IMG/VR virus record: IMGVR_UViG_3300019887_000001
Coordinates: 1-63,248 of that record
Reading direction: 5' to 3' (one strand)
Source of the DNA: a virus
DNA: 63,248 nucleotides
Under the pieces are notes generated by a model, which worked only from the letters and a program-made list of their open reading frames with translations, was not told the DNA's origin and made no database searches. The translations under genes were made by a program, and so were the position numbers. This document shows, piece by piece, positions 1-63,248 of this stretch (position 1 is the stretch's first letter; each line of letters opens with the position of its first letter).

Positions 1-617
1 TGCAGAAAATCGCTGAGCGCGGGCGGTGTCGTCGAGTCGGTCGGTGCCGGGGTTGCCGCGCCTCCGCCGAGCGCGGCCCCGACGGTCGACGTGACTGTGT
101 TTGCGGCAGAACCAACCGCGCTTGCCGCCGTGCCAACCGCGCTCGCAGCACCACCGAGCCCGGCGCTACTGAGGAAATCGCTAAGGGACGGCGGGGATGG
201 TGGCACGCCCGCTCCGGGCGAAGTACCGTCAGAGGCTGCGGGGGCAGCCTGCGGCGACGGTGCCGGAGCGGGACCACCCGCGGCAGGCGGGGGAGGGGAA
301 AGACCTGCCGAGGTCAGGAAGTCGCCGAGCGACGGCGGGGTCGTGCTGTCCGGAGCGTTCGCGGATGGTGCCGGCGGGGGAGGTGCGACCGACGTCGGCG
401 GCGTGATCGGTGCTGCTGGTGGTGCCGCGACCGGTTCTGGTGGTGCTACCGGTGGCGTGACGGGTTCAGGTGGAGGGGGCGGTGTTGGTGGCGGCGGAGG
501 CGGTTCCGGGATCGGCGGCGCAGACTGAACGTCTTCTTTGATCAGGTTGGCGTGCTGCCCCAGAGCCGTCGCATGGAAATCATTTACTAGTTCGTCCGGA
601 AGAAAAATTGCAGGCAT
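1..617 (-). CDS. Proline-rich virion protein, N-terminal part, runs off left edge
   Basis: The frame opens with ATG at 617 and stays open to base 1, so only the first ~205 residues are present. A short helical start (MPAIFLPDELVNDF) is followed by a Pro/Ala/Gly-rich stretch with a repeated motif: PPSLGDFLTSAGL, PPSLSDFLSSAGL and, at the edge, PPALSDFL. Similar motifs in disordered proteins often bind a partner, but no family is recognised. It lies downstream of two other large disordered proteins in the portal operon, so an internal or ejected virion protein is likely. If the genome is circular, it could be the front end of the giant gene cut by the right edge. The 83 bases to the divergent HNH gene show nothing clear. 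Confidence 0.75.
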   Translation of the reverse strand, partial: MPAIFLPDELVNDFHATALGQHANLIKEDVQSAPPIPEPPPPPPTPPPPPEPVTPPVAPPEPVAAPPAAPITPPTSVAPPPPAPSANAPDSTTPPSLGDFLTSAGLSPPPPAAGGPAPAPSPQAAPAASDGTSPGAGVPPSPPSLSDFLSSAGLGGAASAVGTAASAVGSAANTVTSTVGAALGGGAATPAPTDSTTPPALSDFL

Positions 618-700
618 CAGACCGCGTACAATCTGCAGCAGTCAGAAGAGCCGGCGCGTGTCACCGCCCGGCTCGCGGCACCAGAAAGGACAATCTTCTG

Positions 701-973
701 ATGCGTTCTCATCGTAACCAACGGCACGCCACTCACGGGCGCACTCGCGGCCTGCCGAATTGTTTCATCTGCGGGTTCCCATGCCCGCCACAGTTTGCGT
801 TCAACGTCGAAGGCGACTTCGGCACCTGGGCGCACCCTGATTGTTTCTCGTTTACGCTTGGTGACCCAGACAGCTCAACGCCACCTCGCGCGCTCAGCCG
901 TGGCCAGCGACTGACCCATACCTGCGGTAACCCGATGTGCGTCAGGCCTGACCACCTTGAGATCGCAGAGTGA
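701..973 (+). CDS. Small HNH endonuclease
   Basis: About 90 residues. The start ATG at 701 is preceded by an AAAGGA ribosome site. A CxxC pair (CFICG) and a C-terminal HTCGNPMCVRPDHLEI segment form the zinc and metal-binding core of the HNH (HNH_3-like) fold. These enzymes nick or cut DNA and often act as free-standing homing endonucleases in phages. It is antisense to the flanking structural genes, and its stop overlaps the next HNH gene (TGATG), so the two form a small inserted cassette. Target site unknown. Confidence 0.8.
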   Translation: MRSHRNQRHATHGRTRGLPNCFICGFPCPPQFAFNVEGDFGTWAHPDCFSFTLGDPDSSTPPRALSRGQRLTHTCGNPMCVRPDHLEIAE

Positions 974-1587
974 TGGTCAAAATAGCCTGCGTCTGCCGTC
1001 GTTGCGGAAACACCTTTTACCGGAAGCCATCGGTAGTCGCGAATGGTCGCGGCGTGTTCTGTAACTGGGCTTGCCAGCACCCGTACAACGGTGATCCAGC
1101 CGACTGGTTTCCGCCAATGCTTGCACCCCGCGCAGGGTGTCTTGTCTACACCGGGCCACTCAACGCAGACGGCTACGGACAATTGGGTCATTTTGTATTC
1201 GGAAGCCAACTCGCCCACCGATTGGCGTGGCTGCTGGCATTCGGGGCTATTCCGGATGGGCTGCTCGTGTTGCACCGTTGCGATAATCCGCCGTGTTGCT
1301 TGCCTGCGCATCTGTGGCTTGGGACAGACGCTGATAACACCGCTGACATGGACGCTAAGGGCCGGCGTGTGGTGCCGGCGAGCATCTACATGCATGGAAG
1401 CGCGGCGTATGCGGCGAAATTGACCGATGTGCAAGTTGAAAGCATTCGCCATCAAGTAACAACGACACTAGAGCCGGGGAGCACATACCCACGCCGAGGA
1501 ACCGGAATTATTGCCAGCCTCGCGCGAGAATACAGCGTGTCTGTCAGCACAATTCGTAACATAGTGCGCCACCGGTTTTACGACTAA
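973..1587 (+). CDS. HNH homing endonuclease with zinc finger and C-terminal helix-turn-helix
   Basis: 204 residues from ATG 973 (GTG 970 is also possible), overlapping the upstream HNH stop. The N-terminus has a CxxC...C zinc finger. The middle has the HNH core, with LAHRLAW and then LHRCDNPPCCLPAHLWLG and an N at NTADM. The C-terminus starts KLTDVQVESIR and ends in a helix-turn-helix (SLAREYSVSVSTIRNI) that should help read the target site. It closely resembles the products at 20841-21395 and 54415-54888 (see findings). The 3' end overlaps the convergent virion gene by four bases. Confidence 0.9.
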   Translation: MVKIACVCRRCGNTFYRKPSVVANGRGVFCNWACQHPYNGDPADWFPPMLAPRAGCLVYTGPLNADGYGQLGHFVFGSQLAHRLAWLLAFGAIPDGLLVLHRCDNPPCCLPAHLWLGTDADNTADMDAKGRRVVPASIYMHGSAAYAAKLTDVQVESIRHQVTTTLEPGSTYPRRGTGIIASLAREYSVSVSTIRNIVRHRFYD

Positions 1588-3677
1588 CCTGCACCGGCTA
1601 CCGATGGTGCGGCAGCTTTCTGTCCGATACGAGAGCGATCGTATTGAGCTTGAAAGCCTTGGACATCTGCACCTAATGCAGCTCCTCCGCCTTGCATCAT
1701 CGAGGTTTCCGTAGGAGTAAGACCCTCCAAAGCCTGCGGAGAAAGCGCCTGTCCACCCTGCGAGTAGAGCTTGGCGAGCGCGTTCTGGGCCGATTGCGTG
1801 TCACCACCCGCCGCAGGCGTAACGTTGCCACCAGACGGAGTCACGTTGCCCTGGGCTGGAGTTTGCAGGTTGAAGAGTTTTGAAACGTCGGACGGTGTCG
1901 CCATCTGTGATCCATCGGACGGTGTCGACGCTCCGGCTTTGATCGCCGCAGCGTAGAACTGTCCTAAATGGTTCGGGTCGAAAGAGGAAACGCCGTCGCC
2001 GGTCGCGTTCGGACCTGCACCCGGTGCGTATGAAATGCCGTATTGCTGTGGAGGTGTGCCAGGTGCAATGGGCGCTGCGGTGTAGGAACCCGTCGGTGCG
2101 GCTGGTGCGGCTAGTGCGGCTGGTGCGGCAGGCGCGGGCGCGTTCGGGCCTGCACCCGGCATGTAGCTGATGCCGTATTGCTGAGGCGGGGTGCCGGGGG
2201 TGGGGGCAACGGCGGTGATCGGGCCGGTCCCGCTGCCAGTAGCTGCTGGGGGGGCGGGCTGATTCTGAGCGGCGACCGCTGCTGCAGTTGCGTCGGCTTG
2301 CCACTTCGCGGCTCCGCCGCCACCGGCCGCGTTGTACTGCGCCTGCACCGCGGGCGACTGGTTGACGAAGTCCTCCTGGTGGATGTTGATCGGCGCCTGC
2401 AGCGGCTTCCCAGCGACTGCTGCCGCCGTTGCGTCCTGTTGCCACTTGGCCGCGCCGCCCGCTCCGGGCGCGTTGTATTCGGCCTGCACCGCCGCGGGCT
2501 GAGACGTGAAGTCCTCCTGGTGGATGTTGACCGGACCCGGACCGCTCGCAACGGTAGTCGCGCGGTCAACTGGATTCGCGGAAGTTGCGGGGGCTGCTGG
2601 GGTTGGAGCGTATTGCGTGGGATTTGCTGCGAGCGAGGCAAGGTAGTTGGCCGTGTTCTGTGTGCCGGTTGGCGCACCGGGGGCGGCCGGTGCGGGTTGG
2701 CCGGGTACTGGCTGGCCGGGTACTGGCTGACCTGTCGGCGGCATCGGCTGCCCGTTCGCGCCCATGCCGCTGGCCAAACTCTGCAGCGTGTTCGGTGCCG
2801 ACGGCATCGCGCCGGCCGCGGGTCCGCCGAGCGCCGCGGTGGACTGCCCGCTCAGCAGTTGGTTCATAAACCCGGGCAGCGACGAGTTGCCCGCGACGCC
2901 TCGGCTGAAGTTCGCGGCCTGGATCCAGTTCTGCGGACCGGTCAGCGACGCCGCGGTCTTCAGCGTGTCGAGCCCGAGCTGCCCCTGGCTGACGCCGAGC
3001 TGCCCCTGCGCGACGCCGAGCGTGCCGCGTTGGTTGGCGGCCGTATCCGCTTCGGTCTGGACGTTCAGCGCGAGTTGCCCCGTCTGGATCTGCGTCGCGA
3101 GCGCTTGCTGGTCCTGCTGCACCGCGAGCTGGCCGGACTGGATACGGTTGGCGAGCTCCTGCGCCGCGGTCGCGTTGGTGAGCTGCCCGGTCTGAATGCG
3201 GTCCTGCAGCGCTTGCTGTGTCGTCTGGAGGTTCTCGGAGAAAACGGCGGACCGTTTCAACTCGTCGAACTTCGACTGCTCGAGCGCGGCCGTCTGCTGC
3301 TGGATGGCGAGCTGCGGCAGTCCCTGTTGCTTCCACATCGCCTGCTGCTGAGCGAGCGTCGCGTCGAACTCACGCGCCGTTTCGGTGAGCTGCTTGATGC
3401 TGAGCCCAGACGAGGCCTGCATCGCGGAGACGTAGCCGGCCAGATCCTGATTGCCAGGCGCTACGGGTGCTGCGCCTCCGCCGCCGCCCCCTCCTCCGCC
3501 GCTGTTTCCGCTGCTCATGCCTGCACCGGAGTTGGAGCCAAATGTGCCGCCGCCCTGCTGCTGAGAAAGGCTGGCGCCGGTCTGACTCGCAGCGTTGCTC
3601 TGCGCGTCGGCCAGCGAGTTGCCCTGGACGGTAACTGAGCCACCCGCGACCGTGTTCGGCAAGGTATACGAAGCCAT
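1584..3677 (-). CDS. Large Gln/Ala/Pro-rich internal virion protein with a duplicated IHQEDF module
   Basis: 697 residues. Residues ~90-270 are a long Gln/Ala-rich helical region (repeats such as RIQSGQLAVQQ and GVSQGQLG), suggesting a coiled coil or amphipathic rod. The C-terminal half is Pro/Ala-rich. Two copies of a ~45-residue module are present, each with IHQEDF followed by GGAAKWQ and DATAAAVA. The same module occurs in the early protein at 30740-31141. The start ATG overlaps the upstream stop (TAATG), implying translational coupling. No enzyme motif is seen. An ejection or internal-core protein is an inference from its position after the portal and its composition. Confidence 0.75.
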   Translation of the reverse strand: MASYTLPNTVAGGSVTVQGNSLADAQSNAASQTGASLSQQQGGGTFGSNSGAGMSSGNSGGGGGGGGGAAPVAPGNQDLAGYVSAMQASSGLSIKQLTETAREFDATLAQQQAMWKQQGLPQLAIQQQTAALEQSKFDELKRSAVFSENLQTTQQALQDRIQTGQLTNATAAQELANRIQSGQLAVQQDQQALATQIQTGQLALNVQTEADTAANQRGTLGVAQGQLGVSQGQLGLDTLKTAASLTGPQNWIQAANFSRGVAGNSSLPGFMNQLLSGQSTAALGGPAAGAMPSAPNTLQSLASGMGANGQPMPPTGQPVPGQPVPGQPAPAAPGAPTGTQNTANYLASLAANPTQYAPTPAAPATSANPVDRATTVASGPGPVNIHQEDFTSQPAAVQAEYNAPGAGGAAKWQQDATAAAVAGKPLQAPINIHQEDFVNQSPAVQAQYNAAGGGGAAKWQADATAAAVAAQNQPAPPAATGSGTGPITAVAPTPGTPPQQYGISYMPGAGPNAPAPAAPAALAAPAAPTGSYTAAPIAPGTPPQQYGISYAPGAGPNATGDGVSSFDPNHLGQFYAAAIKAGASTPSDGSQMATPSDVSKLFNLQTPAQGNVTPSGGNVTPAAGGDTQSAQNALAKLYSQGGQALSPQALEGLTPTETSMMQGGGAALGADVQGFQAQYDRSRIGQKAAAPSVAGAG

Positions 3678-5545
3678 TACATTGCTCCTCCCCGCGCAGC
3701 CTGGATACGCGCGACGTCAGCGGGCGTCGCAAAAGGTGAGCCATCCGGTGCCAGCATCGTCTGCTGATGAGACGCCGCGTTCTGCGCCGCGAGCGCGGCG
3801 CTCTGGTCCGGTGCTGTTGGTGCGGGCGACGGCGGCGGCGCGGCCTGTGGTCCGAGCGCCGGGTTACCGAGCGCCTGAGCCGCGAAGTCCGGGGGCGGAG
3901 GTGGCGGGGATGCCGCTGGTGCGGGTGGGCCACCCGTGTTGACCGCGCCGGGTCCCGCGCCGAGCATGAACGACGGTGTCGAGTTTCCCGCGTAGTTCGG
4001 ACTGCCGGGCGCAACCGTGCCCGCAGTGCCTGGCGCTGCGAGACCGGTCGTCGGATCGGTGATCGCTGTCGCCGCGTCCGCCCGTGGCTGCGCGTTCGGG
4101 TCGATGATCGGCTCGCCTGGCGCTGTCGTCGAGCCGGGTGCCGCGGGGGTCGTCTTGGCGGCGAGCGCTTTCGCGGCGGCGTCTTCAGGCGCCGGCGAGC
4201 CATTCGCCATGCCCTCGAGGAACTTCTGCCCGTAACGCATCATCCCCTCAAGTGCCTGGCCTGCGAGCGCGGACCCTGGCGGTAACGCCTTGTTGATCTC
4301 GGCGAGCGCCGACAGGCTGTTCTGCAGCAGTGTGTTGCCAGCGTTCATGCGCGCGGTCTTCGACGCCGCGTCGGTCGAGTACTGCGAGGTCTGCTGACCG
4401 ATGTCCTGGCCGCGTCGCGCCGTTGCGTCCTGCGCCGCCTGAGCCGTCGCGGTCTGCGCGAGCTGCGCCTGGCCGAGGGTGTCCTGCGCGGTCTGGTGGC
4501 GCTCGGTGTTGTAGGCCGCGACGTCCGACGAAGCACGTCTGGCGTCGCCGTCCGCCTCGACCCACGCCTGATGCAACTCGGTCGCCTTCTGGGCCTGCTC
4601 CGCACGCACCGACGCTGCGTCCTCCCCATTCGACACGCGTGTAGCGAGGTCAGCCTGAACCTGCGACGCGTACGCCGTCGCGGCCTGTGCCGCCGCGGAC
4701 ACCTTCGCGTTCGACTGCGACACGGCCAGGTTGCCGTCGGCAATCCGCTGCGCGTCGGTGTCGGTGTAGGCAACGGTCGTGGTCGGACCTGCCGACGGGT
4801 CGGCCGCGATCGCCGCGGGTGTTGGCGGCGTGACGACGACCATGTGATTGCCGACCTGGACCGTCTTGGTGCCGGTCGTGGTGTGGTCCCACGTCGGGTT
4901 GATCTCGGTCCGAACCGTGTCGGCTGCCGTGGTGGTCCCGTCGGGGAGCACCGTCCCAGCCGGCACGCGGTGCATGATGTACTGGTCGCTCGCGGTCGGC
5001 GTGCCGATGATGTCGGACGCGGGCGTTGCCTCAGCCTTGGCGATCGCGTCGGCGACCGTCGCCGCACGCCCGTTCAGCGAACTGAGCAGCGTTGTCTCTG
5101 CGCTACTCAACCCGTCAGGCGTGCCCTGCTTCGCCAGCAGTGGGGCGATCTGGTCGTTGATCGACTTGAGCTGTGCTCGGCCGCCGGCGTCCGATCCGAC
5201 ACCGATCCGAGGAGGCGTGGTGGGCAACGCCGCGGGTGCTGCGGGCGCGGCGGGTGTGGGCGCTCGCGCGGGGGGTAGCGGCGACTGGGGCGGTAGCGCA
5301 GTGGCGTCCCCCCCGCTGGCAAGTTGTGTCGGGGCAACCGGGGTCGCGGCACGTGGCGGAGTTGTTGGTAATGCTCCCGGTGCTGCTGGCGTCGTCGGTG
5401 CGTTCTGCGCGGTCGCGGCGGCCTGCCAGAGCCCGACGTCACCCTGCAGAGGCCCGTTGAGCGGCGTGCCCTGCGCCGTCGTGATCTGCCCCTGGTCGTC
5501 GATGACGTAGGACGCACCCTGATACGTGAACGGCGTGGATGCCAT
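3677..5545 (-). CDS. Large Ala/Pro-rich internal virion protein
   Basis: 622 residues from ATG 5545, chosen because it overlaps the stop of the upstream small gene (TGATG). A GTG 18 bases upstream also fits. The N-terminus (MASTPFTYQGASYVIDDQGQ) looks folded. It is followed by Pro/Ala repeats (ALPTTPPR twice), a long helical middle with Ala, Gln and Glu-rich heptads (residues ~270-430), and a Pro-rich tail. Family not recognised. Composition and neighbours match the next gene, so both are probably structural or ejected proteins. Confidence 0.7.
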   Translation of the reverse strand: MASTPFTYQGASYVIDDQGQITTAQGTPLNGPLQGDVGLWQAAATAQNAPTTPAAPGALPTTPPRAATPVAPTQLASGGDATALPPQSPLPPARAPTPAAPAAPAALPTTPPRIGVGSDAGGRAQLKSINDQIAPLLAKQGTPDGLSSAETTLLSSLNGRAATVADAIAKAEATPASDIIGTPTASDQYIMHRVPAGTVLPDGTTTAADTVRTEINPTWDHTTTGTKTVQVGNHMVVVTPPTPAAIAADPSAGPTTTVAYTDTDAQRIADGNLAVSQSNAKVSAAAQAATAYASQVQADLATRVSNGEDAASVRAEQAQKATELHQAWVEADGDARRASSDVAAYNTERHQTAQDTLGQAQLAQTATAQAAQDATARRGQDIGQQTSQYSTDAASKTARMNAGNTLLQNSLSALAEINKALPPGSALAGQALEGMMRYGQKFLEGMANGSPAPEDAAAKALAAKTTPAAPGSTTAPGEPIIDPNAQPRADAATAITDPTTGLAAPGTAGTVAPGSPNYAGNSTPSFMLGAGPGAVNTGGPPAPAASPPPPPPDFAAQALGNPALGPQAAPPPSPAPTAPDQSAALAAQNAASHQQTMLAPDGSPFATPADVARIQAARGGAM

Positions 5546-5691
5546 CAGGAAACCCGTACCCACCAGTAATGGTCGCCGATATCGCGCATCAAGAACTCCA
5601 TGTGTCCATCAACCACTCTCGGGCCATCCCAGACAACGTGCCACCGTCCGCAGTTCCACCAATGCCAGGAACGCCTGAGCCATCCCATCAT
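5545..5691 (-). CDS. 48-residue tryptophan-rich microprotein
   Basis: The short frame runs from ATG 5691 (or 5688) to TGA at 5547-5545. Its start overlaps the upstream stop (ATGATG) and its stop overlaps the next start (TGATG). Six tryptophans occur in the first 21 residues, followed by DGPRVVDGH and a tail with HYWW. There is no signal peptide or clear membrane segment. The tight coupling on both sides and the non-random composition support a real gene. Function unknown. It could be a small head or neck component. Confidence 0.65.
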   Translation of the reverse strand: MMGWLRRSWHWWNCGRWHVVWDGPRVVDGHMEFLMRDIGDHYWWVRVS

Positions 5692-6362
5692 GACGGTTGC
5701 CCTTGCTGCGTCGGTTCGGGTGGCGGAAGCCCTGCGGGCCCCGTCGTCGACGGCAATGCGTCAGGCGTGTTGCCCTTCGCCGTCTCTCTGTGCGAGATGG
5801 CGAGAAGTTGCTCTGCCCTAGCCACGGCTTGCTCAGGATTCAACTGATCCAACAGAGCAATTTTGGATCTGTACGGATAAGTTGACTCGAGCGCGCCTCG
5901 CTCTGCGACCGCGTACGGGTCCGGGTCGTTGTGCTGCATGGCGAGCTGCAGCAACTGGTCGTGCTGACGCCAGAACTCCTGCGGCGCGGCCTGTCCGAAC
6001 GGGCTGAAGTGCCACATCTCCTGAATCACCGACGGGTCGGCCGGATTGGTCCCCGTCGGATGCTCACCAATGTTGGCTGCAAGACGCGCCGCCTGGTCGT
6101 TGGCCTGCTGCACGATCAACGCGGCCTGTCGCTCGAACGGGTTCGAGCTCTTCGTCATGTCCGGCGCGTCGACCAGCTTCGCGTCTGGCGGCACGGTCGG
6201 GGATGGCGGCTGGGTCGCCGCGTCTGGAGGTGCCGGCGGCAGGATCGGCGGGGCCGGGCCCGTCTGTGGCGGCGCGCCCGGCGCAACGTCCGGCAACGGC
6301 CCGGCAGACGTCGGGTCTGGCGGAGGCGGGGGACCTGCGGGTGGCGGACCTGGCGGCATCAT
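5688..6362 (-). CDS. Proline-rich structural protein
   Basis: 224 residues from ATG 6362, which overlaps the upstream TGA (ATGATG). The first ~70 residues are nearly all Pro, Gly, Ala and Thr. Residues ~80-190 look folded and helical (NPFERQAALIVQQANDQAARL; FWRQHDQLLQLAMQHNDPD; ALLDQLNPEQAVARAEQLL). No known domain recognised. It lies between the portal and the large internal proteins. Confidence 0.7.
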   Translation of the reverse strand: MMPPGPPPAGPPPPPDPTSAGPLPDVAPGAPPQTGPAPPILPPAPPDAATQPPSPTVPPDAKLVDAPDMTKSSNPFERQAALIVQQANDQAARLAANIGEHPTGTNPADPSVIQEMWHFSPFGQAAPQEFWRQHDQLLQLAMQHNDPDPYAVAERGALESTYPYRSKIALLDQLNPEQAVARAEQLLAISHRETAKGNTPDALPSTTGPAGLPPPEPTQQGQPS

Positions 6363-6568
6363 GGCAGCGGGGTGAAGTACTTGACGCCCTTGAGATGAGC
6401 ATCCCTCAATGCGATGTCGAGGTCGGTGTGAAACGCGCAGAAGCGTTTGCCGCCCGTAATCCAGTCCACTTCCCATATGGGGGTCGGGTCTTCACCCCAA
6501 TTCATGATCAGGCTCGACCCATGCTTGCGCATCTCTTCGATGCGTTCCGCGAGTTGCAACGCGCTCAT
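6359..6568 (-). CDS. Small conserved-looking phage protein, 69 residues
   Basis: It runs MSALQLAERIEEMRKHG and then a beta-rich part (WGEDPTPIWEVDWITGGKRF) that ends KYFTPLP. The start overlaps the upstream stop (TGATG) and the stop overlaps the next start. Hydrophilic, no membrane segment. Function not recognised. Tight coupling on both sides supports the gene. Confidence 0.7.
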   Translation of the reverse strand: MSALQLAERIEEMRKHGSSLIMNWGEDPTPIWEVDWITGGKRFCAFHTDLDIALRDAHLKGVKYFTPLP

Positions 6569-6924
6569 CAGCCCGGCCGACGTTGGAACGCGCCCTGTGC
6601 GGCTCGAGCTAGGCCGAGTGGCACCTTGCGTTTGCCCGCCTTCGACGGGTTCGGTCGTGGTGCCGGGATCGGCATCGGCGGAATCGCGGCACCCTCGGCC
6701 ATTGCCTCGGGTGGCTCGTTGTCCATCATCTCCGAGCCACCCGCCGGCGACGGCGCAGCCCCTTCGTCGGCGTCCGCGGTCAGCCCGATGTTCTCTTGCT
6801 TGGAACGGTCGAGCAGACCCTTGTCCATGGCTTCCTTGTGCTTCTGGGGGCCCGTTTTTGCCCCATATTTCTTAATGAAGCCGGCGCGAGTCCGCTGCCC
6901 GAGCGGTGTGAGTGCTGATGCCAT
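6568..6924 (-). CDS. Small basic protein, paralogue of the preceding gene product
   Basis: 118 residues from ATG 6924, which overlaps the upstream TGA. The N-terminal 40 residues (LTPLGQRTRAGFIKKYG...AMDKGLLD) align with the product of 6924-7100 (LTKLGARVLQGFQERYG...AMNKGTID), so the pair is a tandem duplication. The rest is Ala/Pro/Met-rich, with a basic C-terminus. Function unknown. Confidence 0.7.
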   Translation of the reverse strand: MASALTPLGQRTRAGFIKKYGAKTGPQKHKEAMDKGLLDRSKQENIGLTADADEGAAPSPAGGSEMMDNEPPEAMAEGAAIPPMPIPAPRPNPSKAGKRKVPLGLARAAQGAFQRRPG

Positions 6925-7100
6925 CAGGTCTGCTTCTCCTTCGCCTGGCGTTTGCGGATCGACCCACCGGGCTTCTCCATCTTTTTCGCGTCGATCGTGC
7001 CTTTGTTCATGGCACCGTAGAACACCGCGTCTGCACGCTTTTGCCCGTATCTTTCCTGAAACCCTTGAAGTACTCTTGCTCCTAGTTTCGTAAGGGGCAT
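6924..7100 (-). CDS. Small basic protein, first copy of the tandem pair
   Basis: 58 residues from ATG 7100 (ATG 7112 is also possible). It consists almost only of the GF...YG...AMNKG motif shared with the next gene, plus a Lys/Arg-rich tail (KKMEKPGGSIRKRQAKEK). The divergent HNH gene starts two bases away, so the endonuclease gene was probably inserted between this gene and the portal. Function unknown. Confidence 0.65.
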   Translation of the reverse strand: MPLTKLGARVLQGFQERYGQKRADAVFYGAMNKGTIDAKKMEKPGGSIRKRQAKEKQT

Positions 7101-7102
7101 CA

Positions 7103-7777
7103 GTGGACACATCCCATAACTGCGTTCTGTGCGGCGTTACGATCAATGATCGTCGCCACCCCAACAAGCCGACGTGTAGCCGCGCATGCGCAGGGCTGCT
7201 TAAACGAACGGTTCCTCCCCGTGAGTGCGAAGGATGCGGACGCCAGTTTCGCGCACTTGCAATAGGCGTCCGCTTCTGCTCCCGTGCTTGCGCCAGTCCG
7301 CGCTATGGATGGCGCCGGCAATTCCGTGAAGACCGCCGGTGTCCGATCTGCGGGATAATGTTCAACACTCAGCGGCTGTCGAGTAAACGCTATTGCTCGC
7401 GGCAGTGCGTAGGAAAGCGACTGCGGTTGGCTGAGCGACCGTGCGTCACATGCGGCGTAGCATTCCAACCTAAAACTGGACGGGTGCGCGCATGTTCGCG
7501 CTCTTGCGGTCGGCGTCATGCGCTTGGATTGATGGGATGGGCGCACCTCTCGGGTGTGCAGGCGAAGAAATATCTTCGTAGGACGGTGAGCGCTTGCCAA
7601 GTATGCGGCTGGAATACTGAACCCGCAGTGCTGGAGTTGCACCACCGTGATCGGAACCGCAGTAACAACAATGCCGTCAACCTTGCGCTCGTCTGCCCCA
7701 ACTGCCACGCGCTCGACCACTTCCATGCGAAGGATGGCCAATTCGCTAACAATCTCGGCAAACTGCGCGCCGGCTAA
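7103..7777 (+). CDS. HNH endonuclease with several N-terminal zinc fingers
   Basis: 224 residues from GTG 7103, preceded by an AAGGGG ribosome site inside the divergent gene. There are four CxxC...C zinc-finger-like units (CVLCG, CEGCG, CPICG, CVTCG), each followed by a CSRxC pair. The HNH domain then has CQVCG, LELHHRDRNRSNNN and CPNCH. The zinc fingers probably give target specificity. It lies on the strand opposite to the structural operon, between the portal and the small genes. A free-standing homing endonuclease is the likely role. Confidence 0.9.
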   Translation: MDTSHNCVLCGVTINDRRHPNKPTCSRACAGLLKRTVPPRECEGCGRQFRALAIGVRFCSRACASPRYGWRRQFREDRRCPICGIMFNTQRLSSKRYCSRQCVGKRLRLAERPCVTCGVAFQPKTGRVRACSRSCGRRHALGLMGWAHLSGVQAKKYLRRTVSACQVCGWNTEPAVLELHHRDRNRSNNNAVNLALVCPNCHALDHFHAKDGQFANNLGKLRAG

Positions 7778-7782
7778 AAACA

Positions 7783-10170
7783 TCACTGCGTCTGCCCGAG
7801 CATCTGCGGCGCCGCGACGACGCCACCGGACGGCATCGCCGCCGGCGCGCCTGTCGCGCCAGCAACACGGGCCTGCGGCCCTGTTCCGAGAGCTCCTGCC
7901 ATTACCCCACCCATCGCGGACTGCGCGACGTTGCCAACCTCGACACCCGCGTTCCCCGGCGGCACGCCCCCGTCTGACTGGTTGAGCAGGTCCGTCGGGC
8001 GGGCAGGCATCAAAGCTGTAGGGACACCGCCTGGACCCATCTTGCCCTGCTGCTGCAGGTTGGCGATCGTGGTCATCTCCGTGTCACCCTGGATCTTCGC
8101 CGCCAGCTTCCACACGAGCTGCTGCCCGTTCGGCGACTTGAGCGCGGTCTCGACGTTGATGCGGTCGACCTCCTCGTCGGGTTGCTCTTCGCCCCAGCCT
8201 TCCTGCAACCACGTGTACAGGCTGAGCGCGCCACCCTTCCACCACTGAAACATTCCCTGAGCAAGTGGCAAGTTGCTGCCCTTGCGCATCGGGAAGATGA
8301 CCTCGACAGACCAGTCGCCGAGCAGGTCTTTGGTCGACAGCGGCAGCAGATCGTGATGCTTCTCCGTCTTCGGGTCGTATCGCGTGTAGACCGGGATCGG
8401 TTCGCCGAGCAGATCCGAGATGCTCGACGCCTGCTCGAGTAGGCACTCGGACGTGCGTTTCATCGCCGCCATCGCGCCCGCAAGGATCTGCCCGAGCGCG
8501 TTCTCGCCGGACGCCTGCGCGACCGCCTGAGAGAATCCGCCGTCGGCCGGATCACCTGAGGTCATCGACTGCGCCGGGCCGAACCGCTCGAGCAGATTGA
8601 GCGCCATGGTGACGAACCACGAGATGTCCTTGTCGACGCCCGCGTGGACGGCTGGCGTGATCTTGCCCGCGACATAGCTGACAGACCCACGGTGAACTTT
8701 GACCTTCATGGGCCGACCGTCTTCCGTCCAGAACTTCGGGTCGACCTGAGACGGGTCCGCGAACCACCCGCCGAAGCCGACCTCGTACGCGTGGTGGACC
8801 AGGCTCGACACCGTCTGATTCACGCCCATAATCAAACTGCTGAAGATGCTGAGCAGCGGAATGCCCTTCTTGTCGGGGTCGCGCTCGGAGGGATGATGAG
8901 CGCCGTAAAAGTACCCGCCGGGCACCTCGGTGATCCCGTACTGCTCGGCCAAATTCACGAAGGCCGTAGTCCGCTTGAGCTCTACGTCACCTGTGTCGGC
9001 GTTCTTGATCGGTTTGCGCAGATACGTGGGATAGACCTTGTTCGCCTGGCGGCTGTCCGCAGGAGCGTCGCCGACCTGATAAAAGATGCCGCCCGGCACA
9101 ACCAGCTCGTACAGGGTGACCTGCAGTCCCCCGCCCAACAGTACCGAGGTGGGACTATAGGAGCCGCCCTCGTCGTTGGGCGTGTCCTGGGCACCGATCA
9201 GGTCCCAGTCGAATCCGAGCGCCTTCAGGCTTCGAACACTGCGGACGGTGCGGACAAGTAACGCGTCGACCTTGCCGGTCGCCGGATCGACGCCGATCGG
9301 CAGGGTGATGTCTGCACTGAGCACCTCGACGACGAACGGTAAGGCGCGCGCCCGCGCGTCGGCCTCGTAATCGTCGAACGCTTTCGCGCTCTTGACGTAG
9401 TCGAGCTTGAACGCGTGCGGCTGATCGGCGTAGAACGCGTCGTCGGGGTCGCGCCCGTCCGCGTCGCGGGTGAAATACGGGTGGATCTTGGTGCCCGACG
9501 GGTCGTCGTCTTCTGGCTCGGTGAAGTCGAGCAGATGACTCCACGACGCCGGCCGCGGCAGCACCAGCAGTCCGTACTCGCCGTCGTTGGCACCATGCGC
9601 GACAAAGCTTTCCCACAGGTCTTCGCCGCCCGCGCGCAGCTCGCCGAGCACGCCAGACTTGCCGGGTGCGCCGAGCCAGTGCTCGACCTTGTCGGCGAGT
9701 CGCGTTGCCATCGGGCCGGGCCCCGACGGACGTCGCACCCCGGGTTTCTTCCGCACGAGGTACTGGATGATGTTCTGCACCATCAGCATCGAATGCGGGA
9801 TCGTCACGCGGAACGCGTCGGCGTTTTCGATGTCGAGCGGCACGTGCGGACGGATCTCGTTGCGGCGGAGTTGTCCCGCTTCGGCGATGCGGCGCCTCGA
9901 GCGGCGGAAGCGTGCGTAGTTGTCTTTCCACAGGTCGCCGAGGTCGAGCGTGCGCGCGTCGCTTGCGACAGCCGTCTGTCGCGATCCGCCGGGGCCCGCC
10001 CACGTCGCGGTCCTCGTCTTCGGTCGGCGGGGCGTGCGTTCGATCGCCTTCGACTGCGGTGCTTCGGACGTGCCGGAGGTCGTCGAGGTGTCCGTGCCGA
10101 CCTGCTGCGAGGCAACCGGTCCGTGGCCGATGCGCGACTTGCCCTTGCCGCTGAGCTGCTGTTCGGCCAT
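7783..10170 (-). CDS. Portal protein
   Basis: 795 residues. The N-terminus is basic and disordered. From about residue 75 there is a portal-like fold: IPHSMLMVQNIIQYLVRKKP and an anti-receptor-like beta region, then SIFSSLIMGVNQTVSSLVHHAYEVGFGGW, MALNLLERFGPAQS and AMKRTSECLLEQASSISDLLGE, which fit the stem and crown helices. The tail is Gly/Ala-rich. The portal ring sits at one capsid vertex and passes DNA during packaging and ejection. Its place downstream of TerL fits. The start overlaps the stop of the upstream spike gene (TGATG). Assignment is by overall pattern rather than a single motif. Confidence 0.85.
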   Translation of the reverse strand: MAEQQLSGKGKSRIGHGPVASQQVGTDTSTTSGTSEAPQSKAIERTPRRPKTRTATWAGPGGSRQTAVASDARTLDLGDLWKDNYARFRRSRRRIAEAGQLRRNEIRPHVPLDIENADAFRVTIPHSMLMVQNIIQYLVRKKPGVRRPSGPGPMATRLADKVEHWLGAPGKSGVLGELRAGGEDLWESFVAHGANDGEYGLLVLPRPASWSHLLDFTEPEDDDPSGTKIHPYFTRDADGRDPDDAFYADQPHAFKLDYVKSAKAFDDYEADARARALPFVVEVLSADITLPIGVDPATGKVDALLVRTVRSVRSLKALGFDWDLIGAQDTPNDEGGSYSPTSVLLGGGLQVTLYELVVPGGIFYQVGDAPADSRQANKVYPTYLRKPIKNADTGDVELKRTTAFVNLAEQYGITEVPGGYFYGAHHPSERDPDKKGIPLLSIFSSLIMGVNQTVSSLVHHAYEVGFGGWFADPSQVDPKFWTEDGRPMKVKVHRGSVSYVAGKITPAVHAGVDKDISWFVTMALNLLERFGPAQSMTSGDPADGGFSQAVAQASGENALGQILAGAMAAMKRTSECLLEQASSISDLLGEPIPVYTRYDPKTEKHHDLLPLSTKDLLGDWSVEVIFPMRKGSNLPLAQGMFQWWKGGALSLYTWLQEGWGEEQPDEEVDRINVETALKSPNGQQLVWKLAAKIQGDTEMTTIANLQQQGKMGPGGVPTALMPARPTDLLNQSDGGVPPGNAGVEVGNVAQSAMGGVMAGALGTGPQARVAGATGAPAAMPSGGVVAAPQMLGQTQ

Positions 10171-11687
10171 CAGGTGACGACGATACTGCCGATGTCGAGC
10201 GGGTTCGGCGCACCGATCATGATGAACCTCAGCGTGTAGCTGCCGGCCTTATTCGGGTTGACCACGCCGACCGGAAACGCCGTCTCGGTCTGGGCCACCG
10301 CCGCGTGGTCGCCGTATGCAACCACCGCACCGGTGCCGCTCAGCCACTCGTAGAACAGGTCGCTGCCGGTGGTCGTGAAGGTGAGCGGGATGACCCCATT
10401 GCCGCCGTGCGACGGGTTGCTGAGCGTGCCCGGCACGCTCCACGTCACCTCGACCGCGGGGACCGGCGTCGCAGTCCGTGTCGCGAGTGGCGGTGCTGTC
10501 GGCGTGCTCAGAACTGCGGGAGTTGGCGTCGCGGTTGGCTGCGGGTTGCCGCCGCCGCCGATGCCGCTGATCTGGTTCGGGATGTCCGCGCTGCACTGGC
10601 CGTTGTTGATGTCGGCGATGCAGGAATTAATTTCTCCGATCCACTGTGGCCTCACGATGGCGTTGCCGTTCGTAAAGCTCGACGACACAATCGTCACCTT
10701 CTTGCCGGAAACCCCACCGTCAAGCATGCTCGAGAGGATCAGCGCCTGCGACGCCGCGGTAATCGCGTGGATGGACTCAGGCAGCGCGCGGTGCGGGTTC
10801 AGCGTGTCGACGGTATTGCTACCGATGACCGTCAGCAGCGTCGGCGCCGCGGCTCCGCCGTACTGCACCCAGTACTGGGTGCGCGATCCGTATTCCTCGC
10901 GCCAGCCGACGATCGTCTCCTGGCCCGGCGTCGACAGGTAGAACGTCGTGTTGTTGTTGCTGCCCGCGCCATTCAGGAACTGGTTGCCGTACGCGTCGGT
11001 CGAATACACGCCGTAGTCGTTCTCGGCCAGGTTGAGCTGGGTGAACACGTTGTCGAGCGTGTTGAACGTGACCAGCAGCACGCCGATGTGATTCTGCGAA
11101 GCGCCGATGTTCCTGAACGCGTTCTCCGCCGCCGATCCGGACGTACGCGGGTCGCCGACGCTGAGCCCAACTCCGTAGTGCTCGAAGCTCAGGTTGTGAA
11201 AGTCGACGCCCTCCGTGCCGAGTCCCGGCGACGCGTTGCCGATCGTCAGGCCGACGTGGTTCGGGTCGCTGTCGCCAGCCGGTCCGCCGCTGAACTTCAG
11301 CCCGCCGAACGTGCCCTTGATGTAGTTCTGGATGGTCAGCGCGTGCTCGCCAGGAAACGAGTTGATGACCGCGAGCTCGGGCCCGTCGCCGCGCACCTCG
11401 CCGTAGATCGGCGCGTTACCCGGACGGATCATGTAGAGCGGATGCACGAGATAGTGGCCGCTGCCAAAATCGAGCACGCCGCCGGTGTCGACCTGCTGGT
11501 TGGACAACCACTGGTCGATCGCGGCCTGGACCGCGGCCGTGTCGTCGGTCGTGCCGTTGCCGACCGCGTAATCTCGCACCTTGACGACGTTGTTCGGCGC
11601 ACTCACCACGTCCACCGGTGCGGCCCGGAAGCCGAACCCGGAACCGATCAGCGGCAGGAAAACGATCAGCCAGCGGATCGGACTCAC
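10170..11687 (-). CDS. Exported beta-helix (pectate-lyase-like) protein with Thr-Pro linker and C-terminal beta domain
   Basis: 505 residues from GTG 11687 (GTGA overlap with the upstream stop). The N-terminus has a signal-like hydrophobic run (RWLIVFLPLIGSGFGF). Residues ~25-80 carry the pectate lyase superfamily entry motif (VRDYAVGNGTTDDTAAVQAA). A right-handed beta-helix follows, with Asn ladders (GSNNNTTFYLS). A TATPTP linker (~residue 385) leads to an Ig-like domain. Such helices bind or cut polysaccharides in tail spikes. The signal-like start is odd for a tail spike and would suit a secreted depolymerase. Confidence 0.8.
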   Translation of the reverse strand: MSPIRWLIVFLPLIGSGFGFRAAPVDVVSAPNNVVKVRDYAVGNGTTDDTAAVQAAIDQWLSNQQVDTGGVLDFGSGHYLVHPLYMIRPGNAPIYGEVRGDGPELAVINSFPGEHALTIQNYIKGTFGGLKFSGGPAGDSDPNHVGLTIGNASPGLGTEGVDFHNLSFEHYGVGLSVGDPRTSGSAAENAFRNIGASQNHIGVLLVTFNTLDNVFTQLNLAENDYGVYSTDAYGNQFLNGAGSNNNTTFYLSTPGQETIVGWREEYGSRTQYWVQYGGAAAPTLLTVIGSNTVDTLNPHRALPESIHAITAASQALILSSMLDGGVSGKKVTIVSSSFTNGNAIVRPQWIGEINSCIADINNGQCSADIPNQISGIGGGGNPQPTATPTPAVLSTPTAPPLATRTATPVPAVEVTWSVPGTLSNPSHGGNGVIPLTFTTTGSDLFYEWLSGTGAVVAYGDHAAVAQTETAFPVGVVNPNKAGSYTLRFIMIGAPNPLDIGSIVVT

Positions 11688-13612
11688 TGGTCGGAGCTGT
11701 ACCTGACGATATTGGTGCCGTCGCCCGCGAGGATGCAGCGCTTACCCTGGCCGACGACGATGCCGGTCCCCGTCGCGCCCTTCACCGTCAGCGTGAACGC
11801 GCCGGTCGTGTTGTTAAAAATTCGGTATTCCTTGCCGGACGCCTTGTCGACGATGACGTTGATGTTCGCCGTGATCGCGCCCGTGTACTGGTGCTGCGTG
11901 TACGCGTTGAGCTCGGGCGACAGCACCACGTCCGCGGCTCCCGCGACGCTCCACACCAGCTCCTGGCGAATACCCTCCCAGATCAGCCCGGGTAGCTGCG
12001 GATTTGGCGGTAGGTAATTACAGATGCTGATCTTGTCAATCCGATTCAGCGCGACCTGATCCGCGGTGAGCGGTGAGCCCTGGTTCGCAACGGGCGGGTA
12101 GCGCACCGCGCTGCGCCCACTGCCAGAAATGATGCCCGAGCGGATGTAGCCGAAGTCGACGTACTCAAACATGCAGTCGGCTGGCATAACCTGCCACACG
12201 CCCGAGTAGTCGAACGTGATCGCGGTCATGTGCCCGGTGCCGGTTGGATTGCCGACCGACTCGAACGCCAGGTGACGGAAGCGCATGTTGTCGCAGGTCT
12301 GCAGATAGATGCCGTACAGATGGACCGTGTCGGTGATCGGCGCGGTGACGATCAGCACGTTCTCCCAGTGGTCGAACCAGCAGTCGGTCGTCGCGGCGAC
12401 GCCGTTGCCCAGTACGTAGATGCCTCTGGCAAACGTGATGTCCGGGATCTGAACCGTCCAGTTCTTGTAGGTGTTCGCGCTGTGGTTCGGGCCGATCGCG
12501 ATTGGTGCCAGAGATTGCAGCGGATGGATGTAGTGACCTGCCGTGCTGCAGCCGGCAATGGTGACGTTGAAGCTGTCGCCACCCTGAACGGCAGACTCTT
12601 CTAGCCCGACCGCCGCGGTAGGGTAAATCGAAACCGTCCCGCCGGTGAACGCTGCCGGGCTGGTGGCGTTGGTAATCGTCGCCACGTTCGAGGTGACCGT
12701 GGCGATGACGTAATTTCCGTTCCAGGTGTCATTGGCCCCACTGATAAGGATCCTGGCCCCAGCGGTCATCGCCGTGCCGCCAGGCATCGTGACGGTCCAC
12801 TTCGTTCCGTCGGCAACGACGGCCCCAGCCGTGAGTACAGTGCCCGCCCAGCTCCCGACACCGTCGATGTACAGGTTCTGGATGCCCCAACCCATGAACG
12901 GGCCAGCCACCCTCATCAGGGTCATCCCGTTGGTGCCCGCGAACAATCTCGTCGTGCCGCGATCGACGCCGTTCACGTTCAGCCAGAAGTTGTTCGGCCA
13001 CGGTCCCTGCGGGTAGCCACCCTTGAGCACCATGCCCATCTGGGTCGACATGCCCGCGCTCTGCCCGCCGTTGCCGAGATTGATCGTGGTGTTGCACCGA
13101 TAGTCGCCGGGCGGCACGTACACCTCGCCACCCGTCGCCGGCAGCGCCGCCAGAGCCGCGTTGAGCGCCGGCGACGAGTCGGCAGCGCCGGTCGGGTCGG
13201 CGCCGAAGTCAATTGCGTTCAGGACGTGCGACGATGAGCGCATGGTGCCCGTGCCGAGCGCGGTGCCCTTGATCGTCCCGCCGTCGTTGGCCCACACCCG
13301 AAGCGACCCGTTGGTGGTGTCCTTGAAGATCGCGAACTGGCCAACCGGAATGTCGGCAGTGGTCGGCAGTCCAGCCTTGGTGCGAATCGCAACGGTCGTC
13401 ACGTCGGAACCGAGCGCGGCCCCGGTCGCTGCGCCCGCGGCCAGCTTCGCCGCGGTGACTGCACCCGAGGCGATGACGTTCGACCCGGCTGAGCCGGTGA
13501 CGTCGCCGGCGAGTGTGCCGCCGCCTCCGCCGCCACCCTCGACAGCAATCAACGCTGCTACCAACTCACTCTTCCGTCGCAACGCGAGCGGGGTTACGTC
13601 GTCACCAGGCAT
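11684..13612 (-). CDS. Tail spike protein with pectate-lyase-like beta-helix
   Basis: 642 residues. ATG 13612 has an AGGAG site eight bases upstream. The N-terminal ~110 residues are Gly/Ala/Thr-rich, like fibre adaptor segments (GGTLAGDVTGSAGSNVIASG). Residues ~125-180 have INAIDFGADPTGAADSSPA-type sequence and VYVPPGDYRC, the start of a phage beta-helix spike. The remainder is a long beta-helix. It probably binds or degrades host surface glycan. Its position between terL and portal is uncommon, since receptor-binding genes usually sit in the tail module. Confidence 0.85.
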   Translation of the reverse strand: MPGDDVTPLALRRKSELVAALIAVEGGGGGGGTLAGDVTGSAGSNVIASGAVTAAKLAAGAATGAALGSDVTTVAIRTKAGLPTTADIPVGQFAIFKDTTNGSLRVWANDGGTIKGTALGTGTMRSSSHVLNAIDFGADPTGAADSSPALNAALAALPATGGEVYVPPGDYRCNTTINLGNGGQSAGMSTQMGMVLKGGYPQGPWPNNFWLNVNGVDRGTTRLFAGTNGMTLMRVAGPFMGWGIQNLYIDGVGSWAGTVLTAGAVVADGTKWTVTMPGGTAMTAGARILISGANDTWNGNYVIATVTSNVATITNATSPAAFTGGTVSIYPTAAVGLEESAVQGGDSFNVTIAGCSTAGHYIHPLQSLAPIAIGPNHSANTYKNWTVQIPDITFARGIYVLGNGVAATTDCWFDHWENVLIVTAPITDTVHLYGIYLQTCDNMRFRHLAFESVGNPTGTGHMTAITFDYSGVWQVMPADCMFEYVDFGYIRSGIISGSGRSAVRYPPVANQGSPLTADQVALNRIDKISICNYLPPNPQLPGLIWEGIRQELVWSVAGAADVVLSPELNAYTQHQYTGAITANINVIVDKASGKEYRIFNNTTGAFTLTVKGATGTGIVVGQGKRCILAGDGTNIVRYSSDQ

Positions 13613-13624
13613 GTGGAGACTCCT

Positions 13625-15292
13625 CTATCGCATGCCCGCGAGGGCAGCTTTCTGCCAGTCGGGAATCTCTGCGGATCCTTCCTGGTACTGAATGGGGCTC
13701 GAGTGGCCGAGCAAAATCTTCTGACCGCGAATGCGCTCGAGCTTCTCCACCGCGAGCCTGATCAGATACGCCAGGGTGTCAACCTGATCGTCGTGTTGCG
13801 ATTTTGGAAATTGGCTCATCTCGCGCGACAGCGCCGGCCACCAGCGCGAGCGACGGTCAACCGTGATCAGGCCGGCTTTCGCGCGACCGGGGATAATCTG
13901 CGCTCGGGTCACTTTGTCCGCGTCGGCGATGACGACCTCGAACGTGCAGGTGAAGTTGCGGTCCTCGCAGTACGTCTGCAGGCGCCGACACAGATCCATC
14001 GTCGCGCCCTCGCGTTCGTACGCCCGTTTTTCTATGCCGACGATGATCGGCCGCCACAGCAGGATCCAGTCGCCGATGGCTTCCTCGTGGCGACGATCGC
14101 CGAGGTGCTCGCGGAACACGTCGATGAGGTGAATGCGTGGTAGGACCGCGGAGCGTTCGACCGCACCGAGCATCCCGACAGTCCAGTCGCTCGTCTCGGA
14201 GTCCGAGTAGTTGAGGTCAAACGACATGATGAGGTCGACCGTTGACGCCTCGAGCTGCGGGGTCTGCACAAACCACTCGGGGTTGAGCACCATCCCCGCG
14301 CGTGGTGTCGGGCGCTGCTGATACTGGCTCGAGTACGCGTAGGGACCGAGCTCAATCTTGCGGCGTTCGATGGTCTCGCGGGAATATCGCAGCGGCGTCA
14401 GCAGCGCGCCGTCGACGCTGCGCGGGTCATGCGGCCGATGCGTTAGGCTGCACACGCCGGTACGCGGTGCAGCTTGATCAACTGCCGTAAGTGCGTGGCC
14501 CTCCGGGTGGCGCGTAGCCGCGGCCGGTACCTCGTACTCCTCCTGGAGCTCGATGTGGTGAACCGTCGGGCCCTCGCGGTCGAGCCAGTCCGCGGACGCG
14601 TCTTCTTCGTGCACACGCTGGCCGATGATGACCCGACAACCACCCGGCAGTACCCGCGACGGATACACCTCGCGGAGCGTCGTCAGCACGCCGTTTCGCA
14701 CAAGGTCGGACTCTGCCTGCTCAACGTTGTGCGGGTCGTCGATCAGCACGCGGTGCGCGTGGTTGCCCGTGTTGCCGCCCGCGATCGACGTCGCGATCCG
14801 CCACCCGGTCGCGTCGTTCAGGTAGTAGCCCTTGACATTCTGGTCAGACGCGAAATCCCACGGAACGCCCTTCTGCGCCGCGTACCACGGGCTCATCATC
14901 AGTCGCCTGGTCCGAACCGCGTCGCGTAACGCGAGCGTGTCCTTGTAGGACGAGGTCAGCCAGCGCGTCCACGGGGCCCACGTCCACTCCCAGGCCGGCC
15001 AGAAGACCGCGGTCACGAGCGACTTGCTCGACCCTGGCGGCTCGTTGATCAGCAGGTCTCGCTCGTCGAGCTGGCCCATCGACAGCGCCTGCAGGTGCTC
15101 ACAGAGCATGTCGATGTGCCAGCCGCCAACGAACGGCACCGCCGGCTCGAGGATCTTCCACGCGCCGCGGACGAAGTCGTTGAGATCGATCTCGGGATGC
15201 GCGTCAGCCGGCGGGGTCCACGGCTCCGTTTCGAGGAGTTCGATGCTCGGCGCTGCCGCTATTGCCGTTTCCGTTGTCGTCGCCAGTGCCAA
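13625..15292 (-). CDS. terL: Terminase large subunit (packaging ATPase and nuclease)
   Basis: Residues include Walker A EPPGSSKS, Walker B VLIDDPHN, and nuclease-domain acidic residues in MSFDLNYSDSETSDW, VGIEKRAYE and HDDQVDTLAYL. It drives DNA into the capsid through the portal and cuts the concatemer. The frame is open to 15517 but would then overlap the TerS gene by ~310 bases. I chose TTG 15292, which has a GAGGG site upstream and removes most of the excess. A start still further downstream cannot be excluded. Expected length for the family (~500-560 residues) fits. Confidence 0.92.
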   Translation of the reverse strand: MALATTTETAIAAAPSIELLETEPWTPPADAHPEIDLNDFVRGAWKILEPAVPFVGGWHIDMLCEHLQALSMGQLDERDLLINEPPGSSKSLVTAVFWPAWEWTWAPWTRWLTSSYKDTLALRDAVRTRRLMMSPWYAAQKGVPWDFASDQNVKGYYLNDATGWRIATSIAGGNTGNHAHRVLIDDPHNVEQAESDLVRNGVLTTLREVYPSRVLPGGCRVIIGQRVHEEDASADWLDREGPTVHHIELQEEYEVPAAATRHPEGHALTAVDQAAPRTGVCSLTHRPHDPRSVDGALLTPLRYSRETIERRKIELGPYAYSSQYQQRPTPRAGMVLNPEWFVQTPQLEASTVDLIMSFDLNYSDSETSDWTVGMLGAVERSAVLPRIHLIDVFREHLGDRRHEEAIGDWILLWRPIIVGIEKRAYEREGATMDLCRRLQTYCEDRNFTCTFEVVIADADKVTRAQIIPGRAKAGLITVDRRSRWWPALSREMSQFPKSQHDDQVDTLAYLIRLAVEKLERIRGQKILLGHSSPIQYQEGSAEIPDWQKAALAGMR

Positions 15293-15695
15293 GCGACGGT
15301 CGACCCTCGGGATGATCTGGATCGGGCGTCTGTGCGTCGTCAGGTCCAGCGGGGCGGGGTCGGAAACTAGCGACGATCCTAACGACTTGATCCCAAGAGA
15401 CTTCATCGAGGCGGGCCAGAGCCTCACCCGTCTGTTTTTCGATCCAGTCAGGTCGCGCAGTAACGAGGGCTCGAGATCGAATTCCGCGGAGGGTCTCGAC
15501 GACCGTGTCGAAGACAAGATTGCCTAGTTCTTCCTGCGACCTGAGCCCCACCCGGGGCCCATCCTGGTCGTACCAGCGCTCGATGGTCTGGTGAGAGACC
15601 TGCAGGTCGCGCCCGATCGTGCGCGCGCTCTCGCCGAACGTGCGACGTTTGATGGCTTCGGCGCGAAGAGCCGCCGTGTACCGACGTCTTGGCAT
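15204..15695 (-). CDS. Terminase small subunit-like DNA-binding protein
   Basis: 163 residues. ATG 15695 has a GAGGTGA ribosome site. The N-terminal helix-turn-helix (RAEAIKRRTFGESARTIGRDLQVSHQTIERW) would recognise the packaging site. The middle is helical (residues ~50-100) and the C-terminus is acidic and disordered. It directly precedes terL and overlaps it. The HTH plus position support a TerS role, although HTH regulators in this position are sometimes mislabelled. Confidence 0.7.
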   Translation of the reverse strand: MPRRRYTAALRAEAIKRRTFGESARTIGRDLQVSHQTIERWYDQDGPRVGLRSQEELGNLVFDTVVETLRGIRSRALVTARPDWIEKQTGEALARLDEVSWDQVVRIVASFRPRPAGPDDAQTPDPDHPEGRPSLGTGDDNGNGNSGSAEHRTPRNGAVDPAG

Positions 15696-15835
15696 GTCAC
15701 CTCGGAGCGATCATCCTTCTGCAAAGGTGAGCGTTCGCCCGCGGTCGGTCGGGGTGTTCGCGCGCTGCTGTGTGCGAGTATGCGCGCGACGAGGTCTTGC
15801 TCGCCCCGCCTGACTGGGCGGTTTGTTCGCGGTCT

Positions 15836-15841
15836 TATGCT
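15836..15841 (+). promoter_or_regulatory. Possible -10 box for a leaderless primase-polymerase transcript
   Basis: TATGCT is followed by exactly six bases and then GTG 15848, the same spacing as other leaderless starts in this window (34137, 34073, 55923). No good -35 box is visible at 17 bases. This spacing is the main reason for preferring GTG 15848 over GTG 15770. Confidence 0.4.
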
Positions 15842-15847
15842 GTGGGC

Positions 15848-16378
15848 GTGGTCGCGCTCGTCCCCGACAACATCCCAGGCGAGCTCAAGAGCCTGGACCG
15901 CTGGTGCCTGTGGCGCTACGAAGAGGACGATTCGGGCCGAATCAGCAAGCCCCCCTACCAGGCTCGCGCACCGAGTCTACGCGCGTGGCCGAACGACCCG
16001 GACACCTGGGCGCCGTTCTGGCAAGCATTGAATGCGCACAACACCACCCGCCGCTCGGACGGCATCGCCATCGCACTGGAGCCCGACCTCGGCATCCTTG
16101 GCATCGATCTGGATTACCTCGACCGTTGGACTGACCGCGACCAGCCGTGGGACATCGTGCGCACGATCAACTCGTACACCGAACTGTCGCCGTCACTGAA
16201 CGGCTATCGGATCTTCTGCTACGCCGACATGCCCGAGGGTCGCCGCGTGCGAGATTTCGTGCAACTCAGTAATCAGCGAATTTTCACCGTGACGGGCAAC
16301 ACCCTGAACGTCAGCCGCCACCTCGAGCATCGTCAGGCTCAGGTGGACGAGGTGCATCACGTATTTCTCGGTACATGA
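15848..16378 (+). CDS. Stand-alone primase-polymerase (PrimPol) N-terminal domain protein
   Basis: About 176 residues from GTG 15848 (GTG 15770 would add 26). The sequence follows the archaeo-eukaryotic primase-like domain of phage and plasmid replicases: LKSLDRWCLWRYEEDD, KPPYQ, NDPDTWAPFWQAL, then the DxD metal motif GILGIDLDYLDRW, SPSLNGYRIF and IFTVTGN. Such domains usually lead a D5/VapE-type helicase, which is absent here, so it acts alone or is a remnant. It is antisense within the late region. Its 3' end overlaps the convergent gene 16311-16559 by 68 bases, which may regulate both. Confidence 0.8.
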   Translation: MVALVPDNIPGELKSLDRWCLWRYEEDDSGRISKPPYQARAPSLRAWPNDPDTWAPFWQALNAHNTTRRSDGIAIALEPDLGILGIDLDYLDRWTDRDQPWDIVRTINSYTELSPSLNGYRIFCYADMPEGRRVRDFVQLSNQRIFTVTGNTLNVSRHLEHRQAQVDEVHHVFLGT

Positions 16379-16559
16379 CCACGCCGACCGCGGTCGGATG
16401 ATCGATCACCTTCTCGACGAGGATCTGGCGACCTGACGCGCCAACGCGCCACAGATACACGTTCGGACTGAGCATGCCCATCTCGTCGAGGTACGCCTGG
16501 GTCGTCCACCCGCACTGAAGACGGTCGGCGATCGCAGCCGCGAAGATCTCACTGCACAT
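16311..16559 (-). CDS. Small hypothetical protein, 82 residues
   Basis: It begins MCSEIFAAAIADRLQCGWTTQAYLDEMG, has a beta-rich middle, and ends in a Pro/Glu/Asp tail. ATG 16559 overlaps the end of the upstream gene by 11 bases. Its tail overlaps the 3' end of the opposite-strand primase gene. Function unknown. Confidence 0.55.
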   Translation of the reverse strand: MCSEIFAAAIADRLQCGWTTQAYLDEMGMLSPNVYLWRVGASGRQILVEKVIDHPTAVGVVMYREIRDAPRPPEPDDARGGG

Positions 16560-17052
16560 CGAACTCGACCGAGCGCCACGGCACCACGTGGTAATAGTGC
16601 GCCGCGATCGCCGTCGCCGACGCGTCCAGGTAGTACGTGCCCGGCGGGAACGAGGTCGGGATATTGTCGATCACGGTGCGCGTGTCGTGGCAGCCAACGG
16701 TAAACGTGATCGTCGTCGTGTTGAGCGCCGCCCGCGTCTTGCCGTCGATCGAAACGAGCGACCGTTTACTTTCGACCTGCACGGTCGGTCCGCCGAACAC
16801 GTCGGAGTAGCACACGTGAAACTCGCCGACGAGCTGGTCGCCTGGATGCAGCGTCGGATGCAGGTCCGAAAAGTCCCAGTGGGCCGCGTCGGACGGATTC
16901 GACGCCAGCCGAAGCGGCAATTCCTCGAACTGCTCGGGCGACGGCGCGAACGTGTCGAGCAGGATCGGCGACCCGATCGCGCCCATGATCATCACCGTCA
17001 GCCCGCCGAAGAACAGCGCGAGCCAGACGGTCAGTTGCTTACTCTGGACCAT
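16549..17052 (-). CDS. Membrane-anchored protein with exported beta-rich domain
   Basis: 167 residues. One N-terminal membrane segment (LTVWLALFFGGLTVMIMGAIG) is followed by ~130 residues rich in beta-strand patterns with two cysteines (VCYSD, VGCHD) that could form a disulfide outside the cell. It sits in a run of small membrane proteins near the holin-like genes, so a lysis accessory (spanin-like) or superinfection-exclusion role is possible. Neither is shown. Confidence 0.65.
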   Translation of the reverse strand: MVQSKQLTVWLALFFGGLTVMIMGAIGSPILLDTFAPSPEQFEELPLRLASNPSDAAHWDFSDLHPTLHPGDQLVGEFHVCYSDVFGGPTVQVESKRSLVSIDGKTRAALNTTTITFTVGCHDTRTVIDNIPTSFPPGTYYLDASATAIAAHYYHVVPWRSVEFDVQ

Positions 17053-17329
17053 CGGTCGGCTTGTCCTGACCCAGCTTCTCGGCGACGCTGTGAACGTCCG
17101 AGCGGATCTGCTCGGTTGACTGCAGGAGCAGTTCAGTCAGGTGCTCAACCTGGGCGAGCAACAGCGCGCGCTGCTCTTCCGAATGCTTGAGCTCTATTTC
17201 GAGTGCCGTCACGCGATCGCGGAGCGCGTCGACCTGGGCCGAGTCGGCCTTTTGCAGTAGGCCGACCGCGGTAAACATCAGCGTGGCGACGCTCAGGACG
17301 ATGCCGAGCACGGGCGCGAGGTCGATCAC
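17039..17329 (-). CDS. Small membrane protein with coiled coil (holin or lysis accessory-like)
   Basis: 96 residues from GTG 17329 (GTGA overlap with the upstream stop). One membrane segment (APVLGIVLSVATLMFTAVGLL) is followed by a charged coiled coil (QVDALRDRVTALEIELKHSE...) and a polar tail. The layout resembles XhlA-type or other phage lysis accessory proteins, but no family signature is certain. Confidence 0.65.
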   Translation of the reverse strand: MIDLAPVLGIVLSVATLMFTAVGLLQKADSAQVDALRDRVTALEIELKHSEEQRALLLAQVEHLTELLLQSTEQIRSDVHSVAEKLGQDKPTDGPE

Positions 17330-17607
17330 GAACGAATGAGCTTGTCGCCGAGCCCGGTTTTTTCTAAGAGTCCCACGATTGCGCCTGGACCGACGGCGAT
17401 CGGCGCGAACAGCAGAAACCCGTCCGCGGTAACGGCGGGCTCAGCGCGGTTCGGGCGACCGCTATTGAGCCCGCGCCAGTGGAAAGGCACGTGACACTCG
17501 GAGCACCGCACGCTGATTGCCACGTACAGCCAGGGAGGCTTGTCGTCGAAAACGTCGGTGACTTCCGGACTGAATTCCAGTTCAGAATGAGGGCAGTCCG
17601 GAGTCAT
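17326..17607 (-). CDS. Small CxxC protein, 93 residues
   Basis: Sequence features are CPHSELEFSPEV, CSECHVPFHWRG and a GFLLFAPI strand. The CSEC motif with nearby Cys and His suggests one zinc site. Its stop overlaps the next start. No catalytic motif. Function unknown. Confidence 0.65.
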   Translation of the reverse strand: MTPDCPHSELEFSPEVTDVFDDKPPWLYVAISVRCSECHVPFHWRGLNSGRPNRAEPAVTADGFLLFAPIAVGPGAIVGLLEKTGLGDKLIRS

Positions 17608-17648
17608 CGCATCAGTGCAGCGTCTGCGTGGTTCTACTCAGGTTCTAC

Positions 17649-18026
17649 TCAGGCGCTAGGAACGGAGCCGGTCGCGGGGGCGGTCGGGTCGTCGGAAGCC
17701 AGAGCCGTGGTGGACGCCTCGAGCGCGGCCGACGCGGCGTTCAACTGGTCGAGCTGAGCCTGGGTGACGGGCGTGCCAGGCACGATCGCCGCGATCGCGT
17801 CTTTCAGTTGCTGCATCTCGACCGTCGAGGCCGCGGTGTTGGCGCTGACGGCTGCGGTGTTGCGATCGAGATCGGACTGCAATTGGTCGGTCATGGTGAG
17901 CAGTGCCCTCTGGTTGAACTCCAGAACAATCGTGTTGGCGCCAAGATAGGTCGCCATCGATTGCAGGTAGCGGATGGTCGTGTAGAAGTCGGCGTTCGGA
18001 CCTGGGTCGGTCGGGAGCTTCAGCAT
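17649..18026 (-). CDS. Helical hypothetical protein, 125 residues
   Basis: MLKLPTDPGPNADFYTTIRYL is followed by a long helix with Gln, Asp and Ala heptads (DQLQSDLDRNTAAVSANTAA) and a disordered Ala/Thr-rich end. No known domain. It is probably a small structural or assembly protein, judging only by neighbours. Confidence 0.6.
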   Translation of the reverse strand: MLKLPTDPGPNADFYTTIRYLQSMATYLGANTIVLEFNQRALLTMTDQLQSDLDRNTAAVSANTAASTVEMQQLKDAIAAIVPGTPVTQAQLDQLNAASAALEASTTALASDDPTAPATGSVPSA

Positions 18027-18051
18027 TTGAGCATGCGTACGGCAGTCATAG

Positions 18052-18066
18052 TGTCTGCTGCAGACA
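18052..18066. promoter_or_regulatory. Perfect palindrome, possible operator
   Basis: TGTCTGC-T-GCAGACA has seven-base perfect arms in the 63-base gap between two minus-strand late genes. GCATGC also occurs on both sides. A second short inverted repeat (CGTAAT...ATTACG) lies 10 bases further right. The location suits a regulatory site upstream of gene 17649-18026. No promoter boxes are clear. Confidence 0.35.
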
Positions 18067-18089
18067 GCATGCCCGTCGTAATTATCCGA

Positions 18090-18362
18090 TTACGGGGTGA
18101 GTCTGCCCGCCGCGAGGAAGTCGAACGCCGCGACCGCGGCCGCGAAAGAGATGTCCCAGACCTGCTTCGGCGTCAGCCCGGGCGACGTCGGAAGATTCGG
18201 CAGCACGTCGGTCTGCTGGAATGCGTGAAAATAGTTCTCGCGCGCCTCGAGCATGCCTGCGCGGTCGAGCCACAGTGTCGCGGTGCGCCGCCGCTGCCGC
18301 AGCGGATCTTCTTTGCCGTAGCCGAATGGCGGCGCCTCGTTTTCGTCCTTGAAGTGGGTCAT
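18090..18362 (-). CDS. Small hypothetical protein, 90 residues
   Basis: Charged N-terminus (MTHFKDENEAPPFGYGKEDP), a helical middle and a C-terminal helix (QVWDISFAAAVAAFDFLAAG). ATG 18362 overlaps the upstream TGA (ATGA). Family not recognised. Confidence 0.6.
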   Translation of the reverse strand: MTHFKDENEAPPFGYGKEDPLRQRRRTATLWLDRAGMLEARENYFHAFQQTDVLPNLPTSPGLTPKQVWDISFAAAVAAFDFLAAGRLTP

Positions 18363-18592
18363 GACGCCAGCCGCCCGCTGACGCGCACGACACGGTAGCC
18401 GGCCGCGTAGATGCCGGCGAACACGCCCGCGACCGCCGCCCGCACGCCTTCGCGGTCTTTGTCGTTCAACTCCGCGTACGGCTTGTCCTGGTCTGGCTCG
18501 ATCGGAATCCCGGTCGCGTGGACCTTGACCAGATACGCGTTGTGGCCACTCTCGGCGAGGTCGTCGATCAACTCGGCGTGGTCGTCATCCAT
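18359..18592 (-). CDS. Small hypothetical protein, 77 residues
   Basis: The start ATG 18592 overlaps the end of the holin-like gene by eight bases. It has an acidic N-terminus (MDDDHAELIDDLAESG) and a C-terminal Ala/Gly/Val helix that could touch the membrane. No family recognised. Stop overlaps the next gene. Confidence 0.6.
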   Translation of the reverse strand: MDDDHAELIDDLAESGHNAYLVKVHATGIPIEPDQDKPYAELNDKDREGVRAAVAGVFAGIYAAGYRVVRVSGRLAS

Positions 18593-18836
18593 GAGGCACC
18601 TCCTCCGCTTTGTTCGTGTCGGGCAGAAACGTCGCGTTCGGCATGATGTGGTCGGCAAGCTGCGGCGTCAACGCTTTCTCGAGATAGGCTGCCAGACCAC
18701 CGAGTAGTCCGAGCGCGAGCAGTCGCCAGTCTGGATCAGGCTTACTCACCTCGAGCGTCAGGATCGGGATCTCGACGAGCATGATGCCGAGCACCGTGCG
18801 TGCGATCAGCACCTGGACCTTTGGATCGACGGTCAT
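18585..18836 (-). CDS. Holin-like small membrane protein
   Basis: 83 residues from ATG 18836, with a GAGGGAAG ribosome site. There are two membrane segments, VLIARTVLGIMLVEIPILTLEV and LLALGLLGGLAAYL, joined by a short loop, with a charged C-terminus. Size and layout match phage holins, which open the membrane so that endolysin reaches the wall. The gene is not beside the endolysin, so the call rests on topology alone. Confidence 0.55.
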   Translation of the reverse strand: MTVDPKVQVLIARTVLGIMLVEIPILTLEVSKPDPDWRLLALGLLGGLAAYLEKALTPQLADHIMPNATFLPDTNKAEEVPHG

Positions 18837-18853
18837 CGCTCTTCCCTCACGGT

Positions 18854-19168
18854 CTAACACGGCAACCCCCAGAAGCACTGCGCGCCCCACCACCCGTTGT
18901 ACGACGCGTATTGCGCCGCGACAACGCCAAGCAGAAAGAACACGACCGCGGAGAACAACACGACGATCACGAAAAAGCCCACGGACCAGTCGGTCAATTC
19001 CTTCGTCCGCGCGACCTGATCGACCTGCGACACCGCCTGGCGCTTCTGCACGCCGGCCTGGGCGTCCTGTTCGATGCCCTGCTCGAGCTGCTCGGATCGC
19101 AGGTCGTCGATCTGCTGCTGAAACCCTGGATCGTCGCGGCGTCGCTGAGGAGTCGGGCCCTCCGTCAT
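18854..19168 (-). CDS. Small protein with C-terminal membrane segment
   Basis: 104 residues from ATG 19168, which overlaps the response regulator stop (ATGA). A Gln/Glu-rich coiled-coil half (QQQIDDLRSEQLEQGIEQD) leads to one membrane span (FFVIVVLFSAVVFFLLGVVA) and a Trp/Cys-rich tail. It is translationally coupled to the response regulator, so a functional link is possible. Confidence 0.65.
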   Translation of the reverse strand: MTEGPTPQRRRDDPGFQQQIDDLRSEQLEQGIEQDAQAGVQKRQAVSQVDQVARTKELTDWSVGFFVIVVLFSAVVFFLLGVVAAQYASYNGWWGAQCFWGLPC

Positions 19169-19866
19169 GGGTGGATGCTGTACCCGCGAGGCGTACGACG
19201 GCTGCAACCGTCGTACGCGGTGTGGATCGTCGGCGCGCCAGCAACGCTCGCCAGGCGTTTGCGCAGGCGTCCGATGTGAACGTGCACGAGGTGGCTGAAG
19301 CTCGGGTCGTCGCGTGGCCACACGACGAGCCCGAGCGCCTCGTGCTCGACCGTCTCGGGCGACGCTGCCACGAGCGCGGTCAGCAAATGAAACTCGGTCG
19401 GGGTGACGTGGAACGGTCTGCCGTTGATGTGCGCGAGATGACTTCGAGTTAGCTGTAACGTGCCGCACACGGTGTTTGGCCCGGGCGAGCTGGGTGCCGG
19501 TAGCTGGGCCGCGCATCGGCGCAGGACCGCTTCGATCCGCGCGTCCAGGTCGTCGAGGTCGAACGGTTTCGAGATGAAGTCGTCTGCGCCCATCTTGAGA
19601 CTGAGCACCCGATCGGCCTGAGATTGGCGCCCGCTGAGCACGATGATCGGCACGCTGCTCAGCGCGCGAATCTTCGGCACGAGCAGCGACCCGTCGCCAT
19701 CAGGCAACACGAGGTCGAGCAGCACCATGTCGGGCGGGTCGCTGCGGATGTGCTGCAGCGCGACGGCGCCGCTTCCGACCGGGACGATATCGAAACGGTC
19801 CTCGAGCGCGCTGGCGTAGACGTCGATCAGTGATCGGTCGTCATCGACGACCAGAATCGTTGGCAC
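19165..19866 (-). CDS. OmpR/PhoB-type response regulator
   Basis: 233 residues from GTG 19866. Receiver domain: acidic pocket DDD at 8-10, phosphoacceptor Asp51 (VLLDLVLPDGDG), Ser78 and Lys100 (FISKPFD). The C-terminal winged helix is at ~120-233 (FHVTPTEFHLLTALV ... HVHIGRLRKRL). All key receiver residues are present, so it should respond to phosphate from a host sensor kinase; no kinase gene is seen here. It heads the run of late membrane genes, just below a terminator, so it could control late genes or host genes. A full response regulator is unusual in a phage. Confidence 0.92.
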   Translation of the reverse strand: MPTILVVDDDRSLIDVYASALEDRFDIVPVGSGAVALQHIRSDPPDMVLLDLVLPDGDGSLLVPKIRALSSVPIIVLSGRQSQADRVLSLKMGADDFISKPFDLDDLDARIEAVLRRCAAQLPAPSSPGPNTVCGTLQLTRSHLAHINGRPFHVTPTEFHLLTALVAASPETVEHEALGLVVWPRDDPSFSHLVHVHIGRLRKRLASVAGAPTIHTAYDGCSRRTPRGYSIHP

Positions 19867-19879
19867 CGATCCGCGCGAA

Positions 19880-20122
19880 TTACTGCGACTCGTCGAGCAC
19901 TGCGACGGTCCCGCATTTTTCGCAATGCACGCGAACCGAGTGGGCCGCGGTCAGCGGCACGGTGATCGTGCGGACCTGGCGACCGCGCGGACTGAGACGC
20001 ATGACGACGCGGTCGGCGTATCGGCGCCAGAGCCCCTTGCCGCAGCCGGCGCAATGCACCCAGGTAAACGGCTCGCCGGCCGAGCCTCCCGGTATCGCTG
20101 GTTCCGCGGCCATCGCTGCCAA
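19880..20122 (-). CDS. Small zinc-ribbon protein
   Basis: 80 residues. TTG 20122 is chosen because AAAGGGG lies eight bases upstream. ATG 20113 has no such site. Two CxxC pairs (HCAGCGKG and HCEKCGTV) frame a basic middle (RRYADRVVMRLSPRGRQVR). It may bind nucleic acid or protein. It is the first gene after the terminator. Confidence 0.65.
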   Translation of the reverse strand: MAAMAAEPAIPGGSAGEPFTWVHCAGCGKGLWRRYADRVVMRLSPRGRQVRTITVPLTAAHSVRVHCEKCGTVAVLDESQ

Positions 20123-20146
20123 AATTCTGACCCCTTTGAGGAACGC

Positions 20147-20180
20147 AAAAAGCCGCCGACCCTGAAGGGATCGGCGGCCT
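20147..20180 (-). terminator. Rho-independent terminator of the early operon
   Basis: On the minus strand a GC stem (GCCGCCGA / TCGGCGGC, extended by CCCT/AGGG) is followed by five T. It lies 99 bases downstream of the stop of 20279-20542 and just before the late zinc-ribbon gene, so it separates early and late transcription. Confidence 0.8.
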
Positions 20181-20232
20181 GGATGCTGCCTCTGCGGGAA
20201 TGTTCAGGATCGGCGGCCTACGAGCTGCCTCG
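20168..20232. repeat. Imperfect direct repeat next to the terminator
   Basis: GGATCGGCGGCCT followed five bases later by CTGCCTC occurs at 20168 and again at 20208, 40 bases apart. Each copy includes one arm of the terminator stem, so either could pair with the same distal arm in RNA. Confidence 0.5.
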
Positions 20233-20278
20233 TGGGCTCAGTGTGTACCCCCCGTCAAGGGGTCGTCATGAAGTTCGG

Positions 20279-20542
20279 TCATGCCATTCCAGACTTGAGC
20301 AGACGACAGAACTCGTCGAGCTCTTCGTGCAGGCTGGTGATGAACTCCATGTCTTCTGGCGTCGGCTCGTCGCCTCCGTCGAGGTGCTCAAGCATCATCG
20401 ACGCCCACATTGCCGCGCCGGCGTAGAACGCCCGCCGCATCTCCCGGTACTGAGTGCTGCCGTGCGCTGGGATATGCGCCGTCTCGACGAGGCGGTTCCA
20501 CTCGCCTTTGAGCGTCGGGCGATCGATCAGCGGTGTGACCAT
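20279..20542 (-). CDS. Small acidic phage protein, 87 residues
   Basis: Helical throughout, with a QYREMRRAFYAGAAMWASMM core and an acidic C-terminal helix (EFITSLHEELDEFCRLL). The RRAFYAGA pattern resembles small proteins common in actinophage-like early operons. Function unknown. It is the last gene before the early terminator. Confidence 0.7.
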   Translation of the reverse strand: MVTPLIDRPTLKGEWNRLVETAHIPAHGSTQYREMRRAFYAGAAMWASMMLEHLDGGDEPTPEDMEFITSLHEELDEFCRLLKSGMA

Positions 20543-20544
20543 GG

Positions 20545-20844
20545 TCAGCGTCTCCGTCTGATTGGTTTGACCAGGCCCATGTCGCGGGCCTGCTCGCGGG
20601 TTGGCAGGATGATCGGGTGCTCTGCCCGCTGCTCGTCGGTCAGGTTGTGGAGCACCTCGTCACCGACCTGGGAGGCGATGCTGAACGCGAGCGCGAACAT
20701 GCCCGCGTCACCCTCGTCGCCGCGGTACGCCGTGTCGATCGTGCCGTCTTCGTTCTCGATGATCACCAGCACGGATCGATTCTGTGGGTCGTCGATGCGC
20801 CGCTGAAGGCGCTCAAAGGCGAAGGCGTCGTTTAGATTCGTCAC
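20545..20844 (-). CDS. Small hypothetical early protein, 99 residues
   Basis: The start is GTG 20844, overlapping the upstream TGA (GTGA), with GGAGA nine bases before. A beta start (SVLVIIENEDGTIDTAYRGD) leads to helices (FALAFSIASQVGDEVL) and ends in a basic tail (PIRRRR). No family recognised. Confidence 0.65.
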   Translation of the reverse strand: MTNLNDAFAFERLQRRIDDPQNRSVLVIIENEDGTIDTAYRGDEGDAGMFALAFSIASQVGDEVLHNLTDEQRAEHPIILPTREQARDMGLVKPIRRRR

Positions 20845-21395
20845 GGCACATTTCTCCATATTTGCCGCGAGACTATCTGCGATATGTGCCCGCTGCTAAT
20901 TCCGTACGTCTGCCCGAGTGTCCTTAGCGAGTCGCCCGCTGCACGACGGCTGCGAATTGTTCCGACAATGTCAACCGTAAGCTTCGCAGCGCCGCAGTTC
21001 GCACCGTTGAAGTCCGCAGCGCGACCCTTGGCATGCATGTCCTTGATGTTGTCGCTCATTGTCCCAAGGAACAGATGGCTTGGACGGGCGCAGGGGCGAT
21101 TATCGCAGCGATGCAATACCTGGATGTGGCCTAAGCGCGGCCCTCGCATGCAGGGGTGGTTCCCATAAGCGAGTTCCCACGCGATGCTATGATCAGAGCG
21201 AGTTCGTTGCTCCGCAGGTACCCAGATTTCGGCATAGTTTGGCCCCGGGGGACCACCACGCGCCGGACATGCCGGCCAACACTGATCTAGTTCAGGACGA
21301 TGTGGCGGAAGCGGGCCGTCTTTGTCCACGCGCTCTTCCAGCAATTGCCTTAGGCTCAGTGAAGCCTTTCTTGTTCGGTGGTAGCCATAACTCAT
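20841..21395 (-). CDS. HNH homing endonuclease with C-terminal helix-turn-helix
   Basis: 184 residues. The HNH core is HIQVLHRCDNRPCARPSHLF with a following N (SDNIKDMHAKG). The C-terminal KLTVDIVGTIRSRRAAG plus YGISSGHISQIV forms a helix-turn-helix. It is a relative of the products at 973-1587 and 54415-54888. Unlike most endonuclease genes here, it reads with its operon and shares a GTGA overlap with the next gene. Confidence 0.9.
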   Translation of the reverse strand: MSYGYHRTRKASLSLRQLLEERVDKDGPLPPHRPELDQCWPACPARGGPPGPNYAEIWVPAEQRTRSDHSIAWELAYGNHPCMRGPRLGHIQVLHRCDNRPCARPSHLFLGTMSDNIKDMHAKGRAADFNGANCGAAKLTVDIVGTIRSRRAAGDSLRTLGQTYGISSGHISQIVSRQIWRNVP

Positions 21396-21429
21396 AACCG
21401 TTGTGACCCCACGCTGGAGTTCAGGTCGC

Positions 21430-21657
21430 TCATAGTCGCTCCGGTTTCTGGTCGCGGCTGAACAGTCCGGACACCTGAGACCTGCCGGCCTGGTCGCGCC
21501 CGAGGTGGAACGTGACGACGCCCTTCGTCGACGGCAGGTCGAGCTCGACGTGCTCGTCGATCCAGCGTTTCATACGCGCACGACGGGACTCGGTCGGGTC
21601 GAGGTGCTCGGCCTGCACGTCTTCGAGGGTCGCACGCCCGTTGACGCGAAAGCTCAT
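21430..21657 (-). CDS. Small hypothetical protein, 75 residues
   Basis: Starts at ATG 21657 inside the upstream stop (ATGA). Charged, with MSFRVNGRATLEDVQAEHLD and a short beta segment (KGVVTFHLGRD). No domain recognised. Confidence 0.6.
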   Translation of the reverse strand: MSFRVNGRATLEDVQAEHLDPTESRRARMKRWIDEHVELDLPSTKGVVTFHLGRDQAGRSQVSGLFSRDQKPERL

Positions 21658-21860
21658 TTCGCGTAGCTCCTGAGGCCGTAGAGCGGGCAGTGGCGTTCGT
21701 GGCCCAGGACGGCGTACTTGCACGTGCACACCGTCTGAGCAGCCTGTTTGAGGCCTTCCCGTGCACGTCGGATGCAATGGATCGCTGCCCACTTGGTCGT
21801 GTCCTGCACGGACGCGAGCAGCGCCTGCTCGGCCATGTCGAGCTCCTCGAGTGGGCTCAT
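21654..21860 (-). CDS. Small Cys/His protein, 68 residues
   Basis: Helical N-terminal half (MSPLEELDMAEQALLASVQD). The C-terminus has TVCTCKYAVLGHERHCPL, a likely zinc site. The start at ATG 21860 overlaps the LuxR-like gene's stop. Function unknown. Confidence 0.65.
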   Translation of the reverse strand: MSPLEELDMAEQALLASVQDTTKWAAIHCIRRAREGLKQAAQTVCTCKYAVLGHERHCPLYGLRSYAK

Positions 21861-22105
21861 CGCGGCACCCACCGATTGCCGACGACGACACCCTTTCGCC
21901 AGGCGTACGACACGACCTGGACGCGGTCCTCGCAGCCGAGTTTTGCGAACACGCCCGCGAGGTAGTAGTGGACCGTGTTGGCCTTGACGCCGAGCTCGCG
22001 ACAGAGCGTCTTCGTCGACGACGCGCCGTGCATCAACAACGCCACCAGCTCTGCCTCACGTGGCGTGAGCTGATCCGCCGACGCGCACGCCGCCTCGAGC
22101 GTCAC
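21857..22105 (-). CDS. LuxR-type helix-turn-helix DNA-binding protein
   Basis: 82 residues, starting at GTG 22105. It is a bare GerE/LuxR output domain: LTPREAELVALLMHG, then the recognition part LCRELGVKANTVHYYLAGVFAKLGCEDRVQ. No receiver or ligand domain is attached. It probably regulates phage early genes, or host genes under a LuxR-like code. It sits in a chain of overlapping small genes. Confidence 0.85.
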   Translation of the reverse strand: MTLEAACASADQLTPREAELVALLMHGASSTKTLCRELGVKANTVHYYLAGVFAKLGCEDRVQVVSYAWRKGVVVGNRWVPR

Positions 22106-22107
22106 GG

Positions 22108-22950
22108 CTAGGGCACGACCTGCTCGGGCGTCTGGGCCTGTTCGCTCGAGCGCGTGCCACGCTTGCGGGTGATGCCTGACTGGGACTTCCAGTCGGGTAT
22201 CGCCTCGTCGATTTCGTCAGGCACGTGCCCGTTGCCATTGCTCGTCGAGGATTCAGCCGGCTCAGGGTAAGCGTCTGAGTCCGGCTGGTCCTCCCCCGCG
22301 ACCTGATTTTGTCCCTCAACGCCACCAGTCGCGGAAGCCTCAGCAACGTGTTCTGTTTCGACAACCGTCCCGTTCGCGTCGACCGTCGTCGTCCGATCGT
22401 GCGGCTTCGCCTCGACCTCGTCGTCATCATCGGCACTCAGATCGGGGAACTTGATCTGCATCGTGCGTCCCGTTTCGCGTACCGCTTTGGCAAACAATTG
22501 CTGTTCGGGAAGCCAGATGCCGTGCCTGCGAATGACGTCCGAGAACTCGCTGACGTCGGGCCCAACAGTTGCCCAGCTATAGGTCGTTTCGCCCGACCGT
22601 TTGTTGACGTGCTCGCGGCGAATCATGCGACACAGCAGGTGGTCGACGAGCGCCTTGCGCTGGGTCAGCAACGCACGCGCCCAACGCTTTTCGTCGATCA
22701 GCACGATGTAGTCCGAGGGCATGCTGGAAACGTGCCCGATCGACGACAGGAACCGCTGCAGCGGGTTCGACCGTGAAGACGTCCCGAGCACGACGTGGCC
22801 GCCGGACGCGCGCTTCGAGGTCGTCGTCAGCCACAGGATGTGCGCCTCGAGCAGATGCTCGTGATGCGCGTCGATCAGGTCCTGGGCGATCTGAATGACG
22901 TCGATCGCCGCGCGCCGAATGGACGTCTCAGCCACGATTCTGTCCCCCAC
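22108..22950 (-). CDS. Phage metallopeptidase-like protein with a broken metal motif
   Basis: 280 residues. Residues ~15-160 match the layout of the putative phage metallopeptidase family: IDAHHEHLLEAHILWL, DYIVLIDEKRWARALLTQRKALVDHLLCRM, and DVSEFSDVIRRHGIWLP. Relatives carry a DHELxH-type zinc motif at the third element. Here it reads DHLLCR, so the Glu and second His are missing and peptidase activity is doubtful. The C-terminal ~110 residues are acidic and disordered. It follows the repeat array that follows the helicase gene. Confidence 0.65.
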   Translation of the reverse strand: MGDRIVAETSIRRAAIDVIQIAQDLIDAHHEHLLEAHILWLTTTSKRASGGHVVLGTSSRSNPLQRFLSSIGHVSSMPSDYIVLIDEKRWARALLTQRKALVDHLLCRMIRREHVNKRSGETTYSWATVGPDVSEFSDVIRRHGIWLPEQQLFAKAVRETGRTMQIKFPDLSADDDDEVEAKPHDRTTTVDANGTVVETEHVAEASATGGVEGQNQVAGEDQPDSDAYPEPAESSTSNGNGHVPDEIDEAIPDWKSQSGITRKRGTRSSEQAQTPEQVVP

Positions 22951-23122
22951 ATCCAGATGCGCTGCCTGTATCAGACATATTCGCGACCCCTGAATCGATG
23001 AATTTGACCATATAGCCTCCTGAGTTCACTTGACTAGGGTTTCGTGCTGCGCGCGGTTGCTCGACGTGTCACGCCTACATTTCGAGTGCCCGTTGATCTG
23101 GATCCGCAAGCTCCTTTTCTGT

Positions 23123-23316
23123 CCGGGATAGGTTTCCGGGTTTGTCGGACGGGGATACCCGGAAAGTCCTGAGTTGAGCGGGTGGGTTTTGAGATGCCGG
23201 AAACCCGGACGCCCTATAGACAGGTAGCCGTTTCCGGGTTTGGGTCTTTTGGGCCCCAATAACCCGGACGTAGAAACCCGGAATAACCCGGAAACGACGA
23301 ATTCTCTCCGGGTTAT
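23123..23316. repeat. Array of AACCCGG repeats (iteron-like), possible origin or operator cluster
   Basis: About nine copies of a core AACCCGG(A) occur in both directions between the Toprim-helicase stop and the next gene: 23123, 23136, 23157, 23197/23201, 23234, 23261, 23274, 23285 and 23308 (start positions). Some are paired, for example TTTCCGGGT ... ACCCGGAAA at 23133-23165. The whole gap (22951-23312, ~360 bases) has no convincing gene. Position next to a replication helicase suits an iteron origin. A repressor array is the alternative. Confidence 0.7.
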
Positions 23317-25409
23317 GCATGCCGTGACCACTTCGAGATGACGCCTCGGCCGCCAGGGTTCGTCTCATCGCCAGAGGTGAAGCGCTCCCTCCGCGCACTC
23401 ATGCACTTCCTAGCCGCCTCAGGGGTCACGTCGAGCCGGCCGCCGATCTCGGCGAGCGTCATGGGCTGACTCAGGATGTCCCAGATACGTTCCTCGAGCT
23501 TGCGGTGCCCATCGAGTTGAGGCACGTCTCGGATGTTGTTCGAGCTAAAAGTGACGGGCCCATCTGCACCATCGAATACCATCTGAATTCCAAAAGGCCG
23601 CGGCAAACGCCCGTCATTGACTTTCTTACAAAAGAAGCCGAGATCAACGAGGTCGGATTCTTCACGATTGACACGCTCGACGTACCAGGTTCGCCGCGCT
23701 TCGTTGTGCCAGAATGTTGAGCCGAACGGACGCTCGGTGTCACCCCCGCGGTTTATGTGAGCAACCGTAATCGTGGTAATGCCAATGCTGAACAAGGACC
23801 TGAAGTAGCGCAGCGCGACGTCTGCTTTTTCAGGTTCACCGCCGCATGCCGCGGCGGCCGAGTCGATGACTAAGCCGACAATGTTGTACTCATCAATCGT
23901 GCGTCTGAGCGCGTCGACTAGATCAGGTAACGGGATCCCGTCCGACGGACGATAGCGCACCAACCCACTCGACATGCGCTCGAGCCCGAGTCCTTGCGCG
24001 ACACGCCCCATGCGGCGTCCATAGTTCGGTTTGCCCGTCTCGTAGTCGAGCACCATCCATCGGCCCGGCCGTGTCTGGAGCCCACAGAAAGGTTGCCCCA
24101 GCGCGGCACACGAGATCAGCGCGAAGACCAGGTAGCTCTTGCCCGCGGACCCGTCGCCGAAGATCACCGTCGGTTCGGCGTTGGGCAGCAGGACGTCTAC
24201 ATGAAACGCCTGGGTGACCGAGAACTCGATTTCGGCGGTATCGACCGATGGGTCACTCCCAAGGAACCCATCGCGGACCAGGGTGAACGCCTGGTTCAGT
24301 AACTTCGTCCAATTGAAGTCCTTTCCCAAGTCGTAGAGCGCGTCGAGTGTGCGGCGAAACTCGGTAACCTGGGACAGCGACTGGATATTCAGCCTCGCTG
24401 ACAGGGGATCCCTGCCTGGCGTGCCCACCAGCTCAACACGCACGTCCGTGTCCAGTGCCCGCACGCTTTTCTGTAGCTCCCGACAGGTGATGATGACCTC
24501 ACCAATCACTGACGGAAGACGAACGCGAATCGCATTGGTGTCCAGAAATTCACGGATCGACCGCTCGAGAACAGGTACCTCGATCGCCTCGAGCGTGCCG
24601 CCAGTCGCGAAGTAGTCGAACGCGTCCCCCTTCTCTGCCACGTCCACCACGACAAGCGACGTACGGCTGGCAATATCGCGGAGCTGCACGTCGACGCGCT
24701 GCATCAGCCCGCGCCCGACCGCGTCGTTGTCGGGCCAGAGCCGCACGACTCGACCACGGAGGACCTCGAGCGCGTCACCGAAATCGGTCGTACTCGCGCC
24801 GCCGGCCAGGGTCACCGCGAGCAGTCCCCGGGTACGACAGGCTTCGGTCGCCTTCTCGCCTTCGACGAGGTACACGGGCTGCTCGGGCGGTGCGTTCGCG
24901 ACCAGCTCCGCACCCCACAACGGCATGTCTGCCACCTTCAATGGCGCGATGCCGGCCGCCCACGTCCCGCCCATCTTGCGCCACCTGAAGGTTTTTTCTC
25001 CACCCTGCTCCCAGCGGCCCTTCTCAGCCACGACAGTCCCGTCAGTGCCGCGGTACACGTACACCCGTGTCGGCTCGCCGATCGCGTGCGACGGATACGG
25101 GGGCGGGCTATGCATCGGCACCACGCCGTTGGCCGTCGGTCGTTTTCGTTCAACGCCGAGACCGTCCAGGATGTCGCGGAAACCACAACCAGCAAAGCAC
25201 TCGAGCCCATATTTCGTGCTCAACGACAGTGATCGATTGTGGTGCTTGGTCCCGTCAGGATGAGCCGGGCAGTACGACCAGACCCGTCCTTCTCCGTTCG
25301 GGTAGTCAACCTCGCGCAGCGGGTTACCACTCGGTGACCGCAACCGCGGCAGCAATTCTCGGTACATCGCTTCGCGTCGCTCTGGGCCGAGCAGTGGCTC
25401 CATGCTCAC
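23313..25409 (-). CDS. Replicative protein: zinc finger, Toprim and RecA-like helicase
   Basis: 698 residues from GTG 25409 (GTGA overlap). The N-terminal zinc site is C47, H50, C71, C75. The Toprim domain has LVEGEK (Glu184) and PDND (Asp227/Asp229). The RecA-like ATPase has Walker A GDGSAGKS (418-425), Walker B IVGLVIDSAAA and TVAHINRGG. A winged-helix-like end follows (PMTLAEIGGRLDVTPEAARKC). It resembles RepA/AAA_25 helicase-primases of phages and plasmids, and should unwind and perhaps prime DNA at the origin. The repeat array lies at its 3' end. Confidence 0.9.
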   Translation of the reverse strand: MSMEPLLGPERREAMYRELLPRLRSPSGNPLREVDYPNGEGRVWSYCPAHPDGTKHHNRSLSLSTKYGLECFAGCGFRDILDGLGVERKRPTANGVVPMHSPPPYPSHAIGEPTRVYVYRGTDGTVVAEKGRWEQGGEKTFRWRKMGGTWAAGIAPLKVADMPLWGAELVANAPPEQPVYLVEGEKATEACRTRGLLAVTLAGGASTTDFGDALEVLRGRVVRLWPDNDAVGRGLMQRVDVQLRDIASRTSLVVVDVAEKGDAFDYFATGGTLEAIEVPVLERSIREFLDTNAIRVRLPSVIGEVIITCRELQKSVRALDTDVRVELVGTPGRDPLSARLNIQSLSQVTEFRRTLDALYDLGKDFNWTKLLNQAFTLVRDGFLGSDPSVDTAEIEFSVTQAFHVDVLLPNAEPTVIFGDGSAGKSYLVFALISCAALGQPFCGLQTRPGRWMVLDYETGKPNYGRRMGRVAQGLGLERMSSGLVRYRPSDGIPLPDLVDALRRTIDEYNIVGLVIDSAAAACGGEPEKADVALRYFRSLFSIGITTITVAHINRGGDTERPFGSTFWHNEARRTWYVERVNREESDLVDLGFFCKKVNDGRLPRPFGIQMVFDGADGPVTFSSNNIRDVPQLDGHRKLEERIWDILSQPMTLAEIGGRLDVTPEAARKCMSARRERFTSGDETNPGGRGVISKWSRHA

Positions 25410-25621
25410 GGGATGACTTCCCGTTCGGCCAGTACTGTCCCGAGCAGACTCAGCAGGATCCGCGTCTGCGGCCCAGCGTCACCGTTCAGCGTCCCAGGCA
25501 GGACCGCGCTGAGTAACGCGGCGATCGACGACGTCGGCAACGACCTCGCCAGCTCGAGCGCTGAGGCGATCTCCGAGTCGAGCGACTCAGGTTCGGATGG
25601 GGTAAGATGCTCTTGCGGCAA
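25406..25621 (-). CDS. Small hypothetical protein, ~71 residues
   Basis: TTG 25621 gives the longest frame, but the start is uncertain. Acidic N-terminus, then hydrophobic helices (SIAALLSAVLPG; TRILLSLLGTVLAEREV). The stop overlaps the helicase start. Possibly a partner of the helicase. No family recognised. Confidence 0.5.
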   Translation of the reverse strand: MPQEHLTPSEPESLDSEIASALELARSLPTSSIAALLSAVLPGTLNGDAGPQTRILLSLLGTVLAEREVIP

Positions 25622-25755
25622 GGTGGTGACTCATTTCCTTGTCCGACGCGCCTCGGGAGTCGCAAGCTCGCCGAGGCACTTCTTTTGGTCGAATGCGAGT
25701 CGATCTTACAACAATCTGTCTGGTGCAGGGGTCAGGACTGCATGGCTCAGACACA

Positions 25756-25805
25756 ATCGTAAGCAGTATCATTTTTGTAACGATCGACGCAATGGTCATT
25801 GCGTC
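25756..25805 (-). promoter_or_regulatory. Palindrome with a possible promoter in the gap before the helicase genes
   Basis: GACGCAATG-GT-CATTGCGTC (25786-25805) has perfect nine-base arms and covers the stop codon of the VRR-NUC gene. On the minus strand TTGCGT, 16 bases, then GATACT could be a weak promoter for the helicase genes, overlapping the palindrome. This suggests an operator or an mRNA hairpin. The remaining part of the 182-base gap (25622-25755) shows nothing clear. Confidence 0.4.
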
Positions 25806-26118
25806 ACAACGCAACCGACGCGGGCCGTCCGATCAAAATGCCCGTGATCGTTTGCTTGTCTCGTGGCCTCCAAACGAACGTCTCTACCCCCGCTTCGGCC
25901 AGTGCCGCGAGCCACACGTCCTGAGCTTCCGTCACCCGTCCCGTGTCGCTCTTCAGCTCCGCCGCGATCGCCCGTCGCCCCCGAACCATGAATAAATCCG
26001 GAAAGCCTGACGCCGACCGCCGCGAGTCGAACGTGTGGAAGCAGTGCCAGCCGAGCTGCTGCGCCAGGTCGACGATCGCGGCCTGGAACTGCTTTTCGCT
26101 CTCCTGCGGCAGCGTCAC
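25804..26118 (-). CDS. VRR-NUC domain nuclease
   Basis: 104 residues from GTG 26118 (GTGA overlap). Core motifs of the PD-(D/E)xK VRR-NUC fold: ESEKQFQAAIVDLAQQLGW, then GFPDLFMVRGRRAIAAELKSD, with catalytic D, E and K in PDL and ELK. These nucleases act in recombination or on branched DNA. The neighbours RecT and helicase support a recombination-replication role. Confidence 0.9.
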   Translation of the reverse strand: MTLPQESEKQFQAAIVDLAQQLGWHCFHTFDSRRSASGFPDLFMVRGRRAIAAELKSDTGRVTEAQDVWLAALAEAGVETFVWRPRDKQTITGILIGRPASVAL

Positions 26119-26315
26119 AGCCCGAGCCCGGGTAGCGGCTCGTGGCCAGCTCGAATCATGGCGATGTACTCCGGGATTGGACGGGTCCCGTTGCACTGTG
26201 GGAACGCCGGGCAGCCGAGGAACTTTGAGCCGTTCGCCTTGTTCATGCGTTCGACCATCGGCTCCGCGTTGCAATCTGGACACTTCAGCGGTGGGACCTT
26301 GACCCGCTTCGTCAT
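26115..26315 (-). CDS. Topoisomerase-type zinc-finger protein, 66 residues
   Basis: From ATG 26315 (ATGA overlap). CPDCNAEPMVERMNKANGSK then FLGCPAFPQCNG is the four-Cys zinc ribbon found at the end of type I topoisomerases. Here it stands alone. It probably binds single-stranded DNA beside the VRR-NUC and RecT products. Confidence 0.85.
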   Translation of the reverse strand: MTKRVKVPPLKCPDCNAEPMVERMNKANGSKFLGCPAFPQCNGTRPIPEYIAMIRAGHEPLPGLGL

Positions 26316-26533
26316 GTCGGCAGCCGCGCGAACTGCCCGTTGACCCAGCCGTGTGTGCCGGCCAGCGTCACGACCGCGCGCCAGGCGTATTGTGTGTGCG
26401 CCGGCGAGCAACACATCGCGTCCGGACGAGCGAGAAATAGTCGCCCGCACCACACGCAGTGATGCTCGACCTGCAACCGCGCCGCCCGCATCCGCGCGAT
26501 CGGCGTTCGTGCCCTCGTGTCATGCCGCGTCAT
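26312..26533 (-). CDS. Small zinc-finger protein, 73 residues
   Basis: Basic N-terminus (MTRHDTRARTPIARMRAARL), then CVWCGRLFLARPDAMCCSPAH, a C-x2-C...CC...H site. ATG 26533 overlaps the upstream stop (TGATG). Probable nucleic-acid binding. Family unknown. Confidence 0.75.
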   Translation of the reverse strand: MTRHDTRARTPIARMRAARLQVEHHCVWCGRLFLARPDAMCCSPAHTQYAWRAVVTLAGTHGWVNGQFARLPT

Positions 26534-26748
26534 CAGGCCACCTCCGCGCGTTTGCTGCGCCAGTAGCACGCCCGACACATTTGCAGCCACGGCAGCTTCG
26601 CGAAGCCACACGCGCACAGGTCGTACTGCTCGAACGGTGCGCACATCGGCGACTGACAGCCGACCGCCCGCAATGCCACGTGCAGCCCATGCACCCACGT
26701 CTCCTCCGCCAACGTCGGCGGCGCAATCGGACCAGGACTCCGCCACAT
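26533..26748 (-). CDS. Small Cys-rich protein, 71 residues
   Basis: Cysteines at CQSPMCAPF, DLCACGF and QMCRACYW suggest one or two zinc sites, with a basic end. ATG 26748 overlaps the RecT stop (TGATG). Function unknown. Confidence 0.7.
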   Translation of the reverse strand: MWRSPGPIAPPTLAEETWVHGLHVALRAVGCQSPMCAPFEQYDLCACGFAKLPWLQMCRACYWRSKRAEVA

Positions 26749-28019
26749 CAGAATGCAGCGGGCGCCTGCTCCGCCTGAGCCTGCGACTCCATCCGGTCCT
26801 CGAGCTTCTCGATTGCGCGAATGACCTCCTCTTTTGAGGCCGGGAATGAGGCAATCAGACAGTCATCCCGTTCGACCTCGCGCCGACCCGCTTCCTCGAA
26901 CAATGTCGTCAGCTTCTGCGCGAGCTGCGACCGTGGTCCAACCGTCTCAATCTTGTCCGAAGCAGCAGGCGCAGATCCGTCCGTATCCGTCGATCCAGTC
27001 TCCTGGTCTTCCGGTTTTGGGTCTGTTGCCTGCAGGACCTCGCCAGACTGCGGGTCAACTCCCGCGGTCTGTGCCTTCCTGTTGTTGACCAGCGTCCGCA
27101 ACTGCTTACCCGCTTTGATCAACTCGTCGTCGGTGCGCGCGCCCGCGCGTGCGATCCAGTCCATCTCCTGGCCGACGATGACGTGCAGCTCAATTGCTTC
27201 CTTCACCAGGCTCGCGTACGCGTCGACCAGCCCACGATGACGCTCTGTCTGCTCAGGTGGTGCACTGGCCTCTGGACGCGGCTTAGCCTCTTCTGCGGCG
27301 ACCTCCGCGTGTGCTGCAAGGGCTGGACGCAATGGCGGCCCGCCGAGCGCGAACGACTCCTCGTCCGAACCGTGGATGCGCGCGTACTCTGCTGCCCGCA
27401 TCGGCACCTCAAGTCGCTCCATTTCCTCTTCGTGGGCCAACTCCAGCTCGTTCGTCTCACCCGGGCACGCTCGCAGCAACGAATGCATCTCCGCGGTTTT
27501 CGCCAGCATGTGCGCCGGCTTCTCGCGCCAGAATTGCGTGTCCCCCTTGAACTCGCGATAGTTGATAACTGTCCAGAGAGGTTCCTTCGCTCCGCGCATC
27601 CATACGCCAACCCGAGCTGCCGCAGGAGGCGTGTCCGAAGTCCAGATGTCTTTCCAGACACCGTCCTCAGCGCACCATTGCGGCCCAACCTGACCCGCGT
27701 AGGTCTTTGACCGCGACGCGATCAGGCGGACTCCGTTGATGCCCGTCTGCGGCGTCATGACGTACTTGCCGGCGTTCTTGTCGAAGCGTTGGATGAACCA
27801 GATCTGCCGCGGGACCGAGAGCGGGTCGAGACGCGTCCGCTGACAGACCAGGCCGATATGGTCGAGCTCGGCGAGCGTCATCGGCTGTTTCCACCCGCGC
27901 CCAATTTGCTCGATCACCTGACCGATGCGGTCCTCGCCAAAGACCTCGAGCGCGACCGGTGCCTGACGGTAGTCGATGATCGCCATCGCGGTCGACGGCT
28001 GTTGTTGAGTGACGGTCAT
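26748..28019 (-). CDS. RecT/Bet family single-strand annealing protein
   Basis: 423 residues. Core segments: QTRLDPLSVPRQIWFIQR-like (here CQRTRLDPLSVPRQIWFIQR), YVMTPQTGINGVRLIA and THLAKTAEMHSLLR-like HMLAKTAEMHSLLRACPG. The protein anneals complementary single strands in phage recombination, usually with an exonuclease. VRR-NUC nearby may be that partner. The C-terminal ~200 residues are acidic, with a helical end (LAQKLTTLFEEAGRREVER). Its stop overlaps the next gene. Confidence 0.92.
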   Translation of the reverse strand: MTVTQQQPSTAMAIIDYRQAPVALEVFGEDRIGQVIEQIGRGWKQPMTLAELDHIGLVCQRTRLDPLSVPRQIWFIQRFDKNAGKYVMTPQTGINGVRLIASRSKTYAGQVGPQWCAEDGVWKDIWTSDTPPAAARVGVWMRGAKEPLWTVINYREFKGDTQFWREKPAHMLAKTAEMHSLLRACPGETNELELAHEEEMERLEVPMRAAEYARIHGSDEESFALGGPPLRPALAAHAEVAAEEAKPRPEASAPPEQTERHRGLVDAYASLVKEAIELHVIVGQEMDWIARAGARTDDELIKAGKQLRTLVNNRKAQTAGVDPQSGEVLQATDPKPEDQETGSTDTDGSAPAASDKIETVGPRSQLAQKLTTLFEEAGRREVERDDCLIASFPASKEEVIRAIEKLEDRMESQAQAEQAPAAF

Positions 28020-28261
28020 GGGTGGAACTCCGAAAAGGCGTGATTGACGGCTATAGCGCGTAGCGCGGATTGCTCAGGGGCTTCCCCGCCCTCGCACAGG
28101 TCGCACGGGACCTCGATAGTGCAGTTGCACGGCGTCGAGGGCGAGCATTCGCCACAGGTACAGGCGATGGTTGCGCTCACTTTCGCGTGCGCCTCGCACT
28201 CGTGGACGACGTGCATCAGTGGACAATCGTCGCTCGTGAAGTACGAGTGGAACATTTTCAT
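28016..28261 (-). CDS. Cys-rich small protein, 81 residues
   Basis: Contains ACTCGECSPSTPCNCTIEV and CDLCEGG, a dense cysteine cluster, with His residues near the start (HSYF, HVVHECEAH). It likely binds one or two zinc ions. ATGA overlaps on both sides. Family unknown. Confidence 0.7.
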   Translation of the reverse strand: MKMFHSYFTSDDCPLMHVVHECEAHAKVSATIACTCGECSPSTPCNCTIEVPCDLCEGGEAPEQSALRAIAVNHAFSEFHP

Positions 28262-28446
28262 GGAGAACCCTTTGGATCAGGAAGTGGAACAATCAGCACG
28301 TCCGACCGGGGACACCAGGACCCGCGACAGGTGATGCCGTGTGAGTCTGCGTCCAGTAGAAAATCCAGGTCGTCGTCGATGGGAACCCCGTACGCCCCGG
28401 AGTAGATCCCGCCTGGTACCGGCACGAGGATGCTCAACCACGTCAT
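28258..28446 (-). CDS. Small hypothetical protein, 62 residues
   Basis: Beta-rich (MTWLSILVPVPGGIYSG, DLDFLLDADSH) with a CRGSWC pair. Overlaps both neighbours by ATGA. Function unknown. Confidence 0.6.
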   Translation of the reverse strand: MTWLSILVPVPGGIYSGAYGVPIDDDLDFLLDADSHGITCRGSWCPRSDVLIVPLPDPKGSP

Positions 28447-28820
28447 TGCGGTAAGAGCAAGGCTTGCTCACTCCATTGGTAGAGCTGGGTGCGCACGTCC
28501 GCGACCCGTGTTGCCGGCGTGCACGCGTCGGTCGCCCACCACAGGTCGCCCTCCGGACCGACGATGACCTCGGCGACCTGCCAGGGCTCGTCCGGCATGC
28601 GCCGCACCGCATAGAAGCCCGCCGTTCTCGGCGCCTCACGTGTCGCCCGCGGCCTCAACGGGGCCCAGTGGGTGACAGACACTCCGGACATCTCCTCGTC
28701 CTCGAGGATCTCGCCGTCGCGCAACCGCTCTTCTCGCCGCGCGATTTCGCGATCCGATTCCCACTCGTCCTCCAGGTACGGCGGCACGAACTCCGCCTCT
28801 CGCGCCCATGGCAATCTCAT
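28443..28820 (-). CDS. Hypothetical acidic protein, 125 residues
   Basis: ATG 28820 has GGAGG five bases upstream. Acidic N-terminal half (DEWESDREIARREERLRDGE) and a C-terminal WVATD-like beta part (GFYAVRRMPDEPWQVAEVIV, LWWATDACTPA). No family recognised. Confidence 0.65.
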   Translation of the reverse strand: MRLPWAREAEFVPPYLEDEWESDREIARREERLRDGEILEDEEMSGVSVTHWAPLRPRATREAPRTAGFYAVRRMPDEPWQVAEVIVGPEGDLWWATDACTPATRVADVRTQLYQWSEQALLLPQ

Positions 28821-28839
28821 TGGTCCTCCACCCGTAGCG

Positions 28840-29325
28840 TTAGCACCCGGACACCGTCCATTGAGAACGTCTGCCCATAGCCAGGTCGTACGCCATAACT
28901 CGACGCACATCGCCAAGGCTGTGGATGTTCAGCCACGGCATGCCCATCTCAGCGGTGTGCGCGCGCCACGTTGCTGGCATGTACTGACCAGGTCCCGTCG
29001 CTCCTGTGCCATGACGGTTAAGCACGTCAAGGCCGCCACTTTCCTTGGCGATAATGCAGTCGATCTGACCGGAAGCCGGTGGCGAACCGGCTCCGGTTCC
29101 AACACCGCTCGCTGGTTGGGCGAGCAGTCCTTCAAAACGCAGATAACTCACGGCATCGACCCCTGGCTGCGCCGCCAGGGCATCGGCGAGGTCACCTGGA
29201 TCAATCCCCACCTGATGCGCTAGCGCGACCGCATCGTCTTCCTGGGCCGCGTGAATCGATAGGGCAGCGCCGGCTACAACGCCTACGACCAATCCAAAGA
29301 TTGCCCCGAACGCGATCCTTGCCAT
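28840..29325 (-). CDS. Exported lysozyme-like transglycosylase
   Basis: 161 residues. ATG follows directly after the methyltransferase TGA, with AGGGGA upstream. The N-terminus is a signal or anchor (IAFGAIFGLVVGVVAGAALS). The lysozyme-like domain at ~85-160 has CIIAKESGGLDVLNR (catalytic Glu) and GATGPGQYMPATW. It should cut cell-wall glycan from outside the membrane. It may help wall opening for the secretion-like module, for entry or for lysis. Early-operon location is unusual for a lysin. Confidence 0.85.
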   Translation of the reverse strand: MARIAFGAIFGLVVGVVAGAALSIHAAQEDDAVALAHQVGIDPGDLADALAAQPGVDAVSYLRFEGLLAQPASGVGTGAGSPPASGQIDCIIAKESGGLDVLNRHGTGATGPGQYMPATWRAHTAEMGMPWLNIHSLGDVRRVMAYDLAMGRRSQWTVSGC

Positions 29326-30630
29326 TCAGTCTCCCCTTCGCATCATGTGGTCGACCGCGACAAGCCGATGCCCTAGCCACTCAGCGACAGTGGCGATAAC
29401 GCCGTTGCCGCACATCCGGTAGCGATGGCTGTCAGGGATCTCACGACCGTCAGCAGTCCAGCGTGTGTGCTCATCAGGCCAACCCATGAGGCGCTCACAT
29501 TCAAGTGGCGTCAGGCGACGAACACCGCAGCCGGGCCCGCTGACAGCGGGTCCGGCTGCTATCCCTAATCCCGTACCGACTTTGATCGGCGGGCACGTAT
29601 CGCCTGCATTGACGCCACGTGTTCCGCCAGTTGGTTGGAATGCGATCAGGTTGTCTGAGCAGTCGCCACGCGGACTGGAATGCCCATGATGTCCGTCGCT
29701 GGCGCGCTTCGCGCCAGCGACTACAAAGTTCTCAGTCTCGCCATCCATGCGATAGCCCGACGCGCGTGCCCTCACGGCACGCGCGTCGGGCTCAATGACG
29801 AGGTTCAGATCATCTTCGTGGTGTCGACCGGGAAGATTGCTGTTTGGGTGGCCGCCGGCCGTACGGCCGGCGGCCACATGGAGTTGCCCTGGCCATGCTT
29901 GATCGGCTCGGACGTTGCCGTGGTGACTTCCGATAGTGCCTGCAACGCTGTTAGCAGCGCTGGTGGGAGTTCCTTGCCCCGCTTCGCGGCGCGGCGCAGG
30001 ATGCCCGCCGCAGCTTTCGCAGACAGCCAGTACTTGCGCGGCACGGCGCGCGTCTCCAAGACATCCGACAAGGATCGGACGACGGCGCCGCTGGGGCACT
30101 CCGAACCAGCGGCCGTCCAGTATCCGCCAGGCCACGCCATACCCTGCGTCGACCAGGGTCCGCAGAACGATGCCGAAGTCAATTCCTGGTCGCTCGGGAG
30201 GACTGGATAAAAGTCCAGGGACATTCTCAGCGGCGATCCATCGTGGCCGCAGTTCTCGCACCACCCGCGCGAACTCATAGAAGAGACCGCTTCGCTCGCC
30301 GGAAAGTCCGGCCCGTTTACCGGCCACGCTGTGGTCCTGGCAGGGCCATCCTCCGTAGACGAGATCAACACTGGCGGCAGCGAGTGCCGTTCCTCCCAGC
30401 CGTTGAGCGTCGGAGACGTGGTCGTGTCCGACCACGTCTCCGCATCGCCCTTGAAGTGCGGCCGCGTCCACTTGGCGAACATCCGTTATGCACTCCGTCT
30501 CCGGCCAGTGGCGCGCGAGCACCTCTAGGCACCAGGGATCTTGTTCGACCTGAAGCATCGTGCGGATGCTGGCTCGGTCGAAGCCGATTTCAAAGCCACC
30601 CGCACCACTGAATAGTGAGACGGCCTTCAT
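29326..30630 (-). CDS. DNA (cytosine-5) methyltransferase
   Basis: 434 residues from ATG 30630 (TAATG overlap with the upstream gene). Motif I LFSGAGGFEIG, motif IV GGWPCQDHS with catalytic Cys97, motif VI AENVPG, motif VIII QRRRRPI, motif IX LTPLECERLMGWPDEHT and motif X GNGV are all present. A long variable region between VIII and IX should hold target recognition. It methylates cytosine in phage DNA, probably to escape host restriction. No cognate restriction gene is seen. Confidence 0.95.
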   Translation of the reverse strand: MKAVSLFSGAGGFEIGFDRASIRTMLQVEQDPWCLEVLARHWPETECITDVRQVDAAALQGRCGDVVGHDHVSDAQRLGGTALAAASVDLVYGGWPCQDHSVAGKRAGLSGERSGLFYEFARVVRELRPRWIAAENVPGLLSSPPERPGIDFGIVLRTLVDAGYGVAWRILDGRWFGVPQRRRRPILVGCLGDARRAAQVLAVCESCGGHPAPRREAGQGTPTSAANSVAGTIGSHHGNVRADQAWPGQLHVAAGRTAGGHPNSNLPGRHHEDDLNLVIEPDARAVRARASGYRMDGETENFVVAGAKRASDGHHGHSSPRGDCSDNLIAFQPTGGTRGVNAGDTCPPIKVGTGLGIAAGPAVSGPGCGVRRLTPLECERLMGWPDEHTRWTADGREIPDSHRYRMCGNGVIATVAEWLGHRLVAVDHMMRRGD

Positions 30631-30743
30631 TACGCACTCACCGCGGGACTCAGCACGTAGGCGACCACAAAGATGATCACCGCGGCGGCCACCATCAGAA
30701 TCCACAGCAGCACTTCGCCCCCGCCGCTTTCGTCGCGGGTCAT
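30630..30743 (-). CDS. 37-residue single-span membrane microprotein
   Basis: Polar start MTRDESGGGE, then one membrane span (VLLWILMVAAAVIIFVVAYV) and LSPAVSA. It starts inside the upstream stop (ATGA) and ends in the methyltransferase start (TAATG). Could be a membrane effector or exclusion factor. No evidence beyond topology. Confidence 0.65.
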   Translation of the reverse strand: MTRDESGGGEVLLWILMVAAAVIIFVVAYVLSPAVSA

Positions 30744-31141
30744 GGCTTCTGCACCGCTTCCTTGAAGCCATCCATGAGGCGGTCTTCCATGAGGGCTCGA
30801 ACACGTTTGAACTCCGCAGTCGCGGCGTTGCCTGCCGGCTCAATCTCCGAGTCGGTGTACGCCTTACAGCTAATGTCGACGCCGCGCGTGGACGTCTTCA
30901 CTTCGACGCTGCTGACGCGCTCCGAGGATCCCTTCCCCTGCGCATCGAGCGTCGCATTGATCTGCTGGAGCTGGTCGAGGATTGCCCCGAGCGTGTCCTC
31001 CAGGGATGGGCGATAACGGTTGCGCACCGATGCTGGCTGCTTGTCGAAGTCTTCGGTGTGGATGTCAGGACTCTTGTCGCCGGCCATGATCGCGGCTGCC
31101 GTCGCGTCCCGCTGCCATCGCGCGGCACCACCGTCACTCAT
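30740..31141 (-). CDS. Early protein carrying the WQ-DATAAA / IHxEDF module
   Basis: 133 residues. Residues 3-42 (GGAARWQRDATAAAIMAG ... DIHTEDF ... VRNRY) match the duplicated module in the virion protein at 1584-3677. The rest is helical (LEDTLGAILDQLQQINATLD) plus a beta segment (SSVEVKTSTRGVDISCKAY) and a C-terminal helix, similar to small phage proteins linked with single-strand DNA metabolism. ATGA overlaps on both sides. Function unknown. Confidence 0.7.
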   Translation of the reverse strand: MSDGGAARWQRDATAAAIMAGDKSPDIHTEDFDKQPASVRNRYRPSLEDTLGAILDQLQQINATLDAQGKGSSERVSSVEVKTSTRGVDISCKAYTDSEIEPAGNAATAEFKRVRALMEDRLMDGFKEAVQKP

Positions 31142-31641
31142 CGGATGACCCCTGAACGCTTGGTGAACGCGACGTCATCGGCGATCCACTCGACCTCTTG
31201 CTCGCTCAGGTCGGAGCCGTCGAGGACCTCGCCGGAGTCATGCATGTTGAGCGGCTGCGCGCCAATCACCGCGAGCGCCTCTTCGCTCTCCCGCTGGCGG
31301 TTCCACTCCTCGTTCTGCGCAGCTCGAGCTACGTCGCGTTCAGCTCGTTTCTGCTCCTCGCACGCCTTGTGCGAGTAGTTGTCCCAGTCGAGGAGCGCGA
31401 TCTGGCAATAGCCACACACGCGCGGCTGCGGGTTGACCGCGCGACGGATGTTCAGCGTTTCCGACTCGCCGAGCTGCACGCGGACCTGCGCGGTCGCACG
31501 CGCCATCAGCACGATAGTGACCTGCTCCGGATCCTCACCATCTCCGACCTCGGCGGTGTAGGACACCTCAGTCTGTTGGTGGCCATAATTACCATCTGAA
31601 AACATCTTCGAAACGCGGACGCTGACCGTGGTGACCTTCAT
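31138..31641 (-). CDS. Early phage protein with zinc site, 167 residues
   Basis: N-terminal beta domain (MKVTTVSVRVSKMFSDGNYG...TEVSYTAEV) with a form common in small phage proteins. Then CGYCQIALLDWDNYSHKAC gives a C-x2-C...H...C site, and the C-terminal half is helical and acidic. ATG overlaps the Cro-like stop. Function unknown. Confidence 0.7.
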   Translation of the reverse strand: MKVTTVSVRVSKMFSDGNYGHQQTEVSYTAEVGDGEDPEQVTIVLMARATAQVRVQLGESETLNIRRAVNPQPRVCGYCQIALLDWDNYSHKACEEQKRAERDVARAAQNEEWNRQRESEEALAVIGAQPLNMHDSGEVLDGSDLSEQEVEWIADDVAFTKRSGVIR

Positions 31642-31850
31642 GCCGCCGCCCCAGTTGGCTCACTCGCGCGAAGCGAACTCTCAGAGACCCCGAGGATGTC
31701 CGCAGACATTGAGAAGAAATTCTCAGGCGGAGTCTCTTTGCCGTTCAGCCAGCGGCTGATCGTCGCCTCGCCTATTCCAAGACGTCGCGCGAGTTGGGCC
31801 TGGCTCATCCTCGGGACCTGATTGCGCAGTGCCGCTTTGATCGGATGCAT
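31638..31850 (-). CDS. Cro/CI-type helix-turn-helix repressor
   Basis: 70 residues. ATG 31850 has an AGGAGGAG site. The HTH is MSQAQLARRLGIGEATISRWLNGKETPPENF. It is the first gene of the leftward early operon and faces the CI-like gene at 31966. It is therefore likely the Cro-like early regulator that shuts down the opposite promoter. Confidence 0.85.
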   Translation of the reverse strand: MHPIKAALRNQVPRMSQAQLARRLGIGEATISRWLNGKETPPENFFSMSADILGVSESSLRASEPTGAAA

Positions 31851-31876
31851 TCGCTCCTCCTCTTACTGCTGCATGC

Positions 31877-31906
31877 AGATTACCTTCCTGAGCCATACAG
31901 AGTCAA
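31877..31906 (-). promoter_or_regulatory. Leftward early promoter
   Basis: On the minus strand TTGACT (31906-31901), 18 bases, TAATCT (31882-31877). A CTGCATGCAG palindrome (31869-31878) overlaps the -10 end and may be an operator. Drives the Cro-like gene and early operon. Confidence 0.65.
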
Positions 31907-31934
31907 CCGTTCACAATTTCCATATGTAACAATC

Positions 31935-31963
31935 TTGACACTGCAAGGATTCGGCAGTAGGCT
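31935..31963 (+). promoter_or_regulatory. Promoter of the CI-like repressor
   Basis: TTGACA (31935-31940), 17 bases, TAGGCT (31958-31963). The gene's first ATG is only two bases further, so the transcript would start near or inside the first codons, leaving little or no leader. Confidence 0.65.
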
Positions 31964-31965
31964 GC

Positions 31966-32502
31966 ATGAAACAGATGCAGACCCCATTTGGCCAATGGTT
32001 GACTGAAAAGCTCGATGAACGTGGCTGGATCGCTGCCGACCTGACCAGAGCATCCCAGACGCCCGACAACCCCCGCGGACTCGATTCTGGCCTCATCAGC
32101 CGCTGGTTACGCGACGGGCCCCTGGCGGCCACCCCGACCCACGCCGAGACGCTCAGCCGTCTGGCGCACGCGTTCAGGGTCCCCGACAGCGAGGTCTACC
32201 GCGCCGCCGGTCGCCTCCCGCCCGACATTCCGTCGAACCCGATCCAGAGCGAGCTCGAAGAGCGTCTGCACCACCTCGGCACGATCCTGAGCAAGTACCC
32301 GCGAGCGTTCTGGCTCGCCGTGATTGAGGCGAGCGAACACTTTGCCGAATCGACGACGCCCCCGCCTTCACCCCCGGTTAGCGCCACCAAACCACACGTA
32401 CTTAACGCGCCCAGTAGGTCGCTAACTACGGCCACTTCGCGTCGCCGCAAGCGGTTAACGGATTCACAACCCGCCTTTGTGCCCGTCTCTCTCGCCGCCT
32501 GA
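31966..32502 (+). CDS. CI-like repressor
   Basis: 178 residues (ATG 31966; the second ATG at 31975 fits the promoter better). The N-terminal HTH (residues ~5-75) has FGQWLTEKLDERGWIAADLTRASQT and SGLISRWLRDG with a helical extension to ~115. The C-terminus is Ser/Thr/Arg-rich and disordered, without an S24 peptidase domain, so SOS cleavage is not expected. It likely maintains lysogeny and is followed by the integrase. Confidence 0.8.
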   Translation: MKQMQTPFGQWLTEKLDERGWIAADLTRASQTPDNPRGLDSGLISRWLRDGPLAATPTHAETLSRLAHAFRVPDSEVYRAAGRLPPDIPSNPIQSELEERLHHLGTILSKYPRAFWLAVIEASEHFAESTTPPPSPPVSATKPHVLNAPSRSLTTATSRRRKRLTDSQPAFVPVSLAA

Positions 32503-32520
32503 TGCGCACGTAACGCGATT

Positions 32521-33567
32521 GTGACTCGACGGCCCCCGTCAATTCCCCTAGACGGGGCGGTACCGAAGACTGCCGATCCTTCTATCTTCCGCACCCTGAA
32601 CGGGAGGAAGATCGTGGATCTGTATGACGCAGCTTCGTACCACCAGTTAGCGCTCAACGCCGCAGGCAAGTCGCCGAACACCCTCAAGCTGTACCTGCTG
32701 TACGAGAAACGCTTTCTGGAATACCTCAACGCACGTCATATCGCCGCCGACCTGGACGCGCTGAACCCACTCTACGCACGCCAGGCCGTGCTCTGGTTTC
32801 AACAGCGCCGCGTTGGCACCCGCGGCGGCGTGTCCGCAACCGCGATGTTCCTGAACGTGCTCAAGACCTGGGCGTCGTTCCTCGAAGCGGAAGGCGTGTG
32901 GGCCGACTCGCCATTACGCCGCGTGCAGCGGGTCAAGGTGAGGAAGCTCGAGCGCCAGCCGTACACGCGAGCCGAGTGCAACGCGCTGTTGTATTCGTGC
33001 TCAGCCAGCTCGTCGCCGGAACGCGACCGATTCCTCGTGGAGCTGCTGCTCGGGTCGGGCGCGCGGATCGGCGAGGTGACCGGTCTGCGGCTCGGCGACG
33101 TCCGCTGGGATCGACGCACGATCCGCGTCCTCGGCAAGGGTAACCGTGAGCGGACGGTCCCGATCGGCGACCCCGAGCAATCCGACGGTGGGCCGGTCTG
33201 GCGCTCGTGGCGTGTGTACCTGAAGGTGCGCGCGGCGCAGGTCGATCGGATGCGCGGGCGCGCGCACGACCAGCTCTTTCTGACCCTGGCCGGCTACCCG
33301 CTGACCGCGGAAGGCGGTGCCGACGTCATCCGTCGCCTGGGTGGATCCGTCGGCGTCGAGGGTGCCCTTCCGCATCGTTTTCGCCACACCTTCTGCACGG
33401 TGTATCTGACGCGGTACCCGGGCGACGAGATCGGCCTGCGCCGCATCGTTGGCCACCTGTCCAAAGCCGTGCTCGCCGACTACGTCCATCTCGCGAACGC
33501 CGAGATCGCGCTGCGTGCCGGCCACGGGTCGCCGATGAGTGTCTGGCTTACTGAGAAGATTCGCTAG
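32521..33567 (+). CDS. int: Tyrosine recombinase (integrase)
   Basis: 348 residues from GTG 32521. The N-terminal SAM-like binding domain is at ~35-135. Catalytic residues: R182 (GARIGE), K206, H285 and R288 (HRFRHTF), H312 (GH) and Y321 (ADYVHL). It should insert and excise the prophage. There is no obvious attP: both flanks are crowded with genes. A small excisionase was not identified with confidence. Confidence 0.93.
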   Translation: MTRRPPSIPLDGAVPKTADPSIFRTLNGRKIVDLYDAASYHQLALNAAGKSPNTLKLYLLYEKRFLEYLNARHIAADLDALNPLYARQAVLWFQQRRVGTRGGVSATAMFLNVLKTWASFLEAEGVWADSPLRRVQRVKVRKLERQPYTRAECNALLYSCSASSSPERDRFLVELLLGSGARIGEVTGLRLGDVRWDRRTIRVLGKGNRERTVPIGDPEQSDGGPVWRSWRVYLKVRAAQVDRMRGRAHDQLFLTLAGYPLTAEGGADVIRRLGGSVGVEGALPHRFRHTFCTVYLTRYPGDEIGLRRIVGHLSKAVLADYVHLANAEIALRAGHGSPMSVWLTEKIR

Positions 33568-33925
33568 TCGTTTCCTGATCGGCCCAGGCGCGCAGCACGC
33601 GAATCAGTTGGGTGTTGAGACTCCGCCCCTCCCGCGCGGCCAACATTTTTGCCGTTGCAAGCAGGTCCTCAGGAAAGCGAACGGTACGGTGCAGTCTGGA
33701 GAGCGCTGGGTCACGCGGCGCACGTGGGCGCACCCCGTCTCCTTTGAGTTTGTTGCATAGCGAATGTGCTGGTTGCAGATTGGGCATCGTGTCCAAGCCA
33801 CCCTTGGCCCGCGCAATGACGTGGTCGATCTCCATATCGCCCCGCGCCACAGGTGTTCGGCAGATCCCACATAGTCCGTCGGCGCGTTCCCACAGGAAGT
33901 CGCGGAGCGCGTCAATCGTTGCCAC
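33548..33925 (-). CDS. HNH nuclease fused to a ribbon-helix-helix domain
   Basis: 125 residues from GTG 33925, with AGAGG eight bases upstream. The N-terminal HNH has LCGICRTPVARGDMEIDHVIARAKGG and a NLQPAHSLCNKLKG end. The C-terminal ~45 residues (TVRFPEDLLATAKMLAAREGRSLNTQ) form an Arc/CopG-like DNA-binding fold. It overlaps the stand-alone ribbon-helix-helix gene upstream by 14 bases, and its 3' end overlaps the integrase 3' end by 20 bases. Confidence 0.85.
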   Translation of the reverse strand: MATIDALRDFLWERADGLCGICRTPVARGDMEIDHVIARAKGGLDTMPNLQPAHSLCNKLKGDGVRPRAPRDPALSRLHRTVRFPEDLLATAKMLAAREGRSLNTQLIRVLRAWADQETTSESSQ

Positions 33926-34073
33926 GCTCAGGCCTCTTGGCAAGTGCCCATGTCAGTAGCCATTTGACGGCAGCAGCCCTCGACTCAAAGCGCTGACTAA
34001 AACGGAACTCGTCGAGTTGGGCAATCAATTCGGGAGGTGCGACGAAGTTGAGAACGGGGGGCTTTTGTGACAT
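33912..34073 (-). CDS. Ribbon-helix-helix DNA-binding protein
   Basis: 53 residues from ATG 34073. LNFVAPPELIAQLDEFRFSQRFESRAAAVKWLL is a typical Arc/CopG fold (beta strand, then two helices). The start lies exactly six bases after a TATACT box and has no ribosome site, so a leaderless mRNA is predicted. Upstream ATGs (34109, 34133) would sit inside the promoter. Likely autoregulator of the divergent promoter pair. Confidence 0.75.
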   Translation of the reverse strand: MSQKPPVLNFVAPPELIAQLDEFRFSQRFESRAAAVKWLLTWALAKRPERGND

Positions 34074-34079
34074 ATTGCC

Positions 34080-34130
34080 AGTATAGACGACCACGTAGCC
34101 ATTGTCCATACGTCTTGTATCGGCTATACT
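34080..34130. promoter_or_regulatory. Back-to-back divergent promoters for leaderless mRNAs
   Basis: Minus strand: TGGACA (34108-34103), 17 bases, TATACT (34085-34080), then six bases to ATG 34073. Plus strand: TTGTCC (34102-34107), 17 bases, TATACT (34125-34130), then six bases to ATG 34137. The two -35 boxes share five bases, so the two polymerases must compete. Neither gene has a ribosome site. Confidence 0.85.
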
Positions 34131-34136
34131 CACTGC

Positions 34137-34328
34137 ATGAGCCAGACAGTACCAGGGACTGAACCAGTACTCGAACGACTCGGCGCGATGATCGCCACCC
34201 TCGCTGGCGCGGTCGCCGCCGCCGACCTGTACCTCAACTCGTACGACACCTCGGCCCCGTCGCGCATCAAGGCCGAAACCCGCCTCGTCATCGAAGAGGC
34301 AATGGCGCTCATCAGACCACGGTCATGA
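34137..34328 (+). CDS. First gene of the rightward small-gene operon, 63 residues
   Basis: Helical (VLERLGAMIATLAGAVAAADLYL ... KAETRLVIEEAMALI). The leaderless start is ATG 34137, six bases after TATACT. Function unknown. Stop overlaps the next start (ATGA). Confidence 0.7.
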   Translation: MSQTVPGTEPVLERLGAMIATLAGAVAAADLYLNSYDTSAPSRIKAETRLVIEEAMALIRPRS

Positions 34329-34570
34329 GCGACAGCATGGACATCGCGGTAGCGACCGACCACTTACGCGAAGTCCGACGAACCCTCCAAGCCATCAATG
34401 GCTGCCCCTTCAACCTTCCGGACTACGAATTAGATTCGGCCATCGACATGTTGACTCGCCTCGCCAACAACGCAGCCATCATCCGCCACGAAGCCGTCGT
34501 CGCCAAGGCGCGCGCACTCAAAGCGAAGCGCGCCTTTGATCGCGACATGAGAAAGGCTCTCCGCTCATGA
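34325..34570 (+). CDS. Small helical protein, 81 residues
   Basis: MSDSMDIAVATDHLREVRRTL then helices with a basic end (KARALKAKRAFDRDMRKAL). ATGA overlaps on both sides. Possibly nucleic-acid or protein binding. Family unknown. Confidence 0.65.
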   Translation: MSDSMDIAVATDHLREVRRTLQAINGCPFNLPDYELDSAIDMLTRLANNAAIIRHEAVVAKARALKAKRAFDRDMRKALRS

Positions 34571-34695
34571 GCCGCAAGCCCTGGATCCAAGCTCGCAACC
34601 CGAACGTCTTCGTCATCCTGTGCTCCCAGTGCGGGCAGCACCACGACCGTCGCATCGCCTGCGGCACACTCGGGAAGTCGGTCTCGAAGTCATGA
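34567..34695 (+). CDS. 42-residue zinc-finger microprotein
   Basis: MSRKPWIQARNPNVFVILCS leads to QCGQHHDRRIACG, giving a CxxC...H/C zinc site. Both ends overlap neighbours (ATGA), which supports translation. Function unknown. Confidence 0.6.
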   Translation: MSRKPWIQARNPNVFVILCSQCGQHHDRRIACGTLGKSVSKS

Positions 34696-35036
34696 CGTAC
34701 CAAACCCTGACTGTCGGCAAGACTGTCGCCGAACGCCGCGTGCAACGAGCCGAGGTCCTGGCATCGAACAGCCGCCAGTGGATCGCTTGTTCGACTCGAT
34801 TTGCCGGTTCAGCTCGCGGCGAATCGGTGGTGTGGGCCATCCCGTCGCAGTCGGTGCTCGGCCTGTGGCACCTCGCTACGGACCAGGGATGCGGATGCCA
34901 CGATGCACGGCGCCGCAGCGGTCGCTGCAAGCACCAACTCGCAATCCGATTGGTCCTCGCACAACATGGGCTCCGCCCCGAAGAGCGGACAAACAGCCGT
35001 CGCAACGGACATGTCAACGGAAAGGTTCTGCCATGA
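34692..35036 (+). CDS. SWIM-type zinc-finger protein, 114 residues
   Basis: Residues ~70-92 contain GCGCHDARRRSGRCKHQLA, a CxC...CxH SWIM motif, found in proteins that bind DNA or partner proteins, including recombination mediators. The N-terminal half is a small helix-strand region. Starts at ATG 34692 inside the upstream stop. Confidence 0.75.
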   Translation: MTYQTLTVGKTVAERRVQRAEVLASNSRQWIACSTRFAGSARGESVVWAIPSQSVLGLWHLATDQGCGCHDARRRSGRCKHQLAIRLVLAQHGLRPEERTNSRRNGHVNGKVLP

Positions 35037-35357
35037 CCCACCCCACTCGCACCCGTCCGCATTGCCAGGGGTCGGACCGGAGAACGCATCGAACGTGCAG
35101 CTATCTGGCGGCAAGACGGACTCGCTGTCACTCGCGGACTGGCCCCCGATACGGGCTACACCATCACCCACGTTGAGAGCGGCTACGCGCTGGTCATCAA
35201 CATCCCGACCCAGGCTCGCGCTCGTAAAGCCGCAGAGCGCTTCCTGTCACTCGGGAATTGGAACGTATCGCGTACCACCCTCCTCAAAAATAGCGCCATG
35301 AAAGTCGCCTCGCGTGAACTCAAAGCTGAGCTGCGGGCCGAAGGGATTTTGTCATGA
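35033..35357 (+). pseudogene. Frameshifted small gene (apparent one-base insertion in a G run)
   Basis: ATG 35033 overlaps the upstream TGA like its neighbours, but its frame soon degenerates. From ~35070 a different frame gives a convincing protein (GERIERAAIWRQDGLAVTRG ... GYALVINIPTQARARKAAER) that ends at 35357 in the next gene's start (ATGA). That frame has no usual start codon. Removing one G from GGGG at 35068-35071 joins both into a ~107-residue protein. The shift could be a read error, a real mutation or programmed frameshifting. Confidence 0.65.
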
Positions 35358-35539
35358 CTGTCGATATCAGCGTTGCCCACCTCGGCGACCGCTCCGTCTT
35401 CATGCCGTTGACAGAGCACGGCGCGCGCTGGCTGAACACTCACATCCAGGGGTACATGTTCAGCGGGCGCGCGGTCGTTTCCTACGCCTCCGCCGACCTG
35501 ACCCAACGCCTCCGCGACGCAGGACTGGTGGTCGCGTGA
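35354..35539 (+). CDS. Small hypothetical protein, 61 residues
   Basis: MTVDISVAHLGDRSVFMPLT, then HGARWLNTHIQGYMFSGRAV and a C-terminal helix (ADLTQRLRDAGLVV). Looks like a small alpha-beta fold. Coupled on both sides. Confidence 0.65.
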   Translation: MTVDISVAHLGDRSVFMPLTEHGARWLNTHIQGYMFSGRAVVSYASADLTQRLRDAGLVVA

Positions 35540-35736
35540 GCATACCGATGACCTTCGCTGAGTGGATGACCGCCATCGCCCAGACGTACTGGGACATCAA
35601 CTACCCCGAGTTTTGTCGTCGTGCGGGGTTCTCGGAAGATGACTATTCGGACGACAAGTGGCACACGTGGCTCGCACTCGCCAAGTGCCTCAAAGCGTTC
35701 GATGCGGGCACGCTCGAAAGGATCGTGCAGCCGTGA
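35536..35736 (+). CDS. Small acidic protein, 66 residues
   Basis: GTG 35536 overlaps the upstream stop (GTGA). Aromatic and acidic (TFAEWMTAIAQTYWDINYPE; FSEDDYSDDKWHTW). Its charge would suit DNA mimicry, but that is speculation. Function unknown. Confidence 0.65.
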   Translation: MSIPMTFAEWMTAIAQTYWDINYPEFCRRAGFSEDDYSDDKWHTWLALAKCLKAFDAGTLERIVQP

Positions 35737-35915
35737 CTGACTTCAAGGCTTGCCCTGGCACACGCCAGCCTACTGTCAAACGCTACAAGATCAAGCCAAC
35801 ATATCGAACCGGCGACTACGCCGATCGCTACGGCCGCGGTCACTGCTCCGTCTGCGGTAAAGACGTCACCTGCCATAAAGACAAGTCTGCGGTACGCCAC
35901 AAGGCCACCCAATGA
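35733..35915 (+). CDS. Small zinc-finger protein, 60 residues
   Basis: GTG 35733 overlaps the upstream stop. Basic N-terminal half (RQPTVKRYKIKPTYRTGDY), then HCSVCGKDVTCHKDKSAVRH, a C-x2-C...H...H finger. Likely nucleic-acid binding. Confidence 0.7.
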   Translation: MTDFKACPGTRQPTVKRYKIKPTYRTGDYADRYGRGHCSVCGKDVTCHKDKSAVRHKATQ

Positions 35916-36277
35916 CCACCCAGCCCCACAGCACCATCATCGCCGCGCTCGCGGCCTGCCGTAAAGCCTTCCAAACGAAACTCGACACCGGCGCCTGCAT
36001 GCATGACCGCAGTGATTGGAAAGCGCTCCACACCGCGACCGTCATCGCCCTCGCCGCAGCCAAGGAACAGCGCGCTGAGGTACTTCGACTCAAGAGATTG
36101 GTGCATCAGGCATTCGACGCTATCGACAACCACCCGTCCCAGCCGAAACGGTTCGTGAAATATCCCTGCGCTGACTGTGGCGAACCGGTCTCTAACGCGG
36201 GCTTCGCCCGCCGATCGCACGAGCGCGGCACCATTCACCGTGCTGCTCTCGACGCTAAAGCGCGGTCGACAAGCTGA
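35912..36277 (+). CDS. Helical protein with C-terminal zinc finger, 121 residues
   Basis: Helical residues 1-75 end with a C-x2-C...H...H finger (CADCGEPVSNAGFARRSHER). Starts in the upstream stop (ATGA) and ends in TGATG. The finger is like that of the preceding gene. Function unknown. Confidence 0.7.
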   Translation: MTTQPHSTIIAALAACRKAFQTKLDTGACMHDRSDWKALHTATVIALAAAKEQRAEVLRLKRLVHQAFDAIDNHPSQPKRFVKYPCADCGEPVSNAGFARRSHERGTIHRAALDAKARSTS

Positions 36278-36462
36278 TGGCCCGCGGCGTCAAACGCGAC
36301 TCGCCACGCGACCTCCAGATCCGCATCGGCGCCGCGCTCGACAACATCGAAGACCTCAGAGCCCAGGTTGTCACTCGCGAACGCGCCATCGAAGCCGAAC
36401 GCCGCCTGATCACCGAACTCGAGCGCCGGCTTGCCGAAATGGAAACTGCCGCAGACACCTAA
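36277..36462 (+). CDS. Coiled-coil protein, 61 residues
   Basis: Heptad pattern from residue ~15 to 58 (IGAALDNIEDLRAQVVTRER; RRLITELERRLAEMETA). ATG overlaps the upstream TGA. Last gene of the rightward operon. Confidence 0.65.
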   Translation: MARGVKRDSPRDLQIRIGAALDNIEDLRAQVVTRERAIEAERRLITELERRLAEMETAADT

Positions 36463-36477
36463 CGCGCCTGCGGCAGT
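36445..36477. terminator. Inverted repeat between convergent genes, possible terminator
   Basis: ACTGCCGCAG and CTGCGGCAGT are perfect ten-base arms with a 13-base loop, at the meeting point of the rightward operon and the leftward SSB gene. There is no T run, so intrinsic termination would be weak. Confidence 0.4.
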
Positions 36478-36491
36478 CCGGTCACCTCAGA

Positions 36492-36947
36492 TCAAAAAGG
36501 GAGATCATCGAGGTTCACTGGTGCCAGCGCGTCGGCCGGCTCCGTCGTGCGTCGAGCCCGCTCGTTCGCTGCATGGACCGGCTCGCCGCGACTCGCGTAC
36601 TCTGCCGACCCGCTCGTTGGCGCGTCTCGAGGAGATAAATTGGTCACCTCGTCGCACCACACGTTCAGCCCAGCCCGCGGCTCGTTCTCACGCGACATGT
36701 ACGCGTCGATCGACAGGTTCCCAATCACGTGGACCCTCGACCCCTTCCCCAGCTTCCGCGCGTACTCGAGCTGCCGACCCATGACCGTCACCCGATACCA
36801 ATCCGTGTGGTCGGTGCACTCGTCCGACTGTGGCACCTTCCGCCGCTCGTTGACCGCGACATTGAACTGTAACCGCTCTTTGCCATCCTGCGTAAATCGC
36901 GACTCAGGATCGCTGCCGAGATTGCCAATCAACATGATCTTCTGCAT
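36492..36947 (-). CDS. ssb: Single-stranded DNA-binding protein
   Basis: 151 residues from ATG 36947, with GAGGGAA eight bases upstream. OB fold: MQKIMLIGNLGSDPESRFTQ, FNVAVNERRK, TDWYRVTVMGRQLEYARKLG and GSRVHVIGNL. The C-terminal tail is disordered and ends in DDLPF, the usual acidic tip that recruits partner proteins. It coats single-stranded DNA in replication and recombination and may work with RecT. Confidence 0.95.
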   Translation of the reverse strand: MQKIMLIGNLGSDPESRFTQDGKERLQFNVAVNERRKVPQSDECTDHTDWYRVTVMGRQLEYARKLGKGSRVHVIGNLSIDAYMSRENEPRAGLNVWCDEVTNLSPRDAPTSGSAEYASRGEPVHAANERARRTTEPADALAPVNLDDLPF

Positions 36948-37094
36948 GACTTGAATTCCCTCGCCCGCCAGATGCACGGGCCCGTTTTGTTCGTCCTCAA
37001 TCGATGAACCGACGCGATCCTCTCCTCCCCTCGACAGAGCCTGCCGACCGAAGTGATACAAGTCACGGACCCTGGAAGCGGGTCGCTGTCAAGG

Positions 37095-37133
37095 CCGAAG
37101 AGCGGAGACGGGAAGGGGCCCCGCGCTCTTCGG
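37095..37133. terminator. Strong inverted repeat downstream of the secretion-like operon
   Basis: CCGAAGAGCG and CGCTCTTCGG form perfect ten-base arms around a GC-rich loop that itself contains GGGGCCCC. It lies in the 253-base gap between the leftward operon end (37201) and the SSB gene. No T run follows. Terminator or regulatory hairpin; the rest of the gap shows nothing clear. Confidence 0.4.
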
Positions 37134-37200
37134 AACGTGGGGTAGGTTCCCGCCGGAGCGTGCCTTGACTGGACCCGCTGGAAGGCGTCACCCTACACGA

Positions 37201-37398
37201 TCACTTCTGGTCGTCAGGCGCCCACACGCGCCACACTGGCGTACGCACGAACTCCTCCTCGTACCCAACCGGATTCCAGTTGACTGCCTCCGAGTCGGTC
37301 ACCCCGTACTCAACCAGCAGCACCCCGGCGTTCTCGTCCAGGTCGACCTCGAGCACCGTCATGTCGTCGCTCTTCACGGCGTCAGCCACATCCCCCAT
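37201..37398 (-). CDS. Small acidic protein, 65 residues
   Basis: MGDVADAVKSDDMTVLEVDL then ENAGVLLVEYGV and a C-terminal PVWRVWAPDD. Beta-rich and acidic. Last gene of the secretion-like operon, overlapping the upstream microprotein gene by 17 bases. Function unknown. Confidence 0.6.
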   Translation of the reverse strand: MGDVADAVKSDDMTVLEVDLDENAGVLLVEYGVTDSEAVNWNPVGYEEEFVRTPVWRVWAPDDQK

Positions 37399-37522
37399 GC
37401 AGCGCTAGCACCGGCAAGAGCAAAACAATGGCGATCACACCTAAAACGATCATGATCACGCTCAACACCGTCGCCTGCACTATCGTGTTCCGCTGTTCTC
37501 GCTTGAATTCCTCGTCATTCAT
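37382..37522 (-). CDS. 46-residue single-span membrane microprotein
   Basis: Charged start MNDEEFKREQRNTIVQ, then one long membrane span (TVLSVIMIVLGVIAIVLLLP). ATG 37522 overlaps the coupling ATPase stop (ATGA). Position suggests an accessory to the membrane complex. Confidence 0.65.
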   Translation of the reverse strand: MNDEEFKREQRNTIVQATVLSVIMIVLGVIAIVLLLPVLALHGGCG

Positions 37523-39180
37523 GGCGCCACGTCCGCGTACTGCGCATGCCCCGTCGGCAGCTCGCCCCGCTCCCGAGCATGTCGACGCCTCAAGTTCTCA
37601 GCCCGCGTACACGCCTCAAGATGATCAACGCACGCCTTGATGTCGCACACGTGGTCGACCGTCCACCCCTTCTGCATCACCCCGTGCTCCCACTCGCAGA
37701 TCAGTCGATGCGCCTGCTCGTACTTGCGCCTCGTCGGCACCCACACCCGCGGATACCCGTCAACGTCGAAATTCCCGACCCACGTCCGCCAGCCATCCTT
37801 CACCTTTACGTGCCGATACACCATGCCTCGAAGATCTTCCTCTGGTTCCGTCCCTCCGTTACCTTCCGCAGTCGGTTCCATCTCGACGGCGGGTTCCTCC
37901 GCAGGTCCCTCCGCGAGCACCTTGACGTTGACCTCGAGCACGTACGGCAGCGCGATCCGCGCCATGCCCCACCTCCCATCCATGCGGTCAACCGGCCGCA
38001 CGCGATACGCGCACTCGCCCGTCCCGAGCCACATCAGGTCGTCGCGCATGACCGTCGGCGTACCGCTGGCGAACTTTCCGAGGGTGACGTTATTAATTCG
38101 ATGATCGTTTTCAGAACGCGGGACCTTGAGCGGAAACAACCGACTCAACGCGTCCGCGTCGTCGGGATCCCCCTGCGCCAGGATGACCTGCCAGGCCGTC
38201 TCCTGAAGCACCTGATTGCCGAGACCGTGCACCGCAGCTTCGAGCTGGCTCAGCCCGTGCGCAGCAACGACCACCCCGACCCCCGCGTCTCTCGCCCGGG
38301 CGAGCAGCGGCTCGAGGTGACGCGCGTGCTTGCCGAGCGCGCCAACCTCGTCGACGACGAGTAAGCAGGACGTCCCGACCGGCACCGCGGTACAGGCCCG
38401 CTGCAGCGCAACGAGCGCCCACGCGCCGATGATGCGCGCCAGCGACGGGTAGCGCCGACTGTCCAGGCTGACGAGCAGCGTCGTCTTGCCCTGCACGACA
38501 TCCTCGAATCGAGCCGCGTCGATGCCCGCACCCAGACTAGGGCCGGCGGCAGAGTCGAGCAGTCTCGTCACCCGCATGAGCGCCGTCGCCATGCCGGACA
38601 ACTCCGTTACAGACGCGGCCGCGAGCTCTGCTTGCCAGATCGGCACCCGCGGCCTACGCTGATTCCGCTTCAGCGCGGCGGCCAGCATGGTGGGGTTGAG
38701 CAGTGCTTCGACTGCTTCTAGCGTTGGAGGGGTCGCCTCCCAACGCAAGAGGTGACCGATCCACTGACACGCTCGGGCGGCCGCCTCGCTGAAGACTTCC
38801 GCCGGGCCCTCGTGGCGCGCGGCTTCGGTGAGCTGCTCGGCCAGTACCGTCGGGTCAGGGTCCAGCAGGTCGAGCTTGAGCCGCCCGCCGATCGTCCACA
38901 CCAGGCCGCCCGCGGCGGCGATCGCCTCCTGCATCGCCCGCGAGCCCTTCGCGTCGATGACGATGCACGGGCCGATGCTCGCGTGTCCCTGGACGAGGAG
39001 GCTGAGTAACGTGGTTTTGCCCGAGCCCGGTGCGCCGAATACCGCGCCATGGTGGCCCAGCTCGCGGCGAGAAAGACTGACCGTCTCGAGCGCTGACCGA
39101 TAACCGATCCCGACACGCCCATGCCGATGCCCGATGCCATGCCGCGCGCGTGCCGCCGCGATCCAGCCGGGTCGCCTCAC
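37519..39180 (-). CDS. VirD4/TraG-like coupling ATPase fused to an HNH nuclease domain
   Basis: 553 residues from GTG 39180. ATPase: Walker A GAPGSGKTT (49-57), IVIDAKGS (~73-80), Walker B CLLVVDEVGALG (272-283), and sensor-like VVVAAHGLSQ. It lacks N-terminal membrane spans, as do some soluble TraG-type proteins. Residues ~450-540 form an HNH domain: YEQAHRLICEWEHG, TVDHVCDIKACVDHL and ENLRRRHA. Coupling proteins deliver DNA to a type IV channel; the fused nuclease might cut or process that DNA. HerA/FtsK-like ATPases are the alternative family. The neighbours favour a coupling role. Confidence 0.8.
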   Translation of the reverse strand: MRRPGWIAAARARHGIGHRHGRVGIGYRSALETVSLSRRELGHHGAVFGAPGSGKTTLLSLLVQGHASIGPCIVIDAKGSRAMQEAIAAAGGLVWTIGGRLKLDLLDPDPTVLAEQLTEAARHEGPAEVFSEAAARACQWIGHLLRWEATPPTLEAVEALLNPTMLAAALKRNQRRPRVPIWQAELAAASVTELSGMATALMRVTRLLDSAAGPSLGAGIDAARFEDVVQGKTTLLVSLDSRRYPSLARIIGAWALVALQRACTAVPVGTSCLLVVDEVGALGKHARHLEPLLARARDAGVGVVVAAHGLSQLEAAVHGLGNQVLQETAWQVILAQGDPDDADALSRLFPLKVPRSENDHRINNVTLGKFASGTPTVMRDDLMWLGTGECAYRVRPVDRMDGRWGMARIALPYVLEVNVKVLAEGPAEEPAVEMEPTAEGNGGTEPEEDLRGMVYRHVKVKDGWRTWVGNFDVDGYPRVWVPTRRKYEQAHRLICEWEHGVMQKGWTVDHVCDIKACVDHLEACTRAENLRRRHARERGELPTGHAQYADVAP

Positions 39181-39183
39181 GGT

Positions 39184-39444
39184 TCAGAGATAGCCATAGC
39201 ACGGTCCATCCGCGAACTTGCGCTCCACCTCGTGCAGCACCTGCTTTGCCAACCCTTTGATATCAATGACCTGATCGATGAGCACGTCCCTCACTGTCTG
39301 CTGACACCAGACCCCATCGCTCAACCGCGTGAACCGGTAACCGGTCCAGTGCCCGTCGTTACTATGCCGTGTCTCAATCTGGAAGCCGGGTGGCCGTAGG
39401 CTGAAAATCACAGCAGTAAGCGGGTTGAACTGTGGATGTGCCAT
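39184..39444 (-). CDS. Small hypothetical protein, 86 residues
   Basis: Beta-rich start (TAVIFSLRPPGFQIETRHSN) and C-terminal helices (LIDQVIDIKGLAKQVLHEVE). No membrane span. ATG overlaps the upstream stop (TGATG). Likely a cytoplasmic partner in the module. Family unknown. Confidence 0.6.
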   Translation of the reverse strand: MAHPQFNPLTAVIFSLRPPGFQIETRHSNDGHWTGYRFTRLSDGVWCQQTVRDVLIDQVIDIKGLAKQVLHEVERKFADGPCYGYL

Positions 39445-39638
39445 CAGTGCAGCGGAACAATCTGAGTCGAGTAGATCGTTGCGGTTTTGCCTGGTGCCTG
39501 GTCGATGACGTCGATCTCAATGCTCGACGGCCTGCTCTCCCGCGGCCACAGCACGAGCAGGACCACGATCACGAGCGCCAGAATGGTCGCTATCAGCATC
39601 CACTGCTCGCGCGTCCAGGTCGCAACGTTCAGGTTCAT
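39444..39638 (-). CDS. Small single-span membrane protein, 64 residues
   Basis: MNLNVATWTREQW then a membrane span (MLIATILALVIVVLLVLWP) and a ~30-residue outer part with beta character (IEIDVIDQAPGKTATIYST). Overlaps both neighbours. Possible channel accessory. Confidence 0.65.
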   Translation of the reverse strand: MNLNVATWTREQWMLIATILALVIVVLLVLWPRESRPSSIEIDVIDQAPGKTATIYSTQIVPLH

Positions 39639-39778
39639 AGGCCGATGTAGAACATCGTGCGCGTATCGCGCGACCGGTCCCGCGGAATCTTCAGCTTCGT
39701 CCTCGGCACCCTCGCAGCCCGATACATCAGCCAGTACAGGCCGACGCACACGATCCCCAGTACGACAAGCCCTATCAC
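39635..39778 (-). CDS. 47-residue single-span membrane protein
   Basis: GTG 39778 overlaps the VirB4-like stop (GTGA). One span (MIGLVVLGIVCVGLYWLMY) and a basic tail (RVPRTKLKIPRDRSRDTR). Possible accessory in the secretion-like complex. Confidence 0.6.
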   Translation of the reverse strand: MIGLVVLGIVCVGLYWLMYRAARVPRTKLKIPRDRSRDTRTMFYIGL

Positions 39779-41895
39779 GACACGCCCTCCTTCCTGATCG
39801 GAATCGGCTCGGCCTCGACCACCGGGTCTGAGTGGAAGGCGGCATGCTCCCGAGCGCTGAGCCGATCGAAAAGATCGAGCCAGACCCGTCGCAGTCCGCT
39901 GACGAGTAGTCCTGTCCCGATTCCCGCGCGACGCACCATCCCTTTCTCGTCGGCGCTCAACTCGAGCGCGTCCGCCACCTCGGCCAACTCCCGCGGTTGC
40001 TGCGCTCCGCACCACCACGCGTCGCAGTTGCCCTGCACCGCGCGGCCGACAGCCGTGCCGAACCATGACGACGGTCGCTGGGTCAGCACGTGAAAACTCT
40101 GTCCCCAGTGCCGCGACCGCTGCACTGCCTGACGCATCGCTCGTTCACCCGCGGGATCCTCAGACACCGTGATCGCCTCGTCGACAAACACGATCGACCT
40201 GCCCGGATGCGCCAGCATGTGCTGTTTGATCACATTCGTCCACGCCGCGAAGATCGCCCCGACGTGAGCCTCGTCGACCTCGCTCAGGTCAAGGATGACT
40301 ACTCCGTCGTCGCGATGCAGCACGATCTCGCGTGCGTCCCGCGCGTCTCGCGGCGTGAGCTTCCGCCCGCCGAGGTACTCGAGGAAGCGTCCGCAGTGCT
40401 CATGTTGCTCGTCCTGGTCGATGCCGAAAATACGGATGCCTTTGACGAGGTGCAACCGTGACGTCAGGATGTGGAACCCCATACCCTTGCCCGCGTTCGT
40501 CGCGCCGTACCAGCTCATGTGGGGTCCCTTCGACGTCGACACGTACGGCGTGAAGATGCACGGCCGATTGCCCGCGTTGCCCCACGGCACGCCGTTCGGT
40601 AGCTGTAGATAGCCATCCGACCACGGGTACGTCCGCGACACGGTCCGTGTGTCGACGAGGTGCGTCCGCCCCGTCATCGGCTTCGTTCGTACCGGGTCGA
40701 GCTGCAACAACCCATCTCCCTGCTCCCAGCGCAGGTTGTGGAGCTTGCCGCCGAGGGTCTTCACGTAGTCCTCGGTCTTGCGCGACCGTTTCCGCACATC
40801 CTGCCGCGACGACCCGCGAACGAGCACCGTCACCGCGACGTTGAACGGCTTCGTGTAGCGGTGCTCGAGCGCGTAGCGCAGGTCGGTCAGTTGCTCGAGC
40901 GCGACCATCCGCGCGGCAGACGGATTCGACGTCTCGAGTTGCCTGATCTTGACGTCGACGACCCACGCTTTCACGTACGTCTCGTTCTGTGGCACCACGT
41001 CGATCGCGATATCGAGCGCCTCATCACCGGCGAACAGCGGAGACGCCCAGTTGGTCAGAATCGCCGCCGGAAACTGACCGAGCGCGTACGCCCGTGTCCA
41101 CCATCCGTCGGCCTGCACCTCGGTCGTGCCCTCTTCCATGACTTCCGGTCCGTCGCGTGCCTCGGTCGCCTGCGGGTTCCACGTGAGCGTTCGCAGCAGC
41201 GGCACGTCCTCAGCCGGTACTCGCGACGCCTCGAGGTGCGCCTGCCGCAGCGCCTTCTCGAGCGCGGTCGTCCGAAACGCCAATTCCGACTCGTTCTGTG
41301 CCGGTACGACAAGCAACCTGTCGCGATCGATCAGACTGTGTTGCGCCAGCTCGCTCTCGAACCACGCGCCGAGATCGCGGGCCACCTCGAGTGGATGATT
41401 CCGCAACGCCTCGACGACCGGCAGCGTCGTCAGCGGGCGCCCGCGGATGACAATCTTGATCGGGTGCGTCAGCCCGTTGAGGATGGCGCCCCACTGAGCG
41501 CGCGCCTGGTGCCGCGCCTCGTCGCTAGCCGTCTCCAGGTTGATGGTTGGCATGCGATAGATCGCGACTGGCGTCGCCGGGCTCGTCGGCAGTTGCGCGC
41601 GATAGGTGCGCTTGACGAACCTCAGCGCGGCGAAGGTGCCATGCTCGGCCGGCGGCTTGAGCCACCAGGCCGTGTACGGCGAGATGAGTAGCGGCGGCAA
41701 TAGCGCGGCGCCGATCGTCGGCGGCAGCAATCCGTTCGTCGCCTGCCAGGCCGTGTACCCGAGGGGTATCCCGAGGAACACGCCCGCGTAGAGCGTCGGC
41801 ATGAGAAATCGGGCCGGAAATGGCCCGATGCTCTGCTGCGTCTCGAGATGCGAGGGTACTAAATAATGCTGCTCGCCAGACGATTCTTCAGCCAT
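39775..41895 (-). CDS. VirB4-like type IV secretion ATPase with N-terminal membrane segment
   Basis: 706 residues. Residues ~25-80 hold two membrane segments (FLMPTLYAGVFLGIPLGYTA; GAALLPPLLISPYTAWWL), like PrgI/VirB3-type regions fused to VirB4. The ATPase part has Walker A GATNAGK (464-470), Walker B SIVFVDEA (567-574) and a VLTQRPSSW motif typical of VirB4/TraC arms. The residue after Lys470 is Gly, not the usual Ser/Thr. It should power assembly of, or export through, a membrane channel. Confidence 0.8.
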   Translation of the reverse strand: MAEESSGEQHYLVPSHLETQQSIGPFPARFLMPTLYAGVFLGIPLGYTAWQATNGLLPPTIGAALLPPLLISPYTAWWLKPPAEHGTFAALRFVKRTYRAQLPTSPATPVAIYRMPTINLETASDEARHQARAQWGAILNGLTHPIKIVIRGRPLTTLPVVEALRNHPLEVARDLGAWFESELAQHSLIDRDRLLVVPAQNESELAFRTTALEKALRQAHLEASRVPAEDVPLLRTLTWNPQATEARDGPEVMEEGTTEVQADGWWTRAYALGQFPAAILTNWASPLFAGDEALDIAIDVVPQNETYVKAWVVDVKIRQLETSNPSAARMVALEQLTDLRYALEHRYTKPFNVAVTVLVRGSSRQDVRKRSRKTEDYVKTLGGKLHNLRWEQGDGLLQLDPVRTKPMTGRTHLVDTRTVSRTYPWSDGYLQLPNGVPWGNAGNRPCIFTPYVSTSKGPHMSWYGATNAGKGMGFHILTSRLHLVKGIRIFGIDQDEQHEHCGRFLEYLGGRKLTPRDARDAREIVLHRDDGVVILDLSEVDEAHVGAIFAAWTNVIKQHMLAHPGRSIVFVDEAITVSEDPAGERAMRQAVQRSRHWGQSFHVLTQRPSSWFGTAVGRAVQGNCDAWWCGAQQPRELAEVADALELSADEKGMVRRAGIGTGLLVSGLRRVWLDLFDRLSAREHAAFHSDPVVEAEPIPIRKEGVS

Positions 41896-41901
41896 GACCG
41901 A

Positions 41902-42144
41902 TCAGGGCAGTCCGAAGACGCCTTTCAGCCACAACCCGAGCGCGCCACCACCCCCGACAAGGAAACTCCCGCCGAGCGACGCCATCAACAGTTTTTTGAT
42001 GAACCCGCCAATATGCATGTCGAAGATGGAAAAATAGAAGGCAAGACCGCCGAAGATGATCGTCATCGTCAGCAGTCCCGCGCCGAGCAGCGCGGCGCCC
42101 GTGGCAATGGCCGTAAACGCGGTAACGAGTGGTGTAACTGGCAT
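41902..42144 (-). CDS. Small multi-span membrane protein of VirB2/VirB3-like size
   Basis: 80 residues, nearly all hydrophobic: TAFTAIATGAALLGAGLLTM, IIFGGLAFYFSIF and a Gly-rich LLMASLGGSFLVGGGGAL. Two or three spans without charged ends, as in TrbC/VirB2-like subunits. Position between VirB4-like and VirB6-like genes supports this, but sequence similarity is not demonstrable by eye. Confidence 0.6.
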   Translation of the reverse strand: MPVTPLVTAFTAIATGAALLGAGLLTMTIIFGGLAFYFSIFDMHIGGFIKKLLMASLGGSFLVGGGGALGLWLKGVFGLP

Positions 42145-42159
42145 CGAACGTCCTCCAGT

Positions 42160-43197
42160 TCAGTCGTAGTTGTTGAATCGATGCGTTGCGTTGGCGGCCT
42201 GCATCGCGGAGTAGGACCGCATGGCCGCGGCTTGAGATCCTGCCGATATCGCTGCTCCTCCCACACCTCCGAATACGACCGCACCGGATCTGACCCCGGC
42301 CCCGAGCACGCCGCCAAGCGACGCGCCCGGCGTGCGCGCCAGCCAGTCGACGAGGTCGGCCGCCGCGATGAATGCCGCCCCGGCACCTAAAAACGCAAGG
42401 ATGCCTGGCGTGAGCACCGCGATGCCCCACCCGATCGCAACCGCGGCCGTCGCTAGCACAACGCCCATCAGCCGCCCGACAAACTCGCGTGTCCACAGCG
42501 ATGTGACCCACGCGCCCTCAGGGATGAACCCGGCGATGATCGCGACGGGTGCCCAGGCGATCGCGACAGCGACGTGCACGACGTTCGACAACAGCTTGAG
42601 ACACAGCCTGATGCCGAGCACGAACATCAGCAACAGGCTGAACGCGAAACTGAGCGGGTTGCCCTGGTTGACCTGCGTCGGGATCGTCGCGGTGATGCTC
42701 GCGAACGCCGTCGCGGTGATCGATTGCACCGCGGCCTGCTCGATGTCGATGGCGTGGCCGATCCCCCATGGCAGCAGCGACAGTATCGCGATCGACTTCA
42801 CGATCCGCCCGAGTGCTTCGTCGAGGATGCCACCTCCACCAACGATGCCGCGGTAGTACGTACGCAGCCCGAGCAACACGATAGACAGCACCAGGCCGGC
42901 TGCGGCGATCTGGGTGCCCGCGGCAAAGAGCGCCGCTACGGGCGGGAACTGATCGGTGAGCGCGTGCGGGATGTCGACCAGGGTGACCTTCAGAATGGCC
43001 AGGAACATCTGCAGCAGGGCCGTGTAGAGCGCGTCGGTGAGCGCGCCGAAGATGGTGGCACCGATCATCGGCAGGTTCTGACTGACGCCGGTCCAGATCG
43101 CCGCGCCGATGACGTCGAGCTGGCCGATGAGCGCCTGCCAGAAGCCGTTGAAGTTGATCTGAATCGGTCCCGTCGACTGCGCGAATTGATCAGGCAT
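42160..43197 (-). CDS. TrbL/VirB6-like polytopic membrane protein
   Basis: 345 residues from ATG 43197, with AGGAGG eight bases upstream. At least six membrane segments, including LYTALLQMFLAILKVTLVDI, AAGLVLSIVLLGLRTYY, LSFAFSLLLMFVLGIRL, NVVHVAVAIAWAPVAIIAGF and VVLATAAVAIGWGIAVL. The Ala/Gly-rich end is cytoplasmic-like. Layout matches the TrbL/VirB6 family, which forms the inner part of the conjugation channel. Confidence 0.75.
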   Translation of the reverse strand: MPDQFAQSTGPIQINFNGFWQALIGQLDVIGAAIWTGVSQNLPMIGATIFGALTDALYTALLQMFLAILKVTLVDIPHALTDQFPPVAALFAAGTQIAAAGLVLSIVLLGLRTYYRGIVGGGGILDEALGRIVKSIAILSLLPWGIGHAIDIEQAAVQSITATAFASITATIPTQVNQGNPLSFAFSLLLMFVLGIRLCLKLLSNVVHVAVAIAWAPVAIIAGFIPEGAWVTSLWTREFVGRLMGVVLATAAVAIGWGIAVLTPGILAFLGAGAAFIAAADLVDWLARTPGASLGGVLGAGVRSGAVVFGGVGGAAISAGSQAAAMRSYSAMQAANATHRFNNYD

Positions 43198-44053
43198 CCT
43201 CAACCCTCCTGGTGACGGTACGCGGTTTCCAGACCGCGACTCGGCGCCGTGTCATGAGCCAACTCAACGCTGCGACGATGACGATGATCGCGGCGAGCCC
43301 CTCGAAGAAACCGCCCCAGTCCCAGTGACCCTCAATCGGTGGGATCGTCGCGCCGGCGATGACCAGCGGCGTGGGAGTCGCCGTAGAGGTCGCTTGCAGG
43401 GTCCCTGTGGGGGTCGCCGTGCGCGTGCCTGTCGGGGCGACCGTGGGCGTAGACGTCGCTAGGGGCGTGCCTGAGAGCGTTGACGTGGGCAATGGCGTGT
43501 AGGTCGGGTACGGCGTATAAGTTGGTTGTGGGTCGATGGCACTGGCCGGTGCTTCGGGGGCGCTCGGCTGCGGACGTGGCGGCGGGGGCAGTACTGCGAG
43601 CGAAGTGGGAGGCGCAGCAGGAATGGGAGTACGCGTTGGCTCGACGGACGGTTCCTCAGACGCTTCGTCTGCTGTCACGTCTGTCATTGGATCTGGACAC
43701 GGCAGCGGCACGTAGACGTCCGGATCGTCTTCCGACTCGACGAACACGATGTCTCCGTTATCGTCTACTTGCCAGCAGGGGGCGTCGGTCGGCGTCGGGG
43801 TCTCGACCGATACGGGTTCGCTCGTCGGGGACGGGGTGGACGTCGCTACCGCGACCGGTACGAGACTCGCAGTCGCCCTCGTCGTTGGGGTTGTGGTAGG
43901 GCACTCAGGTCGCCTCTGCGCGATGCAGTTCGCCGTCTCAGCCGTCGCGTGGGTCGCAACAGTCGCGGTCCTGTCGGCTCGGATCTGGTCGTCATTCTGA
44001 TCGGCCCCAAAGAGCCGCACGGCCAGGAGAACCGTGATGACTGTTGCAGGCAT
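43190..44053 (-). CDS. Exported Thr/Pro-rich surface protein with C-terminal membrane anchor
   Basis: 287 residues. Short N-terminal hydrophobic start (TVITVLLAVRLFGA), then a long disordered stretch with many TPTP-type repeats (YTPYPTYTPLPTST; GTRTATPTGTLQATSTATPT), a small Cys-flanked patch (CWQVDDNG...PCPDP), and a C-terminal span (AAIIVIVAALSWLMTRRR). The style matches Chloroflexota wall-spanning linkers. As first gene of the secretion-like operon, it may present or anchor the apparatus at the cell surface. Confidence 0.7.
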   Translation of the reverse strand: MPATVITVLLAVRLFGADQNDDQIRADRTATVATHATAETANCIAQRRPECPTTTPTTRATASLVPVAVATSTPSPTSEPVSVETPTPTDAPCWQVDDNGDIVFVESEDDPDVYVPLPCPDPMTDVTADEASEEPSVEPTRTPIPAAPPTSLAVLPPPPRPQPSAPEAPASAIDPQPTYTPYPTYTPLPTSTLSGTPLATSTPTVAPTGTRTATPTGTLQATSTATPTPLVIAGATIPPIEGHWDWGGFFEGLAAIIVIVAALSWLMTRRRVAVWKPRTVTRRVEDA

Positions 44054-44083
44054 ATTGCGGTATGCTAACGCAACCGTGCCGGG

Positions 44084-44320
44084 GTGTTACAAGTGACAAA
44101 CGAAACTGTTGCGGTTCCGGGCCTTGCCTGGCGGCGACAGCATCTCTTCTTTTCGCAGACAGAGCTCGCGCGCGTGTCCGGGATCACCCGTCAGACCATC
44201 GCGCGCCTCGAGGGTGGCGACCGCGCCGCGCCGCGAACCGTCCGCAAGCTCGCTGAGGCGCTAAATTGCGAGCCTCAGGAGTTGACGTTGCAGCTATCCG
44301 CTAGCGGTAGGACTGAATAG
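44084..44320 (+). CDS. XRE-family helix-turn-helix regulator
   Basis: 78 residues from GTG 44084 (GTG 44093 also possible). HTH: FSQTELARVSGITRQTIARLEGGDRAAPRTVRKLAEAL. Divergent from the secretion-like operon across ~30 bases, so it probably controls that operon, as HTH regulators do in many conjugative elements. Confidence 0.85.
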   Translation: MLQVTNETVAVPGLAWRRQHLFFSQTELARVSGITRQTIARLEGGDRAAPRTVRKLAEALNCEPQELTLQLSASGRTE

Positions 44321-44333
44321 GTCTAAGTTAGGG

Positions 44334-44804
44334 ATGACAAAGCTGGCCTGTTTCAACTGTGAACGCTGTACGTGGAACCCCGGCGCGGACTGCGGCAAGC
44401 GCGAGCACTCGCACTGCGAGAAGTGCGGACACTGCATCGGTCGTCACGTCTCCGTCGCCCTACCGCTTGATAACGATAAGAGGCACTTAGCAGGCCCAGA
44501 GGTGGATATTGCCCTGCCCGAGGCGATTGGCGAGCGCGAGTTGTCCCTTGAGGTTCGCGGTCGCAAGGATCGGGATCAGGTTCGCATCTACTCCGGTCGC
44601 GCGCATCTCAGCGAACGCTGGTGTCGGCCACAGGTTCGGGCTCGGGTACGACGCCGCGGTCTGAAGCCCTCCGTAGACCTCGAGCGCGAGCGCGCCGCAC
44701 CCCGCGGCCAGATTCGGCAGGCTGTTGCGGAACGCACCCAGTCCCCATCCATTCGGCACGACCGTTGCCGACACGTTGCCGCTCAGCGCTTCCTGGTCGG
44801 GTAA
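44334..44804 (+). CDS. Cys-rich zinc-binding protein, true end uncertain
   Basis: The first ~50 residues (CFNCERCTWNPGADCGKREH, CEKCGHCIGRH) form at least two zinc sites. The frame then runs antisense through the 3' end of the endolysin-like gene, where the sequence loses protein-like character, so the open frame to 44804 may be chance. It could be a gene truncated by rearrangement. Confidence 0.4.
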   Translation: MTKLACFNCERCTWNPGADCGKREHSHCEKCGHCIGRHVSVALPLDNDKRHLAGPEVDIALPEAIGERELSLEVRGRKDRDQVRIYSGRAHLSERWCRPQVRARVRRRGLKPSVDLERERAAPRGQIRQAVAERTQSPSIRHDRCRHVAAQRFLVG

Positions 44805-45212
44805 CGCATTCCAGAACGTCGACCACCACGCGTCGATCGCGGCAGGATCGTCGCCGAGGGTCCAGAACGAATCGGGCTCGAAGTTCGCCGAGTAGTACCC
44901 GGATGCTGCCGCGAAACCTGCCGCCAGCTCGGGACTGGACTGATCGACCGGTACGCCCCACGCGCCAAAGCCGAGTCCGGCGGCCTCAACGGCAGCCCTG
45001 ATCGGGCCAACGTCGGCCGGTGACGCGACGCACATGTCGGTCGGCAATGACTGGCGACACTGCGTCTGCGGCCACTGTCCGAAGTGCGTCGGCAGCAACA
45101 GCGACGGCGCAGCGTTGACCGAAGCGGCGAGGTTGCGCACGGTGTCGATGGCCGAGGTGAGCGACCCGAGCGCGGTGAAGGGTGTTATCCAGACTGTCAG
45201 GGACCTGTTCAT
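44487..45212 (-). CDS. Glycoside hydrolase-like endolysin
   Basis: 241 residues from ATG 45212 (ATGA overlap; GGAGG upstream). Regular beta-alpha units suggest a TIM barrel: LTVWITPFTALG, FGAWGVPVDQ, GYYSANFEPDSFW (possible acidic pair), VSATVVPNGWG, ALALEVYGG and LIPILATANL. No signal peptide. It lies at the end of the tail module beside small membrane proteins, a usual place for endolysin. Exact glycosidase family not determined. Confidence 0.6.
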   Translation of the reverse strand: MNRSLTVWITPFTALGSLTSAIDTVRNLAASVNAAPSLLLPTHFGQWPQTQCRQSLPTDMCVASPADVGPIRAAVEAAGLGFGAWGVPVDQSSPELAAGFAAASGYYSANFEPDSFWTLGDDPAAIDAWWSTFWNALPDQEALSGNVSATVVPNGWGLGAFRNSLPNLAAGCGALALEVYGGLQTAASYPSPNLWPTPAFAEMRATGVDANLIPILATANLKGQLALANRLGQGNIHLWAC

Positions 45213-45454
45213 GATGAGGAAATCCTCCGTAACCCCGCTTCCGGAAGGTGCTGCGCCCAGAACCGTCGCCACCAGAGCAGTCCGTTGAGCGCGCGCTGGT
45301 CCTCGACCATCATGCGGTGAGCGCTGCAGGTGGTGTTCCGATAATCCCCTTCTTCGCTGTACGTACAGTCGCAGAAACGATCGACAGCCGCCATGAGCGC
45401 GATGGTCTCGTCAGGCGTGCCGTGAAAGATGGTCTGCTCGCGTATAAAAATCAC
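45209..45454 (-). CDS. Small Cys/His protein, 81 residues
   Basis: GTG 45454 overlaps the upstream stop (GTGA). Residues include FCDCTYSEEGDYRNTTCSAH, a possible zinc or disulfide site, followed by a helix (MVEDQRALNGLLWWRRFWAQ). Coupled to the endolysin-like gene. Function unknown. Confidence 0.6.
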   Translation of the reverse strand: MIFIREQTIFHGTPDETIALMAAVDRFCDCTYSEEGDYRNTTCSAHRMMVEDQRALNGLLWWRRFWAQHLPEAGLRRISSS

Positions 45455-45651
45455 GCGGACGGAACAACCGTCCTCCCCCACCAGTAATGCGACAGCACCG
45501 CGAGGAACGCGACGAGCGCAATAAGGCCGACAAGGGGGTCCGGCCAGCTAATGTGAAAGATGAACTGCAGCAGCCACGGCAACCCGTACCAGACGATGGC
45601 GAACGCCAAACACGCAAGCGCGATGCGGAGCAGCCACTGGATCCAGGTCAC
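45451..45651 (-). CDS. Small two-span membrane protein, holin candidate
   Basis: 66 residues. Spans LLRIALACLAFAIVWYGLPW and LVGLIALVAFLAVLSHYWW with a short loop. Next to the endolysin-like gene, so it is the better holin candidate by position. Confidence 0.6.
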   Translation of the reverse strand: MTWIQWLLRIALACLAFAIVWYGLPWLLQFIFHISWPDPLVGLIALVAFLAVLSHYWWGRTVVPSA

Positions 45652-45663
45652 GACAGGTCCTCC

Positions 45664-46095
45664 TTATGACGGGGCGTACGCGACCCAACCGAACGTCACG
45701 TTGGATCCCGCGTTCCCGTTGTGGAAATAGATCTCGAACCCGGTCGTGGTCACCAACCGCACGACCGCGGGGAAATCGTTCTTTGGGTCGCCGCCGATAA
45801 TCTGCTGATTCACCACGACCACCGGTGTGGACACGAACGGCGTGCCAAACGTGATCAATCCCGTGCCCTGGTCACCTCCGCCGGCGGGCGCAACGGTCTT
45901 TAGCCCGTATTCCACGTGCCCTGGGCCAGGAGGTCCGGTTGCCCCCGCAGGTCCGGTCGCTCCCGCGGCACCGGTCGCGCCCGTGGCACCAGTAGCGCCG
46001 GTCGCTCCCGTCGGGCCGGTCGGTCCCGCGGGCCCTGTTGCCCCCGTCGCGCCCGCCGCGCCGTTTGCCCCGACGTGCAGTGGTGTGTAGGTCAT
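45664..46095 (-). CDS. Collagen-like tail fibre protein with C-terminal beta domain
   Basis: 143 residues. ATG 46095 has AGGGCGG upstream. About 17 Gly-X-Y triplets ([16 protein letters not shown]...) are followed by an H-type-lectin-like beta domain ([10 protein letters not shown] ... [20 protein letters not shown]). Trimeric fibres of this type bind host glycans. It lies downstream of other fibre genes. Confidence 0.85.
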
Positions 46096-46111
46096 ACCGC
46101 CCTCCGAATGG

Positions 46112-46687
46112 TCAGTAGAACGCGTCTCGCCCTACTGTCTTGGCGAATGCGAGGACAGCGGCATGAGCCTGCTCCTCCGTATCGAACGTGCCAAGGTAAT
46201 AGCGTTGCTCGTCCACCTCGAGCCGGCCCATCCATCGCTTGTGGTTCGGGTGCACTCCACGAAACCGCGAGCGTGTGCCCGTCCGTTTGGAACTGTTGAG
46301 TTGATTGATTCCGGTTCCGTCGCGGAGATTTGAGCGACGGCAGTTGTGTGGATCAAGATCGATATGATCAACAGTCTTGACCCCCGGCATCAGCATGCGA
46401 TGTAGATACTCGTCCCGACCCTTGAGTCGCGTTCGTGCGTAGCCATCGCTGTTGTTTTGCCAGAGATGTTTCGCTAGGGACGGAAAGTCGGCGAGATCCA
46501 CAATCCAACGCACGCCATGCGGGTCGCTGAGAACTCCTACTTCGCCCTCTATGAAGTTCCGCGCACGGAGACGCTCGAAGAATGGGACCTGTCCCCTGGC
46601 TGTCGCGTAGTAGCAACGCGCGCACATTCCGCGACAATAGGCCGCTCGTTCTCTGCATCGAGCACACATCATGTCTGCCTGCCGCAT
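46112..46687 (-). CDS. HNH homing endonuclease with AP2 domain
   Basis: 191 residues. N-terminal zinc site ([18 protein letters not shown]), HNH core ([30 protein letters not shown]), and a C-terminal AP2 DNA-binding fold ([35 protein letters not shown]). A classic mobile endonuclease, in the same direction as the fibre genes it separates. Confidence 0.95.
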
Positions 46688-46715
46688 ACAGGAACATCAT
46701 ACTGCTCTCCATTAC

Positions 46716-47369
46716 TCAGCAGGCACGCCAATTAGCTCCATCTGCCTTGTAGGTCATCGCGTCGCCAGGCAACACGACGCCATCCATGACAAGTCCGGTG
46801 CTGAGATTGACCGAGCCGCCGATCACTCCGCCCGAGGTCGAGTTGACCGTCGTCGTGCCGATGACCGCGCCGACCGTAATCGGCCGATTGGTCGTCGTCG
46901 CGTCTGGCAGGGTGACGACCACGCCGGCGTTGCACCACACGAACATGATCCCCGGCCCGACCACGTAGTTGATTGCCGTCGCGACCCAGGCCGCGGCGTA
47001 AAGCTGCTCGAGCGTGACGGTGCCGGTGCCCGCGTAACCGCCGACTCCGTGGACGTGGTTGCCCTCCGCGGCGATGCCTGCGCCGGATCCGATGTCGACG
47101 ATCGGCGTCTGAGCTGCCCCGCCCGCGCGCGACACTTTGGCGCCGGTGTGGTCGACCGAAAACAGCGGCGTGACTCCGTCTGGTGCGTAAATGATGACGC
47201 CGCGACCTGACGGGTCGGTGTTTTTGATCGTGTACGCATACGCGATCGGGTCACTGACGGTTGTCGCCAGGGGCGTGTTGCGGCGCGCGGTCAGCGCGTC
47301 GATGATCTGCTGGATGTCTTGCGCGGCCGCCGGAGTCTTGCCGAAAACGACGTCGTCGAATGATGGCAT
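46716..47369 (-). CDS. Tail fibre or appendage protein
   Basis: 217 residues. Helical start (AAAQDIQQIIDALTARRN), then repetitive beta sequence (GRGVIIYAPDGVTPLFSVDH), GAGIAAEGNHVHG and GVVVTLPDATTTNRPITVGA. The style fits fibre shafts and tips. ATG follows directly after the upstream stop (TAGATG). Confidence 0.7.
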   Translation of the reverse strand: MPSFDDVVFGKTPAAAQDIQQIIDALTARRNTPLATTVSDPIAYAYTIKNTDPSGRGVIIYAPDGVTPLFSVDHTGAKVSRAGGAAQTPIVDIGSGAGIAAEGNHVHGVGGYAGTGTVTLEQLYAAAWVATAINYVVGPGIMFVWCNAGVVVTLPDATTTNRPITVGAVIGTTTVNSTSGGVIGGSVNLSTGLVMDGVVLPGDAMTYKADGANWRAC

Positions 47370-49412
47370 CTAGGACCATGACCTCCCGCTGTCCCACGGC
47401 ACGCCCGCGTCGTACCCGAATGGTGGCCCGGCTGCGACACCGAAGACCGACATCGTGACCGCGATACTCAACACGCGGCTGCCTGTTTCCACCGCTTCAA
47501 CCTCTGACGGGCCTTCGATCTTCAGCACGCGCACAATCAGCGCGCCCCCCTCCGCGACCAGGCGCACGCGGTTGCCGCTGCGCGATAACGCGGCAAGCTT
47601 GGCAACCTGATTCTCAGACCCGCGGGAACTGAGCGCCCCGGATCCGTAGCGTTCGTCCCGTCCGAGCTGCAGCACGTAGCGGCGCACCTCGCGCACATCC
47701 GGATTCGGCAGCCAGCGCACGCTGACCCGGCGGGTGATGGCCGGCGACGTCGGGGCGCTCGACAGGTCAATCCGAAACGTCGGGCGCTCGGTGATGAACG
47801 CGGCGCCAACCGGCACGAGCGCGCGCGGTCCACTGGTGAACGTGCCGAGTTGGGTGAACGAGCCCGACGTCCCTTCCTTCGCCGCGCTGACCTTGACGTT
47901 GTTGCCGCCAGTCAAATTCTCGGACATGACAAGGACTTCTTCGATGTCCTTATTCATCGCATCATCCCCGCCATCCTCCGACGGCAGGATGACGTAGCAC
48001 GAGGTCGCGAAACGGCGCGCGCGCCCCGACTTGAGATCGCCGTACGGCGTGGAGTACGCGAGCGGAGCCCAGAACGCCGACACCGTGCCGATGTTGTTCT
48101 GGCCGAACATCCACAGCCGCGGTCCGTCCGGCGCGAGTCCGGTGATGTGCATCGCGGTGACCTTGAACCCGCGCAGCACGATCGGTGCGACGTTCCACAC
48201 GAACGGCCCGAGCTCGGGACCCCTGATCGCCTCAACGCCTGCAGCTTCGCCAGGCATACGGCCGATCAGTTGACCGGAGGACGCCTCGCGCCCCCACATG
48301 ACCCAGGTGACGTTGTTGATGGGGTCGTACTGCGAATAGATCAGGTAACTGCCGCGCGACAGGAGCGCGGTGCCATACCCCGCGACCGGCGTCTCGTTGG
48401 GCAGCAGCGTCATCGGCGTAATCGGCTCGCCGATCGCGTACTGGGTGCCCGCGACCGCGACCCGATACAGGTCGTAGCCGGCGGAGCAATACGCCGTGCC
48501 GCTTTTGGTGAGCGCTGCCAGACCACCGGTCGGGAGTGGCCCCATCTCCGCCTCGGGTAACAGATTCGGAGCGAGGCCAGACGAGTCGAGGTCCCGCAAC
48601 CCGTCGGTACACGCGATATATAAGTGGTCGCGACTCGTCGCGAAACGCGTGATCGGCGCACCGACGTCGATCGCCGGACTGCCGAACCCCGGCGTCCACG
48701 AGGTGTCATTGCGCGGGTTCGTCTCGCAGTAGCGGATCCCGCGCGCCCCGAATTGAGCGATCAGGCGCTCGGTCGTGATGATCGACGGCGACACTCCGGT
48801 CGTCCAGAACACGGTCGCGAGCGCGCCCGTCGGAGGCACGGGGTTGGAGCCGAGCAGCACCGACGTCCAGGCGCCTCCGTCCGGGCGCTCGAGCAGACTG
48901 GTGACCGACAGATTGTTGTGCGAGAGGAACAGGCTCGTGCCGAACCGCTTCAGCGCGTAGCCCACTCCACCGACACCCAGGTCGGCGTCTTGCGACGGTG
49001 GTGGCGCGAGCTCCTGTCCCGCGCTCAGGCAAAATACGTAGCGACCGGCAGCGACGTAAACGTTCCCGTCGGCTTCGGCAACGCCGTCCGGACGAGGCGC
49101 AACCGTCGCTCCAGTCAGCGCGACCGCGGTCACCTCCGGGCCCGGCATGAGCAACCCCGGGTCGACGGTCCAGACGTTCTCGCCGTAGGCCACCATGCCG
49201 TTGACGCTGACGGTTCTCGAAGCGCCCGCGCCGCGGTGAAAGGTCGTGTACTCGATCGGGTCGAGCGTCGCGTCCCCGACTGGCGACATGTTCGCCAGCT
49301 TGATCTTCGGTACGTACTGGACTGACGATTGCCTCTCGCCCAGCGTGCCGCGCGCGGCGGGATAGCTGTCGCCATCGAGCGTCAGGTCAATCGCGAATTC
49401 AACCGCAGCCAT
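47370..49412 (-). CDS. Large tail protein with beta-propeller-like repeats
   Basis: 680 residues. Repeated blade-like stretches (ITRFATSRDHLYIACTDGLR; AALTKSGTAYCSAGYDLYRV; ALLSRGSYLIYSQYDPI) suggest a beta-propeller, followed by a C-terminal beta domain (RRVSVRWLPNPDVREVRRYV). No signal peptide. Likely a tail tube or hub component, by position and fold pattern. Confidence 0.65.
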   Translation of the reverse strand: MAAVEFAIDLTLDGDSYPAARGTLGERQSSVQYVPKIKLANMSPVGDATLDPIEYTTFHRGAGASRTVSVNGMVAYGENVWTVDPGLLMPGPEVTAVALTGATVAPRPDGVAEADGNVYVAAGRYVFCLSAGQELAPPPSQDADLGVGGVGYALKRFGTSLFLSHNNLSVTSLLERPDGGAWTSVLLGSNPVPPTGALATVFWTTGVSPSIITTERLIAQFGARGIRYCETNPRNDTSWTPGFGSPAIDVGAPITRFATSRDHLYIACTDGLRDLDSSGLAPNLLPEAEMGPLPTGGLAALTKSGTAYCSAGYDLYRVAVAGTQYAIGEPITPMTLLPNETPVAGYGTALLSRGSYLIYSQYDPINNVTWVMWGREASSGQLIGRMPGEAAGVEAIRGPELGPFVWNVAPIVLRGFKVTAMHITGLAPDGPRLWMFGQNNIGTVSAFWAPLAYSTPYGDLKSGRARRFATSCYVILPSEDGGDDAMNKDIEEVLVMSENLTGGNNVKVSAAKEGTSGSFTQLGTFTSGPRALVPVGAAFITERPTFRIDLSSAPTSPAITRRVSVRWLPNPDVREVRRYVLQLGRDERYGSGALSSRGSENQVAKLAALSRSGNRVRLVAEGGALIVRVLKIEGPSEVEAVETGSRVLSIAVTMSVFGVAAGPPFGYDAGVPWDSGRSWS

Positions 49413-50609
49413 CTATTTCAGATACGACCACCAGTTGGTGTCGAAAACCGTCGCCGGATGGTTTGAGCGCTCGCGCGGGTGCGGCAGCCCGCGAAACTTG
49501 GCCAGGTTCGCCTTGGTGCGCTGGTTCTCGGCGAGCTTCAGATAACGCGCCGCGGCGGCACCGGTCGTCGTCTGCGACAGCGCGTCCCAGCAATGGCAGA
49601 GCGCGACCTCGACGAGAAACGCCGGCTGAAAGAGGTGCTCGTCGGTGTCGTTCTGCATGCCCTGTTGCTGGTCGGTCCAGACCCCGTCGATCTTGATCAG
49701 CGTGTCGCCCGGGCGCGTCATCTCAACCGACATCGCCGCACCTGTTGAGATCCCCGGCGGCACGTCGAGGTCGACGACCGAGCCCTGGCGCCGCACGCTG
49801 AAGCCGCCCCACGGCATGACCGCGAGTCCCGTTGAGAGCACCGGCCCGTAGTACTCGCTGACCGCTTCAGGGTCGAGCCAGTCGCCAATGGCCGACAGGT
49901 CGTAGGTCGCTTGATTCGCGACGCCTGGCACGGCCGTGCGGTCGAGCACCCAGCATTCGGCGAGCGCGAGGTTGATAGCCTGCCGCAGGCCGAGCATGCC
50001 CCCCAGCTCCTCAGGAGGAAGAAGCTTGGTCAGCTCGACCTGCGTGCCCGCGACGATCTGACTGACGAACGGGGGGGCGATCGTCAGCGTGCCATCGGAC
50101 GGATTGAGCGCCGTTTCGCCGATTGTCCGAATGGCGCCGGCACTCACGCCGTCGGTTGGCATGACCCACCAGCCGCGATATCGGTTGGCGTCGAGCTGGT
50201 TCGCCAGGTTGGCCGAGATCAGCGACGTGCCGCCGATCGTGCCGTCGGCCGAGGTCGTCGCGACCTGGAGCCCGCCGAGGCGCCGCGCGAGCATACGGCG
50301 AGTCGCCTTCAACGACCGCCGAGCGCCTTCGCCGGTGGTTGAAGGGTCGGGAATGACGGGCCAGGCGGGCGAGAATGGTCCGAGTAGGCCGAGCGGTCCG
50401 TAACGCGCGATGCGATACCAGTCCGAGTTGGCACCGGCTGGGTCGAAGTACGTGTAGGACGTTTGGTGCAGCACGTACGGGATCAGCGAAACGAGCGAGA
50501 ACGCGCCTAGGTTGGTCGCGTTTGGGCCCTTCTCGAGACGGATCCCGGTCCACGTGCCGATCAGCGTGTCAACAACCGCCTCCGTAAGTTGGATCGTGTT
50601 GCCTGCCAC
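49413..50609 (-). CDS. Structural protein, 398 residues
   Basis: GTG 50609 overlaps the upstream TAG (TAGTG). Contains NRYRGWWVMPTDGVSAGAIR, LGLRQAINLALAECWVL and a C-terminal helix with AARYLKLAENQRTKANLAKF. The arrangement resembles head-tail connector proteins, with a mixed beta and helical fold. Family not firmly recognised. Confidence 0.65.
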   Translation of the reverse strand: MAGNTIQLTEAVVDTLIGTWTGIRLEKGPNATNLGAFSLVSLIPYVLHQTSYTYFDPAGANSDWYRIARYGPLGLLGPFSPAWPVIPDPSTTGEGARRSLKATRRMLARRLGGLQVATTSADGTIGGTSLISANLANQLDANRYRGWWVMPTDGVSAGAIRTIGETALNPSDGTLTIAPPFVSQIVAGTQVELTKLLPPEELGGMLGLRQAINLALAECWVLDRTAVPGVANQATYDLSAIGDWLDPEAVSEYYGPVLSTGLAVMPWGGFSVRRQGSVVDLDVPPGISTGAAMSVEMTRPGDTLIKIDGVWTDQQQGMQNDTDEHLFQPAFLVEVALCHCWDALSQTTTGAAAARYLKLAENQRTKANLAKFRGLPHPRERSNHPATVFDTNWWSYLK

Positions 50610-50788
50610 TACACGGTCTCTTGTTCTGAAAACGGTGATGTATCGACGGCAGGTAAGTCGGCGTCCCCGCGCCGAAGCGTCTCGAGTTGCTGCCGGAGCA
50701 GCGCGATCTCTTCGTTTGCGAGATGCAACTCGGCGACCTTGCTGCCGAGCACCTCGAGGAGCTTTTCGGGCGTGATCGTCCGCGCCAC
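50609..50788 (-). CDS. 59-residue coiled-coil protein
   Basis: GTG 50788 overlaps the upstream TAG (TAGTG), and its own TAG overlaps the next GTG. MARTITPEKLLEVLGSKVAE then a heptad helix (LHLANEEIALLRQQLETLRR) and an acidic tail. Small assembly or structural factor is possible. Confidence 0.7.
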   Translation of the reverse strand: MARTITPEKLLEVLGSKVAELHLANEEIALLRQQLETLRRGDADLPAVDTSPFSEQETV

Positions 50789-51654
50789 TAGCTCGCCGGT
50801 CCGATCGCGGACTTGTGCAGGTTGCCGCTGGAATCGATGACAACGTAGTGGTCGCTGGCGGCGAAGGCGCCTAACCCGCTGAACCTGATGGCGCCAGTCG
50901 CGCGAAGCGAGAGGTTGTCGGTGGCCCCGCCGGAGGGGGTGGCGATGTCGATGCCGTAGTTGCTCGTGTCACCAGCGGTGATCGCGTCGATGTTGATGCC
51001 GCGGGCGATGGTGATCGTGGAGCCGGCACCCTTGGTTGGGTTCAGGAGTCGGAGGTCTGTGACGCTTCCTACGGTGTAGGCCGACGCGTTGGATTGAGCC
51101 CGCACCGTGATACCTTCCGCTGCACCCGTCGCGGCTGCCGACGGCGTCGCATCGACCAGGATGCCGTACTGGGTTGTGCTCGATGCCAGGATGGCGCCAT
51201 TGACGTAGATGCCTTTGTCGACCGCTGCCGCCGCACCGACGCCGAGATTGCCTGCAGTCACTCGCAGACCACTCGCGGTGACGGTGAGGCCGGCTCGGAC
51301 GGTGACGAGCCCCGCGTTGGTGATGAGTAGGTTGTCCGCAGTGTCGGCGTTGTTGCGGTGTGAGAATGAAGTCGCGCCAGGAATAAGTTTGCCGACCGCG
51401 GTTGAGACGGTAATCAGCGTCGTGCTCAACCCGCCGGCGCCACTAGCGATGAGCGTCTTGGCGGTGTTGTCCCAGGTCAGCCCGCTGTCCTGAATGACTT
51501 GAGCGGTCGTATTGCCGACGACGAGCTGGTTGACCGCGAGCGACAGCGGGATCTGGACCTGCAGCGCGTTGACCGCGGTCGCGAGGTCGTCGTGGTGCTG
51601 CGCGTGAACGCCTGATTCGCTATCAGAGCCGGCGAACGTAGTGGTGAGAGGCAT
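50788..51654 (-). CDS. Fibre-like repetitive beta protein, 288 residues
   Basis: The head (GVHAQHHDDLATAVNALQVQ) resembles fibre trimerisation or attachment helices. The remainder is short beta repeats rich in Thr, Ala, Gly and Asn (GAGSTITIARGINIDAITAG; NLSLRATGAIRFSG). Start overlaps the upstream stop (TAATG). Tail fibre shaft is likely. Confidence 0.7.
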   Translation of the reverse strand: MPLTTTFAGSDSESGVHAQHHDDLATAVNALQVQIPLSLAVNQLVVGNTTAQVIQDSGLTWDNTAKTLIASGAGGLSTTLITVSTAVGKLIPGATSFSHRNNADTADNLLITNAGLVTVRAGLTVTASGLRVTAGNLGVGAAAAVDKGIYVNGAILASSTTQYGILVDATPSAAATGAAEGITVRAQSNASAYTVGSVTDLRLLNPTKGAGSTITIARGINIDAITAGDTSNYGIDIATPSGGATDNLSLRATGAIRFSGLGAFAASDHYVVIDSSGNLHKSAIGPAS

Positions 51655-52607
51655 TAGCGACCCGCTCCGATCAGCATGAAAGTCTCCTGTCCAGCTTCGG
51701 CGTTGCCGACCGTTGGCGGCTGGACCTCGAGAACGAAGAGTGACGGCAGCGGCGGCGGCGGAGCCTCGAGTAGAACACCGGCCACTATCGGCAAGGCGAG
51801 GATGACAGCTGCCGTCATCGTGATCGAGAGCGGCGTGAACAGCACACCGGTGACCTGGAGCCCTTGCAGGATGATGGGCGGCGCGCCGCTGCCGTCGAAC
51901 GAACCACCGTCGAACGTCCCGCCGTCGAACGTCTGCGGGAAAAGGATTACGCCGATAATGAAACGCTCAACGAGTACGCCAGCTTCGACGAGTGGCGTCA
52001 GGACGACAGTCCCGGCAAACATGATCGTGCCAGCCGAGGTCAGCGACCCGGTGACGACGACCGTGTTCAGCACGACCGCACCTGGCGCGTCGAACGCCTC
52101 GGCCAGCGTGCCTCCGGCAACGACGGGCGTCAGCACGACCGCGCCCGGGGCGTCGAACGTTTCGGCGAGCGTGCCTGCAACCGACAAACCGTTCAGAACG
52201 ATGGCGCCGGTAAGCGTTCCGCTGGATATCGTCAGCGCGCCGCTCTCGATGAGTGTGCTCAGAACGATGGCTCCGGTTGCACTGAACGTCTCGACGAGCG
52301 TTCCGCTGACCGACAACCCGGGCAGAATGATGTCGCCAATGAGCGACCCGCTGGACATCGCCAGCGCGCCGCTTTCGACGATCGTGGTCAGAACAATGGC
52401 ACCGCTCGCGGTGAACGTTTCGGCGAGCGTGCCGCTCACGGCGAGCGGCGTCAGGACAATAACGCCCGTGGCGTCGAACGTTTCGACCAGGGTGCCGCCG
52501 ACGACGACGGAGCTAAGGATGACCGGGGGGAGCCCGCCCCCGCCGAACAGCCCGCCATCGAACGTGCCGCCATCGAATGACGTCGCGCCGATGACGAAGC
52601 CGGCCAT
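51654..52607 (-). CDS. Repeat protein with tandem TLAETF-GAIVL units
   Basis: 317 residues. About nine tandem units of ~20-26 residues with the pattern GTLxETFxAxGAIVL, in variants such as GTLAETFTASGAIVL and GALTISSGTLTGAIVL. Both ends have FDGGTFDGG-type turns (near residues 11 and 225). A solenoid-like beta structure is expected, as in virion decoration or fibre proteins. It has no cysteine or charged patches. Family not recognised. Confidence 0.7.
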   Translation of the reverse strand: MAGFVIGATSFDGGTFDGGLFGGGGLPPVILSSVVVGGTLVETFDATGVIVLTPLAVSGTLAETFTASGAIVLTTIVESGALAMSSGSLIGDIILPGLSVSGTLVETFSATGAIVLSTLIESGALTISSGTLTGAIVLNGLSVAGTLAETFDAPGAVVLTPVVAGGTLAEAFDAPGAVVLNTVVVTGSLTSAGTIMFAGTVVLTPLVEAGVLVERFIIGVILFPQTFDGGTFDGGSFDGSGAPPIILQGLQVTGVLFTPLSITMTAAVILALPIVAGVLLEAPPPPLPSLFVLEVQPPTVGNAEAGQETFMLIGAGR

Positions 52608-52613
52608 GAGTCC

Positions 52614-53033
52614 TTAGGCCGCGAGCGCCAGAGTCAGACTGCTCGCCGACACCGCCGCGCCCGCGGAGATCGCGGTCGAGTTGATGATCAGATCCGTACT
52701 CGCCGTGCCAACGGTCCCGTCGAGCATCGGCGTGGTCCCGAGTGAGTCCCAGATGCGGAACCAGGCCGCGGTACCGGTTGCTGCCGCGCTCGCCGCCGCG
52801 GTGATCGCGTTCGCGGTGATGATGTAGGACGTGCTCGCGACCGCGGCCGGCCCGTTGAACGAGGTCGCGTTCATCGTCAGTTCGGCGAGCATGACCTGGG
52901 CACCGATCGCGGTATCCGCGTCCGTTGGTTGCGCGCCGCTATAGATACGGAGCTTGCCAGAGTTGCACGCCGTCGTAATCGTGTCGAGCATCGCCTTGCG
53001 GCGGGCCGCGCTGACTTTTGGGTTGAGCGCCAT
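52614..53033 (-). CDS. Virion structural protein, 139 residues
   Basis: Contains KLRIYSGAQPTDADTAIGAQ, MLAELTMNATSFNGPA, ATGTAAWFRIWDS and DGTVGTASTDLIINSTAI, a layout seen in small phage virion proteins with a beta-sandwich. Probably a tail tube or decoration subunit. Follows 53087-53581 in the operon. Confidence 0.75.
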   Translation of the reverse strand: MALNPKVSAARRKAMLDTITTACNSGKLRIYSGAQPTDADTAIGAQVMLAELTMNATSFNGPAAVASTSYIITANAITAAASAAATGTAAWFRIWDSLGTTPMLDGTVGTASTDLIINSTAISAGAAVSASSLTLALAA

Positions 53034-53086
53034 AGAGCGTGTCCTCCGCGGACGATGGGGGTCCGCGATGGACCCCCGCTAAACAG

Positions 53087-53581
53087 TCAGCCGCCGAGGA
53101 CCTGCTCGATGGTGTCGCCAGTGGTCAATCCCTCGGGCAGATTTCTGAGGTTGGCGTAAAGACGGCCCTCACCGATCTTGTGCCCGTCCAGACCACGAAC
53201 CTTCTCGCCAGACTGCAGGTCGAGCAGCAGCATGTGCCCATGGACAACATCGCCCTCGCCGAGCAGTCCCCACTCGGATACCGGTCGCCCGACCATGCCC
53301 GCGATCTTCCGACCAATCGGACTCAGCAGAGCCGCGCGGTCCTTACTCAGCGGCGCGCGGACCGACTCCGCAATAGACGGAGGCTCGAGCACGCTCTTGA
53401 TGTTGCCGCCGGCGACCTCGCCCTCGGGCGTCGCGTGCGACATGCCGTGCGCGCCGGCGTCGCCGCCGGGTGCGGTCGCGGCCGCTTCCTTGCCGTCGAT
53501 GACGACGACGCGTGTTTCGCCTGGCTTCGCTGCTTCTGTTGTGGTTGCGAGCCCCGTTTCGGGCGCAGTTGATTCAGTCAT
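53087..53581 (-). CDS. Hypothetical structural-region protein, 164 residues
   Basis: The N-terminal ~90 residues are Ala/Thr/Pro/Glu-rich and disordered. The C-terminal ~65 residues (GLLGEGDVVHGHMLLLDLQSG ... LYANLRNLPEGLTTGDTI) look folded. Position is that of a head completion or tail assembly gene. Not recognised. Confidence 0.6.
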   Translation of the reverse strand: MTESTAPETGLATTTEAAKPGETRVVVIDGKEAAATAPGGDAGAHGMSHATPEGEVAGGNIKSVLEPPSIAESVRAPLSKDRAALLSPIGRKIAGMVGRPVSEWGLLGEGDVVHGHMLLLDLQSGEKVRGLDGHKIGEGRLYANLRNLPEGLTTGDTIEQVLGG

Positions 53582-53594
53582 GACATCTGGTCCT

Positions 53595-54311
53595 TCACTG
53601 TCCGTTGTGGTCGTAGCGAACGCCGAGCTCTTGCGGCCGCGGCGGGAGTCCGTCCGGAATGAGACGACCCTCGCCGGCTCGCCCCGGGCTTCCGACGGTG
53701 ACCGACTGGCTGCCGGCGAGGAACTGACTGCGCTGCGGATCTGGGATCAGTGGCAGTCCCTGCGGGGCGCCGCTCATCGGCCGTCGCCGCTGGGTGTACT
53801 CGACCAGGCGCGCGACCGAAGACGGCACGTTGGCGATCTCGCCGACGCTGATCGGGTACTCAAGCCCGTTGATCCGCATCACGCGCGGCGGGTACAGCCC
53901 GGTGACCGCGTGGATCTTGTCCTCGTCCTGGTCGGGATTCAGGAACACCGGCTCGCGTGGCTCCGTCTTCCACGACTCGAGCGTCATCTCGCGCTGCTTG
54001 CGATCGTTCGCCAACTCGGCCTGGGTGTCGGCGTTCGTCTTCTTGCCGCCGTTGGTGGCGCCAGACAGGTTGCCGCTGACCAGCTCGATGATCTGCGCCT
54101 GCATGCCGGCCATCTGGGCCTGCATCTGGCTCATAAGTTGGAACATGTCGGCCTGGGTGATCTCGCCGACGTTCGGAGAGGCTTTCAGGATCGGCGCGAG
54201 CTTCGCCGCAGCTTCTTCGGGATCGCGGTCGATGACCGCGGTCGCCTCTTCGGTTCGATCTTTCTGACGCAGCAACGCGGACGCCGCGGTGCCGTTATTG
54301 GGTTGTGGCAT
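53595..54311 (-). CDS. Hypothetical structural-region protein, 238 residues
   Basis: ATG 54311 has GGAGGT about 12 bases upstream. A Gln/Met-rich helix (DMFQLMSQMQAQMAGMQAQI) leads to a region with YPPRVMRINGLEYPISVGEI and a Pro-rich basic end. Directly downstream of the capsid gene, so a head accessory role is likely. Confidence 0.6.
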   Translation of the reverse strand: MPQPNNGTAASALLRQKDRTEEATAVIDRDPEEAAAKLAPILKASPNVGEITQADMFQLMSQMQAQMAGMQAQIIELVSGNLSGATNGGKKTNADTQAELANDRKQREMTLESWKTEPREPVFLNPDQDEDKIHAVTGLYPPRVMRINGLEYPISVGEIANVPSSVARLVEYTQRRRPMSGAPQGLPLIPDPQRSQFLAGSQSVTVGSPGRAGEGRLIPDGLPPRPQELGVRYDHNGQ

Positions 54312-54414
54312 AGGGCTATTCCACCTCCTGTGGAGTCCGTACAATTGGCAACACTTGGCCCCCGCGATGTTGGAAGCATCCGGGGGCCTGGACACCGAAG
54401 GGAGTAAAGCTTCG

Positions 54415-54888
54415 ATGCCAAGCGGAGTTTACGCGCGGTTGCCGCTCGCGGAGCGGTTCTGGATGAAGGTCATCTGCGATTTGGCCACTGGGTGCTGGTT
54501 TTGGACCGCGAGCCTGTTGCCCTCCGGCTACGGCAGTTTCGGCATACATGGCGAAACCTTTACGGCTCCCCACGTCTCGTGGTTTCTGCACTACGGCGAC
54601 TGGCCGACTCGATGGGTACTTCACCACTGCGATGTGCGGCGCTGCGTTCGGCCTGACCATCTCTTTCTGGGAGATCATCTGGCCAACATGGATGACATGG
54701 TCAAGAAGGGCCGCTCTCGTCGTGGCGAGCGAACCAATCTGGCGAAACTGACCGACCAGCAGGTAATTGCGATGCGTGCAGCCTTCCGAGCCGGCATGAG
54801 CCGGATGGCACTCGCCGCCGAGTACGGACTGGATCATTCGACCGTCGCGTACATTATTCGCCGTAAAACATGGGCGCATTTGCCATAA
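54415..54888 (+). CDS. HNH homing endonuclease with C-terminal helix-turn-helix
   Basis: 157 residues from ATG 54415, with GGGAG ten bases upstream. CWFWTASLLPSGYGSFGIHG, core LHHCDVRRCVRPDHLFLGD, and a C-terminal KLTDQQVIAMRAAFRAG plus YGLDHSTVAYII HTH. A relative of 973-1587 and 20841-21395. It lies antisense just downstream of the capsid gene. The 103 bases before it also hold the leader of 54311. Confidence 0.9.
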   Translation: MPSGVYARLPLAERFWMKVICDLATGCWFWTASLLPSGYGSFGIHGETFTAPHVSWFLHYGDWPTRWVLHHCDVRRCVRPDHLFLGDHLANMDDMVKKGRSRRGERTNLAKLTDQQVIAMRAAFRAGMSRMALAAEYGLDHSTVAYIIRRKTWAHLP

Positions 54889-54909
54889 ATACCACGCCGA
54901 TATGGCTAA

Positions 54910-55905
54910 TCACCCAGCTACGGCGGTCTCAATTCTGAGTATTCGTGCCGCGTCAAGTATCTTAGCGCAATAAGCAACTTTCCAGCCTGCGACCCCGTAC
55001 TGCTGCAGCGGGTCGACCTTCGATGGCGTGTTCGCGGGCACAACCATGATGTCGATGCCGGCGTTGTTCGTCTCGGCGTTCAGGTTGCCGATCGTCTGAG
55101 AAGCCAGGTCGACGGCGCCGAACGCGTACGGGCCCCAGATCAGCGCGGCGTGGACGTCGACACCCGCCGCGCCAGCACCCGTGAAGATCGGGTTGGCCGT
55201 GCTGACGTCGAAGTTGACGCCTTCGATCTCGCCGACGGTGCCACTCATGAACGACGCCGGCGCGGCGTAGCGCATGATGTCGAGCCAGCCGCCGGTCGCA
55301 GCGTCGGCCTTCAGGTCGTACTTCTGCGACGGAGTGACGGAGCCGTGGTAACGCGCGTCGGGAAACCGCGGCACGTTCGCCTTTTCCATCGTGCGAACGG
55401 CCTTGCGAACCTCGGACATGACGAAGTTCATGCCCGCCGCGACCGTCACCCTGGAGACTGCCGTCGAGGCGTACTGAACTGTCGAAGACGCGCCCAGCTC
55501 GGTCGCGGTCAGCGTGTGGACCGACAGACCGGCTTGCTCACCTTCGACGTCCATGACGTTGGACATCGACGGGTCGATGCCCGCGCGAATGAGCAGGTCT
55601 GAGACCTTTTGGAACGCCCCGTACTGGGCGAGCGTCGAGGTTACCGCGGTGACGGTCAGCGACCCCTCAGAAGGCGGCGTGCCTTCAGTCAGCGCCGACG
55701 TCGCGGCTGGGAGACTGCCCCACTTGCGCCACTGGATGCCCGTACCAGTGTTGCTGCCGATCGTGTCGGTCATCGCGTCTTTGAGCAGCGGCAGGTACGG
55801 GAGCAGACGCCTCAGCGTCTTGGCCACGTAATACGATCGCTGCTCGACCGTCAACGTGGCGTAGGTCTGTACGGAAATTTGCTTTACCCGCGTCTTTCTA
55901 TACAT
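54910..55905 (-). CDS. Major capsid protein, N4 gp56-like family
   Basis: 331 residues. Strong family features: IQWRKWGSLPAATSALTEGT, TLAQYGAFQKVSDLLIRAGI, VMDVEGEQAGLSVHTLTATE and late SVTPSQKYDLKAD and DIMVVPANTPSK. HK97-type fold. It forms the icosahedral shell around the scaffold. It lies directly after the scaffold gene in transcription order, but an HNH gene separates the two. It has no good ribosome site. CATTAT lies six bases before ATG 55905, the same spacing as the leaderless starts here. Confidence 0.93.
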   Translation of the reverse strand: MYRKTRVKQISVQTYATLTVEQRSYYVAKTLRRLLPYLPLLKDAMTDTIGSNTGTGIQWRKWGSLPAATSALTEGTPPSEGSLTVTAVTSTLAQYGAFQKVSDLLIRAGIDPSMSNVMDVEGEQAGLSVHTLTATELGASSTVQYASTAVSRVTVAAGMNFVMSEVRKAVRTMEKANVPRFPDARYHGSVTPSQKYDLKADAATGGWLDIMRYAAPASFMSGTVGEIEGVNFDVSTANPIFTGAGAAGVDVHAALIWGPYAFGAVDLASQTIGNLNAETNNAGIDIMVVPANTPSKVDPLQQYGVAGWKVAYCAKILDAARILRIETAVAG

Positions 55906-55907
55906 CC

Positions 55908-55916
55908 TGCTATAAT
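55908..55916 (+). promoter_or_regulatory. Extended -10 promoter for a leaderless HNH transcript
   Basis: TGCTATAAT is a perfect extended -10. Six bases later is ATG 55923, and no ribosome site is present. No good -35 box is seen, as is usual with an extended -10. The reverse complement offers CATTAT to the divergent capsid gene. Confidence 0.7.
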
Positions 55917-55922
55917 GAGCAG

Positions 55923-56873
55923 ATGTATGGGTGTGGGGCTTGTGGGTTGTTGAAGGTGGCGGCCGACTTCTATCGGGACCTGCGGTACCCGGAGTGGACT
56001 CCGCGGAGTTACTGCAAGGCGTGTATGGCCGCGAAGCGCAAGGCCCCTAACGTTCACTGGTTGGCGAAGCCGTGCACCGGATGTCGACGAATGGTCCCGA
56101 TGGACGGGTTCTACTTCCAGAAACAAGGTTGGCTCATGCAGCCGTGTAAGGCGTGCCGTGCGGCCTACCGTCCAGCACGCCTCGAAGTCACTGAGTCGCG
56201 ATGTAGTAAGTGCAAGCTGACGAAGCCGGCCGCAGCGTTCGGTGCTGATGCGAACAAAGCCTCGAGACTCGCATCTTGGTGTTTGACTTGTACGCGCGCT
56301 AGGCGCCCCGCCACCATCGTCGTGCCGTCCGAGAAACGCTGCCCGACGTGCGACACGACGAAACCAGCCGACGAGTTCTACCGGACGGATCGTCGGCCCG
56401 ATGGGTTGTATGCCCGCTGCAAAAATTGCCACAATGCGCGGGCATATCCCGGCCAGAAGCGCTACAAAGCAGCGAACAAGGAACAGGTGGCGGAGTGGAA
56501 TCTGCGATGGCACCACGAAAGTTGGTCGCCTGAAGCAAAGGCCGCGTCGATTCAAAAACTGAAGGAATGGAATGCGGCCAATCCGGATGAGCACGCCATT
56601 CGAGGCGAACGACGTCGCGCGCGCATTGCCGGCACTCTCCCCAATGATTTCACTGGCACGCAGTTCAAAGCACTGAAAACTCTTTACCGAGGGCGCTGCG
56701 CGTACTGCGGTAAGAAACCGAAGCCACCAGACACGTTGGTAATTGAGCACGTCATCCCAGTCTCGAAAGGTGGGCCGAATACGCTCAGCAACATCGTGCC
56801 ATCGTGCGGACCATGTAACGACAAAAAACACGCGAACCGCGCGCCAACTCATCAGCCGACGTTGCTCATATAG
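55923..56873 (+). CDS. HNH endonuclease with a long array of zinc fingers
   Basis: 316 residues from ATG 55923. At least four double CxxC zinc units (CGACG...CKAC; CTGC...CKAC; CSKC...CLTC; CPTC...CKNC), each followed by an F/Y aromatic step. Then a basic helical linker and a C-terminal HNH (CAYCGKKPKPPDTLVIEHVI; PVSKGGPNTLSNIVPSC). The finger array probably reads a long target site near the capsid gene. Confidence 0.93.
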   Translation: MYGCGACGLLKVAADFYRDLRYPEWTPRSYCKACMAAKRKAPNVHWLAKPCTGCRRMVPMDGFYFQKQGWLMQPCKACRAAYRPARLEVTESRCSKCKLTKPAAAFGADANKASRLASWCLTCTRARRPATIVVPSEKRCPTCDTTKPADEFYRTDRRPDGLYARCKNCHNARAYPGQKRYKAANKEQVAEWNLRWHHESWSPEAKAASIQKLKEWNAANPDEHAIRGERRRARIAGTLPNDFTGTQFKALKTLYRGRCAYCGKKPKPPDTLVIEHVIPVSKGGPNTLSNIVPSCGPCNDKKHANRAPTHQPTLLI

Positions 56874-56890
56874 GACATAGGCGGAAACTC

Positions 56891-57901
56891 CTAGGCTTGA
56901 CTGAGGTCAACGCCGAGCCACTTGCCCGCGCGAACCTCGCGGTCGAATTCCTCGTTGCTCATACCGGTCTTTGGGTCAATTGCTCGATCTCGCCAACTAC
57001 CGCCGGATGGCACGGCCTGTCCGTTCAACACCGCGGGTTGCGGCGCGCCTGACAGCTGCCTGGTTTTCAGCGACTTGTTCTCGGCGCGTAATCTCGCGAC
57101 GATCTGGTCCGACTCGGCCTTGGCGGCCTTCTTGCCTGCATCGAACGCCAGAGCGTGCATCGTGCGCGCCCCGGCGACTCCATTCGGCGCCTGGTTCAAT
57201 TTCGCCAGGCCCGTGTCGCCAATGCCCTCGAGACTTTTCAGCGCATTCCAGTCGGCCGAGAATGCGCGTGTGACCTGCAGCTCAGCGGCCCGATAGATCG
57301 GGCCCGCCAATTCGGCCCACTGCGTCATCTCGGCGACGTCCTGGCGCTCCTGGTCGGTTGCGGTCCCCCGCACGACCTTGTCGCGCAGGTTGTCGTAGCG
57401 AAACCGACCGTTGCTCTCGACGGTGTAGCCGCTGATCTCGGCGAGCTGGGTCAGCACGTGGTGGTCCGCGGCTTTCATCGCGCCGAGCTCGCCCTGTGCG
57501 CGAGCGACGATCGCTTGCGCTTCGGCGAGGTCTTTCTTGTGCTGCTCGAGCTCGGCGGCGAACCGTGCCGCGTCGCGCCGCGAGTACTTTGGTTGCTCAG
57601 AAGTTGTGGACTGGGGCTGTTCGGCTTCCTGCGCCTCGTCGGCGGGCTCTGCTGCTACCCCTTCGTCCTCGTCGTCTTCGACCACACCCTCGTCGTCATC
57701 GGAGTCATCAGGCTCTGGCGCTTCCTGCCGATTCGACGATCTCTGCGGAATTTGCTCCTCAGCTTCGACGTCCCGTTGAGCGTTTGCGGCGATTTCCGCT
57801 TGCGCCATCTGGTCGTCGAGTTGAGACGCCCACGCGTCGATTGAGTCGGTCGGTGCCGGCGACGTGCCTGGTGTACTGGTTGCGGGTTCGAGTGGCTGCA
57901 A
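56891..57901 (-). CDS. Scaffolding protein
   Basis: 336 residues. The first ~90 are very acidic and disordered (DDSDDDEGVVEDDEDEG). A long coiled coil follows (FAAELEQHKKDLAEAQAIVA) and a C-terminal helix domain (MSNEEFDREVRAGKWLG) that likely docks on the capsid protein. Typical scaffold pattern, and directly upstream of the capsid gene. Confidence 0.85.
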   Translation of the reverse strand: MQPLEPATSTPGTSPAPTDSIDAWASQLDDQMAQAEIAANAQRDVEAEEQIPQRSSNRQEAPEPDDSDDDEGVVEDDEDEGVAAEPADEAQEAEQPQSTTSEQPKYSRRDAARFAAELEQHKKDLAEAQAIVARAQGELGAMKAADHHVLTQLAEISGYTVESNGRFRYDNLRDKVVRGTATDQERQDVAEMTQWAELAGPIYRAAELQVTRAFSADWNALKSLEGIGDTGLAKLNQAPNGVAGARTMHALAFDAGKKAAKAESDQIVARLRAENKSLKTRQLSGAPQPAVLNGQAVPSGGSWRDRAIDPKTGMSNEEFDREVRAGKWLGVDLSQA

Positions 57902-57927
57902 ACTGTCGACTCCTGAAACCGTCGGGG

Positions 57928-57964
57928 AAAAACAAGACGGGCACCCTTGTCAGGAGGGTGCCCG
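57928..57964 (-). terminator. Rho-independent terminator, minus strand
   Basis: CGGGCACCCT and AGGGTGCCCG form a ten-base stem. On the minus strand the stem is followed by a T-rich run. It stops leftward transcription from the giant gene before the scaffold gene, so capsid genes need another promoter or antitermination. Confidence 0.75.
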
Positions 57965-58087
57965 CATGTCCCGGCTCTTGTGAGCCGGCCGAGGTGATTG
58001 CAGTATGCGCCCGAACGAGATCCGTTCGCCCCGCCCGCTCAGGCGGTTTCATTGCTCAGGCGCAACCGAAACCACACGCCTGATCCC

Positions 58088-58116
58088 TTGGGAGGATGTA
58101 AGAAATCGGTTACATT
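58088..58116 (+). promoter_or_regulatory. Promoter of the exported-protein cassette
   Basis: TTGGGA (58088-58093), 17 bases, TACATT (58111-58116). ATG 58137 follows with an AAGGGG ribosome site seven bases before it. An independent promoter for a plus-strand cassette inside the minus-strand late region. Confidence 0.65.
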
Positions 58117-58136
58117 GCGACCACAAGGGGACTCCG

Positions 58137-58433
58137 ATGAAACGCTCTCTGATCATTCTCGGGCTCGCGGCAACACTCGCGATTACCACGTCAGCGACAG
58201 CCCTGGCCCAGTCCGCAACAACCTCGGTGACCAATTACGGCGACGGCCGCGCGTCTTCCTTCACGACGACCTACACCGACCCCTACGGATCGTCGTCGGT
58301 AACGAACTATGGATCCGGCGCACCGTCGTCAAACACGACGACTTACGCGAATCCCTACGGATCCTCTTCGGTCACCAACTACGGCGACGGTAGTGCGTCC
58401 TCATCCACGACCACCTACGGCGTGCAGCCATGA
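58137..58433 (+). CDS. Exported repeat protein, lysogenic conversion candidate
   Basis: 98 residues. Classic signal peptide (MKRSLIILGLAATLAITTSA, cleavage near TALAQ). The mature part is three copies of SVTNYGxGxxSSxTTTY with DPYGSS/NPYGSS linkers. Ser/Thr/Tyr-rich and small, likely at the cell surface or secreted. Own promoter and ribosome site; it runs against the flanking operons, so it could be expressed from the prophage. Function unknown. Confidence 0.8.
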   Translation: MKRSLIILGLAATLAITTSATALAQSATTSVTNYGDGRASSFTTTYTDPYGSSSVTNYGSGAPSSNTTTYANPYGSSSVTNYGDGSASSSTTTYGVQP

Positions 58434-58618
58434 GATCTCTCCTCGAAGCCGCAGCACTGCTTGGCGGTATTTGCGCGGTCGCGCTGTTCTCAGGCGGCAG
58501 CATACTCATTGGCACGATCCTGTTCGGAGCGTTGATTGCGGGGTTCGGTCTGTACTTCCGCGCTTACCCCGAACGGGCTGAAGCTCTCAGGCGCAGCAAC
58601 CCAGCCAACTTCGCCTAG
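58430..58618 (+). CDS. Two-span membrane protein, partner of the exported repeat protein
   Basis: 62 residues. ATG 58430 overlaps the upstream stop (ATGA). Two spans (LLEAAALLGGICAVALF and ILIGTILFGALIAGFGLYF) and a short basic tail. Ends four bases into the convergent giant gene. Perhaps displays or exports its partner. Could also block superinfection. Confidence 0.7.
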   Translation: MRSLLEAAALLGGICAVALFSGGSILIGTILFGALIAGFGLYFRAYPERAEALRRSNPANFA

Positions 58619-61600
58619 GGTGGCGTGCCGAGGGACAACACATCAGTCCCAGCACCAACAAGCCCACCCGCGGCCGCGGTGTTCGATGTGTTCGTCAGTG
58701 CGCCGCCTGTCGCAGCGTCGATCGCGGCCTTGAGCTTGTTCAAGCGCTCAGTGTCGACCCGATCACGCTGAGTGAGTTTGAACCCGGCCGGGTCGTCGAT
58801 CCGCATGCGCATTTCACCCCTGCTCGGCCCGAGCGCCTTCGTGTACTGAGCGAGTTTGGTTTTTGCCTCGGCGATCTGCAGGTTCTGCTCCGCGATCTGC
58901 TGCGGCGTGCCGGTAACGTTGCGATACTGAGGCGTCTGCTGCCACTGCAACAACGCGGTGTTGTGCGGGTCGCGCGCGATGTTTCCGCCAAGGTCGATAT
59001 TCGCGGCTTTGCGCGCGGTTGCCAGTGACTTCGAGAGCGCGTTCGCTTTCTGAGCGTCGGTGAGTCCGGCGTAGGCCGGATCGGCCATCGTATTGAGCGC
59101 GTACAGGTTGACGGCGTTGCCAACCGTTCGCTGGATCAACGATTGCTGGTCGGGCGCCTGCGCGGCCCCCTGGTAGCCGCCGATGCCACTCACAGACGGC
59201 GGGGTGATACCTATGGCTTGGCCGGCCTGACGGAGCCGCATCACTTCGTTGATGACCGGTCCACCAGACCCGCCGCTCGTCGCGGTGATCACATCCGGCG
59301 AGCTGCCGCGCTTGGCCATGAACGTGCCAAGGCCGGCTTGTTCGTTGGGTAACACGCGCCCGAGCACATCGCGACTCAGCGGTACGTTCTGGCGCAGTCC
59401 TGGCAGGTTCTGGCTGAGGACCTGGCCGATGTCGCCTGAAACAGGCTTGCGTGCACCCTCCGTATCGGCAGCCCTGGTGAGACTGGCGACAAGTCCACTC
59501 TCAGGAACAAACCCGCCCGCAAGCGAGCCGCCGAACTGAGCGATAACCGATTGAGCAGTCGGCCCGCCGTGAATCACCGTGTACAGATCGCTCAGTGTCC
59601 GCAGCCCGGTGGCGTCGCCGAGGTAGCTCACCGTGCGGTCGGCCATATCGAGGGCAACCTGCTCAGGCGTGGCTGCGGTCGTCGTCTTCAGACCCGTCGT
59701 CGGGTCAACCTGTTTCTGTGGATAGTTTGTCGCGTCGGCGTAGTTGCCAGCCAATGCGAACGGAACCGCGAGCGGGCCGAGCAAGTGGTAGTCAACGTAT
59801 CCAAGGCCCGGAACGTAGACGCTGTGGGCCTGCCAGCCTTTTGAGACGAGCATCTTGCGCTCGTCGGGATCCGCAGGACCATTGCCGGTGATCGAGCCGT
59901 CGAGTGCCTTGGATGCCAGGTAACCCGTGAGTGCCGTCCCAGCGATGTTGTTGGTGAGCCGATCGCTGAGTGGAGTGACCGCGCCGCCAAGTTTGTTGAA
60001 GCCACTGGCGTAAGGACCTGCACCGCGCAATCCGCGCAGCACGTCGAAGCCAGTCCCAACAAGCCCGATGGGTGACTTCTCAATGCCCTGCGCAAATGCC
60101 TGAGAAGCGATCTTGACGACGGGGAACAGCGCGTTGCCTGCGACGGGCACATTCGCGATGTTTTGCATGACTGTCTGAATAGTGCCCGCCTCGCCACGCA
60201 AAGCCCCGCGGCTGCCGATATCCTCAGCTTTGGCGATCGCTTGCTGGTTCAGCCCCAGACTCGGATCATTGATCAGCTCGCTAACTCGTCTGACAAAGTC
60301 CGGACCGTGAAGTCCCTCCGAACTGGCGACTTCGCCTGCTTGCGCTCCGAGCTCCATGTGTTTGATCGCTTGCTGGGCGACATTCTGGAATGCCGAGTGC
60401 AGCGCGGCGCCGGTCGCCTGCTGAGCCCTCAACGCCCCGGCCAGGATCGGATTGTCGACGCGGTTGGCGATATTGGTCGGGGCAGCATAAAAGTCCCTGA
60501 TGGCCGAGCCGAACGCGTCGCCTGAACGCGCGAGCGCGGCCGACATTCCGATGCTACGGCCGGCGATGCGGTCGAATTGCGCCCCCTGGCCGGTAAGCGG
60601 TGAGGCAAGTGTTTGGACGACATCCTTACCCGTTTGGGTAGCGAGTGACCACGCGGGCGCAATGATCGAGTTGACGGCCACGTGCGTAAGCGTCGAGAGA
60701 CCGCTGATGACGTTGCCCGAGTGAACAGCTTTCAGGATGTCTATCGCGGTTGGTGGCTCACCTGGAACAGCCGGCGGTTCCGCAGGCGCACCAGGGGGTG
60801 TGCCGGTAGTTGTTGGTGGTTCGACGGGGGGTGTTGGAGGCTCACCAACACCCCCCGTCGTCGCAGAAGCCGGCCGTGTCTCGGCAGGCGTGCGCGGTAG
60901 TTGGGCTTCCAACTCGGATACGTCATAGCCCCGGTCCTTCGCCATGTTGACGAGACCCTGAAGTAGCGTGTCGCCCTGCTGCGCTGGTGGCGTCAGGTCA
61001 GCGGCTGCAGCGTTTGGCGCAATGCCTGGCACAGACGGCTCGCCGGCGCTACCGATACCACGCTCCGCCGCTGCTGCAACATCAGGTGCCGTAGCCTCAA
61101 CGGCGGACGCCGCATCTGGTGCCGCATTCTGAAGTGCCGCGAGCGCCTTGCCCGGACCAGACGCAGTAATGCTGCCCTCGCTCATCTGTGGGAACTTCGC
61201 GCGGAGATCCGTGACTGCCTGTTGTGCACTGGACAGTGCGGCTTCGAGTGCTTCAGGCGATGACTTGGCGACGACGTCGGCCAGCTCCGCCGCGGCCTTC
61301 TCGCCACCCGCGCCCGGTGACAGACTCGTGACGTCCGCGGCAGCGCCGAGGATGACGCCCGCTGCGCCGAGGATGTCACCCTGCCCGGTTGCTCCCTGAA
61401 ACTGGCCGGGTGCCGAGAGCAACGGGGTGAGGACGTCGGGGACGACCTGGTTGCCGCCGACGTTGACGCCAGCGGTGCCAGGACCTGACGGAATCGGTTG
61501 ATTCGCGGCTTCCCGGAGTTGATCGAAGACCGTCGGCTGCGGCGTCTGTCCCGCGAGCGGCCCCTCGGGCGGCGTGTACAGGTTGGGTCGCGCGATCGGG

Positions 61601-63248
61601 TTCGTCAGCGTGTCGGACGGCGTGGGCTGCCCGCCGCGCGGCACGTTGGAAACGTCGGTCGAGATGACGTTGCCGTACTGGTCTTTGGGTTGCGCAGCCG
61701 GCGACGGGTTGACGCTCGTGTCCGCGGGCAAGTTCGCGGCCATCGTCGCCCCTCCGCCGCCGGTCAGGTGCTGCACCAGGCCCGTGATCGCGTCGGTGAG
61801 CTGCGACCCGAAGCGCTGGACCGGGTTCTGGTCTGGTTGATTCGTCGAGGTCACTGCCGTGGGTGTGGCAGGCGTTGGCGCGCTCGGGACGGGTGTCGCG
61901 GCACCCGAAGCAACCGTCGCGTCTAGCGCCTGCTTGAGGGCTGTTTCGCGCTGTGTGGCTTCCGCGTTCAGGTCGGACTGCTTCTGCGCCGTCTGCCTGT
62001 TCAGCGCGTCGAGGTCTGAGGTCGCCGACGTTGTCTGCACCTGAGCCTGAGCCGTGTTCGCCTGCGCGTCCGCGCTGAGCTTTGTGTAGTCAGGTCCGAC
62101 TGGCGTCGTCGTGTCACTGGCACCGCCACCGACGGGCCCCCCGCCGCCGCCGAACATCGCGTCGTAGTTCTGGCCGGCGCGCTCAGGCGATACCGAAACC
62201 TGCCCGTGCTGCTGGGCGAACGTCGCCAGATCGGAACCGACCAGGCCCAGCTTGACGCCAGACTGGATGGCCGCGCCGAGGTAGCCGGGACTGTCGGGTG
62301 TGCCGATCGCCCATCGAACGGCATCGAGCGGAGCCTGCTCGATCGCGTCCCTCGCCTGCGCGAGGCTGACGCCGAGGTGCTGCGCGTACGCGTTGAGTTG
62401 TCCCGCCCGGCCACCCTCCTCACCGAAGAATTGCAGCGGACCGGCCGACGAGCCCGCGTCGCCGCGCGCGTTGTTGAGCCCGCCTTCGGTGACAAGCACC
62501 GACTGCAACGCCTTCTGCCCTTCGACGCCGAGCCACGACGCCGCCTGAGCGCCACCCGACAGGATCGCTTGCCCGGCGTCGCCGATCCTGCCCGCAAGTG
62601 CGCCCCCGCCGCTCAGCCCCGCAGTCGTCGCAGTCGCGCTCGAGGTCGTCGACGCGACGGACGGGTGCGGACTGTTCGGGTTGTCGGCGTAGAGCGCGGC
62701 GCGGACCGCACCACCGCTCTGCGACATGCCGTTGATCTGCGCCTGGGACATCCAGGCGGAGCCACCGCGGAGGTCGAGGCCGCTGGTGCCGACGTGATAC
62801 TGGACTGTCCCATCGGCACCCTGCCGCGCCGAGTCGATGTAGTAGTAGTGGCCAGGCGTGTCGAGGATGACCGGGTTACCGTTCATCGAATCCTGCTGGA
62901 CGTGATTCCAGTCGACGGTCGTCTCCAGTTTGGTAGCCACTCCCAACTTGGTGAGCAGAGCCTGCTCACCAGTCACGCCAGACATGCCTGCATCAGAGGT
63001 CCATCCAACGGCGCGCGCCAGGTCGGTAGCCTCCTGTGCGGTCGGGTTGCGGCCCATCTGCCGCGCGAATCCCACGCTCGCGGCGATTCCGCACGCTGCG
63101 TAGGCGTCCGCCGTCGACAGCCCCATGCCGAACTGCGACTGATGGGTGTCGCCAGCCGGCGGCGTCGGGTTCGCGAGCGGATTGGTCAACGTGTCGCTCG
63201 AGGTCGGGACGTTGGTCGGTGTCGCGGGCGCGGGTGATGGCCCCAGAC
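58615..63248 (-). CDS. Giant virion protein with two muralytic domains, cut by the right edge
   Basis: At least 1,544 residues; the frame is open past the right edge (TTG 63189 is only the first usable start inside). Near that point is a C39-like peptidase domain (Cys33 in YAACGIAAS and His114 in TPGHYYYID, counted from 63189), then a lysozyme-like domain (~225-345) with Glu235 and GSSAGPLQFF. A long Pro/Ala-rich and helical region follows. SDTLTNPLANP and SDTLTNPIARP occur near both ends of the first 550 residues. Probably ejected at entry to open the wall. Confidence 0.85.
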   Translation of the reverse strand, partial: LGPSPAPATPTNVPTSSDTLTNPLANPTPPAGDTHQSQFGMGLSTADAYAACGIAASVGFARQMGRNPTAQEATDLARAVGWTSDAGMSGVTGEQALLTKLGVATKLETTVDWNHVQQDSMNGNPVILDTPGHYYYIDSARQGADGTVQYHVGTSGLDLRGGSAWMSQAQINGMSQSGGAVRAALYADNPNSPHPSVASTTSSATATTAGLSGGGALAGRIGDAGQAILSGGAQAASWLGVEGQKALQSVLVTEGGLNNARGDAGSSAGPLQFFGEEGGRAGQLNAYAQHLGVSLAQARDAIEQAPLDAVRWAIGTPDSPGYLGAAIQSGVKLGLVGSDLATFAQQHGQVSVSPERAGQNYDAMFGGGGGPVGGGASDTTTPVGPDYTKLSADAQANTAQAQVQTTSATSDLDALNRQTAQKQSDLNAEATQRETALKQALDATVASGAATPVPSAPTPATPTAVTSTNQPDQNPVQRFGSQLTDAITGLVQHLTGGGGATMAANLPADTSVNPSPAAQPKDQYGNVISTDVSNVPRGGQPTPSDTLTNPIARPNLYTPPEGPLAGQTPQPTVFDQLREAANQPIPSGPGTAGVNVGGNQVVPDVLTPLLSAPGQFQGATGQGDILGAAGVILGAAADVTSLSPGAGGEKAAAELADVVAKSSPEALEAALSSAQQAVTDLRAKFPQMSEGSITASGPGKALAALQNAAPDAASAVEATAPDVAAAAERGIGSAGEPSVPGIAPNAAAADLTPPAQQGDTLLQGLVNMAKDRGYDVSELEAQLPRTPAETRPASATTGGVGEPPTPPVEPPTTTGTPPGAPAEPPAVPGEPPTAIDILKAVHSGNVISGLSTLTHVAVNSIIAPAWSLATQTGKDVVQTLASPLTGQGAQFDRIAGRSIGMSAALARSGDAFGSAIRDFYAAPTNIANRVDNPILAGALRAQQATGAALHSAFQNVAQQAIKHMELGAQAGEVASSEGLHGPDFVRRVSELINDPSLGLNQQAIAKAEDIGSRGALRGEAGTIQTVMQNIANVPVAGNALFPVVKIASQAFAQGIEKSPIGLVGTGFDVLRGLRGAGPYASGFNKLGGAVTPLSDRLTNNIAGTALTGYLASKALDGSITGNGPADPDERKMLVSKGWQAHSVYVPGLGYVDYHLLGPLAVPFALAGNYADATNYPQKQVDPTTGLKTTTAATPEQVALDMADRTVSYLGDATGLRTLSDLYTVIHGGPTAQSVIAQFGGSLAGGFVPESGLVASLTRAADTEGARKPVSGDIGQVLSQNLPGLRQNVPLSRDVLGRVLPNEQAGLGTFMAKRGSSPDVITATSGGSGGPVINEVMRLRQAGQAIGITPPSVSGIGGYQGAAQAPDQQSLIQRTVGNAVNLYALNTMADPAYAGLTDAQKANALSKSLATARKAANIDLGGNIARDPHNTALLQWQQTPQYRNVTGTPQQIAEQNLQIAEAKTKLAQYTKALGPSRGEMRMRIDDPAGFKLTQRDRVDTERLNKLKAAIDAATGGALTNTSNTAAAGGLVGAGTDVLSLGTPP
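60822..60860. repeat. Perfect 16-base inverted repeat inside the giant gene
   Basis: CGACGGGGGGTGTTGG and CCAACACCCCCCGTCG are perfect arms around a seven-base loop. The arms encode a Pro/Gly-rich linker (TTGGVGEPPTPPVEP). Such a strong hairpin in coding RNA or single-stranded DNA is unusual. Confidence 0.8.

Follow-up and report, generated by a model that had tools for sequence, protein, structure and literature searches.

Closest described systems

The minimal conjugative type IV secretion systems (T4SS) of Gram-positive mobile elements are composed of PrgI/VirB3, a VirB4 ATPase of the CD1110 family, VirB6/TrbL and a coupling protein. The Ced and Ted exchange systems and the archaeal conjugative plasmids contain homologues of VirB2, VirB4 and VirB6 together with no recognisable relaxase (PMC9905601, PMC11868833), and a pump-nuclease pair, HerA-NurA, has been proposed to make the single strands in these relaxase-less archaeal systems (PMC9905601). 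VirB4/TrwB-like ATPases are also carried by phages, namely gp155 of Bacillus phage G and gp32 of phage SPP1, the latter of which was proposed to act with small membrane proteins (PMC6316719).

The DNA analysed here, further referred to as the window, is an entire 63,248-base virus record from IMG/VR and contains a conjugation-type module. The module resembles the Gram-positive minimal systems in its core parts and operon logic, but differs from them in having no relaxase, in the fusion of the coupling ATPase to an HNH nuclease domain and of PrgI to VirB4, and in its presence in tailed phages. With the Ced/Ted systems, the window-type modules share a set of VirB4 and putative VirB2 and VirB6 homologues without a recognisable relaxase, whereas they are bacterial and mobile, include a VirD4-like protein and carry their nuclease as a covalently attached HNH domain. 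Their ATPases are also not of the CedB/CedD type, as seen with the VirB4 protein of the related phage contig G146, which matches conjugative models at 1.2e-20 vs. 8.2e-6 for CedB. The similarity to gp155 (18–24% identity) and gp32 is limited to the ATPase, and no pilin, VirB6 and coupling protein set is seen for these phages. Finally, the homing HNH_3 endonucleases of phages belong to the same nuclease family as the HNH domain of the window, but the module HNH is fused to a coupling ATPase in nine copies. The parts were known already; new are the full set carried by phages of several virion types and the fusion of coupling ATPase and HNH (in some cases also primase), neither of which is described in the open-licence literature searched.

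Organisation of the module and its phage genome

The module consists of a single tight operon on the minus strand (37201–44053), whose neighbouring genes overlap or are 4–16 bp apart. All its reading frames are open, and the G+C content is even across its boundaries. An earlier note, based on the same DNA, had proposed a set of T4SS-like genes in one operon, a divergent HTH gene above it, three tiny single-span genes, and the terminase, portal and capsid genes of a phage in the same genome; all of these were found, with the T4SS-like genes in one direction. The features are as follows:

44084–44320, plus strand: HTH regulator (Cro/C1-type), divergent from the operon (HTH_3, 2.8e-12)
43190–44053, minus strand: protein rich in Thr and Pro, with a membrane span at either end (seen in the sequence; its C-terminal portion has 35% identity to element C378)
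42160–43203, minus strand: VirB6/TrbL-like polytopic membrane protein (43% identical to the gene at the same position of element C378)
41902–42144, minus strand: VirB2/TrbC-like small membrane protein, 80 aa (34% identity to the C378 gene; the same slot of G146 is TrbC)
39775–41895, minus strand: PrgI/VirB3-like N-terminus fused to a VirB4 ATPase, 706 aa (NCBIfam VirB4 families; PDB profile match)
39635–39778, minus strand: single-span protein, 47 aa (GTG start overlaps the end of virB4)
39444–39638, minus strand: single-span protein, 64 aa (element C378 has a homologue in this position)
39184–39444, minus strand: soluble protein, 86 aa (no family match)
37519–39180, minus strand: VirD4/TrwB-like coupling ATPase fused to an HNH_3 nuclease, 553 aa (TrwB_AAD_bind, HNH_3)
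37382–37522, minus strand: single-span protein, 46 aa (seen in the sequence)
37201–37398, minus strand: acidic protein at the operon end, 65 aa (seen in the sequence)
36492–37061, minus strand: SSB directly downstream, a possible partner (SSB, 3.6e-21)
32521–33567, plus strand: tyrosine integrase, context gene (PF00589, 5.3e-23)
13625–15517, minus strand: terminase large subunit (TerL), context gene (54–66% identity to the counterpart in related phages)
7783–10170, minus strand: portal protein, context gene (by position and relatives; 72% to G032, 52% to G003)
54910–55905, minus strand: major head protein, context gene (phrog_1357, 1.6e-48)

Several of the smaller genes recur in related modules. 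The HTH protein is 51% identical to the divergent HTH protein of phage G003, and a homologue is also present at the module head of element C378. A similar Thr/Pro gene likewise heads the module of contig L129, and the SSB is 47% identical to one encoded near the module of element C511. The alignment of the 64-aa protein with its C378 homologue yields a score of 88, compared to a mean of 29.7 (s.d. 5.1) for shuffled sequences.

The open reading frame of an internal virion protein (58615–63189) apparently runs on from one end of the record to the other, apart from a slight shift of frame, and the gene order at these ends is the same as in the related phage G032, which suggests that the record represents a near-complete, circularly permuted genome. 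Because TerL, portal, head protein and integrase share this genome, it belongs to a temperate tailed phage (Caudoviricetes). The phage is podovirus-like; an ICE or conjugative plasmid does not fit, given the virion genes and with no ParA or ParB seen in the window.

The two ATPases and the fused nuclease

The VirB4 protein of the window alone did not match any Pfam family, and its match to an NCBIfam family of VirB4-like conjugal ATPases (3.8e-10) is far under the curated cut-off. A profile built from five VirB4 sequences (window, G003, G145, G146 and MAG contig C115) recovered VirB4 (4ag5) from the PDB at 2.8e-26 and TrwK at 1.3e-7, no HerA- or FtsK-type entry being better than 1e-5, and the G003 protein by itself matched 4ag5 at 6.8e-10. 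The membrane-spanning N-terminus of the window protein, which would represent VirB3/PrgI, has no family match, and the corresponding part is a separate gene in G003 and L128. The Walker A motif reads GATNAGKGM, with GKG instead of GKS/T. The GKG version is common to the window, G145, C115 and the elements C437 and C511; as element C378 contains GKS, it was rejected as a mark of the whole PrgI-fused clade. A dN/dS ratio of 0.16–0.20 (Nei-Gojobori) indicates that VirB4 is under purifying selection.

The coupling protein matches TrwB_AAD_bind at 4.3e-12 (46.1 bits vs. a Pfam cut-off of 20.5). Its ATPase part extends to about residue 430 and is followed by an HNH nuclease at about residues 455–545 (HNH_3 at residues 489–531, 5.7e-8 in Pfam). 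An AlphaFold model from five sequences was of low confidence (pLDDT 46), and the Foldseek search with it was used as support only; DotL (1e-7) and TrwB (5e-7) came first, in a range of 1e-7 to 1e-6, followed by VirB4 and HerA (6e-6). The VirB4-like and VirD4-like assignments of the earlier note were thereby corroborated, and a HerA/FtsK identity of both ATPases was ruled out, since conjugative profiles and folds (VirB4 and TrwB/DotL) rank ahead. Three features had escaped the earlier note: VirD4 ends in an HNH domain, VirB4 begins with a PrgI-like part, and VirD4 has no membrane span at its N-terminus. The relatives of VirD4 keep such a span. Its loss, together with the GKG motif of VirB4, could mean a reduced or altered function, judging from the sequences.

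Fusion of HNH to the coupling ATPase occurs in nine module copies, comprising five phages, one MAG contig and three further elements. Most copies retain the HNH residues (HR, [D/G]H, paired Cys, HL, N), and the most divergent HNH is that of L128. The coupling proteins of G003, G145 and G146 show 53–56% mutual identity, and that of the window is about 25% identical to them. VirD4-like matches in G059, G060 and G348 are without the fusion or without the module, as far as examined. The window also holds stand-alone HNH_3 copies.

Membrane components and absence of a relaxase

The profile searches placed the ATPases in the VirB4 and VirD4 families, whereas the polytopic and the 80-aa membrane proteins of the window, which had also been proposed as T4SS parts, did not match any family model of their own. 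The putative VirB6-like identity of the former is derived from topology, position and conservation; its homologue in G145 shows a weak match to TrbL_4 (0.13), and the AlphaFold model of VirB6 was too poor to use. The pilin slot is better defined in related modules, as that of G146 is TrbC/VirB2 (PF04956, 3.9e-12, over the Pfam cut-off) and that of G003 matches T4SS_pilin at 1.6e-4, under the cut-off. The VirB6, VirB2 and VirB3 roles are therefore putative assignments by position, topology and remote homologues. The G003 and G146 modules each encode a VirB1-like lytic transglycosylase (SLT_3, 1.8e-12 and 1.2e-16, respectively), and no such gene is present in the window operon.

No relaxase was found among the 21 Pfam families matched at 1e-4 by 70 accessory ORFs of the window, G003, G145, G146 and related elements, a search which a divergent relaxase could escape. 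This agrees with the absence reported before for the window, and because none of these modules shows a relaxase, the absence looks like a property of the module family. An oriT was not identified either. The evident candidate to stand in for a relaxase is the HNH domain that the coupling ATPase carries.

Occurrence in other phages

Related phages were found via alignments of TerL, of head proteins and of multiple sequences; scanning IMG/VR with the window VirB4 or VirD4 protein as a single query did not yield any relatives. The module is present in five other tailed-phage contigs of IMG/VR (G003, G145, G146, L128 and L129), and all four with a readable coupling ATPase (all but L129) contain the HNH fusion, in podovirus- as well as siphovirus-like virion types. 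Together with the ATPase profiles and folds, the virion genes and the integrase, this supports the earlier proposal that a T4SS module of the conjugation type resides in a temperate tailed phage, and extends it to further phages. Phage G003 (64,960 bp; identities to the window of 54% for TerL and 63% for the head protein) contains a module with matching HTH, VirB6, SLT, pilin, PrgI-like, VirB4 and VirD4-HNH genes. G032 is closer to the window in its core genes (head protein 79%, portal 72%, TerL 61%), but the module is absent and other genes are in its place, indicating that the module is an exchangeable cassette. In G145 (54.8 kb) and G146 (78 kb), it lies beside differing, siphovirus-like structural genes, and the 61-kb contig L128 has structural genes similar to those of G145/G146 in the part read. 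On the 16.9-kb contig L129, the genes for the Thr/Pro protein, VirB6 and VirB4 lie next to one for a portal-like protein. Occurrence with unrelated capsid and tail sets argues against a virion structure bound to one morphotype. In G145, VirB4 is of the window type and VirD4 of the G003 type, which suggests that the modules recombine internally. In the phages, the module is flanked by the tail/lysis genes on one side and the integrase region on the other, a usual location of genes for lysogenic conversion.

Non-phage elements, origin and host

A Chloroflexi MAG contains a TerL contig with 65% identity to the phage TerL, and a search of 400 genomes drawn from its phylum with a coupling-protein profile detected full-length VirD4-HNH proteins. 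Element C378 (42 kb) contains the whole module in the order of the window (VirB4 69%, VirB6 43% and VirB2 34% identical), including one homologous tiny gene, and further encodes ParA, ParB, a tyrosine recombinase and DnaB- and primase-type proteins. The module order is the same in C437, whose VirB4 is 80% identical to that of the window and which carries ParA and ParB, and in C511 (VirB4 36% identical), which carries ParB, a tyrosine recombinase, an SLT gene and the nearby SSB. None of the three elements matched the structural proteins of five phages, and their combination of ParA/ParB-type and transfer genes without virion genes fits an ICE or conjugative plasmid, so that we regard them as putative conjugative elements. 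In these elements, VirD4-HNH continues into a primase-like domain (phrog_9765, 3.5e-8) that the phage copies do not have, a composition which marks it as a predicted DNA-transfer-type enzyme. The MAG contig C115 also contains a module with a coupling ATPase-HNH fusion (VirB4 39% identical).

In a VirB4 tree, the window is nested with the elements (100/100 support), and G003 and G146 form a separate clade, indicating at least two captures. The best reading is that a module of Chloroflexota mobile elements was captured repeatedly by temperate phages. The hosts are soil bacteria, probably Chloroflexota, as judged from the TerL relative of the MAG, contig C115 and the search of whole genomes drawn from that phylum, with binning errors being possible. 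As the MAG did not match the phage head protein, the connection of its TerL contig to its module contig is putative; no second VirD4-HNH was present in 110 genomes of its class.

Proposed function and alternatives

By analogy to the archaeal relaxase-less systems, we see an even chance that the module mediates conjugation-type DNA transfer with the HNH domain as the initiating nuclease. The operon would be expressed from the prophage in the manner of lysogenic conversion genes, controlled by its own repressor-like HTH gene, and VirB6, VirB2, the PrgI-VirB4 ATPase and the small membrane proteins would assemble into a membrane channel. The fused HNH would nick or cut phage DNA and thus start transfer in place of a relaxase, with the VirD4-like ATPase recruiting and pumping the DNA and SSB covering the single strands. 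What is delivered to a neighbouring cell would be the phage or prophage DNA after excision. More tentatively, temperate phages of Chloroflexota and their sister plasmid- or ICE-like elements may use relaxase-free conjugation with a coupling ATPase bearing the initiating HNH (plus a primase in the non-phage elements), and the virus may spread both as virions and from cell to cell. If true, the boundary between the two main routes of horizontal gene transfer would become less sharp, as a single genome would combine complete virion genes with a channel of the conjugation type, and the fusion of coupling ATPase and HNH (and primase) would suggest a relaxase-less conjugation route in bacteria, raising the same question as for archaeal conjugative plasmids.

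It is unlikely that the channel proteins and VirD4-HNH serve exclusion or defence by cutting or blocking incoming phage or plasmid DNA at the lysogen membrane. Pairs of HerA/FtsK-superfamily ATPases and nucleases are common in defence, and a prophage-borne cassette found in one phage but not in a close relative would suit such a role. The ATPases match the PADLOC model mad8 (VirD4 at 2.6e-14, 51.5 bits), but mad8 matches VirB4s as well, which looks like general superfamily similarity. Moreover, the pilin, VirB6, VirB3 and lytic transglycosylase genes would be needless for a defence pair, and the module also occurs on non-phage elements, there with the primase-like domain.

Secretion of toxins or effectors, or contact killing, to the benefit of the lysogen appears still less probable. 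Coupling ATPases recruit proteins as well as DNA, and the operon is headed by a Thr/Pro protein of surface type. A precedent is the RP4 T4SS, which according to PMC11045733 antagonises neighbours without the need for plasmid transfer. However, we did not recognise any effector or immunity pair beside the module, and a pump with its own covalently attached nuclease is more suggestive of DNA as the substrate.

A role during infection, in which the module would help the genome to enter or exit through the envelope and some of its proteins might be part of the virion, is very improbable, being at odds with the common occurrence of the module in podovirus- and siphovirus-like phages and non-phage elements, with its own divergent regulator and with its absence from the phage closer in core genes. 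It would account for the operon lying on the late-gene strand and for the first module gene of G145, which has a C39-peptidase-like domain and 47% identity to the start of the internal virion protein of the window. We give equally little credit to a functionless passenger, i.e., either a piece of a conjugative element that was gained recently and is decaying or a chimeric assembly, because the 80% identity of VirB4 to a non-phage copy, the lost VirD4 span and the GKG motif stand against open frames, the low dN/dS of VirB4, the presence of the module in five further phage contigs, a uniform G+C content over the boundaries and the matching HTH in G003.

An assignment of the VirB4 protein as a terminase, as implied by its match to phrog_2666, was rejected because this PHROG also matches the VirB4 proteins of non-phage elements; the real TerL gene is the one listed above. 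Annotators should therefore treat this terminase label with caution in proteins of the type described here.

VirB4 and domains shared with other genes

The VirB4 of the T4SS-like module in the window (39775-41895) matches phrog_2666, a family labelled "terminase large subunit" (2.5e-13), and the VirB4 proteins encoded by non-phage elements in Chloroflexota genomes (contigs C378/C511) match the same family (7.5e-13). This label would misname VirB4 as TerL. A VirB4-like ATPase is also represented by gp155 of Bacillus phage G, which is related (24%) to the VirB4 of the tailed phage G003 (L003:8001-9650).

Two further domains concern the genes listed here, with prefixed coordinates referring to the sequences of relatives.

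970-1587, 20841-21395 and 46112-46687: several stand-alone HNH-type genes in the window
58615-63189: internal virion protein with a C39-peptidase-like domain near its start
L102:6083-6781: first gene of the T4SS-like module of phage G145, membrane-anchored, with a C39-peptidase-like domain

The stand-alone HNH-type genes are the likely source family of the HNH domain fused to the VirD4-like coupling ATPase. The C39-peptidase-like domain of the internal virion protein recurs in the module of phage G145 with 47% identity.

Other genes of the window and its relatives

19165-19866: OmpR-type response regulator, a phage gene
29326-30843: C5 DNA methyltransferase, identified by a profile match
45664-46095: collagen-like protein with Gly-X-Y repeat, tail/lysis region, just upstream
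L129:2113-5415 and L105:5229-8155: sugar-biosynthesis-like genes

A Response_reg plus Trans_reg_C match was present among the scanned ORF set. The methyltransferase match is interrupted by ~140 additional residues, and the split looks as if something had been inserted. The sugar-biosynthesis-like genes, of aminotransferase and glycosyltransferase type, are common to phages G146 and L129; in the latter, they sit between the module and a portal-like gene.
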